DNA of 64,000 nt. Source: Centroberyx gerrardi. Its lineage: Eukaryota > Chordata > Actinopteri > Beryciformes > Berycidae. Each line of letters begins with the position of its first letter. Positions within the stretch are counted from its first letter, which is position 1. Positions 1-64,000 of the stretch are shown here, in pieces. Both the position numbers and the translations under genes were made by a program. Location of the stretch: NCBI RefSeq assembly GCF_048128805.1, contig NC_136008.1, positions 16,347,572-16,411,571 of the forward strand, in the 5' to 3' direction. The notes beneath the pieces were generated by a model. The model was given only the letters and a program-made list of their open reading frames with translations, was not told the origin of the DNA and did no database searches.

Positions 1-1358
1 TGATTCTAAACTACCACTTTTTTTTCTTTTGCTAGTGTAATACATTTTTGTAGGTCCTTATTGATGTGTCCTGGGACACATTCAAAGACCTGTAAAACTC
101 CTCATAACACTGAGGGATAACTTCAGCTACCAGCAGTCTTACTACCAGAGCTCATCTTGATCAGTTCACACTCCTAACATTATAAAATAACATTTTGAAT
201 CTATAGGCCTAAGTATTTCATGGGACTATTAACATATTTACATTCATCTAATATTGACCTAGAATATTAATTAGGATATGAATAGGACACTAAAAATGAT
301 GTGATCATGCTGCCATGCTAGTATTACTTACGTCAGCATGCATTTTCAGTTGACCTAAGTGCTGTTAGAATCCTCTACCCACAATGCTTGTTCAGTGTCA
401 AAAGTGGGGTTTTGCAAAAAAAGGGCATAAGTGCAGTTACGCCCTTTTGGCAGCAAACAAAACCATACTTTTACTGTTACGGCTTTCAGTTTTTGTTTAA
501 TTAAAACTTATGTGTCATGATTTCAGTTGTGTCCTTTTGGCACTGAAAAGATCTCACTGAGACCTTTTAATTGATATATAATAGGCTACTCATATTCGCC
601 CAAAATCGCACTTACGCCCCTTTGGCTCCAAGCCCTCGATATGTACTATAATTTTCTTGTCATATAATAAGTATGATATGATGCACTTAAGTATTACTTT
701 CTGTCACACAGTGCACTACTGAACTCTATTTTGAGATTTCTTATCAAAGTAAGACTACATAATTCTCAGAAAAGAACATTTCTGGATTTCTCAAGATATT
801 TATGTGTATCTGTGATGGACTGGCGATCTGTCCAGTGTGTTTCCCTGCCTTCTGCCCAATGCATGCTGGGATAGGCTCCAGCCCCACCATGCTCTAATAG
901 GAATAACTGGGGAAAGACAATGAATGCACAAATGGAAAATGTTTATGTGTAAGCCTTAAGCGTTACATTTTCCCAGTGTGGGAGCTCCTATCTGTTTAAT
1001 ACTGGTTGCATTTTTCATTAGTTCATGATTAATTCTTAACGCTTGTGTTTTATATATTTTGTAATTTTAACATGTTACTTAGAGAATTTATGATTTGTTG
1101 TTTGTATAAAAATACCTGTTGCAAAGAACACCTGTTCTAAACTTATATCATTACACCTTTAAAACATACTACGCCTACTAAAAATACTGAAACTAGAACT
1201 GAAATTAAATTAAAGCAAAACTAAAACTAAACAATTGTAAAAATAAACAAATAAATAACTAAAAAACAAAACTCAAACTACCAAACTCACACAATGAAAC
1301 ATCCAAAACTATAATAACCATGGCTATTAAGTGCTACTTTTTCCATCTTCTCCAACAG
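1..1358. other. Upstream stretch without a recognised gene
   Basis: AT-rich sequence with no convincing exon. It holds one LINE tail (listed separately) and an A-rich stretch around 1190-1290. A signal-peptide exon for the Ig receptor that begins at 1359 should lie here or before the window, but I could not find an ATG-plus-hydrophobic exon followed by a phase-1 donor. Confidence 0.5.
808..915 (+). mobile_element. L2-type LINE 3' tail fragment
   Basis: The stretch reads like the common fish L2/CR1-clade 3' end: a 'gatggactggcgatctgtcc' block followed by 'tgctgggataggctccagcc' and a short run towards 'ggataac'. These blocks are typical of the 3' tail shared by L2 LINEs and the SINEs that parasitise them. 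Only the tail is present, so it is a 5'-truncated dead copy. It could equally be the tail of an L2-dependent SINE. Confidence 0.6.
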
Positions 1359-3299
1359 GTAATTTGGTCATGTTTGCTTCACTGGGAGACAGTATTAGTT
1401 TACCATGTGGCATACCTTCCATCAAATCCTGCTCCTCTGTCAACTGGAACATGGCTGGAGACTCAGTCACTCAGGTGGTCAAGGCAGGCATGGGGACAGC
1501 GCCACGGTACCGCACGGTGGCAAAGAACTGCTTTCTACACATAGATCATCTGGGATTAGATGATGCACGGCGTTACACTTGCGATGATGGGACATTCAAT
1601 TCAAGTGTTTCACTGGAGATTCTCCTTGGTAAGTTACTTGTCTTACTAGCTCAAAACGCTCTTGAAAAACAATGAATAACAATGTCAATGTAATCACTTT
1701 GTTTTTTCTTTGTGTTTCTTCAGTTACTCAACAAAGTGCTGCAGATAAGGAAAAAATAGAACTTCATTGTTCCCTGAACTTATATAAAGGACTTGTCCCA
1801 TCTTGTAACCACAGTGGAATACATATCAAGTGGCTTACTGAGGCCAACACACAGATATATGGAAGTAGATTTCACTTGGAACGTCCGTCTGACTGCTTCT
1901 CTAAACTGACCATCAAGCTAAAGCCGACGGACCATCACAGAAAATGGAGATGCCAACTAACTCAGAAAGACACTGTTAAAACCACCACCAGTTACACCAC
2001 AACACTACCAGGTACTAAACTGAGCTTTACAGTGCTATAAATTGAATATGCGCTGTATGTACAAAGTGTAACCAGCGCTCCCTTTCACCCAGATGGTGTA
2101 GAGGAAGTGTTTGCTGTGGTGGGTGAGTCAGTGTCATTCTCTTGTGGCAACACTTCCTCTCTTGGTGTGGGTGGCAGGATGCAGTGGGACCTGGATGGAA
2201 GGTCACTGATGGATGATGTCACACCTGGTAAGGGCCAATTAGAGGCATTTCATGTGAACCAAGACTCCTCGTTGGTCATCAGCAAAGTGAGTGCCTTGCA
2301 TTCTGGGGACTACCGGTGTTCGCTGCCCGTCGGTGAACGAAAAGTGATCAGCAAAATCCGCCTGCACACCCTGGACAGTGAGTGTTAAAACTCTCCAAAA
2401 ATGCCAAAACAGACTATGAATTGTGCAGTGTTTAATGTCACTGCTTTGAACATTTATTTTCACTTTTGTCTCCACAGTTACTTCAGAGTATGGGCCAGGA
2501 CGACATAATCTCACTTTGACTTGTCTGCTTACCTGTGCTGTTACAAAATGTGAACAAGACTTCAATTTAACCTGGACTGGAAGCAGCCATTATGGCTGGC
2601 AGAGCAGTTCCAATAACACCCTCAGCTCCAAGTTATTCCTCCTAGATCTTCAAATCACAAGAGATGAAGTTGCCTGTTCTGTGTCTAGAGAGGGTGTTGT
2701 AATGGCTGCAAAAATGTGGACCTTTATTAACAGTAAGTATGCAACACTGCATTGTAGCTTTTTTTCTTGACTGAAATCCACATATGAGAAGTTGCACCGT
2801 AGTTGTTGATAGTAATTTGAAGAAAAAAATATAATACTTCTGTGTGAACAGCTCTGCAAGCAGCTGCGTGGTTTGCCCTTCCCCTGGGCCTCTTGTTATG
2901 TGCAATTGCTGGAGGACTCTACATGTATGTGAAGAGGAAGCGCAATAAGGATGCAGGTACTGCACATGACTGAAGTACCTATATGACTACTGTACAGCCG
3001 TTTTGCCTAAATGGTTGATTTTCCCACCTCTCTATTTTGCAGGAAATGAACTGTCAAGTTTTGGAATGGTAAGAATAACCACAAGAGAGATGTGCAATAA
3101 AATAATGGTTTAATATTCTTTCTAACTTGACTATCTCCTAATTTTAATGTAATAACTCCAATATCCTTCGTCACAGGCTCATGTCTATGCGGATATTGAG
3201 GATCTAGATCATGAGGAAGTAATCCGCCAAAGGCAACCCAAAAGAGGAGCAACCACCACAAGTGACAGTTTCTATGATCTACTGCAGGCTGTAAACTAG
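1359..3299 (+). CDS. Ig-superfamily transmembrane receptor (teleost multi-Ig type), 5' end not found
   Basis: Seven exons join in frame: 1359-1628, 1724-2011, 2093-2377, 2478-2732, 2852-2956, 3043-3068 and 3177-3299 (stop TAG at 3297). The first is an Ig V-like domain (LPC...W...YTC). The second is the Cys-rich fish module with HC, IKW and WRCQ. The third is a further Ig domain (SFSCG...W...DYRC). The fourth is a divergent domain with LTC and VACS. The fifth carries one hydrophobic membrane segment followed by KRKR. The two tail exons contain YADI and SFYDLL. SFYDLL fits the ITIM pattern (S/V/I/L-x-Y-x-x-L); the two tyrosines are too far apart for an ITAM. Ig exon junctions are phase 1, as is normal for the family. 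AATAAA follows at about 3304. The ligand is unknown. The start is not given because no signal-peptide exon was recognised. Confidence 0.75.
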
Positions 3300-3312
3300 T
3301 TCTAAATAAAAG
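3300..3312 (+). terminator. Polyadenylation signal of the + strand Ig receptor
   Basis: An AATAAA hexamer lies only a few bases after the TAG stop of the receptor, within 'ctaaataaaag'. The 3'UTR would be very short. Confidence 0.5.
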
Positions 3313-3482
3313 TGTCATATCGACTCCATTTTAGCTTTGACCAGTAGTTTCAACCTCAGTGCAGCAAGAATATCACTTGTGTTCCAAAAAACACTTTTAT
3401 ATCTAAAAAAAACCCCATTCCTTTCTTGTAAGAATAAAAAAACACATCAATGCTACTGACACCCCTCCCTCCCCCATGACTA

Positions 3483-3485
<3 letters not shown>

Positions 3486-3522
<37 letters not shown>

Positions 3523-3531
3523 GCATCATAT
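3486..3531. repeat. (CAT)n microsatellite
   Basis: About 14 copies of a CAT trinucleotide in the space between the two converging Ig genes. Confidence 0.9.
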
Positions 3532-3903
3532 CATTGTGCAGATAGAATTTAAGCAATTGGATTATAGATATAAATGAAAGATTACATAGTGACATCTCCA
3601 TTCATTAAAAAAATATATATACATACATACATATACAATGACAGCTGGTTAGATGTATTGATTTAAACAGGGTAATGAGGCAGAGTGTTTTCAACAGTCT
3701 AAGGACAAGTATTTTCCAATAGCAGTTACTCATCATCAGTCACTGTTATTCTTCTTTTGCAATCATAACTCAAATGTTTTAAAAGCAAACAGATGTTACA
3801 AGTTTCTACATTGTACAGAAGTGTGAAGAGAGAACAGAATGCAATTCAGATTTGATGGTAGTACTTCATTTTTCTGAGCTAGGCAAGTCATCTCGGCTTG
3901 AAA

Positions 3904-5949
3904 TTACTGACGCTGAACTGCAATAAAAGGAAGAAAATGTAATTATTTGACTACTTTTGACTATAATGAGAACAAAGTGTCAGTCTATAACTTATTATTC
4001 AAAACGATTTAAACAAAATACTCACAAGTACACATGCCTTCCTCCTGGAAATGTCTGTACAGACTGTTGACTCGTAGCTCTGTAAGCTCTGTGAGGTGAA
4101 GTCAGAAGTGATCATTGAAGTGGAAAATGTCATGATGGCTGGACTAAAACTATTCAGAGAAGAACATGGTGCTCACCTTCTAGAGCTGGAAAATGCACAC
4201 TCTCATAATTGCCATCATTGAGCTCCATAAGCGAACCTGATTAACAGTGAGAGACATGATATGTAGTTATGATAATACTTCTCTAAACTGGATTAGTATC
4301 ATTTTAGGGGTTAATTGAAATAGCATCTAGGTAGATGAGACCTGGGTGCCTCTGGGCTCTGGGTGCCTCTGGTCTCTGGGTGTAACGTCTGCAGTAGATG
4401 ACGACTCCCACTATCAGTGCAGCCATAATGGCAACCCCAGTGATGACCAAAGCCACGACTCCAGTAGAAGCTCCACTGCTCCCTCTGTCATTGGTTTCCA
4501 ATACATCGTCACTGGTTAGACCTGCTGAAGAAGATGTGAGGTCAAACTAAGCATTTATTTTAACATCATAATCCCACAGCAAGCAGTCCAACACTTAACA
4601 CTATAATTGACAGTTATGAGCTCAGTGATGCGATTGAATTAAGAAGTAACATATTGCTGTACGTCAGACCTTTCACAACCTGTTTGGCAGTAACTGTGAC
4701 AACAACGGCATCTCCCACTTTATAAAAGAAACACAATAGTTACATAGCAGTTATGTATTACATCAATTGTTGATAGAGATAATAACAAATAATACTTTAA
4801 TATCTCACCTTGGACTTGTAGCTTGATCTCAAAGCAACGCTGACTTTGGCCAAGTAAGTACTTACATCTGTACCAACCACTGTCACTGAGATCCACAGAT
4901 GGGATAGATAATGATGGTCCATAAGATTCAAGCCTTTCCCTCTGCTGGCTAATATCAGAGTATTGAAATATTGGGCTTTCACTGTCTCCTTTCACCATTG
5001 CCCAGGAGACATTTTGCAGTTGTTGTGCTGAAGTTATGTTCATTAGGCAATTCAGAGTAGCTGGTGTGCCGGGTGCTGCCTTCACTGCTTGAAGGGTTCT
5101 GCAGTCTTCAAGAGGGGTGATAAAATTGATGTAATACATTATTAATGGGGTGTAATTGAAAGGAGCGAGAAGGGAGGGGGGGAGGGGGGGAGACAAATGG
5201 GATAATGTTACCTTTCACTTTAAGAGTGGTATTTTTGATCAGAATACAGTCCCATCCTTGCCAGATTTCACAGCTGTATAATCCCTCATCAGATTTGCCT
5301 AATCTTGTCAGAGACAGAGACATGTCTCCCTTCCCATCGGCTCTCAATTTAACACGTTCAGCATCCTGGAATTTGGATGTTTCAGGCCTGGCAAGGACAA
5401 CCTTCGGTTGAGTGGAACGATCTGTGGCATGTTTTGTCCATTTGACTCTGTAGAAGCTCTCTGGACCCATGATGGTCGGTATGGAACAAGGGAGAACTAC
5501 ATCTTCTTCTCGACTGGCTGACGCAATCTCTTGACTCTCTTTAATTTAAAATGAAGAGACTAACATGAGAATCAGTCTGAGAATCAGAGACTGATGGTCA
5601 GAGTACATTTCTGTAGTGTTGAACTGTTTCAGAAACAAATGCATGGTGTGTAAATCAGAATTTTATAATAAATCTCATCATTTTTACAAACATTAGAAAT
5701 ATTATTACATTTATTATCAAATAGGTAATCTAATTATGTCACCTTTTAGATCACACTCAATTGGTATATACTGTATACTCCTTTAGTCTACTGACAATAA
5801 AACAGGAAACTAAACATGCAAAATATGTTGATAATATTCACTGATTGAATTTGGTAAAGAAAATACTCAATAACCTACTCACCTGTGCATTCTGATATGG
5901 TTATCAGTAGAACCAATACTGAAAGACCCAGAAGATAAAAATGTGCCAT
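3904..5949 (-). CDS. Ig-superfamily transmembrane receptor with signal peptide (complete model)
   Basis: Eight exons on the minus strand: 5949-5883, 5538-5212, 5105-4809, 4717-4670, 4521-4342, 4236-4177, 4088-4026 and 3918-3904 (stop TAA). Exon 1 begins MAHFYLLGLSVLVLL, a clear signal peptide. Exon 2 is an Ig V-like domain (VVLPC...VKW...LYSCEIW). Exon 3 is a second Ig domain (TLNC...SWAM...WYRCKY). Exon 4 is a short connecting peptide. Exon 5 encodes the membrane helix (VVALVITGV..., then CRRY). Tail exons contain NYESV and SLYRHF, so tyrosines are present but no consensus ITIM. Every junction is phase 1. The donors of the connecting-peptide exon and the TM exon (GTCTGA, GTCTCA) are weak; reading through the TM-exon donor gives an alternative stop at 4302-4304. 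Its place beside aif1 recalls human NCR3, but homology is not shown. Confidence 0.75.
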
Positions 5950-7057
5950 TATCTGTGTCTATAATGTAACCCAGCAGATGGATTATTTAAGAAATTGAAC
6001 TGCTGTGGCTTTCTCTCCACCTCTTTTCAGTTCTCTAAGTCAGTAGTTCGAAACCTTTGGCCCCCTCCCCGTCACAGGATGCACAGGGGAGTGAACAACC
6101 AACCAGAGAATGATTTTCCCTTTTCAGGTTGTTTCATTTGATTATCAGAGGAGGCCGAGAGGCAGAAAACCATTCAGTATTTCGCAAGAAAAAAGCAAAA
6201 ATTAGAGAAGAAACAGAAGAAATAGACATGATAATTAATTTAGAAAGATGTTTTTTTCCTATCTATCCCACAAATCATCTTGTGACCGCCCCAAATTATC
6301 TTTCAACCACTGCTCTAAGTCATACAGAAGTCTATACATGAAGTGGGCAGGCAAACATTTCTTACAGCTGTAGTTTTTCATTTTAGTGTATCTGTGGCAA
6401 ATAGTGCCACCATGTGGCAAGAACAAAGGGGTACAGAAAATTAGTGGCCATAGCAGCCTGTTGCAATTAAGTTATTCATCGGTCTCACAAACAATTTCAC
6501 TTTTTAAAAACACGCCTTGTAAGCAAACTGTTGGTTTCCAAGACAATATAACAGCGACACATCACATTTCTGCCTATTTAAAAGGTCACACCTGTGCATG
6601 CTGAACATCATCCCTCCTTCCATAATTGAAATATCAACTTATTTTTTACATCATTTTGTCAGATGGACTTTTACAGAGAAGCTTAGAAATTTGAATGCGC
6701 CAATCAAGTATATTAGACATTATTTAAGTTTTAGGTGTCTCATTTAAACTGTATCTATTGGATGATACAACAGTAGCCTCCTTAATCTACTCTTTTTCTG
6801 GTGAAAGTCAGACTGTTTGAATTCACCGATGCACCAAGATGTCCCCTTTGCAACCTCCATTTGACTTCAGTCTGTTGTGTGCAGGCTAAATGTAACAAGG
6901 GAACTTCACTAATGGTCACATGCTCACTGAAACTCTGACACCCCACTTCCTCTTCTATCTCCATTTAGAGAAACACCACCATAGTTCTTCACACTGTCAG
7001 TATCAGCACTCCCACTCCAGTTTTCACTCTCTGTTTTACTCACCATAGTGGAGAGAA
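5950..7057. other. Intergenic region between Ig receptor and aif1 (divergent promoters)
   Basis: No coding exon seen. The Ig gene on - and aif1 on + are head to head, so both promoters should lie here. On the minus strand a TTAAATAA box lies just upstream of the Ig gene ATG, at about 5977-5987. The aif1 proximal region carries a PU.1-like site, listed separately. Confidence 0.5.
6943..6953 (-). promoter_or_regulatory. PU.1/ETS-like site upstream of aif1
   Basis: The minus strand reads GAGGAAGTGGG, matching the purine-rich PU.1 core (GAGGAAGT). It is about 105 bases upstream of the aif1 ATG. PU.1 is known to drive macrophage genes, and mammalian AIF1 is a microglia/macrophage gene. The functional role here is inferred from motif and position only. 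Confidence 0.45.
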
Positions 7058-8848
7058 ATGGACAAGAATATTCAAGGTGAGTCTATCTGTCCTCTGCTAT
7101 GTCTATTTGCCTTTGTGACTTTCTGTGCCTATAGGCCTATAGCATATTTAGTCGTATGAATATGTCGACAAACAGGTATTTTTCTCTTTTTTTCTTTGCA
7201 TAATGATGTTCAAGACTTCCTTCTGTGAGTAGGAACCCAGAGCCAGAAAGAAATGTGATATTTTTGTGTGTTTGTATGGTTGTTCATTTCACAGGGGGTA
7301 AAGCATATGGCATTATCAAGTCTCAACAGGAAGAGAAACTGAACTCTATCAATGAGGTGAGTGGAACTGATGGCTGACGTGTTTAGGTCAACTCATCCGG
7401 TTACAATAGACATCAATGTCTTTTGCAATGCAGCACTTTGCATAATACATCAAATCAATGGCTCAATCCAAACACAACTGCTACTGCTTGCTGCTACCAC
7501 TATTACCGCAAGTACTACTACTACTACTAATATTAATACTACTACTAATAATAATAATATTACTACTACTACTACTACTAATAATAATAATAATCATCAT
7601 CATCATCATCATCATAATAATCATAATGATGTCTGATTTATTTATCATTGATTTCTTACTTCTAAAGGCTTTTCTCTCAGATCCCCAGTATGCAGAAGAG
7701 GAAGATCTTGCTTCAAAACTCGACATGTTTAAAAGTGAGAATTCAAGAACTTATAAATACATGATGCATTGTAAAACAATCTGTATTCCCTTATCAATAT
7801 GGGCACATCCATGAATTTTGATTCGTTTATTTATTTTATTTTTTTTACAGATAAATACATGGAGTTTGATCTTAATGACCAAGGAGAGATAGGTAAAATT
7901 GCACCGTTATCTTTATTGACCACAAGAGTCTTATAACCCTAATACATCATACTTATCTTTGCACTGATTACTGATAAGCCATCCGTGTCCTCTACTACAC
8001 CTCTTTTCATTGTAGCCTTCACTCAGTTTGACTCACAAAGATGTGTACTCAGATTATAGGTAGGCTATGATAACTTTTCACTTCTTTGAACTATCAATTT
8101 CATAGACATGATGGGATTAAAGCGAATGCTGGAGAAACTAGGAGTGGCCAAAACTCACTTGGAACTGAAAAAGATGATGTCAGAGGTGGTTGGTGGGTCA
8201 GCGCAGGACACCAAGCCCCGGCCCATCGGCTACAGCGACTTCCTGAACATGATGCTGGGGAAAAGAAACGCAATTCTAAAACTGTGAGTTTATAAAACAA
8301 TTATTACACAACACTCAATAGTACTTGATTCACACCAATAAAGCCTGCATCTATATGTACAGGCATGGGCCAGCGTTTTTCAGACACTGGGTGGGGACCC
8401 AAAGTTGGGTCACAGGAGGATTAGGGTCAAGGGAAGATTAAAATAAGTCCCCAAATCATTCAAAATAAACAGCTGATAGTTTTTGATAGAAAATTCATTA
8501 TTGTTTATGAAGCTGCCGGTTATATTACATTGACTGGCTCTATAAAATTAAGCTTCTGTAACCTAGTCTAAGTTAGTTAGTACTTACTTAGTACCTATAA
8601 AAAATTTAAATAAATGGGTCCATGAAGAAAAAAGCTTGAAAAACCTTTGCTTAAAGATCTGCCTAATGAAGACTGTTTAATGCAGAAATGTTAAAGACTA
8701 TTACACCATGCAATGCATTGCAATCTATCAGCAGTTGACATGTCCCTTTCTCTGTTGAAGGATCTTGATGTTTGAGGGCAAGGGTAAGGAGCAGGAGCCC
8801 ACAAATGCTGGACCACCTTGCCGCAAGACCTTTTCAGACCTACCCTGA
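7058..8848 (+). CDS. aif1: Allograft inflammatory factor 1 (Iba1)
   Basis: Six exons: 7058-7076, 7295-7356, 7668-7734, 7851-7892, 8106-8283 and 8761-8848 (TGA). The protein is about 150 residues, close to the 147 of human AIF1. Recognisable blocks in order are [48 protein letters not shown] (first EF-hand), [39 protein letters not shown] (second EF-hand region) and the C-terminal GPP...SDLP. It is a calcium-binding, actin-bundling cytosolic protein of macrophages and microglia. The EF-hand loops are atypical, as in the family. The segment before GYSDF has a few extra residues (AQDTKPRPI) relative to human. The paralogue aif1l is the alternative, but the overall match and the csnk2b neighbour favour aif1. 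Confidence 0.9.
7505..7626. repeat. Compound trinucleotide microsatellite (ACT/AAT/CAT)
   Basis: Intron 2 of aif1 holds successive runs of ACT, AAT and CAT triplets. They open artefactual poly-Ile, poly-Leu and poly-His frames that are not genes. Confidence 0.9.
8361..8660. mobile_element. Probable non-autonomous hAT-type element in aif1 intron 5
   Basis: Starts with 'cagcgtttttcagacactgg' followed by 'tggggacccaaagttgggtc', and ends with 'ccatgaagaaaaaagcttga' then 'aaaacctttgctta'. The start, and the reverse complement of the end, both contain a (G)TTTTTCA core, giving degenerate terminal inverted repeats like those of widespread Charlie/hAT MITEs. No transposase frame is present. Exact ends and the target duplication are not resolved. 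Confidence 0.45.
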
Positions 8849-9267
8849 AGCATCTGCATTCCAACTGGCCCTGTCTGTCTTTAATGACTTTTGGTTTTAT
8901 AGTAAGCAGATACAGACCTGCATAGGCTAGAATGTAGCCTAAAGACACCTTGCACCGGAATTGTTTGGATGGCAAATGTATTAAAATGTGAATTTATCAA
9001 ATGGACATTATTTTGTCACTATATCCTTCGAGTCCCTTCTCCTTACACCGAAGACAATATTCCATACATTTCTCGGACCAGAGAAAATATATAATAGGAT
9101 CTCAAGTGAAAACACACATTTTACACACATTTTATTATTGTTTTATTATTTAACGCACATATTTTCTCCATAAATATGACCTATCTTTCACTTTGGTAGG
9201 CTACTGCCACCCGAGTTACGGGTGGTTATGCTCCCACCATGCATCATGAGGACTTTTATTTTGAAAA

Positions 9268-9285
9268 CTCCGGAAGACCGGAAGA
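9268..9285 (+). promoter_or_regulatory. Paired ETS sites at csnk2b promoter
   Basis: Two CCGGAAG motifs at 9270-9276 and 9278-9284 lie just before the presumed first, non-coding exon of csnk2b. Tandem ETS (GABP-type) sites close to the start site are common in TATA-less housekeeping promoters. The assignment rests on motif and position. Confidence 0.55.
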
Positions 9286-9353
9286 CTTGTTATTTTGTCA
9301 ACCAGGGAGTCGTAAACTAGACAAGCTTGCTAGTTAATGTATTAATATAAGGG
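9285..9353 (+). other. csnk2b: Non-coding exon 1 of csnk2b (approximate start)
   Basis: The sequence runs into a good donor (GGGTAAGTAA) at about 9353 and has no long open frame. The next exon begins with the start codon four bases after its acceptor. The transcription start is not visible, so the left edge is approximate. Confidence 0.5.
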
Positions 9354-9744
9354 TAAGTAAAAGTGGCTTTCTGTAAGCTGTCATATTTACGTTTGAGATA
9401 ATGTTGTACCTACTTTAAGATGGTAGTTAAATATCACAAAATCTCGTATTATACTAAACGTGTTGACTACCGTTAGCCAGCAAGCAAGTTAGCGTGTAAA
9501 TCAGGAGCTAGCTACCCAAGATAAAGGGACAGTTATTTATATTAAAGTAAATTGAATGTTTAATGTACTTGAGAGAATTGAGTTTCATTTGAATAGTTTT
9601 ATACCTACGGTGGAATCAATTTCCTCATCCGTGTTTGTAAAGTTCATAACTTTAGTGTTTAAGGCTGCTGGTTTCTAGCTAGCTAACGTTAGACGTTAAA
9701 TGCATCACGGTGCACCGCTGACTTTGTTTTGATTTGTCAGGAGG

Positions 9745-12154
9745 ATGAGCAGCTCAGAAGAGGTCTCGTGGATATCCTGGTTTTGCGGATTGAGGGGAAA
9801 TGAGTTCTTCTGTGAGGTTAGTCTGTAGTAACCCTCTCCCTGCTAAGTGTAAAGTCTCACATCCACCTGGTCGTTGTGATGAGCTGTTGGTGTCATTTCA
9901 AAGTCGGCTGAAGTCCAGATGAAACCATATCGCATCTCTAACTCTATAAAGAAAGATGACAGTAAGTTGACATAGTTGCCAACTTACTGCCACAGCAATC
10001 AGGAACAACAATCAGGACTGAATTTACAGTTTTCATCTCCAGGACTTCCAGATGAGCACAGCCCACATTCAGTTGTAATGAAGACTTCTGCTTTCCCACA
10101 TGATATCTCACTTTTTTATTGGCCTGAACACATAGCCTACCTGGTTAATGCTTAATAATGGCTGCAGGGTAAAAGCTGCACATAAGTCTTCTTTGTGCCA
10201 ATGAATTTAATACATTTTTAGTTTTTAGCACAGATGGGGGGGGGGGGGGGGGGGGGGGGTATTAGTGGCTCACTCAAGAAGCACCTTAAAGAGACATGTG
10301 AAAGTGTTCACTTAAAATAACAAGACTGGGAGTTAGTGTGGCTAATGTCATGTTGGCATTAGTGTGTGACCCTGGATTGTCCCATAGGCTCACACAACCC
10401 AATTCTAATTTTAACTCCTTGCTTTCTTCGTTGGCAACATCTGACTAATCCTTTTAAGCTCTTATGCAGTGCTTTGACATCAGTGTGTTGTAGCAGAGTG
10501 TGTGCCGTTGCAACACGTTGTAGCAACAGATAATCAATGTTATGGATAGCCATGCCTTGTCTTCTGTTCCTATGTTACAGGTTGATGAGGACTACATACA
10601 GGACAAGTTTAACCTGACAGGTTTGAATGAGCAGGTGCCCCACTATCGCCAGGCTCTGGACATGATTCTCGACCTGGAGCCAGGTGAGAACATCAGGGAA
10701 GTAGCCGTTCCCACTTGAAATGAGATCAAGCACTGTCACTGATTTAACTACTTCAATAAACTTTCATTTGACAGATGAGGAACTTGAAGACAACCCCAAC
10801 CAGAGTGACTTGATAGAGCAGGCAGCGGAGATGCTCTATGGGCTTATTCATGCACGTTACATCCTCACAAACAGAGGCATTGCACAGATGGTAAGCTACA
10901 TTACAGAATCAGTCTATGTTTCAAATGCTTTAGTTAGCTATTCTCATTTCTAATTCTTATGTGCTCCATGACAAGCATTAACAATGGTTTTTCTGAAATT
11001 ATTGTTCTTAATAGTTGGAAAAGTATCAACAAGGGGATTTTGGCTATTGCCCCAGAGTCTATTGTGAGAATCAGCCCATGCTTCCCATTGGTAAGTCTGA
11101 TTCTTTTCATTCCCTTCACATTAAACATGGCCTCCCTTACGTAAGAGCCATGCTCCACCTTTGAACTTTGTTTATGAAGACATGCTCCACTCTGTCATCT
11201 CTTGTCCTATGCAGGTTTGTCAGACATCCCAGGTGAGGCCATGGTGAAGCTTTATTGCCCAAAGTGCATGGATGTGTACACCCCAAAATCCTCCAGACAC
11301 CACCACACAGACGGGGCCTATTTTGGGACAGGATTCCCCCACATGCTCTTCATGGTGCACCCAGAGTACCGTCCAAAACGACCAGCCAACCAGTTTGTGC
11401 CAAGGTTTGTTTGCCTTACTCTGTCTCGCTTGTCATTTATTGCTAGCATGAACCTATTGACAGTATGATTTACATATCCCCTGTTCTGACTGAAATATGT
11501 CTTCAGAAAATAATCTTTTCAGATGTTGAGCAAATCTGGTTTATCATCTCATTGTTGCTTGTGTATTTTTGACTTTCAAGAACTAGGCTTGGCCCATGGT
11601 CATGAACCATTTTTTACACTTTGGGGATAATGTCAGCTGTTAGTTACAGTAAAGAAGCATAAAAATGGAGACCCAAGTTTTTTTCAGGACCCTGACAATA
11701 TAGTATAAACTTAGAGATGCTGTAGTCAGTAGGATATTGATGTATATAGTTTTAACCAATGCATAACTGTCAAATGAGATGTAGTAATGACCTTCTATAG
11801 CTGCTTCGCTCTTTTGGAAGGTCTATAGGAAAGTAATTATAAGATTCTGCAGAATATCCAACCATAAACTCCCTGAATTGTCTCAGATGGTAGCATGAAG
11901 CAGATTATTGGCTACTGATGGCCATGACAACAGCCATTTTTTTTTCTTGCCTTCTAATGTACCTTCTGCACTGATTTTGACAGTGATTTTAATAAGAGAA
12001 TTCTTTGTGTTCCCTTTCAATTTCAACAAACGGGAAATGATTGTATTTTCTTATGTTTTTTAGGTTATATGGTTTCAAGATACACCCAATGGCTTATCAA
12101 CTCCAACTTCAGGCTGCTTCAAGCTTCAAGAGCCCAGTGAAGACAATTCGCTAG
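9745..12154 (+). CDS. csnk2b: Casein kinase II subunit beta
   Basis: Coding exons: 9745-9816, 10581-10683, 10775-10890, 11015-11090, 11214-11404 and 12064-12154 (TAG). The product is about 215 residues, the usual length, beginning [20 protein letters not shown]. The autophosphorylation start, the acidic loop ([12 protein letters not shown]), the [19 protein letters not shown] helix and the zinc ribbon cysteines (YCP...YC in exon 5, YCPKCMDVY in exon 6) are all present. The C-terminal tail is [12 protein letters not shown]2-beta forms the dimeric core of the CK2 holoenzyme, binding two catalytic subunits and setting substrate choice. AATAAA at about 12240 gives a short 3'UTR. It is under evident strong conservation and nothing looks broken. 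Confidence 0.97.
10236..10259. repeat. Poly-G tract
   Basis: A run of more than 20 consecutive G in csnk2b intron 2. Such a run can form a G-quadruplex and is hard to sequence, so its length is uncertain. Confidence 0.9.
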
Positions 12155-12238
12155 AACTTACCCTTGACCAAGACAGTGGATACAGAGACTTTTTTTTGCC
12201 GTTTACTACTTGTTCCAAGCGATGGATTAATTGTAATC

Positions 12239-12246
12239 CCAATAAA
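12239..12246 (+). terminator. csnk2b: Polyadenylation signal of csnk2b
   Basis: AATAAA in 'cccaataaaggc', 85 bases after the stop codon. Confidence 0.7.
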
Positions 12247-12259
12247 GGCTTGTACAGAA

Positions 12260-13010
12260 CTCCCAACCCATCTCAATGCAGATAGACACATTTAAGTCCT
12301 TTTTTAGATCCACCTGTTTCCTATCGTCGTAAAACACTTACAATTTAGCAAAAGTTTGGTTCTCCTGTGTTAAACGTTATTATTCCCAAAGGATCCATCT
12401 CCTGATACAATGTTTTACCTGAATTGATGTCAGTTTTTTTATTCACATTTTTAAGGCTGGTTTCTCTTATTCAGAAAAAGGACTAATTCAGTGACAATAT
12501 AAGCTTTGGTTTAGATGTATAGCGACTGTGGCCTATATCAGTGATTCGATCATTTTGAAAGATAATGTTGAATTGTGTCAAATCACATTTACCTGTGCTG
12601 CAGAACAAATGTTGGAATGTGCGTAAGCTTTGCTCCTCAGGGTGAGGGCATCATTTGTCACTAACGGCAACATATGGATGTAAATGTGATCAGGTATTGT
12701 TTGCAAGAAACAAGGAACACCAGATTAGAGGGTGAAAGTCAGGTTTTCTTGAAGATGCACCTTCGCTTGGTTTCCATTTCATTGTTACGGTCTCCGGTTT
12801 CATTGAATGAGTGGTTGTGCACTTGCTTCATTGTTAAAACACCTGTAACATCAACATTTTCCTGATAATTCTCTACTTGCAGCTATACTTTGTTTACATT
12901 ATGGTACTACAATCTACAAACTGTTACAATCTTTTTCTGTCTTAAGAGTTTGGTGATAATTATCCTGTTGACTGACTGGTTTCAAATATGCGGCAACATC
13001 CACTATGAAA
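12260..13010. other. Gap between csnk2b and epb41 3' ends
   Basis: The two genes converge here. No coding exon or clear repeat was seen. Longer csnk2b 3'UTR forms could extend into it. Confidence 0.4.
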
Positions 13011-14910
13011 CAAGTGAATGGCATTAAATATTTATTTCTTACAAAGATCTCATGGATACTTTTTCAGTTCTAAGTGAAGTGGGATTTACATAGACACAGA
13101 GCCTGCTAAAATGCAAAATTATGCATATTTTATTTTTTCATAAAAAGACAGGGATAGGTCACAAGAAAGCAATATTTTCCAATGTCTAAAATCTAGTTTT
13201 CTTCATGTGAAATTCTACGTTTTCCTTCTGGAACGGGTTGTCCTTGTTCATGTAGCTACAATACCAAACGCTTTTTCAGGTAAAAAAAAAAAAAAGGCTG
13301 CTACCAAACATGCTAAACATGCTAAAAGGGTTTTCGTATATTTTAAGCATTTCTTCTCCTACGGAAAAATACAGGATACAGCAAGTGAGAGCAATCTACT
13401 TTGTCTATGTGGTAAAAAGGCTTTACAAACTTGGTTAATAATGCAATATTTAACATTGTGACATCTTTAGTAGAAGCCTGGAAACTGGCTTGTGTTGAAA
13501 CATCACAGTACAACGAATCACATGAAACAGTTCCTACTTTACAAATAAATTACTGTATAGTAGAACATGTAAAAAAGACAAACATTGTGCCCCTATGAGA
13601 GAAAAGCCACATACACTGGGACAGCTGCCTTCACCTCTTACACATGGTTACTGTGACAGTCAAGCTTCATATTTATTGACCTCCTTGGCTGAACAAAAAT
13701 GTACATTTAAGGTAAGGATGGATATACATATTTGGACATTCCTCATACAATCATACGGAGGTCTGTAGTCTTACAAAGAATATCAAAACCTGAGATAAAC
13801 AGACCAAAGCTTGTTAAACTTTTCTTATCAACCAAATATACTCAAATCACTTACGAAGGTATCAAACAAAAAGTAGGGCAGAGGGAAGCACTCCTTTGTC
13901 GTTTTTAAATTCTGAAAAGTTTGATATAGCCTACTCGGTGGTGGATTACAAGAGGAAACGAATAAGACAATGATTCAGGGTGTCAGGCAAGACAGGTAAG
14001 GAGGTCTTTGATAGGGACCTCTCAAAATTCAGAGTAAACAACAAAATCGTAACCTACCATTCAATAAGTAGATGGACATGAATAACTTAAAAACCTCAAT
14101 TTATACAAATACTATAAAAGCATTAATTCTATAAAATAGAGAAACATTTCAAAATAGATCAATTTTCAATTCAAACTTTACAATAGTGTGTAGGCTACTA
14201 GTTCTTGGCTAGTTGGGGAAGAAAATATTTAGGATTTTGTTTTTCCTTTTACCTGAGCAGTGAACAAAGCCAAACAGCTGTCCAAATTTGAGCACAGAAT
14301 ATCTTTGTTCACATAGGTTAATGTGAGGTATGTCATTTCATTTCACAAAAAAGTCTGCTCCTCAAAAAGACAACAAGTAAACAAAAAAGGAGTTCCCTTG
14401 AATATGGTCTTATGTTCCCCTAGCAGCACCGAGGGAATAAATGCTGAAACTGAAACTTTTGTCTAAACTAGAGTGAAAACAGTGCATTTGTATAAAATTA
14501 ACAGAATGTAAAAACGTCGAATAATTTTCAAAGTAAGAACCTAGGAAAATAAAAGCGTTTAAAAGCAAATGAAAGGGAAATCACTCAACTGAAAATTCTG
14601 TTTTTTTTTTAAACAATAAAAATGTATAAACTAGGCTTTTTGAACACCAGGATGAGAAATAAGCGTTTGATCTTTTCTACCCTTCTCTACCTAGGCTAAG
14701 ATCCTCTACTAAGACTTATCTAATCAGTCATCCACTAATTTTAGGTGCAGAGGTGGATTCAAGAGATATTGTTCAGGTATGTGTGTGTGGTAGATAGAGC
14801 TGGTCACTGTGTGTGTGTGTTGGCCAGGGCCTACTGAGCGCTGCAGTCTGACGTAGAGGTGGGGGTGGGGGGGAAGGAGGGTGCTGGTAGAAATGTAGGT
14901 GGTGATTCAG
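13010..14910 (-). other. epb41: Presumed 3'UTR of epb41
   Basis: After the epb41 stop codon at 14911 about 1.9 kb of AT-rich non-coding sequence follows. Minus-strand AATAAA hexamers (plus-strand TTTATT) occur at about 13031 and 13128. The true end is not determined. Confidence 0.5.
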
Positions 14911-15697
14911 TTACATTGCTGATGCTCCGCCGTCATTCTCCTGGAAGACACACATTTGGTGTACTTGTATTAGTCTTAATATGAATTGGTAAAGACAAAA
15001 TGAGGCTTAATCCTCAATATTCTGTCCATTGCTGTTATGTGTCATGGGCAGAAGGTTATAGAGATTTATTTATCTGTACCTGGTCTTGGTCAGCTTCAGA
15101 GTCCGCAGTTATGACAATTCTCTTCTCTACACGAGACTCTGAAGATCCAGTTTTCACTACCTGATAAGAGGGAAGGGAAAAAGGGTTATCAGAGAGGTTG
15201 GAGAGGATAATAAAATAAATAGAAAGCCAGAGAGAGATTGTACTGCTGACCTTGGAGATGTGAGTGGTAGTGGTGGTGACTGTGGTGCCACTAGTGGTTT
15301 CTGAGGTAATGGTACGGGTGCTGGACAGAGTTGTGCCGTCTTTGTCCTCGTCTGTCCCGTCGACTGCCACCTGAGGAGAAGACCAAGCGAGGTTGACTCA
15401 GTAATTAGTTGAGGTGTGGCGCAGTGCTGCCTCGTGCTCAGCTTGGAGCCCCTGGCCTGGTCCTCCCAGACCTGCTTACTCTATATCTATCCCCTCCATG
15501 CAAAATGATGGCGATAGATGGGGGTTGTCCATAGCTAAGACAGATCTGGGCTGAGCAGGCGGCGGAGCCCCTACCTTTGAAGACTCATAGGTGATGGTCT
15601 TGGTCGGGACGATAGGGACCTCTGTGGTGGAGATGTCACTGGATAGGGAGTTGGAGACAGCTGTGATGGTGACTGTCTGGGTCTGCACCAGAGGGGG
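14911..15697 (-). other. epb41: epb41 C-terminal domain exons, with short replacement tail
   Basis: 15697-15575 ([18 protein letters not shown]...[12 protein letters not shown]), 15370-15251 ([20 protein letters not shown]), 15160-15080 ([20 protein letters not shown]) and 14940-14911 (ENDGGASAM then TAA). The first three match the 4.1 CTD that binds NuMA and FKBP13-type partners. In mammalian 4.1 proteins the DHDQ junction is followed by about 22 conserved residues (AIKEAKEQHPDMSVTKVV...). Here a 10-codon exon replaces them, and I saw no conserved version in the sequence down to 13000. Confidence 0.85.
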
Positions 15698-18600
15698 CTG
15701 TGGATGGGAGCATAGCCCCATGAGTGGCTGTGACCAGACACCTCACACCTCTCACAGCAACCATTTTATTTCACACCATGCATTCCCTTATAAGCCATTG
15801 CCTGTGTAAATCAACTCTTACCACAACAGTCGAGTTACTTATTAACTGTTACCATTATTGGGATCAATAATGCTTCCCACCACCAGCTATTATGAAAGGA
15901 AAAGGGAAGCAGAAAATCCCCAAGCCATAAGTGGATTGGATAGAGGATGAAAGTCATGTCAATGTGTCAGAAACAACACTGAGTAGAGAAGAATGTACTA
16001 GTGCTATGGCAACCCGTCACCATAGTTGAGAACTTATCACACCACTATGCAACACCTCTGCAGCATACTGTTACATTCAAACATGCTGATGATGAACATA
16101 ATCCATGCCGCCCACACATAATTCAACTACCTTTACAGATTCAAAGATTAGACGTAGCTTTGTTTTGCTAGTCCTAATGATGCTGCAGAGGGGTGAGCAA
16201 GTGTGCCAGCCACGGAGTCATACAGAGGCCAAGCAGAGACAGAGAATCAGCATCAGCATCACCCTGAGGTGGGGGGTGGGCTACCTGGAAGCAGCGTATG
16301 ACATGGGGACCACCGCTCACGAAATAGGAGGCTGGGGAAGATCCAACTATCCTCCCAGAGTACTCCAACCCAGGATATGAAGCTTCTTCCTCCTGCTCCT
16401 CCTTCAACTGGGTCTCATCTATAGCCGTACTGGACAGGCGGTGGGAGGGAGGCAGCTTTGCCATCTCCACCTCTACGATAGGCACCAAGGAGGTCTCAGA
16501 AACTACACCCTCTTCCTGATCACACGGCTCTGCCACATCAGGGGCATCATGGGCTTCAACACTATCAGGCTCGCTCTTTCGGCTCGCAGTGGGGCTGGGT
16601 ACGCCTGAGAAGCCCAAATTGCTGCTGGTTTCCTCATGTGCAGCCTTAGTGTCTGAACCGTCCCGTGTGGGACTAATGCACAAACTCTAAAAAAGACATA
16701 ACATAGTCACTGTATGATAATGGATAGGTGAAATGTTACTACTGACATAATATGTACAGTAATATGCATTTACATAAATTTTTTATTATGTATGCATATG
16801 AGTTAAATATATATGCGTTTATGTATATAGTATGTATGTATACTTAGTATCCACTTATTAGGTACACCTCCCCATTTACGTAAACAGATCACTCCTCCAG
16901 ATAGTGACCCAGGATTGGTGTGATAAACAAAAAAACGTCGCAGTCCAGTGGCTGAAAGGTGGACCACAAGTATGTAAACACCATGAATCCATGGATCCAT
17001 CCTGCATAGTGTCAACGATAAAGGCAGGTGGTGCTCTAATGGTGTGGGGAATGTTTTTTGGCTGCACATTAGGCAACTTATTACCAATTCAACACAACAA
17101 TTTGAAAGCTACACCAGGTGTTTGAATGCCACACCAGGTGCATCCCTTCATGGCCACAGTCTCCCCTTTTTTAAATTGGTACTTCCAGCAGGATAATGTG
17201 GCATGTCACAAATACATTGTCTGAAGATGGTGACTTTACTTTCCTGCAGCGGCCAGCACAGTCCCCAGATCTCAACCCAATAGAACACCTGAGGTGGATC
17301 GGCATGTTCGCGGCATGAATGTGCCACTGAAAAATCTGCTGAAACTATGTGACACTTTCAAGTCAGCATGGACTGTTTCCAGCACCTTGTTCAGACTGTC
17401 CTGGAGGCAAAAGGGGGTACTACACCTAGATGTACCTAATTAAGTAGATACTGAGTGTGTAGTGCTTGCATATATTTCAGGTATGTACAAGCATGAATGC
17501 CATGCATATGTGTCAGAATGGAATGTTTTTTTTTGGTCTGGATTTTTTTCAAGAGGGAGGGATTGCAAACATGTTGTGCCATTTACACCACTCAGTAGTT
17601 AGCCTTTCATTAATACATAATAAAGATCGCTTCAATGAAACATCTGAAATCTAAATAACAAAATCCAGGCTCCATGAAGGGAACAAACAATCATATGTAC
17701 TGTATATGGAATGCCTTTTATTCTTTTGGTCAAAACTGATTGTCAAAAAGTCATGCATCACGAATCTCTTGCAATTGCTACATAATGCCTTGCCAAATAC
17801 TGGTGAAGGACAAAGGTTAATATGTATTACTATTAAGCTGCCTCAAGGTCTCCGAAAATACTATGTACTGTGACAAAGAATATTGAAAAATTACCCAGTA
17901 ACCAGACTTTATGGAAAAAGATGTCATGTCTTTGATTGCTGTTTTCATGTGCTGAATTCATGTGGTTTCAGGGTCACATGTATATATAAAAAAAACATCA
18001 CAGTGTCACCGATCAGCTAATCCTAAAACAATGTCCTAAGACAACTGACGGCATAAATTTACCTTGAAATGTGTATAAAAGCAGGCTCTAAGTGATATAG
18101 ACAGACATGAAAAAATCTCTAGATAAAAGCCATGTGTGAAGAAATATTGGTAGATGTATCAATGAATAGTCCAACAGACATCACAGAAAATGCGAAAGAG
18201 AAGTGGTTTCATTGTTATTTCCAGTCTTAACCAGTCTTTGGAGAACAGGTCTGTTTCTGGCTGGAGAAACCAAGGACATTTTGCAGTGAAAAGCACAGAG
18301 GAAGTGAAGGTCTAGTTCCACAGAGGCCAGAAAAAAAAACGGGCAGCTTCTCAAGTAGAGCAGAGGAGGATGAGAAAGGAAGGATGTGACAGTGATGTGT
18401 CGCAGAGGAGGCGGAGGAAGGAGAGGAGGAGAAGAGGAAGCTAGAGGTTGATGGGTAGATGACTGGGTGCGGTCTCCACGGCTCACACTCACACCTGTGT
18501 GGGACTTCCGCAGGGTCAGGACGGCCCCTCAGCTGCGTTTGGAGTAGAAGTCTAGGAGGGGGCCGCGCGGGAGGCGGATGACAAACTGAGGGGGGAGGGG

Positions 18601-21600
18601 GAGGAGGGAAGAGAGATGAGAAGGAGGAATTTTGAAATGTCTGCAATGACCGGGAGCGGACTGAAGTTGTAAAAGCCTGAGTTGGGCAATAACAAATTTC
18701 TAAAACTCTTAGTCAGATTTCAGTAGTATGGCTTAAGTGTAACAGAGTCTAGTGTTACTAGCACATGCATTTTAACATGCATTTTTTCCTACAACCCTTG
18801 GTATATTCACTTCACACTTCAGGCTTCGAAAAGGCAGAAAGTCATCCACACTTGTACCTTATTTAAACAAGGGGTGCATTTTGTTTTCCCACAGTTTTTA
18901 AATTGGAAATATCTCAGCTATAGTCAACTGTAAGAGTCAGTACAGCCAGCATGATCTTGGTTTCTTGCCAGTCATATTCACTCTGAAGCTTAAGCAGTAT
19001 GACAAATTGGTTGGTAAATAATTTGAGCTCAAACAGTGACACTTTGTGTCCATGCCACTCAGCAAGAGACATTTGACCAGTGTCAAATAGTTGATCAGTG
19101 ATCGCTCAAATCAAACAGGATGTACTCCAATCAGAACAAAATTAATTCAATTGATTTCAGTACAACTCTAAGGTGCCTTGATGATATACTGTACTTGGAG
19201 ACAATCTGAAAGTGTAAAACTGGTTTCTGTGGGGGTTGTGATTCTAGTCTAGCCATTGAAAAGGTGTCATGTAATCATTACAACATTAACGCCAGTAATG
19301 ATATAATTATACTAGAATTAGAATTGTTCTAGAATCCTGTAATAATTACATGTGTTAGTGTCAATATAGGAAGAGCAGTGTACAGAGCTGACTGAGATAG
19401 TTGTGATACAACTGTGAACGAGGCCTTGTCTCTATGCAGAGAAACAAACCAATGCTTGGAGAAAGCGAGCAGCTTAAGAGTAAAAGCAGCGGGAAAAGAA
19501 AGAGTACAAAGCAAAGAGCATGGAAAGTAGGAGGGAAAAAGCAATGAGGGAGGGAGAGGAGAGGAAGACCGGTGAAATCCACACTCTGCTCAGAGTGAAA
19601 ACGTGCAAAAAGTCAGGAGAGTGGTCTTCACTGGGTCATGCAGTAACCTTTCCATGTCAGGTCTGTTGGTCATGCAATGCATGTAAGGACAAGTCTGGGC
19701 TCAGAGGCATCCTGTGGGTCTAAGATGAACCAACTGGGTGCAGAGAGTGGAGAGCCTGTTCCAAAGACATCTCATCCAAATCACTCTCCAAAGTGAAAAG
19801 ACAGACACTATTCAACAAGTCCAACTGCATTCTTCATACACATGCATGTGTTGCATACCACATGCCGTTACCTTGAATAGGTCTGCACATGCATACAAAA
19901 TCTAATATGCGCAAAATAGCAGAGCACCAAGAATGACAACTGGAAGAGTCTGATCCCCTCTAAAATCTTATTAATTTCTTCAATTTGCATCTTCATCATC
20001 AAAAGAATCAGATCTTATGGGGTGTTACAAAACTGTCCTCAAGGTTCAAGATGACATAGGATTTAAAACTCCAAAATCTTGCTCAAACATGAGACATTAG
20101 TTACAATTTCAGGTTCTTCAGTCCCGTCACAAATGCATGCAGATTGCTCACACTGCAATGCCACATAAACTAAGTGCAGCGATGGTTTCCAATCCAATCC
20201 AATCATCTAAGCAGATGTACAGCCAAAATGGAAAACACAAGATGAGATGAGGTATATAAAAAATCCATTTCAACTATGTCAGCTCAGGAATTAATAAACT
20301 TTATGAGTTATTTGGATTTTTTAAAAATATTTCAATTAAATTGAATCTGTTGTATATTTTACTCCATTTCCTGAACTGACTTAGGATGAAGATATAGGGA
20401 TTTGGTGTCAAGTGGCTGGTGTGGGACACTTACCCCATCTGCACTGGGCAGAGGCTGACCATTGATACCCAGGGTGCGGAATGGAGAGTGTGTGGACAGG
20501 CGCTTGTCCCACTCACTAGGCTTGGTCTCCGGGAGGGCTTCCATGAAGTTCCTCTTCAGCTCACTGATACTGGCATGATGCTTGAGCAGATCCTCCTGAG
20601 GCTTATCGAACTCCTTTACAGAGGAAAGGAGAGAGGAGAGAGAGAGAGTTGGGGGTAGGGTGCAAGGGAGGGGAGGGCGCCCAGTAATTTGAGCAAGGAG
20701 ACATATGGAGCAAAAAGGCCATAAGGGGAGGAAAGATAAAAGGTGAGGGTGAGGGGAGATCCATAGATAGATAGTGGAGGTTGGATGGGGAGGGAAAGGG
20801 AAGTTTAAGGAGATGTTTGTGGTTGGGAGAGAGGGAGAGTAACAAATAGAAGAGAATAAAGAAAGGTGAGATAGAAAAAAAACACGTCAGACCATGGAGC
20901 TTTTCTGCTGCAGTCATAAAATTTGTGTTGATTTATAGCTGATTAAATAAATTATTTAATCAAAGCAGAAGCAGGGTTACTTGGTGCTTTTCTAGACCTC
21001 TGAAAGGTGATGTTATTTACAACGGGCCAGAGCTCAATTGTTCTGGATAGGTTCTGGATAGATTATCATACTGTAGGTTCTCAAAGGATTATCAGCGAAG
21101 CAAATTGGCAAATTAACTCTGGTTGTTGAATCATGAGACCAAACACAGATTCACAAGAGAGAGGACACAGATTCATGAGGAGTCAATGCCATGATTTACA
21201 AAAGTTGATTATTACAGATTATTTTGAGTTCTGGATGGGTAGGGGCTATAAAGTATTACACAGCAAAGCGTTAATGGGTGTATTTCATAGCATTAGGCTA
21301 ACATTAAAAAAACGTGTTGAAAACAGGTTGCAAATCAAACAGCAGCGAGGTAATGTTAGCAGACATGGTGCAAGTTGTCAAAGATGCAGGCCCAGTATGG
21401 ATGGAGACCTTTCTGGTTTGATGGGAATGACAAAAGCAACAACAGAAGCACTGATGTGTTTGGCAACACTTAACACCAAGTTGTTCTTTGTGGACTTAAA
21501 TTAGTAGAGAGCATGGTATTTACACACATACTGAAATGCACGCTCTCAAAGTTATGCTGAATAGAAGTGCAACTGCTTAAATAACGACTGAAGTAATCAC

Positions 21601-24600
21601 AACTTACTATAGTGCTAAAGAGCAACTTCATGCTAAGTGTTTATCAAAATTTCATTAATTTCATACATAACAGCAAAGATGTATGACTGGGCAGAATTGT
21701 TTACATTTACATCCCTACAGTCAAAAGCTTTACTTTGTAGAACTGCAGAGAAAGTTTAATGCACTACAGCCAAGTAAGACAATGAGAAGGAACGAAGATG
21801 GAGAGGGCAGAGCAAAAGCAGGAACAGGAGAATACTGATGATCTGGAAAAACTAAATCATTGATTAAAAATGGAGCTGTTCGTGAATCCTGAGTAGAAAG
21901 GGAAAACCACCTGGAAAAGTTAGCTGAGATAACACTTTAGCTTATCCACCACATAACTGGGCTGATCATTAGGGACACTTTTACAGATGAGGTACAGCAT
22001 CCTCAGGTTTGTGTATATCTGTGCAAGTAAAGGGACCCTGATCCTAATCAATACTTATTTGTTATAGGCTCAACAGCACTCTCCTGAAACAAGTGATTGG
22101 GTTAGAGTTATATTGCCACACAAAAAGAAAACACAAAAAAAAACATCATCAAAGAAATCTACACAGCCAATCAATTATGCTGATGCAAAAACTGTGAATC
22201 ATGCCACATGCAAGCGTGATAATGAACAGCAGCCAGTGAGCCAAAGAGCAAGAAAATACAGCTAGAGACTGAAATCTCCAGAAGGGATACAAACCTCCAA
22301 CATTAAAAGGCTATGTCTGATATAAATTGAGTCACCCTCAATTTTCTTAGCTCTTTTCTGTGAAAAATGAAAGAACAAAAAAAGTGTGGGTTTGTTTTAG
22401 TTTCCTTGTGTGACAGCAGCAAACGGCCACACCTTGGACATGCATTGCTACTCTGTTCACTAAAGTGCTAATACAGTAGACAAGAGGAGTGGAGAAGAGT
22501 CTGCATGCAATATAGTTTGGGGCCAAGTGACCACAGGGACCAAAGACGACACATAACCCCAGGTACGCTAACAAAGCAGGGAACCTGGGGCTCTAGAAGA
22601 TTTCTATTTTTAAAATGAGGGAGAAATAAGAGGTGGTAGCGTGACAGAAACGCGATAAAACAGTAGTTATCATGCCCCTTTTTAGTACGATGCATTTAAT
22701 CCATCATCATGCATGTGCATTCCAGGGTTTACTACAACAGCAAGCAATGAGAAGACATTAATGCCCTGTAAACTTATACTTTTCTCATTTGTTTCTAATA
22801 CAAAACAACAATTACAGTTATAGACTGCTCACATAGTCTATCCATTCTCACATTTGTACCCATTAAAATATATCTGGATTGAACCTGATGTGGATGTCAT
22901 TAAAGACCTAGCGGTATGGGAGCACAACATGAGGAGAGGGTGAGATTAGTCTGTTGGATGAGAGGCTCGGTGTTATCAGAATGGGGGTGGAGAGATGACT
23001 ATGGAAACACGCCTGAAATACCAGACGAAGAATCTGACCTTGCGCATTCGCACCACCTCCGTGCTCGTCTCCTCAGACTGGTGTTACCCCAGGGAGGAGA
23101 GAGAAGCACACATGTTAGCATCCTCTGCTCGTTGGCTTCAACATTCACAGTTTAGCCATAGTGGAAACCAGTGCACTGAGTGGCGACATGCATGAGGCCA
23201 GTGTCTGACACCAACCTGAAGCTTAATGTCCCCATTGACGGTGGGTATCAGCGTAGAGGCTACTTCGCTCTGGTCCCTCCCCACTGCTGGCTACAGCAGC
23301 AAGAGAGACACAGAATGAAGTGTTTACATTCGAAGAGTTTCCATTAACTATAATCAAAATGCTCATGCGATCAGTAAGAGGACGCATGAATTAACTGACA
23401 ATTCTATTGCACTGGCACCAGCTGTCCTAATAGGCAGAGAAGGTCTACACATATATGATGCTACCCTTTTCTTGAACATCTAATTTTACACTTTCACTGA
23501 AATTATGTGACAAAATAGTCTGTTTCAGATAGTGATTAGAGAGCTTCAATACCTTGACCTCAGCCACACCCTCGGTTTTTGAGGGCTCCACAGCTTCTAT
23601 AGTGACCTCCAGCTTCCTTTCCTCCTGGCGGCTGGTCTTGATAGGAGTGGAGGTCTGGGGCTGGTCCAGGGCCATGGGGATCCCTGCCTCTGCCAGGGCA
23701 GCCTGGGAGAAGACGGGGGCACTGACCGGACGGGTGCCCCTGTGTGTGCCCACCACTGGACAAAACACAGATAAAATGGAAGTGTGAATGAAAGGCAGTG
23801 TACTTCAGCACAGTTGGTAGGGTGAGATAGTATGCACATTTGAGATCACTCACGAAAGCATAAATGCAAACAGCCACACCATACTTACAGTCAGTCTCAA
23901 GCCTTGATGTGATCATATAAGTGCACCGACTGCAGGAGTATACTATACCTTCATTGCTTAGTTCATTCTGATCTAAAATGAGCAGCACGCGGCAAAACTT
24001 GATGTGAGCCGGAAGCGAATATCCACAATGTGGAATGAGAGCAAAAGCGTGGTTATTTGTTCTTGCTACCATCCAATGATGGATGCAAAGGCAGATGTTG
24101 TTAGACTGGATTGAGATGTTGAAATGTTGAGATAAAGAAAGCGCAATTTCTTCAGTATGCAAAAGCATGATGAGAGATCCATGAACAATGCTGAACATGC
24201 ATTCCCATCTCCGGACACATCCTCTTCTGAAGAGAAGTCAGGGTATATTACAATAAGGCGGCAAGGTTTTGACTTGATGTTAGTACGGTTTCCATGGAGC
24301 CAAAAAAAGCATGACCATGTGTTAGCTTGTTCATCTGAAAGAAAAGACAAACCAGAACAGGCGAAAATACCTGACTCCTTGAGGTCAACATCGAGCAGAA
24401 CAAACCAATCATCGTCTCTATGTGTTGGTGGATGTCTCTCCTCCAGGATTCTCTTCTCAAACAGCGGTCTCCTCTCTGGCATAGCAATCCTTGTTTTGGC
24501 CTGAATGGGTGGAACTTTGACCGCAGGTCTTACTTCTGGGTAGAACTGGATGCGCTCATGGACAGCAACTAACAGAAATACACAACCATTCTCAAGTGAT

Positions 24601-27600
24601 ACTGTGCAAATAAAACTTTGTACAAAATATTAAGACCACCTGATCTTCCAGTGAAATAGACTGACCAACTGAATTTAGATAATAGCTGATAAAAGACAGA
24701 TAAAAGCGCTGTCGAGACTTGAGTGCAAATCAATATTAGGAGGGTAGCTCTAATGTTACATAATCGTTTAACATTGAAAACCATACTCATGATATCAAAA
24801 AGTGAATATTTACTGTGCATTATTCCAATTTAAGTATGTTGGTATTCACAAATAAACCACATATCTCCGACAATCAAGAGAATTCTAGCACAATAATCAT
24901 GGTGGATTGAATCTTAGGATGGTGATGGTACCTGATTTCTTAGGGGCCACATCCAGGAGAATAAACCAGTCATCTTCCACCTCTCTCAGTGGCTGAGGCG
25001 GTCTCTGCTGTAGGATCTTTTCCTGTTGCCACATCTCCTCCACTATAGTAACTCTCTTCTGTGCTCTCTGCTCTACGGCTGCGAACTCTTTAGAGGGTTT
25101 TACCTCAGGATACATGTGGACACGTTCAGCCACAGCCACTGAGGCAGAGCACACACAAAGAAAAAAAATCAAACTTATAATCAACCTTTGCCATTCACTG
25201 AAATGCAATAAGTTATTGTCATCTGGGCTTAAGCTGTTATCCGATAGCTAAAACCAATCATCTCCTTCCACTTTCTCTATCAGACAGTGTTTTCCCCATT
25301 ATGATCGCTTACTGATGTCTCTCCTCCACTATCACCTTCTCCTGCTGCCTAGTCTCCTACACAGTTGTGAATTTATGTGGTATCTGCTTAATAGCCTCTG
25401 CAGCTACTGGGAGCACTGAAACAACCAAACAGCAACCATAAACCTAATAATATACGATATGGTTTCTGAATATTTGACTAGGAGACTGTTAAAATGTGTG
25501 TAAAAGAACTTAATCTATCCTCAAATCCTACACCTTTATTGAAAGGCATTTTTAAGGCCTTTATTGTAAATAAAAGTGTGCTTATGACTTTGTTTTTAAA
25601 TCATCCTGCCTGGTTAAAACCAAGGTTAAACAGATTAGTTGATCATAATAGACATTTGCAGCTCTAAGGCAAATATCAGCACCATGTTATTCTGTCACAC
25701 AAAAACAGAGCCAAGTTACCAAAGGAATACATACATAAAGCAACAGCCAGACATAAAACGGTGAATACCTGGTACTTTAGCGGCAACATCTAGTAGCACA
25801 AACCAGTCATCATCCACCTCTCTTGGTTGTGGTGGCTTAATCTCCACTAACACCGCAGGTGGTTTCACATCTTCCACTAGGACCTTTTGTTTTGGCTCAA
25901 TGGCTGCCACCACATCCTGAATACGCTCAGCCAATGCAACTGACACAGAAGAATATGGGTAATTAAAATGCGATGCAACCTCAACATTGGAAGCAACTGA
26001 AAAATGATGTAAGAATTTATTACTGATACAGCCATTTCAACTTAAAAGCAAACCAAAAAGCATCAGCTGTTCAGGACAGTTTGTTTGCTAGCCATGTGTC
26101 ACACCACTTGAACAAGCCTATTAGCAGGGGGAGAGGTGAGTTTACAGGGGAGTGTACAGAGACCCTTTGGTAATGAAAGGTACCTGGTGGTATGACAACA
26201 GGCTTTTCACGGATGATGTCGAACACGACAAACCAATCATCTCCTTCTTCTCTTTCTGACGGCGGTGCCATTTGGACCTGTTTAATTTCAGACAGACGTG
26301 TCTCATCTTGCCCGCTGTCCGCACCAATTATCACCTTCTTCCATGTTCTAGTCTCTGTGGTCATCACGTCAACCACAAAGGTCTTGCTCACATCCTGAAT
26401 AAGCTCAACAGGAGCAACTGGCACAGAGAGAGAGAGTGTCAAAGGAACTGAGGGACGCTATACATATCCATGAAACAAATGTTAAGCTTGACAAGAAAAG
26501 CTGGTTAAAAGTTGAGCCAACGTAGCAATGGACATATCGTAAGTGTGGCGGAAGATGACACATTTCAGGGTAAATTATGGTAACAATGGTGATGCAACTG
26601 ATGCCATAAAAGATATACCTGGAGGTACTACGACTGCCTTCTCACGCACAGCCTCAAACAGCACAAACCAGTCATCATCTCTCTCAGGCAGTGGCTGGGA
26701 CAGCTGCTGTCTAATCTGCTCCAGCACAACCGGTTTCGGTTTCTGCTCTATGGTTTTCACTTCAATTACAGGTCGGAGGACATCTGGATAAACTTGGCTC
26801 GGTACTGCCAGAGAAACTGAAAACAAACAGGATTCATACTTCAGCCAGAGCGGAAAGTGCGACAGAAGCCATACATTTTGATTGGGCCAACAACGGATGC
26901 CGTCTTTGGTTAGTTTACTTAACACAAAATTAATTTCTATTTTAAGTTTGGTTTATTTTGGTGTGATAGGATGGGGGGAAAGAAGAGGAAGTTTAGATGG
27001 TAGTAAGTACCTGGAGGTGAATAGGACACTTCTCTGGGAATAACATCCAGCAGCACAAACCAGTCATCATCTCTCTCCCTCACTGGCTGGGATATTTTCT
27101 GCTCTGGAATAATCTGCTTGGGATGCCTCTTGTCCTCTTTCTGCACCATGATCTCTTCAACTGTTACCTCCTTCCTGGACTCTACTGTTATCACTTCAAC
27201 CACAGTAGAGATGCTTTCTTCTGGATAAACCTGAACATACTCCCCCCTGGTGACTAATGACAGAGACAGAATCCTAAGACACGAGAGCCAAAAAGGTGAC
27301 AAATAACCATTTAAGTGTTCATGGTGGAACTGAGAAGCAACACTGGGGGAATTCAGCAATACCTGGTGGCACAAATGATGGTTCTCTAGGGGAAACATCC
27401 AGAAGCACAAACCAGTCATCTTCTATCTCTTTCACAGGCTGAGGCGGTGCTATTTCTCGCTTGGGACTCAGATCTTGTTTCATCTGTGTGTCTTCTACTA
27501 CAACCTCCATTCTTTTCTCTCTCTGTTTGATTGTTGTCATTTCAACCAGAGTGACACGCTCTTCTGGACGCACTTGAACACGCTCCACAACAGCAACTAA

Positions 27601-30600
27601 CACAAAAGAGATAAAAATCCTCAGACATTAGAAACTATAGAGGTGCTTTAAGAATATGAGCATCTGCAAAGCTCAAGGGAGCTGCTTATGATTTGGTGGA
27701 GCTGTGAAGCAGCATGAGGGATTTTAGCAGTACCTGGTGGCACATAAGATGTTTCTCTGGGAACAACGTCCAACAGCACAAACCAGTCATCATCTCTCTC
27801 TCTCACTGGCTGTTGTGGAATTTCTTGTAAGTATCTTGGTTCCTCTTCTCTTATCTTTATCTCTTCTACTATGACTTCCATTCTCTCCTCATCTGCTGTA
27901 ATGTCAACCTCAGAGGCAAAAACCTCTGCATCCATCTGGCCACGTTCCTTCAAGGTAACTGATACAAATAAAGTCAAGAAACAAAATATTTTAACACAAA
28001 CGGCAACACAAAGTGCCATAACACTGGCAACCATGTACAATGCAAGGCAGTAGGGATTCAATGCTGTTTTGAAAAGCAGCATGAGGGATTACAGCAGTAC
28101 CTGGTGGCACATAAGATGTTTCCCTGGGAACAACATCCAGCAACACAAACCAGTCATCATCTCTTTCTCTGACGGTCTGTGGTGGTGGGATCTCTGGTAC
28201 ACGTCTTTCTTCCTCTTCGCTTATTTTTATCTCTTCCACTATGTCGTCCCTTTTCTCCACAACTGTTGTAATTTCAATCTTTGAGGTGAAATGTTCTCCT
28301 GCATCCATCTGAGCACGTTCCACCATGGCAACTGATATGACGAGAGTGAAGAAACAGAACCCTTGAACATGGGAGGAAACATGCAGTACTACAAAGCTGA
28401 CAAGAAGCAGCATTGGGAAGGGGGAGCGGGGGGTGGAAAGCTGATTGCAGAGGCATACTGTACCTGGTGGTTTGAAAACAGCCTTATATGGAGAGCGGTC
28501 AAAAAGTATGAACCAGACATCCTTGTGATCCTCAGCCGGACGCCCCTGTATAACTTCTCTCTCAATTCTCTCCTCCAGTAATTCTGTTTTACGCCATATC
28601 TCCTCTTTTTCTAACCTCTCCTCGGATATCAGACCAGGTTGCACCTGCTCCTCTTCCATATCTTCCTGTTGCTGCCATCTCTCCTCTACAATAGTGACTC
28701 TCTTCTTACCCCTGCGCTCCACCCTTTGGACCGCTACAGAGGTGGTGCTGGTGGCATCTAAAGAGCCAGACTTCAACTTCTCCTCAACCTCCTCTTGCCA
28801 TTCCTTTTCCATCTGCCGTAGCCTCTCTCTCAGTCCATCGTCTTTCAGACTCTCATCGATCACTTCTTTCTTACTCTCCTCCTCCTCCTTTCCCTCTTCT
28901 TCTTCTTCAGGCAACAAGCCCTTTAAAAACACCTGCTTTATTTGCTCTTCCAATTCATCCACTTCATCCTCCTCATGTGCCTGTGCCTGTACCTCCTTCA
29001 CTGATCTTTCCACCACTGTCTCTACTATATTTCTGATTTGTTTCCTCTCTTTCTCTGAGAAGTCTCCCTCTTCCTGACTTATCTTAACAATGTCCTCTTT
29101 CCCCAATTCCTCCTCTATTGCTTCCTGGATTCTCTCTGCCAGCTCGTCCACTTCCTGGAGCCTCCCCTCTAGAACCCTCACTTCCCTGAGCCTCTTTTCC
29201 AAAACCTCAGCCTCTTTCAGCTTGTCTACCAAGGTCACTGTTTCCTGTAGCCTCTCAATGACCTCCGCATCGGTCTGTTCCTGCTCTGCCGCACTCTCGC
29301 CTTGCTCATCCATCTCCTGGCGCTGGAGCTGAGCTGGGGGAGAGACTGGGAGGAGCAGAGTAGAGAGTGCTGAGTAGAGTAAAACTATGAGAGGAACTAA
29401 AACGGGTTACGTATTGTAAGCTGTTTAAGTGCTTTCTTACTAGCTGTATTCATCACAACATAAGATGATTTCACATCACAGAGAAAGGTAGTCACATTTC
29501 CACACAAATATATTCCAAGTCTCGCAAAGAAACTCACATGGAGGTGTGGTGAAGGTTTGGTCAAGGTACTGGAACCAATCATCTTGCTGTTTCAGGACTG
29601 GCTTCAATAGCCTGTCCACAGAGCTCATTTTTGCATAGCTGAGCTTAGCTGACAACATCAGAGAAACAATTCTGTAACTCTTTCACACCAGATGAGCATA
29701 CACAGCAAACTGCAAACAGCGGAAAACACAGGGTACAATAGCTCCTACATAAGCATAGGTCTATTTCTTTTGAGGATAATGCAGCATAGGTGTAGTGAGC
29801 AAAATGTGGATAGACACCAGCAGGTGTTACAACGGCAGATACCTGGTTTTTTCACATAATCAAATGATGGGACAAAGGGAAGAGAAGGATGACGATGGAC
29901 CAGGACAAACCAATCGTCTTCCTTTCTCGCCTGCTGTTGCTCATCAGATGCCAGTCCCTGCCACTGCTGACTGACAGACTGGGTGAAGGTATGAGAGGCA
30001 GTCTGGTCTGTCTCAGTCTCCTGCCAGGTTACTGAGTCTGTCTGAATATACTGCCCCTCCTCCCAGGACTGTGTGAATGTCTGCACAGACTCCCCTCTGG
30101 CTGTGGAGAGATGACGAGGTGATGGCTGTTATGTCACGGTTCTGCTGGAGAGATGAAGGCAACACTTCGCAGCGCTTTAGGCGGGTTTCTGACCAAGCCA
30201 GATGCCAAGCAATTGTACGGTACGATTGCACCAGACCACTCTGAGTCCAGTAAGCTGAGGTTAGCACAAAGCTGAATGAAAGATGCCGCAACAAGCCTCT
30301 TTGATCTGCACGGTCTATTTAGCACACACATCAAATCCTTCAGAACAAGGAAGAAGAGAAGGGCAAAATGTGCCTATTGATTTTTTTGACGGTTCAAAGG
30401 TCGTTTATCTTATGTTTCATGGCAGCCATCAGAACAGTCATGAGTGAGTGAGTCAGTCAAGATGTTGCACATAAATAGTTACAAGCATAGGGGCAACTGA
30501 AACCCGGTGTGCAACACACATGAAGCAGCAACTTCTTAAAATGCAAAAAAAAAAGGAAGAACAGCTGTCTCAAGATTGGAAATGCACATGTGTAGATATA

Positions 30601-33600
30601 TGCGTGATGTGTAAATAAATTCCTCTTTTCTCTGTCATGGTGTCCAAAGTTACCCTGGGATCATGCCAGGGAAAGTACAAGGTGGGTGTCATCATCCACG
30701 GTTCAGATTAGTTCGCTCTCCTGATAAGTTAAACATCTGTGCTGCAGTTGAAAGCCAATGTCTTCAAGCGTTATGGGTATGAAAGCAAATGAACCTGAGT
30801 GGATGGTTGTTTAATCCGCAGTGAAGCAAATGAACCTGAGCGGACGGTTATGTTAAATGCAATAAGGCTGTTAGCAAGCCAGAATAAAATAAATGTGGTA
30901 AGTATGCCAAAAAGCGTTGATGTGGCTCCACACATTTCCTGGTACCTGACAGTTCTGGAGAAGGCGCTGGTTTGTCAGATTCCAGCATCAGGAACCAATC
31001 ATCCACCTCAGACCTGTTTGAGACTGAGAGTTGTTGCAGGAACTGGAGAGTATCATCTCCAGCTGCAAGAGCGGGACAAGTTAGAGAAGAGCTGATCTGG
31101 AGGCTGTGCATTTATTTAAAGACACCAACCACCAACACACATAACACATGCTCACACACTTACGCATACTTCCGTCTAGGTTACGGGACAGCCGCTTGCT
31201 GGCAGAGCGTGTGAAGCGTGGGGCTGGGCGGTCAATCATGGAGCTGGCCTGGCGGGTCTGGGCCTGGGTGCGCCCGCTGTACCGGAACTTAGAGCCCAGG
31301 ACAAGGAAGCGACGCGAAGAGGGGGGCTCTACTGTTGAAACCCTGCGGGACACACACACACACACACACACACACAGACTAATTTAATTTTCAACCATCG
31401 AGCATTTAATCAATTTAAAAGAAAAATCTGTCTCCATGGGGGGGGTTCAGAGACAATCTCATCAAAGCGGCAGCCCCACATATCAGGAGTTCAAGTTGGT
31501 CTTGTAAATTCCACTCAGGTCGCGTGTGACTCAATGTCACAAGTCATTTTGCATTCCTCGCAAATGGCCAATGTCATGTAACATGATTAGTGACAACTTT
31601 GACCCCTGACTTATTGTGTATAAAAAAATTTCAAGGTTTAATCGAGTTCAGGGCCATGGGCATGTGGCTTTTCCTTTGTGGTTAAACTGCCACGTAGACA
31701 ATATAATTACTCTGAGAGGCTAAGCTGCAGTGACCAGTGAGCCAATTATCTAGGGGGATGGGGGATCTGTTGCCAGGCAGGGAAGCGATGTCCATTCAGG
31801 GCAGAGTAAGAGTGACCTATCCTCACCTGAAGAAGGTATGGTGTTCAACAGAAACCTTCCACAGCTTCTTAGAGGCTTTGTAGTTGGGCAGTTTGAAGCC
31901 AATTGTGCTCTCATACTGCTCTTGCTGTAGGTGAAGAAAAGAATATAAAGTGTAATTTTATTCACAATTAAAATATTGAAAAACTTTCGGCATGGAAATA
32001 TTGTCATATCCAACCAACTAAGATATAATCGACGAGGTATGCGCTATCATTAAAAACGAACTGCAGTTTCTATTCTACAGTCTGAATTGAATTAACTAAA
32101 AGTGGATTAACTCCAGTCCTACTGACTGAGCAAAAAGACAAGAGAAATAGGATAATTCAAAGACAGAGAAGACTTAACAGAAACTGTAATTTTTAAATTT
32201 ACCTCTGATGGTCGGATCTTGATGAAGAAGCTGCTGCGTTTGTAAGAGATCTTGAGCACTTTGGGCCAAGGGAAACGGTTGATCCTCAACTTGTCCTTGT
32301 AAACCATCAGACCACTAGAGCAAACCCCCAGCATAATGTCAACACCCTCCAGATCCTGCGTGCACACACCAAAAAAAAAAGTGTTTAAAAAAAAATAAAA
32401 GCTCTTTAAAAAAACAGCATTGCACACCATTTATCTGATAGTTTTCACTTGCAGAAGATAGTCACTAGGAGGCAGACTTTCCCACACTTTGAGGCCATGG
32501 ATTTTCAAATTTCATTTATCTCTCCTTTTTTACTGAACAGGGGCTGACATCAATTTTGTAATTAAAATCTGGATGCTTCTGATGTTATACAAGCTTGCTG
32601 TTACCAAATCATGTAATGCATTTTAAAAATGAAAGGTAGTCACTGTCAACACAGACTTAGGTACTCCCAGAATTACTATGGTCCCTTCTCTGATAGCATT
32701 TCAGAATTTAAATAGAAAACTTGCGCCCACAGTTAACCCACACAGTATTAATCCAAATAGGTTACATGACGCACACAAAACCCTACCTTAGCTTGGTGTA
32801 TGTCCACTCCATACATAGCGAGTTTCTTGGCATTTTCCAGAAACAACATATCTGCTTGGGCTGGACTCATTGACCTGGACACATAAAGATGAGAAGGGAA
32901 AGAAAGAGTGTTAACATCAGAGATATGTTTTATGACCAAGATCATTTGAAGGGCTTTTTAAAAAATCATCTCTTCAAGCAGTTTTACAAACCCCAAACAT
33001 ATAGAAGCCCTTCACAATTTGGATCTTCTGAATGGTGCTTACTCAAATCTGACCCTGTTCTTATCTAGCAAGCCTTTCAAGCAGAGATCGCCATGAACAA
33101 CTTGCACAATGCAACATGGTGTTAAAGTGCATTACTCTGGTCCCTGCCCACTCCCCTGGGCTTACCTGTATGTGCGGTGCAGCTCCATCACCTTCTCCTC
33201 CAGCTCTTTGCTCTGTCCGGGGGCCAAGCTCAGCTCCTTGACGTAGTCCGCTCCGTGGAGCTCTGGGTCGTACTCTCCCAGCTCCGACTGGGCTGTGTAG
33301 GAGCCCAGCAGGGACAGCGTGACGAAGGAGCAGGGCAGGACACCACGCATGATGTCCTTCCTCAGCTGGAGACACAGATAGTACCTGCAGGAGGAGTGAG
33401 GAGAAAGAGGTTCACTTCAAAAACTTCATACTGTTCTTCATCCGTGATAATACATGGTGTGACTGAGTATGTAGCGACAAGAGGAGCATCCGCTGTAATG
33501 GCAGAGACACTGACCTGGTGAGGTCTTCAGTGAGCTGCACTGGATCAGGTGGGTAGAACTTCACGTTGAATGTAAACTCATAGACGGCACCTGAAACCTG

Positions 33601-36600
33601 TTTCCGGATCTCTTTGGTGAAGTCCAACCATGTCTGTGGAGCACAAACATGGGTTGAAAATTAAACCTATGCCAACCAATTTCTTCTCAGTGTGGCAAAA
33701 CTACTTTGTGTGTAGGGATGTAACGGTATACCGTTTTAAGGTATACCGCGGTATCAAGCAACCACAGTTCTGAACCGTAAGCCTTTCCCTGTAATACCGT
33801 GCCCACGGTATAAATTTATGTTCCGCAATGCACATATGCACAGCGCAACATGCCACTACAATGGAAGGTTACCTATCCACAGCTCCGCTCGTGACAACCA
33901 GGGGAAAAAATGAAACATCACACTTCAAGTTGCTAGCAATATTGAATTGCAACAGTGGACTTTGTAATTTAATATACATTATTAAACTGCACTAGATTAC
34001 AAGATTGTTGTGTGTATTTTCCGTCTTTAATGCAAAATAAAACTATCCTATGTTGCACTGCAGGGCACTAGAACATTAACGTTATCTCACTAAGGAGGAC
34101 CCTTGCGTTAAATATTTTTATGTAAATGTTACAATGCTAATGCATGAGAGTTTCAGTTAAATACACACAGACACACACACAGGCACGCACACACGTTTCA
34201 ATTCAATAAAGCAATATTTTTCTTCAAAGCAAAATACTTGTTTGTTTTTTTCGATGGGCCATAGTACGTTTAATTAAAAGGGGGAAAAAAATTTATACCG
34301 TGAAATACCGTGTACAGTGGTATTTTGGTAGATACCGTACCGTACTGTGAAATTTCATACCGTTACATCCCTATTTGTGTGTCATGTAAAATGTCTGGTT
34401 ATGTTTTTGTACAGTGACTAGAATTAAGTAGGTATAGAGCAGAAGAACTAGCCTACCTTGCTGGTTGGGGTTGCCCAGTTGGCCAGGGCAAAGTAATCTT
34501 TCTCCATCAGGTTGAGGTGGTCACACACCTTTGTAAACAGTTCCTGGCCTTTAGCATGTTTCTGAATGAGAGACAGAGAGACAGATAGAGAGAGACAGAG
34601 AGAGACAAAGAGCTTGTTCAGTCCTCATAACCAGATCCCAGATGAACTAGGATGATAGCCATTACACAAACAGAAGAGAAGGGAACAGAACTTGGGAAGT
34701 CTCTTACATCAAGCTCGCACTCAAACTGAGCCTCATCCAGTAAGGTGACTTTGCACTGCATGGTTTTCTGTCGTTTGGAGGGTTTCTCCTCTTCTGCTTT
34801 CTTCTCAGTCTTCTTTTCTTTTTTAGGCTTCTCCGTTTTTTCCTCCACCTTTGTCTTCTCCTTTGTCTTCTCCTTTGTCTTCTCCTTTGTCTTCTCCTTT
34901 GTCTTCTCCTTTGCCTCCTCCTTTGCCTTCTCCTCTTTTTTCTCTGTGTCCTCCTTCTGCCCCTCTTCCACCGCGGGCTCTGGCTTTATCTCAGCTTCTT
35001 TCTGCTGGTCCTCTTGAGCTGGCTAGGTGAGTGAAGACAGACATTTGAAAAGCATGTGAAGTAAATGACAAAGATGCGGGACTTACTTCATTTGATAACA
35101 GTGCCTGCATTATCCTGAATACGCATCGATAAATACGCTCTCACTAACAACAAATGTGTTTCATGTAGGCTACTGCTGTTCAGAAGGACTCTAGATCTTT
35201 CAGTTCAGACCAGCATAGATAATTTTTGTTTTTGACCAAGCTTTCACATCTGACCAGCATAGTTACTTTCGCTGAGCAAGCAGCCCGCAAAATAAAAAAT
35301 TCATCAGAAGAAAAAGAAAAAAAAACATGGACCCGAAGCAACAATAAAGCAGATCCAAGCCGTGTGTTCCTCTAGTACAGTCCAATCTGCAGTGTGAACC
35401 TGTGCACAGCAATGCTCTGTTTTTGGCTGCATCTCTGGGTCAAATGACCGCCGGTCCCTGCCAAAAAATGAGAACAGTGTTTCCCATTTTTCTCAAAACC
35501 CAGTGTCCCAGCCTTCGCCTGTTTCGCAGTTTACTCCTTTGGCTCCTTTGCTCATCTGAGAATCTACGTGTGTTTACCCTAATGTCTCAAAGCCATATTA
35601 CTTACTCATATACTTAAATCTGTGCTGTATTCAGACACACCCGTGAGTAAGTCTAATATTTGTCCATGTCACACACTCACCTGAGTCTCGGCGCTGCTTA
35701 GCGAGTGCTGATCAGGAGCCTGTTCAGTCTCCAGCTCCGTTTTCAGCTCAGGCTCTGGAGCAGCGATGGGCGCCTTCACCTGCTCCTCACTGGGCCCTTT
35801 CGCCTCCTTCTTTCCTTTATTCTTCCCCTTTTCTTTTTTCTTCCCCTTCTCCTCTTCCTGCTTCCCCTTTTCCTCTTTCGGTTCTACCTTTTCCTCTTTC
35901 TCCTTCTTTTCCTCCTCTTTATCCTTCTCTTTCTTTTTTGCCTCCTCTTTTACCTTCTCTTCTTTTTTTGCCTCTTTTGGTGTCTCCTCTTCTCTCTTTT
36001 TTGCCTTCTCCTCTTTCTCTTTTTCCTCTTCCCTCTTTTTGGTCTTCTCCTCCTCTTTCTTCTTGGATTTTTCTGCGTCTCTCGCCTTTTCCTCTTCTTT
36101 CTTCTTTGCTTTCTCTTCTTCTCTCTTTTTTACTTTTTCCTCTTCCTCTGCTTTCCTCTTTGCTTTTTCCTCTTCCTTCTTCTTTGCTTTATCCTCCTTT
36201 TCTTTTTTCTTTGACACCTTCTTGTCAACCTTTTCTTCTTCTTTACTCTCCTTTGCTACTTCTGGCTTCTTGTCTTTCACTTCAGCGGCCTCCTCCTGAT
36301 CCCCTTCTTTTGTCTCTAATTTTTCCTCCCCCTTTTCTACTGTCTGCTGTGCCTTCTCCTCCTTTTCCTCCTCTTTCTTCTTTTCCTTTTCCTCTCCTTT
36401 TTCTTCCTCTTTCTTTTTCACCCTCTCCTCATCCTTTTCCTCTGCTTTCTTCTTAGCTTCTTTCTTTTTCTTCTTACTGCCTCTCTTCTCAACTTTTTCT
36501 TCCTCTTTTTTCTTCTCCTCTTTTGGTTCCACTTTCTCCTCCTCGCTCTTTTTCACTTCTTTTACCTCGACTTTTTCTTCCTCTGCTTTGGCCTCTTTCT

Positions 36601-37003
36601 CCTCCTCCTCCTTCACCTCTTCTACCTTTTCCTCCTCTTCCTTGTGTACTTTTTCCTCTTTGTCCTCCTTTTCCTCCCTGGCTTTCTCTGCCTCAAACCC
36701 CTCTCCCTCTGAGCACTGTGAGCGGCGCTTGAGGAAGTTGGAGAAGAGGCGAGACAGGCCTTTGCCCGCAGAGGTCCGGGTACGAGGCTTCAGCTGCTCC
36801 TCCTCGGGGGAGGTAGCGCCGTCGGCAGGCCCGGGCTCGGAGGCCTGTTCTCGGGCCTTCTTGCTCGACTGCCCCCCCTCCGGCTCGGACGCCGCCGCCG
36901 CGGGCTTCTGCTTGTTCTCTGGTTCGGGCTCGGGCTGGGCTCCGCTGGCCTTCTGCTTGCCCTCAGTGTCTGCCTCGCTCACCGCACTTGCCTCTGTTGT
37001 CAT
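14911..37003 (-). CDS. epb41: Protein 4.1 (erythrocyte membrane protein band 4.1, 4.1R), expanded
   Basis: A multi-exon minus-strand gene linking spectrin-actin to membrane proteins. It is identified as 4.1R rather than 4.1N/G/B by the headpiece blocks MTTE, LSRLF.NFLKR and [13 protein letters not shown], then [13 protein letters not shown]. The SAB and C-terminal blocks [18 protein letters not shown] and [11 protein letters not shown] also match. Coding exons in order: 37003-35681, 35022-34708, 34561-34457, 33633-33515, 33384-33166, 32874-32787, 32355-32203, 31924-31827, 31342-31164, then the repeat-exon array 31062-24371, then 23755-23553, 23290-23216, 23077-23039, 20613-20434, 16686-16285, 15697-15575, 15370-15251, 15160-15080 and 14940-14911 (TAA). 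Three departures from the mammalian protein stand out: a very large headpiece exon, the exon array between FERM-adjacent and SAB regions, and an altered C-terminus. Which exons are used together cannot be told from DNA. Confidence 0.93.
16285..16686 (-). other. epb41: epb41 variable-region exon (134 codons)
   Basis: Starts after TTTTTTAG with [16 protein letters not shown] and ends PHVIRCFQ at a GTAGCC donor. Phase 0 at both ends, with an open frame of 402 bases. Acidic and Ser/Pro-rich, it sits where 4.1 proteins have a poorly conserved, often alternatively spliced region between SAB and C-terminal domains. Confidence 0.7.
16835..17462 (+). mobile_element. Decayed Tc1/mariner-family DNA transposon in epb41 intron
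   Basis: Terminal inverted repeats: the left end (16850-16868) is AGTATCCACTTATTAGGTA, and the reverse complement of the right end reads CAGTATCTACTTAATTAGGT. Inside, on the plus strand, lie Tc1-like transposase blocks: [36 protein letters not shown] and [12 protein letters not shown], the last holding the third catalytic region. The frame is broken by stops and shifts and the 5' part of the gene is missing, so the copy is dead. Length is about 630 bases. Confidence 0.85.
17463..20433. other. epb41 intron sequence
   Basis: Apart from the candidate exon at 18495-18585 nothing recognisable was found. The Pro-rich minus frame near 18227-18646 comes from purine/pyrimidine-biased intron DNA. Confidence 0.4.
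18495..18585 (-). other. epb41: Possible alternative epb41 exon with early stop
   Basis: An acceptor (CCTCAG) is followed by an open stretch [18 protein letters not shown] and a TGA at 18531-18529, then a good donor (CACACAG|GTGTGAGT) at 18495. At 91 bases it would shift frame and stop. If used it would give a protein ending soon after the SAB domain, or mark the transcript for decay. It is supported by splice-site-like ends and GC content only. Confidence 0.35.
20434..20613 (-). other. epb41: epb41 spectrin-actin-binding (SAB) exon
   Basis: Encodes [20 protein letters not shown], then [20 protein letters not shown], then [13 protein letters not shown], the counterpart of human exon 17 of 4.1R. 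It is phase 0 at both ends. Human exon 16 (a 21-residue exon with the GENIYIRHSNLMLE block) should lie between 23039 and 20613; I read that intron on the minus strand and did not see it. Confidence 0.9.
20640..23038. other. epb41 intron between SAB exons
   Basis: Contains a purine-rich tract (20619-20875) and otherwise no exon I could support. This is the interval searched for exon 16. Confidence 0.4.
23039..23755 (-). other. epb41: epb41 exons between array and SAB domain
   Basis: Three exons. 23755-23553 has [12 protein letters not shown], matching human RPTSAPAITQ, enters in phase 1 and leaves in phase 0. 23290-23216 ends [11 protein letters not shown], matching human VPTSNGDQTQ. 23077-23039 is a 13-codon micro-exon [13 protein letters not shown], matching human EKTEDLIRMRK. 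They show that the array sits exactly between two otherwise conserved neighbours. Confidence 0.88.
25250..25417 (-). pseudogene. Decayed copy of an epb41 DDWF repeat exon
   Basis: Lies between the intact exons 25939-25769 and 25138-24932. It keeps the acceptor (TTTCAG), the order of the unit (a V.AAEAI-like start, a QQEKVIVEE block and an altered WF-motif region near 'aaccaatcatctccttcc') but has in-frame stops. It therefore looks like a dead duplicate cassette, useful as evidence that the array grows and loses exons. Confidence 0.6.
28464..29333 (-). other. epb41: epb41 long repeat exon with coiled-coil extension
   Basis: An 870-base, 290-residue member of the array. Its last third is a normal unit ([15 protein letters not shown] ... 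DVWFILFDR ... VFKPPG), closest to the exon at 25138-24932 ([13 protein letters not shown]). Ahead of that is a charged, heptad-like region ([20 protein letters not shown], then [20 protein letters not shown]) expected to form a coiled coil. The Asp-Asp of the motif is Asp-Val here. Phase 1 at both ends. Confidence 0.85.
31164..31342 (-). other. epb41: epb41 FERM-adjacent (FA) exon
   Basis: Encodes [19 protein letters not shown], then [21 protein letters not shown], the FERM-adjacent regulatory segment with PKA/PKC-type serine sites (RSAS, KRLS). It ends in phase 1 with ATG C at the donor GTAAGT. In the human protein the equivalent exon is followed directly by the RPTSAP exon; here the whole DWF exon array intervenes. 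Confidence 0.9.
31350..31377. repeat. (AC)n microsatellite
   Basis: About 13 CA repeats immediately upstream, on the minus strand, of the FA exon acceptor. Confidence 0.9.
31827..34561 (-). other. epb41: epb41 FERM domain exons
   Basis: Seven exons (34561-34457, 33633-33515, 33384-33166, 32874-32787, 32355-32203, 31924-31827, plus the FERM entry in the preceding exon) encode the three-lobed membrane-binding module. Visible signatures are [96 protein letters not shown] and [13 protein letters not shown]. These are near-identical to vertebrate 4.1 proteins, where the domain binds glycophorin C, band 3, p55 and calmodulin. No break seen. Confidence 0.95.
33713..34373. mobile_element. hAT-type MITE with intact 8-bp target duplication
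   Basis: Terminal inverted repeats TAGGGATGTAACGGTAT at 33713 and its complement ATACCGTTACATCCCTA ending at 34373. Flanks are TTTGTGTG at 33705-33712 and TTTGTGTG at 34374-34381, a perfect 8-base target site duplication, the hallmark of hAT elements. The 661-base interior has many subterminal GGTATACCG-like motifs and no transposase frame. It lies in the epb41 intron between FERM exons 34561-34457 and 33633-33515. Confidence 0.92.
34708..35022 (-). other. epb41: epb41 exon with downstream start and FERM entry
   Basis: Encodes the PAQE headpiece continuation, a 12-base minisatellite giving repeated KEKT, and the first FERM strand [18 protein letters not shown]. The Met at 34761-34759 (context AAACCATGC) is the counterpart of the downstream AUG of mammalian 4.1R, which gives the 80-kDa erythroid form when the upstream start exon is skipped. 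The exon is phase 0 at both ends. Confidence 0.85.
34849..34912. repeat. epb41: 12-bp coding minisatellite (KEKT repeats)
   Basis: About five copies of TTTGTCTTCTCC on the plus strand, read on the minus strand as Lys-Glu-Lys-Thr. The unit is a multiple of three, so copy-number change keeps the frame. Confidence 0.9.
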
Positions 37004-37011
37004 GGTAGCCA
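35681..37011 (-). other. epb41: epb41 giant Lys/Glu-rich headpiece exon
   Basis: The acceptor CCCAG ends at 37012 and the ATG at 37003-37001 sits in GCTACCATG. The exon encodes about 440 residues, longer than the whole human 4.1R headpiece of about 209. Its two ends match the human headpiece (MTTE..., [15 protein letters not shown] at the N-terminal part; [13 protein letters not shown] and HSLSSAETQ at the C-terminal end). Between them lie about 300 residues of almost pure K/E/A sequence with EEK, KKEE and KEEE motifs, predicted to be a long charged single helix or disordered. The frame stays open throughout, so this is coding and not a simple repeat invasion. The antisense strand shows long spurious Phe/Leu/Ser frames. 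Confidence 0.9.
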
Positions 37012-37469
37012 CTGGGAAGGAGAACAGAAGGGAGTCAGAGATGGAGAAAGGTCACTGTGCTGTACAGCGTGTGACAGTGCATAGCACAGCTATACTTGGA
37101 ACACAACAAACAAGATTAGCAGCAGTGGGCTCATTAGCCCTGTCTAGGAAACGTTACATTTCTCGTTGCTCCGAATGCCACAGAGTAAATCCAACACAGT
37201 AGGGATACACAATTCAAGCTCACAGAAATGCTATACTCTATACTGACACAATCTATCAATTACTAACATTTTCAGATCTTTATGACATTTATCATCCATT
37301 ATGTTCAAGGACTATGATCAAAAAATCTTAAATCTATGATCATAAAAACCAAAAGATAGGCCTAATTTTGTTCTTGTCATTTTCTCATCACCACTGTGAT
37401 GGTGTAATAGAAAATAAATGGCTTGTATTATCATGCAAATAGGGTAATTTGTATGCATGCTTCATTATT

Positions 37470-37550
37470 CATTTAACATTTACATTTTAGCCTTTCAGCT
37501 GATGCTCTTATCAAGAGCAATTTGCCATGAGTAATTTTTACAATGAGCAA
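37470..37550. mobile_element. Short fish SINE-like fragment
   Basis: Contains 'cctttcagctgatgctcttatcaagagcaattt', matching the frequent teleost repeat block in which 'gctgatgctcttatcc' is followed by 'agagcgactta'. Only this block is kept. Confidence 0.45.
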
Positions 37551-38298
37551 TTTAAGTTATTGCTTTAAGTTATTGTTAGTGTCCCACTCTGAGTCGCATA
37601 ACTGAGACTTATTCCATTAAACATGAAGCCAACTGCCACCCACAGATTATATTCTGACACTTACACACACATACAGATGCACATACACACACACACCACT
37701 TCATCACACAATGGCCTCCCTTGTTGGAGAGTGTGTATATGTCTACATGGACTTCTGAGAGAAAGCTCACAACAGTGTCTATCACAGGCTCATTAAAACT
37801 CTCTGACACAAAGGAGGCATTCTGCTCTGCGGCTGCCTATTAGCACAGCCAGGATCATCCGCACCAAGCAAGTCCAGCTCGTCCACCTCCAGTGCCCAGA
37901 CTGCATGGGTCAGCCAGGACACCTTCATGTACTGAGGTAACATGCTGCAGCACATTGGTTTAGACACAGCCTACTCAGAACATAGCAGGTAGTCCCAAAA
38001 CATTTGACCTTGAGTCAACCTGACTGTAGCTCTGGCAGAACGAGACTGCTGTCAATATGTAACAGAGCAAGCATACTTGCCTAATTACTTATCATCCAAT
38101 AATGTGGTTCACATTCACATTAAGAGAGCCTTGGAGTTTAATGAACACTGCTTTGATTCATCAGTGTGGCAGTGGGAAGAGGGATCTGGTGTATTTAGAA
38201 ACCTCTAACCCACAGGCAAAATCACACAATTGACTAAAATATACTGCAGGTATTATGCAATCATGCTACACCTCTCCCAAGTGAGGTATAGCAGTTAA

Positions 38299-38637
38299 TG
38301 CTCATTCACATCTAGAATGATAACTATAAAAGGTAACTGTAACTATAAAAAGATTTAAAGTAAATAGAATGTCTGTGTTCCCACTGCAACGATAACTATA
38401 AAAACATCCAAAACGATAACAATAATTACATTTCTGGTTTGATCTCAGAGCGATTTTCGAGATGACAAAAAATAAAGCAGGGGTTGGGAGAATTCAGCAG
38501 TTCACTGCAGCGATGCTTCTTTTGCTAAGAAACTTATCACAGATATCGTTGTAGTATGAATGCTTGAGCGACAACGTATCGTTATAGTTTGTAGTTATCT
38601 TTACAATTATCCCTCGTGAATGAGATGTGAATGGGCC
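38299..38637. mobile_element. MITE with imperfect terminal inverted repeats
   Basis: The left end reads GCTCATTCACATCTAGAATG, then ATAACTATAAAAG. The reverse complement of the right end reads GGCCCATTCACATCTCATTC, with ATAATTGTAAAG shortly after. Multiple internal copies of an AACGATAAC/CTATAAAA motif occur in both orientations. There is no coding frame. Superfamily is not assigned. Confidence 0.6.
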
Positions 38638-38819
38638 TTTACAGCGACTTGCATCGCAATCGATACTTCATCTCCGATGAGACAGATATGCCATCCTGTC
38701 TGGTCTAGGTCTTGTCTAATTGGTGACTAATGTGGCTGCGTTTTTGTCTCTTCCATATGTAGTTCAAGTCTCGCCATGCCTTGTATGGAGTGGGGGAGGG
38801 GCAATGCTAGACAGGGTAG

Positions 38820-38852
38820 CAGGCAGACAGGCAGGCAGGCAGGCCGGCCGGC
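38820..38852. repeat. (GGCA)n/(GGCC)n short repeat
   Basis: Tetranucleotide run 'caggcaggcaggcaggccgg' continuing into 'ccggcc'. Confidence 0.8.
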
Positions 38853-39099
38853 CAATCTTCCAGATGTACAGGGCTGTCCATGCCCCAAAGGGTGCAGCCT
38901 GCTCCTCTATACCATAGACTTCCTACTGGCACTATAGGACAGCAGGAGGAGGAGGAGGGGGTGCTCACAGAGACCAAATCCTCTTTAGCCCTCCCATTGT
39001 TTGTGTCCAGTGACCAATAACTGTGCTGCACACTATAACTAATCCTGCCCTACCCTTCCCCCCACAAGACCCCCCATAGGTCTATTCCCTAGGTCACAA

Positions 39100-39101
39100 C
39101 G

Positions 39102-39159
<58 letters not shown>
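39100..39159. repeat. (AC)n microsatellite
   Basis: About 29 CA units with a single interruption. Confidence 0.95.
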
Positions 39160-39160
<1 letters not shown>

Positions 39161-40629
39161 CAGTGCTCACAGGCTCCTCTGGGTCTTTTAATGCCCTGTC
39201 ATCTCAATTCTGATTGTCAGGAAACAGACGTGCTCCTAATGGACCAGCTGAGCTTGTGTCTGCTGCCTCCTCCATTTTGTGTTGCCTATCTAACATCTCT
39301 GCTAGCGGCCAGCTGAGCAGGGCTAACCTGCATCATGACCGATTGAGATAGCGGCAGCCAAATGACAAAATCTCTCAATACATCACAATCATAATATGAG
39401 GCCTACTTCTGCTTTGGGGTAGATATAATGAGGTGAAATGCTGCTGTATAGTTAAAAAAAAACTGCCCTCGTTACTGTATAATTAGTGCCTCTAATGAGA
39501 TAAATTATATATGAAGTAGGCTACCCTCTAGCAAGAGTGTGCTCATAAAGAGCTGATGGATCAGGTGCGAACACCAGGGTTGAGGTTGAATAAGAATTTG
39601 ATTTTGAGTTTCAGTGAATTTTAATTTAATTGAATTTTCCCACAGGAAGTATATTTTACATTTAAAGAGATTTGATTTGGCTGAATGGGTTTTACTTCAA
39701 GGAAACATCATTTGACTCTGAAATTCACAAAAAAATTACGAGTTCACATTTTACTTCACTTCATTTTCAGGATTATTATTTCAGGAGGGCTTCAAGTTGA
39801 GGGTGACATATTCAATTTCACTTTTATACCCTTGAATTCAATTCACACTATGGTCTGATCTCCAACTCATTCTTCAACTAAATTTGACTTCGTTCACAAA
39901 ATCTGAACTGATCCCAACTTTATCACAGCAAAATGGCTCACTGTTAGTAATGGGAAAAGTTAAGTGTATGTTTCCTTTGACATTAAAACTCAAAAACTGA
40001 TTTCCCATGAATCCACGTCTCTGATTGGTTTAAAAGGCATATTGAGGGCTTCCTCTAGATACCAAAGCCGTCCTATGACTTGTCAGTGATGCTGCACTGC
40101 GTGTGTGTGCATGCATGCGTGTGTGTGTGATGAGATGAGAGGGTTGAATGGAGAAGAGCTTGCAGAGGAGGAGGAGGAGGTATATAAATAGCTTCATGTG
40201 TTCAGGATGCAGAGACTCATTAGTTAGCCTTACAGACAAGCTTGTATCTATTTCTGTTCACGGCGTACTGCACACAAACACGCAGATGCACATGTGCATA
40301 CATCCGCAAACACACACACACACAAACATAAACATAAGCTAACCTATAGCCTAGTTTTTAAGACAGGACAGGATCATTTGATTTGATTTGAGTGAATTCA
40401 ATTAGCACTGTCCCTCCCTAGCAACTGACTCACATGAGATATAAAAGAACATTGGCCTATAGGAAAACTAAGACGTAAAGAAAACATGTTTCCTGGGTAC
40501 TGAGAGTAGGCTTAAGGAATTAGAAGGAGTTTAGAGTTAATCAGGCCCCAAGTGACCAAGTGAGATTATCTCCATCTATCTACCTATCTCACTGTCTCTC
40601 TCTACTCTTGTTCTCTGTCTGTATCTCTG

Positions 40630-40750
40630 TGTGTCTGTCTCTCTCTCTCTCTGAGTGTGTGTGTGTGTGTGTAAGAGAGTGTGAGTGAGTGAGTGAGTGA
40701 GTGAGTGAGTGAGTGAGTGAGTGAGTGAATGAGAGAGGGAGAGAGAGAGA
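40630..40750. repeat. Compound (CT)n-(GT)n-(GAGT)n microsatellite
   Basis: Successive CT, GT and GAGT runs, then a GA run. Frames through them are artefacts. Confidence 0.9.
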
Positions 40751-42698
40751 AGAGCTGGCAGAAGCACAGTGGTGATGAGCTGTGCTGCTGATTCATGGTT
40801 TTATGTGGAGCTCCGCCTACCTGGCTCAAACTCAACAGAAATGAACTGAAGGCCAAGATATCAGTCCTCTGGCCACATGGCGGCTCCTGTTAACCTCACC
40901 AAGCAAACATAGACACACACGCCAACATCCACGCCAATACATGCCTGCCTAAACTCTTCATATATTCAGTTAATGCACATGACCTTGCCCAATAGCGTCA
41001 TGAATACACACATGTGCAGGTCCTAAGTCATTCTGGTGTTCACATTTACTCATTTCAAGGGATACTGCTATGTGAATAATGTGCTTTCAATATTAACAAA
41101 GAGTGAATGAGGGAGTGATAGAGAGAAAGAAAGAGCACCACTACTCTGACCTCTTCAGTCAACAAATGCAAAACATGAAAGAAGTTTTGAATGAAATACT
41201 GTAATCACATATTTTACCATAGCTCTTGGTGAACTGGGTGACACTAAACCAAAAGGCATTAGGCTACACACAGGTTTATTTTAGTCTTCCTCTGTGTAAG
41301 CCTATCCCAAACCCAGTTCCAAACTAATCAATACACACAGATGGTCTGTGCTCCTGGTGCTGCAACATGAACCATCCTGGGAAGGGAATGGAGTAGCTTG
41401 ATTGATTTACTGTGGTTGCCCTGAAAGCAATTCCAAATCCATTTCCCACATCATCTTAGCCAAGGCCCATTGATTGTATAGTACATCTGTACATTAGTGT
41501 ACATTATGAAAGAGGTGCTCTTTCTTGTGGAGCAGTTCATGTTGGACAAGAAACAAGATCAATTTTTGTGTCTAGATGTTATGATTCATCAGTCAAAAGG
41601 AATGTGACCCTGTAAATGATTTACCCGTTTGTAAAAATAGTTCTTCACTTTGACTGATCTCAGAATTATCTGCATGAAGATGAAGGAGAGAGGAAGGCTG
41701 CACGTTCTGCATGATCTCCGAGCCGCAAGCTCCCTCATTCATAAAGAAAACAGCAAAGGACTCTGTATGTGGAATCAGTTTCCTGTTTGGTATTGCTCAC
41801 ACAGCAGAGTAGTAGTCTAACTACACGAATGCATCATAACTCCCAAAAGAGGATTAACACCAGCAAGCTCTTCTGGGAGCGCGGTGACCTCACTCTCCCA
41901 CAGCAGAGCCACAAACATCCTTCAGCGGCTCTGTGTTCGTACCACTGCTGATTCAGCAGAACAGGAGATAGGAAACACCCTGGTCGTAGCTCTGTCATTT
42001 ATCTTTTTTACCTCTATATTTACTTTTTTTTTGGCCAACACTAGCTGTTGCCACTTGCCAGTCCTAATGCCTTAAGACTACCTCTGTGTCTCCCTCATCC
42101 CTCCCACGTCATATTGGCAGCCCTTCATAAAAGATTATCTGACTATATATATCCAGCAGTATCATCAATGGAGACAAGGCTTATTGGATGAGTCTCCCTT
42201 AAGTGCGTTATAGGAAGTAGCCTACATGCATGCAGGCACACACAAGCAGACACACATATATGCCACCCTCCAGCAAAGATGGATATTTTTAACCCATGCA
42301 CTCCTCTTGGGATGAGAACAAGTCATGTCAAGCAGAAAATGAAAACCAAAAGCAACGCCAACTCTGAAAAAAAATAGCTGTGCTTTATAACACAGTTCAC
42401 AAAGCGTTCAAGACCAGTAACTCTCTGACATTAAGACACAGTGCTCATCTCAACATCTGAAGGAACTAGGGAAAATCAGATTCTTAATTATGTCACATGG
42501 ATCATCAAGTGACATTCAAGTGTGAAGTAGGCCTAATTAGTCCCGTAGGAAACTAAATCAGTATTCTGATTAAATGCAATAGGATCAGTCAGCCTCAGGG
42601 ATGTAGTGGAGGGTAAACCCACCTCAGCTCAGTTTACACACATCTTGATTTGCACAATCTTACCCATCTTTCAGCTTGACATGAATCTGTATGGCATA

Positions 42699-42996
42699 AA
42701 CTCATACTACACATCATACTGAGTGTTATCAAACTGATGCAAGTTATATGAAGCTTGGGGTAATTTAAAGGAAAAAAGCATACATTTGTGCTTTTCCGAA
42801 AACATAATACAGCCAACCTTTACCCACCTTTTTATTTACCACATCAAAACTCATACTACACATCATACTGAGTGTTATCAAACTGATGCAAGTTATATGA
42901 CGCTTGGAGTAATTTAAAGGAAAAAAAGCATACATTTGTGCTTTTCCGAAAACATAATACAGCCAACCTTTACCCACCTTTTTATTTACCACATCA
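42699..42996. repeat. 149-bp direct tandem duplication
   Basis: The block from 'aactcatactacacatcata' to 'tttatttaccacatc' occurs twice (about 42699-42847 and 42848-42996) with only a few differences (gaagcttggggta versus gacgcttggagta; one extra A). It lies in the epb41 5' intron. Confidence 0.9.
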
Positions 42997-43554
42997 CTAT
43001 TTAACCAACAGACACATTTTATCGGGATGAAATAAGCTACTCTTTTAAATAAATGTTATTTGGTATCATTGGGCTATAGATCATGATTATTTCAGCCTTA
43101 ATACAAAACCACACGAGCAACTTCAGAAAGCGCGAGTTTTCCCTAAAATGCCCCTACCGTGCGCCGTTTCAGCAGCGAGGTAACTTGCATGCCCATTCAT
43201 TTTTACAAAAACAAACCGCACATCACACATTTGGAAAACACGTTACTGCTGCCGATACTACACACCACTTTTGCTTCATTGAGATGTTGTGAGACGGCTA
43301 CTTTGATTGGGCATTCTAATTTGTATTTTGCCCAAACTATTCATCAATCAAATGTCGCACTGGAATAAAGCCAAATATAATTACCATTTTCCAAGTTTTC
43401 TAAAAACCGCAAAACAGTAATAGGCTGTATCGGGCCAACGTGCCAGGGTATTTAAATAATCTGTGTATGAAAATGGCGCCGAATGTACAACAAAACAAAT
43501 AAACACAAACTCACCCCCTCCCTCTGATAAATAGGAATCTTAAATTTGTCTTAC

Positions 43555-43690
43555 CTACTCTAGAATTACCATCAATGGGAAAGCAAATAGGCTATCGCAA
43601 AATCCAACAAAATCCTATATTCCGCACGTTCAATGGAGAAACAATGTTGCAGAGCGACACATGCTTTGTTGTGCTGTAGGTGTCCGATGC
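43555..43690 (-). other. epb41: Alternative 5' non-coding exon of epb41 with promoter region
   Basis: The minus strand has a strong donor, GAGTAG|GTAAGAC, ending at 43555, and GC-rich, CpG-containing sequence just upstream at 43690-43810. No suitable start codon is needed because the coding start lies in the exon at 37011. Its right edge is approximate. Mammalian 4.1R uses several alternative first exons, which fits. Confidence 0.45.
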
Positions 43691-44544
43691 TCGTAAAGGG
43701 GTGGAGTCTCAAACTGAGGCTCGGACTCCGCTGACCGGCTGAACGCGGACCAGCACGCCTCACACACCCGTGGAGAGCGCAAGGAGCCGGACACGGTGCG
43801 CTGTGGTCAACTTTTATCCTAATATACTGATTAGGGTTGCTCCAGGTCACTAAAATATATGTTATTTTGAAATGCAAATTATGGGCTATTTATAAAAGTG
43901 CTGCAGTGATATAAGCCTCAAAACAGCAAGCGGAGAACTATTCTAGGCTGCTGAAATTTACGCCAAAAGTAAGCACACATAGTGATAAATGAGATTTTTT
44001 CCTAATAACAGCAAATATTTACTTGGTCCAACCCACACTTCTTAATTAGGGCTATCAACAAACTAATTATCATGTGCGTCCAATAGCCTACATTAAGCCG
44101 CACTATAAAACCCCCAGCATGCATGGAGCAAGGCTGGCCAAGGCGTGCAATCATTAACACAGTACAATGTCCAGAAACAGGAGGGAGGCAGAAAAAGCAA
44201 CAGGAGTACTACTCAGTTCTTAACAGCCAGCAGCCCAGTGCATTCATAAGCACAGTATGATGGTGTCAGGCCCATAACCCTGTGCCATTTGGTGAGATGG
44301 TAAAACAGGCACAGTTTCAAATTGTCAAGCCTCACCAGAAAAGCAGTAGGCTACCACTTGAAAGCATAATGCCCAACACACCCACCCGAGACAATCTTGC
44401 CTAAATATAAAATTCAAAAATAAACAAACGCACACCACACGCGTGCGCACACATGCACGCACGCACACACAAGCTGTCTTTATGGACCCCGACATGGTCC
44501 CCACCCATCTGCCTGACCCCATTAGTGCCATACGGCTCATAGGG

Positions 44545-44617
44545 AGGCGGGGGGGAGGAGGAGGAGGAGGAGGAGGAGGAGGAGGAGGGTGGGGGTGGGG
44601 GGGGGGGGGGGGGGGGC
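44545..44617. repeat. (GGA)n and poly-G tract
   Basis: GGA triplets run into a G-only stretch, strongly purine-biased on the plus strand. Confidence 0.95.
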
Positions 44618-45106
44618 AAAGGGGTTCATTATTCTCCCAAGAACACAGAATTGGCCACCATCACCTTTGTCTCTCTGAGCCAAGTTCATGTGGCATGCAC
44701 AGCTATGTCATATGTCATTTCTGGGGAATTTATGTTCTATTTATCGAAGACGTTCTTACCAATATAAAGCCGTTTCCACAAATCCAACGAATTACACTGA
44801 CTCATGAAGCTCAGACTAAGTGTGAAGAGACGAGGGAGACGTCAAAAGACAAGGAAGAGAAAATGGGGAAAATATCTTTCTAGCATGGTAGCGTTCAATC
44901 GTTTCCCCTTTAGACTTTGATCGCAGGGCGCTGTGACGATCAGGTGTGTCAATCAGTGTTCAACACTAGTTAGTTAACCATTCACTACAGGGTGATACAA
45001 TGATCCAACTAAATCCAGTCGGGTACAAACAGAATGGGAGAAGTAGTGGATATTGCAGTTATTTGGTCTGAGATGTTTTTCCTCTTCTTTGGTTTGGGAT
45101 GGAATG

Positions 45107-45110
45107 AGAG

Positions 45111-45184
<74 letters not shown>
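45107..45184. repeat. (GA)n microsatellite
   Basis: About 38 GA dinucleotides, nearly perfect. Mirror-symmetric purine runs of this kind can form triplex DNA. Confidence 0.95.
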
Positions 45185-45190
<6 letters not shown>

Positions 45191-45404
45191 AGACTATATG
45201 GCACTATACGTCGCCTCCAGTTGCCTAGGAACCCCTGCCCTGCCCTGCGCCTGCCAAGGAGCAGGTGTTGAGCTGGACCCAGGAGAGGGAGGAAGGAGAA
45301 GAGAGGGAGGAGAGACAGAATGGAGAGGGAGGAGAGGAGGAGCAGCACTCACAGACCCACAGTCCCCAGAGACAATGACAGACTGGAACCACAGACTCTG
45401 AGAC

Positions 45405-45405
<1 letters not shown>

Positions 45406-45453
<48 letters not shown>
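45406..45453. repeat. (AC)n microsatellite
   Basis: About 24 perfect CA units, 220 bases from the GA run. Confidence 0.95.
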
Positions 45454-45457
<4 letters not shown>

Positions 45458-48400
45458 AGAAAGTCAACACGCCCAAAGTCAACACCGACATGCTTTGTGT
45501 CTCCTCTTTGCTTCCTCTTCGCTCTTTCTGATTCGTACAGAAACACGGACAAAAACACAGATACTACAGGGCAGCGCATCACTCCAACTGAGTGCATGGG
45601 GTATGTTTGTTTTGAACATCTTTATCCCTCTCCGGCTCCATCACTGAGTGATTACATAATGACCCCATACCCCTCCCACCCAATTCATCTCCCTTTGACT
45701 TTGCTCTCTTCAATGCTGCATCTGGGCACACATCACACACTGCGCTGCCTTCCATCCCAAATCTTATGTAAAGCTACATGTGCTGCTTTGAAAATGCTTT
45801 AAATATGAATAATAGAATTGAGAGTCCGCATGATGAAGGCATGGTTTGAGGGGCTTTACTTGTGCTCAGGATCTAAGCTCTCAAGAGCACTAACGGGATA
45901 GATGGTAACAGCACATCAATATTCATAGGGCACCATTATGCTATGAAGAATTTATGAAGCAGGAATGTTCCATGTTTCTGCCCTTTTCTCCCAGTTGATA
46001 TGTAGCTCTATCGCCCATCCCTTCTTAGGCCAAGACAGGATCCCTCTCACCTTCATGTTTCTTTGAAGGTAAATAAACATTTCAGCCAATGGAAAAAAAT
46101 GATTTACAAAAGATTTTAGCTGCGGCTAGTAAAAGTGCCATAAATGTTTACTTCCACAGATAATGCAAAGTGACGAGTCAGGCTGAGATTGAACATTGCT
46201 AAATGAATATGTAAGTGGTTTTACGCATTCTGTACACTAAAATGCTCTTAAAAAGAAGCTGTATCAAGGCCTGGGGCTCATAGCATGTCAAACAGATTGC
46301 TGTGGACCTTTCTATGCCGCCTAAGTACATGGTACATTGATAATCTGATGCTACTGTAAATGCCAATGTTGTCTTAGTTTATACTGCCACCTGGTGGAAA
46401 GACAGTAATTGTTTAAGAGTAAACTTTCCACATATTGTTATTGTTTTGACAGTCAATGTGAATGGACTGGAGTCTAAATTGTCCAAAATGTAATTTCCCT
46501 AACATACTCTACAACATTTTAAACATTACTCTATCATAACACTTCACATCTTCTCTATACTCCTTTGCCACATCCAGTAAAGCCTTTATAAAAATTATAT
46601 AATACTTTCAGTCTTATCATCAAAGCATTCTATGGTGATAAATCCATTCATTTGAAAGAAATATCCTCACATGCCTGTGTTGTTCAACATAAATATTTGT
46701 TATGAGAGAGAGAGAGGGAATCCCCGCTAATTCTCCTCTACTACAACGCAGAGCCGCAATGCATGCTGGGACAGCAAGTGTTTGGGAGAGATAAAGATGT
46801 CTTTGCGTCCAGAGGCCTCAGACCCACACAGTCCCACTACCCCTCCCAAAACTACTCCGCTGCGGGCAGCATCAGCTTCAAAAATACCCAGTGATGTTCA
46901 GACCTCTTAACTTTGTGGCATTTCCCATCTGTTTGAACTTAAGAAAGGGTGTAGTTCTTTATTTTACGATTTTGTCCTGAAATATGGAGAATCGGTCCAG
47001 ACTGAGAAGCATCTTTCTTCCACTTGATGAAAGTAAATATCCTAATAGAAGAAGCTTTCCAAACTGGCACACCTATAATGAACGCATGCATGCAGAAGAT
47101 AGAGAAGGAGCCTGCAAAGACTGCAGTCAGAGCCAAGGGGAAGTGTCAGCACCGGAGTCATCAAGACTGAATATTTTATAGTCTCTATGAAGGCTGATGT
47201 CTGATGAGCTATATCTTGAAAGAACTGTTTCATAAATATAAATGAAATGCTTATCTGCAGCTGAGGGCATGACTGTTCGATTTACATTAATTCTCTATGT
47301 GTTATCAGTTGTAACGTCTAATTACCACTAATGCACTAGGGGTAATCAGTCATATGTAAATACATCTGATGAAATAAGATGATTCTAGTCTGGAAGTATC
47401 ACATGGAAAGCTTCCCAGCAATGCAACACCCTCAGAAAAAAAAAAAACCCTCAAATGTAATGATCCCATCTGATCATCACCATAATAATAGCTCAAATGC
47501 CTTATGAACAACAGACAGTGTCAATTCTCATGCAACTAAAATGGTATTTGATACTCACCACATATTCACATAGAAGGCCATTGTACAATGCATAGTCCGT
47601 CCCAGACAGGGTGACCAGGTCCCAGAGAGAGAGACAGAGAGAGAGTGAGTGTCAGTTCAATAGAATAATTATTTTCCCTCAGTAACAGGACACATGGTAG
47701 ATGGGTACATGGTACAATCAAATCAAAAAGTGACAATTAGCGCACACTCACAGATGGACACACACACAGGCACAGAGGGAGAGAGAGGGAGACTGAGAGA
47801 TAAAGACAGAGATATTTTTGCATAAATTACTTGATGATTATTGCATTGTAAAAATGGTAGTTTAAGTACATAATCAACTGCCAGTTTATCATGAAACTGA
47901 TGGGCCTGAATCACGGTGTGAATAGCTTTTGTGAATGTGTCTAATGTTGACATCCTTATGAGTTTTGGTGACCAAAACAGAGAGAGACTATTGGGCTCCC
48001 AGGTCCAATAATTAGGCTATAGTCTCTCCTCATCAAGTCAAACTGCAGGTCAAAGTAATTGTGCATTCAATTATCAAACGTTTTTAATCAATATTTTCCA
48101 CCTCTGTTTCTGAGCATAATAAGTAGGCTATATCAGCACATAACAGGCCTACCAGTTTTATACAGTTGCTACAGTTGCATGCTATAACTGTGATTATCTT
48201 CTGTTGTTTCAGAAAATTATGTAGCCTATATTTAGCCTGAAAATGAAGTATTTTGGGCTCGCGGGCTGAGAGTTTGTAGAGGCTCAACCTTTCAGTAAAC
48301 AATTTTCGGACATTTGTGTGGATTTTTTTATCGTGTGGCCAATAGACCTGCTTCTTATTTCCTAAGTAAGACCATAAATATCCCTGACCTCGTCGTGTTT

Positions 48401-48532
48401 GACATAATCCTTCTAAATGGAGACTACAGTGTTGTTTTGAACTCTGAGCGAACTGCTGCCGTCAGGAAAGGGGAAACGAAACCTCGCTGGAGTTGAAATA
48501 AAAACAACGCTGTCTGAATAGGCGAGTCTTAC

Positions 48533-48660
48533 CTGAGCAGGCAGATGTGTCCTGTGTGTTTATTGTCCCTAATCCGGTCCCATAATTCCGGTGTTTCCCT
48601 TCAGAAGTTCCAGACTGCCGAGCTCAGGTTTCCAGCGAGGTGGTGACGCAGCCGCAATGA
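48533..48660 (-). other. epb41: Candidate first exon of epb41
   Basis: Minus-strand sequence ends with the donor GCTCAG|GTAAGAC at 48533. The region just upstream (48560-48665) is richer in GC and CpG than its surroundings. Non-coding. The start site is not visible, so the right edge is approximate. Confidence 0.45.
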
Positions 48661-48687
48661 CGAAGCACTAAGTAGTGATGGGTGGAG

Positions 48688-49287
48688 ATCAGAGTTGGGC
48701 TCAGACACGTAATAGATTACTCGTTACTCGGTATTTAAAAATTATGTTATTACCACTGGGCCCAGTAGTTCATTACACAACTCATTACATTACATTACAT
48801 TACATTACATTACATTACATTTCCTTCCCAAAATTGTTGGCACACCTACAATGATGATGCATGATGCAGCAGATAGAAGGAGAGAAGGAGCCTGCATAAT
48901 GCTGCAGTCTGCAGTCAGAGTTGAGCTCCCAAATTTAGCAGCTGCTTCTTCTTTTACCTTCAAAAATCAGGAAAAGCGTAAACAGATATAACCCTTGTGC
49001 CATGTGATAAAATCAAACTCGTGAGAATACTTCCGCCTGAAGATAATCTTTACTGCCATTTTCTCATATAAATTATCTTATTGTGATATGACAATAGCCT
49101 AATGAAGATAGCCTAATCGTGCAATGGGGTTGGGATATAGTTTTTCGCTAATTCACCTTGGATTAATTTGATATTTATAATAAAAGCAACGCCTTATTTT
49201 TTATTGTAATACATGTATTTAATACGATTGAACTAGTTGTTAATGGGAAAAGTAATTTGAGTAACGCCTTACCCCTCAACACAAGTG
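48688..49287. mobile_element. Probable MITE with GTAACG-type ends
   Basis: The left end contains 'gattactcgttactcggtat' and the right end 'gggaaaagtaatttgagtaa' then 'cgcctta', which resemble the common vertebrate MITE whose ends carry TAACGCGTTACT-like inverted repeats. A short ATTAC pentamer run lies inside at 48783-48823. Ends are not exact. Confidence 0.45.
48783..48823. repeat. (CATTA)n microsatellite
   Basis: About eight CATTA pentamers. Confidence 0.9.
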
Positions 49288-49289
49288 GG

Positions 49290-50556
49290 GAATCACTTAG
49301 GGAGGCGCTATGCACGACGGGTAGAACAGTCAGGATGGTTTTTAGGGTTTTGCCTTTAACAAAATGGTACTGCAGCCTAACATGAAAACAGGTGCAGCTT
49401 CCCTGCCCTATAGCAGCCAGCTATACTGGCTAATATTTACCTGAATACTATCAGGTGCCACCGGGCATCACATGCCTGCACTGTGTGATCAAAGAAGCCT
49501 TTGTTCAACTGTGGGCTTTCTGCCAGTTTTACTTCTTTACTGTGACCAGCCACAAGTAGCTTAATATGAAAAATACTAAACCTAACATTACATAGGCCCT
49601 ATCCATATCTCACACAGCTTGAAAAGGAAAAACTTAAACTATGGCTCCACACTGGGGCGCTGTAGTGGGGGAGACCAGGACCCCCAGCTAGGTCCGGACT
49701 AAAATGCCTTTTGTGGTCCTCAAGTTGATCATGTCTCAACTTTACCTGCATTACACACTACGTCAGTGTCAGCCAGAGAATAAAATACGTATGTTTTCCC
49801 GGTGAGTAACTCCTCCAGACGGAATGGGCTCCTCATCCTCTTCTTAAACGCAAACAGAGCTATCACTAACTTTCTCTTGTCTATTTGTATTTTCAACGTT
49901 ATCCCCTTTTTTAATTCAGGGTAGCTAATAAGAGAATGATGTAATGCTCCTTGCGCCCTTGAACTCTTGATCTCTCTGTTAAGAGCGATGCTCACAGCTG
50001 CGCTTTGCGTTTTTAAAACAGATTTTGAATGGGGGACTGTTGGTGAAAGTTTGGTTATGACAGCCGATTAGCGCTTTTACTGTAGTGCCCAAAACACATA
50101 ATCTCAATTAGGGTTGCGATGAATGTGTGGAGGTGTGTTTGAGGTGTGGATGGGTAGACATAGATGTTTGTCATAGATGGAGCAATGGTGGTGTGGGAAC
50201 GAGAGGAAAGTGGAGGGGGGCCCAGAGTCTCCTCCTGTGCATTGGGCTAGCTACGCCCCTGGCTCCATATATTTGATGACCTTGGATGTCTTCTGAAAAA
50301 CAGCATGAAATCCCAAAGGATGAACTGGAGCTCAGTCCTCACAGCTTGCAGAGAGAATCTAACAGCTGCTGCAGCTGGAGCATCTGTCTCAGTATTACTT
50401 AAAACCCAGTGGCCAGTGTTGGCACTGTCCCAGTAGGCTGCCCAAACACACACACATCTCTCTGTCCTGACCCAAGAGGAGCACATACTGTTTTGTTTTC
50501 TATTCTCTACTCTCTGGGTGTGTGTATTATAAAAACACACATGAACAGACCGACAT

Positions 50557-50589
<33 letters not shown>

Positions 50590-50605
50590 AACACACACAC
50601 ACACA

Positions 50606-50636
<31 letters not shown>

Positions 50637-51600
50637 TATAGAGTATAGACCAATATACATTCAGTTTTTACATATATTCACACACTGCAGACAACACCTC
50701 TCTATTATCATGCTGAGCAGCCAGGATCCACCCAGTGTGCAGATTAACTTTACACCAGCCTTCTGCTACCCCGTGCACAAAGATAAGAGCAACCGTCACT
50801 CAAGCATCCCCCACGAAAAACACACGCACGTGCACGCGCGCGCGAACACATTCACGTTCAAGAAAAAAAGTTGTCACCGGAGATCGGAGATGCGTTTTTC
50901 CTGCTTTAAATTGGGAAGAAAGTGTGAAGCAGCTGTGTTTGAATGATAATTCCATAATCGGACCAAAATGCATACATAATTTCAATACTGTAAAAAAAGG
51001 CATTTCATACATGAGAATATGTTTAGAGGTATGTTTGAATGTATTAGTAAATGTTGATGACATTCATGGAAATTTTGGCAGATATCTAGCCTACATTTTA
51101 TTATAGGTATGCACTGTTGACAAGATTATCTGCAGGTAGCCTATAGGACTATATCCAAAATATGGCAAGAATCTCTAAAATGTGGCCAAAATATATTTCC
51201 AATGAATGTCATCTGCATGTAGCCTACAAACATACTTTTGGCCAATTTTTGTGTATTTTGAAACTCTAAACATATTCTGAAGTACATTCAATATGTGTTT
51301 CATGCCGCTTGTTATCAATAGGGGGTCCCAACACGAAAAACAACATCTTATGGTAAAGTTAATTCTAAGACTCGGACATTGTAATAACCATATGATCTTA
51401 ATACCAAATATCTCTTTTGCAGCGAAATTCAAGCTGTCAGGGCGAGCTTGGTGAACAAAGCTGAATGTAGAGCAGACTATTGTGTCGGTGAGAGGAGTGT
51501 CGGCCAATCTTTTGACCAGGAAGAAAGAGAGAGAGCAGGTACGACAGCCCTCTGAGCCCTGCAGCTCACTGCTACTCGGCTGCCGCAATATTGAAGTTAT
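49290..51600. other. Intergenic region between epb41 and kcnk5
   Basis: epb41 (-) and kcnk5 (+) are head to head, so promoters of both lie at the edges. The middle holds a GATA run, a CA run and a repeat-like block ending 'gggctagctacgcccctg' near 50262. No gene was recognised. Confidence 0.4.
50556..50636. repeat. (GATA)n and (AC)n microsatellites
   Basis: About seven GATA units followed by about 20 CA units. Confidence 0.95.
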
Positions 51601-51609
51601 GACTTTACT

Positions 51610-54600
51610 ATGGCTGATAAGGGTCCACTTTTAACTTCATGTATTATTTTTTATCTATCGATCGGGGCAGCAATATTCCAAATTCTTGAAGAGCCAAATT
51701 GGAAATCGGCCAAATCCAAATATGTCTTGGAAAAGCAGAGACTTTTGAACAGATATGCCTGTTTAACAAAGGAGGATCTGGATTACATTTTGGAGGTAGG
51801 CTATAGCAACTTTTAACAATATGACAAGCAAGCAATCATGTAGCCTATTAACATTGTTTGCACCTTTTAGAGATGATTTGGCCATTTATCCAACAGAGGT
51901 AAATAACCTCAAGTAGGTTTAGAACTCAGAATGACTAAGAGAGAAACAGAATGACTAACCAACAAAACAGCTCATATCAATTCTGATTTAGTTGTATGAA
52001 AAAAGTAATGGAGTCAAAGAATTTCCAGCAGATTTAGAGGCAGATTATAGCTTGATAATCACAGCAAAACTGAGGCAACACATCAAGCTCCTGAAAGAGC
52101 AAAAGAGAAGTGTGCATTGTGCCTTTGCGTGTCAGGACACCTCAGAACCAGTTTTGCTGGTTAGGAGTGAGAAAACAACCATAAATCTATCTAAAGCAGA
52201 TCATTGGATGTAGCAATCAAATCACTGTTGGCCGCTTTCAAAGTCAAAAATGTTATGATCATGTTCGTTTTAGCGCAGGAAAGTTAGTAACATTCATAAT
52301 TGAAGCAACACATGTTACTATCATGGTGGTGTGCTGAACCTGAGGGAGTGTCTCTACTTACATGTCATGACTGCCCTAAACTCTACCACAAATATTTGAA
52401 TATTTGCATAAGGTGTGTTTCAGCTGTAATGGCTGTTTGAGTCAGTAGTGAGTTTGATAGGCTGAACCACGCTGAAGGTCTGTAATAAGCCTATAATGAT
52501 ACAAAGATGCTTTAACAAGGGAAAGTAGTGGTAGCAATTACAATAATAGTAATAACTGACGGAAAAATAATGTTTTAAATATTCTGAAATAACCTTTCCT
52601 TTGGTCAGATGTGTCAGGATTGTTTATGACTTGTCATACTCCACATCTAGGTGGTGTCAGAGGCTGCTGGCCAAGGTGTAACTATCACTGGGGAGAAGCA
52701 CATCAACACCTGGGACTGGTCCAACTCTGTCATCTTTGCTGCCACTATTGTCACTACTATAGGTTTGTATGAGGCCTATATGGCACTAACATCATCTATA
52801 CTGACATAAAATAAGCTTTATCTAATTTGTTTTATTCATACAACTGTTTTATTTATATTGTATACTACTCAGACAAAATTACTTCCTGGATTTTTTAATT
52901 TGGCAAACCTAATTAGGTCACACAAGTATTAATTCGGCTGAAATCAGGTTTGCTGTTGGTGAGTCGCTGTAGAAGCAGGGTAAGAAACGTGGGTTCAGGC
53001 ATTTCACATTCTAAATGCACTTTGCAAAAGGAAATTAAGACACAAACTTTCCTCTCTAGATTGTGTAGGGAAAACCCCTCACTCATTTTCCATTGCTAAT
53101 CCCCTCCCCCCCTTCCTACCTCTCAGTTTTATGATTTAACTCTTTCTCTAACAATCTGTAGGTTATGGTAATGTTGCACCAAAGACTATTGGTGGCCGGC
53201 TGTTCTGCATCCTGTATGGTCTGTGTGGGATCCCACTGTGTTTGGTATGGATAAGTGAGCTGGGTTCCTTCTTCGGAGACCGGGCCAAACGTCTGTCCCA
53301 GGTCCTGATCCGGAAAGGCCTTTCAGTGGTAAGAATCTGACCCAAAGCTTGAGTTAGTCTTGTTTTGTTTGCACAAAAATGGAGAGGTCCAGTTGTGCCC
53401 TACAAAGCTGGAGGGCAGCAACTGCAGAAGACCAAGACAGAGAAAAAATACTACATTATCCTTATTTCATTATCTCCTATTCTTGGCACAGAAGTGGATA
53501 AGATATATTGTTTAGTAGAGACTAATATGGGTCTAATTTTTGTTACATTCTAACAAAACTAACTAAACTTGAGTTATGACATTTCACCTCTGAAAAATAC
53601 AAAAAGTTACTGCTCTTTACCCTTGTAGGGCAAAATTGTTTATAACAATTATGATAGAATTTTAAGACATTATGTGTTTATTTTCTCCCTTTTGTCAGAG
53701 AAAGGTCCAGTTTACCTGTACAGCCATATTTCTTGGATGGGGGCTGTTGGTGCACCTGGTCATCCCTCCGTTTGTTTTCATGTCTCTGGAAGGGTGGAGC
53801 TACCTGGAGGGCCTCTACTTCTCCTTCATCACCCTCACCACTGTTGGCTTTGGAGACTATGTAGCAGGTGGGTTGGAATTTAAAATGGAGGGATTTAGCA
53901 TAATAAGCTAATATAAATTATACATAGGACGAAGACTGCAACTAACAACTACAACTTTATCGATTAACCTATTGATTATTTTGTCGATTAATCATTTAGT
54001 CTATAAAATGTCAAAAATAATGACAAATGCCCATCACAAGCTACCAGAGCCCATAGTGATGTCTTAAAATTGCTTACTTAGTCTGACCAGCAGATGAAAA
54101 AACCCCAAAGTATTCATTTTATGACATGAAATGAAGAAAACAAATCTTAACATTTGTGAAACTGCAACCAACAAATGTTTGGTATTTTTACTTGATAAAT
54201 GACTAAAACAATTAATCAATTATCAAAATTCTAACTGATTAAAATTTGGACTAATCGATTAATCGACAAATCATTTTAGCACTATAGGTCATAATGTCAC
54301 CCAATAAGTAATGTTCAGAGGTCATTCATGCTTTGTTGCACTTTACAAAAAGGTCACACCAATGGATCTGCTCTCATTTCAGGTGTCAATCCCAACATAG
54401 ACTACCCTAGGCTGTACAGAGTGTTTGTGGAGGTGTGGATCTACATGGGCTTGGCCTGGCTCTCTCTGTTCTTCAGCTGGAACGTCCACATGGTAGTGGA
54501 AGCCCACAAGGTGCTGAAGAAAAGGAGGCAGAGGCACAGGCTCCTCCTGGACGAAGCCCAGCCTGTAGAGGACCGGCACAGCCCGCACGCAAGGCCCACC

Positions 54601-55092
54601 GCCATCGACATCTTCAACTTCATGTCTGACAAGGAGGAGGACTACAGCACCGTCATCAAGGAGATCGGAGAGTCGGCGAGGAAGCTATCCGACAGCATTG
54701 GTCGCTCCAAGAGTTGCAGCGACATCTTGACGACTCACCTCCTGACTCTGGATCACTCTCCGCGGCAGAGACGCAGACTCAGCATCAGCGAAGTGTTCAT
54801 CAACGCAAAGGCGGAGCTGGACCCAGCTGAAGAGGAGGAGGGCCTTTCTCTCATCCAGGACAGCAGTGGAGACTCTGAACCAGCAGAATGTCTGAGGATG
54901 GGTTTTGTAGAGGAGGAGGAGGAGGACAGCTGTGCATTTGACTCAGAAAAAGATTGCCTCATCAGCGGTGGACCTAACGAAGATATCCAAGATAAGGAAA
55001 GTGTCCAGCATCCTGATGGTGGGGAGACTAGGTTTACCATATCCAAGGTAGTGGAGGAGGATTTGATCAGGGATACAGACGAAAAAGGGTAA
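51610..55092 (+). CDS. kcnk5: Two-pore-domain potassium channel, TASK-2 type
   Basis: Five exons: 51610-51795, 52651-52762, 53162-53328, 53699-53867 and 54383-55092 (TAA), about 447 residues. The start MADKGPLLTSCIIFYLSIGA is membrane segment M1. The first pore selectivity filter is TTIGYGN (split by intron 2) and the second is TTVGFGD. M4 is YMGLAWLSLFFSW, followed by HKVLKKRRQR. The C-terminal block DIFNFMSDKEEDYSTVIKEI matches the KCNK5-specific NIFSFLSKKEE segment, which separates it from KCNK16/17. The protein is a background K+ channel; in mammals it is alkaline-activated and works in kidney and chemosensing neurons. The tail is shorter than in human (499 residues) and acidic. Teleosts have two kcnk5 copies; which one this is cannot be told here. 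Confidence 0.93.
53935..54290. mobile_element. Widespread teleost hAT-like MITE in kcnk5 intron 4
   Basis: Begins 'gactgcaactaacaactaca', with 'attttgtcgattaatcattt' and 'agtctataaaatgtcaaaaa' after it, and ends 'aaatttggactaatcgatta' then 'atcgacaaatc'. These blocks (GCAACTAACGATTA, TCTATAAAATGTC, AGCCCATAGTGATGTCTT) are typical of a very common fish MITE whose ends are rich in CGATTAAT. There is no coding frame. Confidence 0.75.
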
Positions 55093-55548
55093 AAGATCTT
55101 TATGGAAAGTTCCTTTACTGAAATTGTGGAACCACGTCTACAAAGTCTAATGAGCCAGGCAGGTAGACAAACATGTCAGGTATGCTGTGTTGTGGGGAAG
55201 CATGTTTGTGTGACAATATCTGATCAAGACCGGCATATTTATGAACAATATTGTCAATAGCGAGCCTTACTTCATGAATACTGTTATGTATCAAGAGGTC
55301 ACTATGTTGTGTTAAGGTTTTATGTACAGCAAGGCTGCACTGTCCGATAATTTCTTACTTTAAAAGTACTTAATTTCATACAATCTCTTCATGGTTAGCT
55401 ATACTCTCGTCGAGCTAATGTGTATTCCAGGTGAAAATTTACTCTTCTTTTGCAAACGGTGAATCAAGATTTTATTTTCTTCATACTGTATCCACACAAG
55501 ACATTTTGTTACAACATTTTTCTATTCATAGAATGCAGAGTACACAGA

Positions 55549-59561
<4,013 letters not shown>

Positions 59562-61722
59562 GGCGGACCTCTTGTGAGTCAAAGGTTATACAGGAAGAAA
59601 AATACTTTCAGAGTGCAGTTACATAGCTGAACCAAAGATGGAGCCAAGTGTGCATCTGAGAAGCAGCATTACTCTCCTTTGTTGCTTTTAATGAGTCAAA
59701 TATGAATTAACCCTCTGATACATAACCTATACAAACCCCATAACTTGGGGCAAAAATTACCCATATTGACAAAGTGTTATTCTTGCTAATAAAGGCCTAC
59801 TACTGTATATTATTCATTTTGTTAAAAAAAAAAAAAAAAAAGTAACAACTTGAGCTGTGATTTGGAAGAATGTTTTAATGTTTGAAATATGTTTATTTGA
59901 CTTTTGAGCACATTTCATGCCAATTAAATCATTTCCATAATATTTCAATGTAAAAAGGCAGCAGATATCCTCATATCTGTTGAGTCTCATTGTGGCCTGT
60001 TACATTGTATTTTGCAGTGGATCTAGAAACATCTCCTACATAGACACATTCCAGCTCTTTTGTCCACCAGCAAGGAATGTCAAAGCAAGAGGCCATGAGT
60101 TCTTCTTTGTTAATGCTGTGTTGTTGCTGCTCTCCTCTAAATTGGTGCATTTGAGGAGCTCTTCAATGATGAACATCTCCCAGGCATCTTCTGGAGACAC
60201 AGCAGTTGGTCCTGGTTCAGGTCTTTTCAACCCAATCTGACTGATTCTGAACAGAACCTCTTCAGAACAGTCCTCTGTCTGTTTATGTAGGACAGCTCGA
60301 CTCCCAGGTGCATCCACAACCAGCTCGTCCCTGTCTCTCATAGTCCAGACTCAGGAGCATCAGAAATCAGGACCAGCAATAGCCATCCATTATCTGTTGA
60401 TCTGGTATCTGGTCCTCAGCATCAGTCATTTTTGACCCAGGTTATGTATCCCCCTCCTTTTCCCTTGGGCCTGTAACTGACAGGAGCAATAAAGTCACAT
60501 TTTCACAACAGAGACAAGTAATCTCACTAATTACAGCATATATCCCACTGTGTAGTGTATGGAAGAGGTAATGTACCACGCAAAATACTACTAGGGTGCT
60601 GCAATATCATTTTTTGGCTTGAGTCTACTGTCTTGCAGTGCAGTGAGGGAGGAGGAGGTTTGGGAATGTCTTGAAATCCCAGTGGGCGCAAGGTTTTTGT
60701 TCCAAAACACAGAGTATGAACTACAAAGAAACGGGAGTTTTGAAAGCCAGCTATCTCAGCAGCTGGCGAAGTAATTGTTGAGTCATTGTTGATCAACAGC
60801 CCTGTCAAACCCCTGCAGATATACTGTGGTCATTTTATGCTATGGGACAGTAAAAATAAGTCTGCGGACACATTGCCTTTTGGCTCTTCCAACTGGATGG
60901 GAGGTGGGACACACTAGAGGATCTAAACATAAAGGCGATCCAGTTGCAGATCAGGCTTCCCGTTTGTTCACATGAAATCACCAGCAAAAAAAAAATCAGG
61001 TTACTTGCACAGACACACAGTTCAACAACAACCCTTATTTTTTGCGGTCTATAACCCACAAAATTCCTCTAGTCATCAGCAGATATAGACTAGCCTTCTT
61101 GCCCTTCTGGAAAGCATAAAAACTTGAGAGTGCCATAGCACAGCTGACTCAAAGAGGAAGCCAAGTGTATCCCAGAAAGACCCTCTTTATTGATTCATTA
61201 CAAATCAAATCAATAAGGCAGTCGTGACAATTTTGTTTCATCAATAACAGTAATATAAAACAACATTCAGTTACACATTTAATCTATATATGAAGATTTC
61301 ACAATGTTCAAATGACCAGTGAAAAATCTTCATCCCATAACGAATAAAGAAGCCCTTGATTACATTGTCATATTTGCAGGTTTTTCAAGTATCTGGGAAG
61401 TTAAATCTGAACTAGTCCCAACCATTTTCAAATATACTGTTACCCAGGTGTGATTACTACCAACTATAAACATCATTTTCCCCTACAAGTTCCCCCAGCT
61501 CCTCCTGGGGGATCCCCAGTGTTGTAATACACATTTATGTGCTCAAATCATCATTAACCTATCTATCTACCTATTGACGACTGCCCTTTAATCACAATCA
61601 GTGCTTAGACAAAAAGTGCAAGGAAGTAAGTAAATCATGAGTTCCTTGGCGAATTACACGTCACTTAAAATGGCATGTTTTTTTTTTAGTCTCTTGCTTG
61701 TTGGGAATCACGGGAAGAGACA
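59562..61722. other. Region between the two paraoxonase genes
   Basis: Copy B (-) ends at 61723 and copy A (-) starts at 59561, so copy A's promoter should lie near 59562-59900. One minus-strand open frame of 101 codons is noted separately. Nothing else was recognised. Confidence 0.5.
60036..60341 (-). CDS. Unrecognised open frame between the pon genes
   Basis: A 101-codon open frame whose nominal start reads RDRDELVVDAPGSRAVLHKQ, with PEPGPTAVSPEDAWEMFIIE in the middle. The composition looks protein-like (balanced, no low complexity), unlike most chance frames here. I do not recognise the product and saw no promoter or splice context. It may be a chance frame, a lone exon or a gene relic. 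Confidence 0.2.
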   Translation of the reverse strand: MRDRDELVVDAPGSRAVLHKQTEDCSEEVLFRISQIGLKRPEPGPTAVSPEDAWEMFIIEELLKCTNLEESSNNTALTKKNSWPLALTFLAGGQKSWNVSM

Positions 61723-63066
<1,344 letters not shown>

Positions 63067-64000
63067 CTGAAAAATAATGAGACACAAGGGTAAAAGCATT
63101 AACATTAAGCAGGTTCAAGAAGCGTCAGCTGATGTTCTGTTCAGCTCAACAGATCTGTAAAATGTATTAAATAAAAGTAAAGGGAAGCACAGCACTTCAC
63201 AAAAGCACCTCCCAGGAAGGATTAGAAACTGGAATGTGAAAAGGCAGTTGATAGTTTTGTATGGCGATGTTTTGACCACTGGGTTTTTTTCCGAGACAAC
63301 TTGTATCATGGTTATAGGGCCCAGAGATAGCTGAGCGGTTTTCCTTGGCCTGCAAGAGGTGTCTCCCCTCTCCTGTCTCCCTCTCTGCTTTCCAGCTATC
63401 AATATGGATACAAATAAATAAATAAATAACATAAAAGGTGAGTGAACTGCCCATTCTCCTAATGGGGGGAATACATGAATTGCCTCAAAATTTAAAATAA
63501 AAAATCATGGAATCAACAAAAGGAACAGGGGCTAGAGTCAGAATATGCTCTTCACTTCTTGTTAAAGGTCTAGCTGCTGTATTCTGCTGTAGTTAAATAT
63601 AAGAGCATGAGATGAGGCATGAATGATAAGGATGATCATGTTTTATTTTTTAGGAATGTCTTTAACTGGTAAATGAAATAACCCTATTTGACACATTCCA
63701 ATTTACATTAGAATCAGATTTCTAGTTGTGGGTTTCACTTAAGCTGTCAGGTATTTTCATGCATTTTACATACAAATGAGCTTCATTTGTTTGTAGCACC
63801 GTCAGTTTTGAAGAAACTGTACGTATAGAAAATGTAGATATAGTGCCAGAAAATCACCTTGGCTGCTCTCTGTTCCCACAAAGTTATTACTCCCACATTA
63901 TCCCACGTATTCACTGTCAATGAAGTAACAACCTAACAGGTTTTTCCTAAATATGGCACACCCTACAAAAAAAGAAAAAAGAAAACACTAGACCACAAAA
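63067..64000. other. Intron of pon copy B up to the window end
   Basis: No exon recognised. Simple AT-rich sequence. Confidence 0.5.

Follow-up and report, generated by a model that had tools for sequence, protein, structure and literature searches.

A tandem array of DDWF exons in an EPB41-like gene of Centroberyx gerrardi: a predicted splice-tunable set of short linear motifs on protein 4.1R

Lengthened skeletal linkers and repeated acidic-aromatic motifs

Protein 4.1R is a textbook linker of the membrane skeleton, and in the human EPB41 protein the counterparts of the FA exon and the RPVSAP exon are adjacent. In one EPB41-like gene of the fish Centroberyx gerrardi, 13 repeated exons lie between these two. 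Several known proteins share features with this arrangement. Giant ankyrins are, like the array described here, membrane-skeleton adaptors lengthened by extra coding sequence between their anchoring domains; their extra sequence is one giant exon, whereas the array consists of 13 repeated cassettes, and the likeness drawn here is one of layout. The tail of FAM21 carries many short copies of an acidic-aromatic motif (the LFa repeats) and the PEVK region of titin is encoded by a series of in-frame cassette exons; the array resembles the former in its motif copies and the latter in its cassettes, and no sequence relation to either is claimed.

The nearest described change to 4.1R itself is found in camelids. 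Camelid 4.1R90 has an exon-14 cassette and a PE repeat, and about 30 added residues accompany stiffer, elliptic red cells (PMC9926112). Both cases are species-specific, repeat-rich lengthenings of 4.1R between its membrane and spectrin-actin parts, with alternative splicing, which for the array is a prediction. They differ in size (30 residues as opposed to up to 1103), in position (the camelid insert is nearer SAB, at exons 13/14, whereas the array precedes the RPVSAP exon) and in content, as the camelid protein is described there with no motif array (PMC9926112). Ligands of the Atg8 family that bear an LIR share with the array acidic residues before an aromatic one, a hydrophobic residue at +3 and no predicted fold (PMC5119064, PMC7615515, PMC8727931); giant ankyrins have an LIR (PMC8727931) and the LIR of FAM134B contains DDFELL (PMC9251429). 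The array differs from these ligands in having F at +1, outside the cLIR and xLIR expressions, and in having no helix-forming tail past the core, and it is LIR-like by sequence.

The array and its host gene

The window analysed is 64,000 nt of Centroberyx gerrardi DNA (NC_136008.1, positions 16,347,572-16,411,571), from a genome of 779 Mb; all features below are on its minus strand. As the first-pass annotation had it, 13 exons lie between the FA exon (31342-31164) and the RPVSAP exon (23755-23553), and together they span 31062-24371. Each of the 13 is a multiple of three in length, has phase 1-1 ends, is flanked by an AG acceptor and a GT donor and stays open in frame. The consensus is D-[D/V]-W-F-x-x-[LFV]-[DEH], with W, F and the D at -2 present in every copy. 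The motif reads DDWFVLLD in E5 (28101-28331), E6 (27734-27958), E7 (27363-27596), E8 (27011-27253), E11 (25769-25939) and E14 (24371-24568), DDWFLMLE in E1 (30946-31062), DDWFVLVH in E2 (29843-30100), DDWFQYLD in E3 (29538-29648), DDWFVLFE in E9 (26619-26816), DDWFVVFD in E10 (26184-26417) and DDWFILLD in E13 (24932-25138). E4 (28464-29345, 882 nt) is mostly charged spacer, followed by DVWFILFD. The earlier description of each exon as ending in D-D-W-F has to be adjusted on two points: DDWF stands in 12 of the 13 exons and D-V-W-F in E4, and the motif lies close to the 3′ end of the exon rather than at its very end, with 10-21 residues after W-F. The size given for the insertion, about 1,000 codons, was slightly low, as the 13 exons sum to 1103 aa; of these residues, 36% are K, R, E or D. 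A fourteenth copy, absent from the first-pass annotation, lies at about 25415-25223 (ends chosen by us) and is dead, having stop codons, one of them directly after DDWF; a donor was looked for at the chosen end and was not found.

Because all array exons are phase 1-1, any subset of them can be skipped with the frame intact and, since the FA exon ends in phase 1 and the RPVSAP exon starts in phase 1, direct splicing of FA to RPVSAP is also possible. Scored with a donor matrix, the donors of 12 of the 13 array exons are weak, as are those of the FA exon, the RPVSAP exon and one SAB exon. It could be argued that the exons are part of another transcript, or of one from an internal promoter, outside full-length 4.1R; against this, phase and frame match FA and RPVSAP at both ends of the array, and we regard it as very improbable.

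The assignment of the host gene as EPB41-like holds: Pfam FA, FERM_C and 4_1_CTD score above cut-off, and a human EPB41 probe finds further parts of the gene by tblastn. The coding exon of the headpiece (U1), 441 codons from the ATG to the donor (35681-37003, its end placed at CAG/gtgagt), starts with MTTE, and 252 of its 441 codons are E or K; two 13-residue landmarks are retained in it, matched to their human counterparts. Seven tblastn pieces of FERM-coding exons lie at 31826-34758, with FERM_C at 32203-32358, followed by the FA exon (31164-31342; Pfam FA, 2.1e-20). On the far side of the array, the same probe finds the RPVSAP exon (23553-23755), a SAB piece of 22 residues (22295-22360), a SAB piece with a 15-residue stretch (20434-20619) and the C-terminal domain (CTD) exons (15068-15697; Pfam 4_1_CTD, 1.6e-07 in 15077-15193). 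The RPVSAP exon, the form of SAB and the headpiece landmarks point to EPB41 rather than to L1, L2 or L3. A tree of eight 4.1 sequences, built on 105 columns only, fixes one of its five inner branches and gives no decision between EPB41 and L1, L2 or L3.

Constraint on the motif in sequence without a predicted fold

Comparison of the copies with each other bears out the proposal that open frames and motif were kept while the middles of the exons diverged, with selection on the motif. Between copies within this one genome, dN/dS is 0.05 for the motif codons DDWFVLLD (bootstrap 0.005-0.126) and 0.39 for the array exons outside the motif (bootstrap 0.31-0.47), ratios that are rough because pS between copies is 0.6-0.87, i.e., near saturation. 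A value near one across the copies between related species had been named beforehand as speaking against the array; between the copies inside the Centroberyx gerrardi genome both ratios are below it. Along the exon, the eight-codon minimum of the pN profile is exactly DDWFVLLD. The comparison of copies supports the view that, within the array exons, selection has been strongest on the motif. Chance occurrence was considered and rejected: with at most one mismatch allowed, the window contains 15 matches to GAYGAYTGGTTY, as against 2.1 expected and a maximum of 6 in 100 shuffles, and 14 of the 15 are the 13 array exons and the dead copy.

The same figures bear on whether the array is a decaying relic that has gone out of use. 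One copy of the 14 is plainly dead, as a relic would have it, but the other 13 are open with AG and GT despite a divergence between copies of dS about 1.5, and neither the ratio in the motif nor that outside it is what decay would leave; we find this reading scarcely credible.

A lack of fold, expected of a linear-motif array, is what AlphaFold predicts (pLDDT 56, pTM 0.13, from an alignment of 10 rows only). On that 10-row alignment, what is found is a repeated, constrained motif in sequence without a predicted fold, as in a multivalent array of short linear motifs. A known Pfam domain was rejected (E8 is without a family, and the three matches of E4 are all under cut-off), as was a solved structural relative (best PDB match, E 0.81). 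The charged composition and the absent fold would also suit a spacer (entropic or elastic) that extends the tether between membrane and spectrin-actin, with W-F as a weak self-sticker and no dedicated partner, and the same gene has a second charged expansion, in its headpiece. Spacing, however, gives no reason for eight core residues to be so constrained in every copy, and this explanation is quite improbable.

The array is probably a splice-tunable, multivalent set of short linear motifs carried by the spectrin-actin linker 4.1R. As predicted from the gene, the array exons would act as cassettes of one member of an EPB41 pair and add as many as about 1,100 residues that have no predicted fold, forming a loop with 13 motif copies between the FERM/FA membrane-binding part and the spectrin-actin-binding part. 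FERM and SAB would hold the protein at spectrin-actin junctions, while the floppy loop would present its repeated sticker to a single pocket on a partner, and avidity would grow with the number of array exons included. Inclusion of all 13, if they are spliced in, would greatly lengthen protein 4.1. If splicing is as predicted, the choice of exons would set the number of motifs, and the partner of DDWF would be a new ligand of 4.1R.

Candidate partners and the apparent second EPB41 gene

The best specific guess for that partner, and a tentative one, is the Atg8 family (GABARAP/LC3), with the motif as an LIR-like candidate: W would enter the first pocket and the +3 residue the second. A matrix was rebuilt from 27 verified LIRs (hexapeptides from PMC5119064; leave-one-out median 16) and, in the W register, 11 of the 13 copies score at least 17, E3 scoring 13.0 and E4 15.9. 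Against the guess, none of the 13 copies matches the cLIR or xLIR expression in either register, the +3 residue is other than I, L or V in two of them, and neither the invariant F at +1 nor the conservation at +4/+5 is explained by an LIR. A loose nuclear-receptor-box pattern of our own also fits 11 of the 13 copies. Rejected candidates are the SUMO-interacting motif and the clathrin box L-h-x-h-[DE] (fitting two copies and one copy, respectively), the FFAT and kinesin motifs (no copy each) and a PPG ligand for GYF domains, in which the G arises only on intron read-through, the spliced codon being V.

A fuller version of the guess would have gene doubling turn one EPB41 into a giant 4.1R, with a K/E-rich headpiece and 13 in-frame LIR-like cassettes, so that the membrane skeleton becomes a multivalent, splice-tunable dock for membranes bearing GABARAP/LC3, through a form of the LIR core that has W-F and falls outside the published expressions. 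As a whole this is unlikely. Possibly, the motif binds a component of the membrane skeleton itself, such as the FERM C-lobe (its own or that of an adjacent 4.1R), spectrin, ankyrin or p55; the array would then be an autoinhibitory or cross-linking loop with no outside partner. The location between FERM/FA and SAB would suit such a role, and the 4.1R headpiece is known to modulate FERM binding (PMC3166722); all the same, we consider it distinctly unlikely.

All eight exact matches in a DNA search of the 779 Mb genome with the motif pattern are inside the array, and no copy of the array was found elsewhere in the genome with the E5 protein, the E1 protein or the DNA motif pattern as queries. E4 also matched the headpiece and paralogues, which we attribute to low complexity. 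In viral contigs, the motif pattern gave 67 matches with no relative among them. In the partial literature available on protein 4.1/EPB41, teleosts, exon duplication, LIR and DDWF, no account of the array was found; automated gene models may include the exons.

In the six other 4.1 genes, an apparent second EPB41 included, no such exon was found within 30 kb past FA, one of the stretches being one-third N. Candidate sister exons were set aside: in the second EPB41, EPDWFYYW (about 2.6 kb past FA, with a pyrimidine repeat after it) was judged to be chance and KIDWFAML has a frame of 24 codons, and four matches from a wider scan of the six paralogues, in frames of 18-77 codons, were put down to chance on inspection of the match lines only. 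The apparent second EPB41 has an RPVSAP-type exon after FA, with no array-like exon found between them. This agrees with the first-pass reading of the array as an addition, yet it may instead reflect a loss there. With as many as 1,103 added residues and 13 constrained motifs in one EPB41, the pair of genes is a natural experiment whose control is the copy lacking them. The two genes also differ in the headpiece, which has about 103 residues in the second EPB41 as against 441 in the array-bearing gene.

The host gene and its repeat exons

Protein 4.1 is divided into headpiece, FERM, FA, spectrin–actin-binding (SAB) and C-terminal (CTD) parts in the portions examined of a review (PMC10887211). 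Searching the window by tblastn with a sequence of human EPB41 located, all on the minus strand, the FERM pieces (34758 to 31826), the FA exon (31342-31164, ending in phase 1), an exon named RPVSAP by its sequence (23755-23553, beginning in phase 1), the SAB pieces (22360-22295 and 20619-20434) and the CTD pieces (15697-15068), with FERM_C, FA and 4_1_CTD above the Pfam cut-off. The headpiece (37003-35681, minus) is rich in K and E, which account for 252 of its 441 codons, and the exon after it (open frame 35022-34618, minus) has a run of KTKE repeats ahead of MQCKVTLLD. Between the SAB and CTD exons there is a 170-codon open frame (16174-16686, minus), perhaps a U3 exon.

Between the FA and RPVSAP exons lie 13 live minus-strand exons (E1 to E11, E13 and E14), in keeping with the in-frame repeat-exon array that the first-pass annotation had proposed there; every one of the 13 is open, has a length divisible by three, is bounded by AG and GT, and starts and ends in phase 1. 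Together they encode 1103 residues, 36% of which are K, R, E or D. Given the phases of the flanking exons, the reading frame of the gene is preserved however many array exons are included, from none to all 13. A fourteenth copy (about 25415-25223, minus) has retained an acceptor and the codons for DDWF but is interrupted by stop codons, including one immediately 3′ of DDWF, and GT is absent at its end (the end position being our choice). This dead copy is evidence for the birth and death of array exons. Counting it as an exon, the array introns are 84-363 nt long, except the first, which is 845 nt. The intron starts following E5, E6 and E7 are still similar to one another, which implies that duplication carried intron sequence along. 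A tree of 10 exons placed E5 with E6 and E9 with E10, with only one of its seven inner branches passing both support limits. At 25996-25940 (minus), an open frame in phase with E11 follows an AG, which, judged from sequence, may be an alternative upstream acceptor of that exon.

Conservation of the motif

Each exon carries a motif of eight codons (DDWFVLLD in E5), numbered here from W as position 0. D at -2, W at 0 and F at +1 are invariant in the 13 copies, whereas D at -1 occurs in 12; thus, of the DDWF core ascribed to every exon, W-F holds throughout and the second D in all copies but one. Position +2 is V, I or L in 12 of 13 copies (Q in E3), +3 is L in 10 and otherwise M, Y or V, +4 is L, F or V, and +5 is D, E or H.

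Nei-Gojobori counts were pooled over every pairwise comparison among nine copies (E5-E11, E13 and E14), all within this genome. Over the eight codons of the motif, dN/dS was 0.05, against 0.38 on its upstream side and 0.44 on its downstream side; bootstrap resampling of the nine copies gave 0.005-0.126 for the motif and 0.31-0.47 for the remainder. Synonymous sites are close to saturated (pS about 0.6-0.87), which makes these ratios rough, though the contrast is large. The earlier proposal of selection on the motif is supported between copies in this genome; the non-motif remainder also has a dN/dS below 1. For an 8-codon window along E5 with all 13 copies, the minimum pN (0.13; median 0.49) fell exactly on DDWFVLLD.

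AlphaFold2, given 10 rows with E8 first, returned a mean pLDDT of 56 and a pTM of 0.13, the top blocks being the last three, motif-bearing ones (pLDDT 67-72); as this alignment is shallow, the result is taken only as the absence of a predicted fold. Pfam assigned no family to E8 and gave no match above cut-off for E4, the large exon, and the best PDB match had E 0.81.

Valency and candidate partners

A short constrained motif present 13 times, with no predicted fold, between the membrane-binding and spectrin–actin-binding parts, is best interpreted as a multivalent array of linear motifs, a plausible mechanism. Splicing could set its valency, since every array exon is phase 1-1. Donors scored with a simple frequency matrix gave -0.4 to 2.0 for 12 of the 13 array exons, which have no G at +5, 5.0 for E3 and 3.8-7.4 for six FERM exons; the FA, RPVSAP and one SAB donor are likewise weak (0.4-0.7), so the weakness of the array donors is a hint only. 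Elsewhere in 4.1R, the portions examined of PMC9926112 report that the camelid protein exceeds human 4.1R80 by 30 residues, via exon-13 and exon-14 sequence adjoining SAB, and that the exon-14 peptide in human 4.1R makes the spectrin–actin complex form more readily.

The nearest known motif class found was the LIR of Atg8-family ligands, although the array motif is not filed as one, and LIR is a rather doubtful working analogy. In its favour, a matrix rebuilt from the 27 verified hexapeptides in the part examined of PMC5119064 (correlation 0.85 with the printed scores) gave 19.5 for DDWFVL and at least 17 in 11 of 13 copies; the leave-one-out median of the 27 LIRs was 16, and 17 was reached by 0.08% of shuffled-array hexapeptides. 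According to the portions examined of PMC7615515, GABARAP binding, too, depends critically on acidic residues at -1 and -2, and three LIRs that did not bind LC3 did so once +2 was I, L, V or F; in the array, both -1 and -2 are D in 12 of 13 copies, and +2 is I, L or V in 12. All 13 copies fit a looser LIR pattern. Against the analogy, the cLIR and xLIR expressions match none of the 13 copies in either register, +3 is M or Y in two, and the analogy does not account for the invariant F at +1 or the conservation of +4 and +5. A helix follows the LIR core in the part examined of PMC8727931, but is unlikely after the array core because of a proline at +8 in seven of 13 copies. The chief alternative is a partner within the membrane skeleton, e.g., the FERM C-lobe. 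The hydrophobic core of the motif is not specific, as our own loose nuclear-receptor-box pattern fits 11 of 13 copies. SIM, clathrin-box, FFAT and kinesin-type patterns, which were rejected, fit 2, 1, 0 and 0 copies, respectively.

The array among the 4.1 genes of this genome

The source genome (778.9 Mb, 278 contigs) was searched with the proteins of two array exons, E5 and E1: all seven E5 matches at E ≤1 lay inside the window, and E1 had no match beyond itself. The DNA pattern GAYGAYTGGTTYRTNYTNYTNGA had eight exact matches genome-wide, these being the eight of 13 copies that fit it; its backward control had one. The FA exon was found at seven places, the array-bearing gene and six others. 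Within 30 kb from FA in each of these six, scanning for [DE][DEV]W[FLYW] gave four matches, in frames of 18-77 codons, judged from the printed lines to be chance, and tblastn of the 13 array exons gave low-complexity or weak matches only; one stretch (C59) is incompletely covered, with 10,200 N.

Judged from its sequence, one of the six (C19) is apparently a second EPB41: an RPVSAP-type exon lies about 10 kb past FA, its SAB piece is the nearest in form to that of the array-bearing gene, and it shares that gene's headpiece landmarks; the pairing rests on these features because a tree of 4.1 sequences (105 columns) did not separate EPB41 from L2 and L3. We infer that the pair arose through the genome duplication of fishes. 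The C19 headpiece exon has about 103 residues versus 441 codons in the array-bearing gene, which, together with the array, implies that one gene copy was enlarged at two places. Thus, within this genome, the constrained in-frame array was found in a single gene, one of the two that appear to be EPB41. The literature search found no published description of it; there is no such array in the portions examined of review PMC10887211, and nothing array-like in those of PMC6171929, on zebrafish 4.1B, and of PMC8867607, on splicing in carp (epb41l3b).

Elsewhere in the window are a TASK2-like (KCNK5-like) potassium channel frame (54298-55089, plus; PDB match E 4.6e-27), a frame with a paraoxonase piece (55710-56102, minus; PDB match E 3e-12) and two exons with immunoglobulin V-set domains by Pfam (4723-5545, minus).
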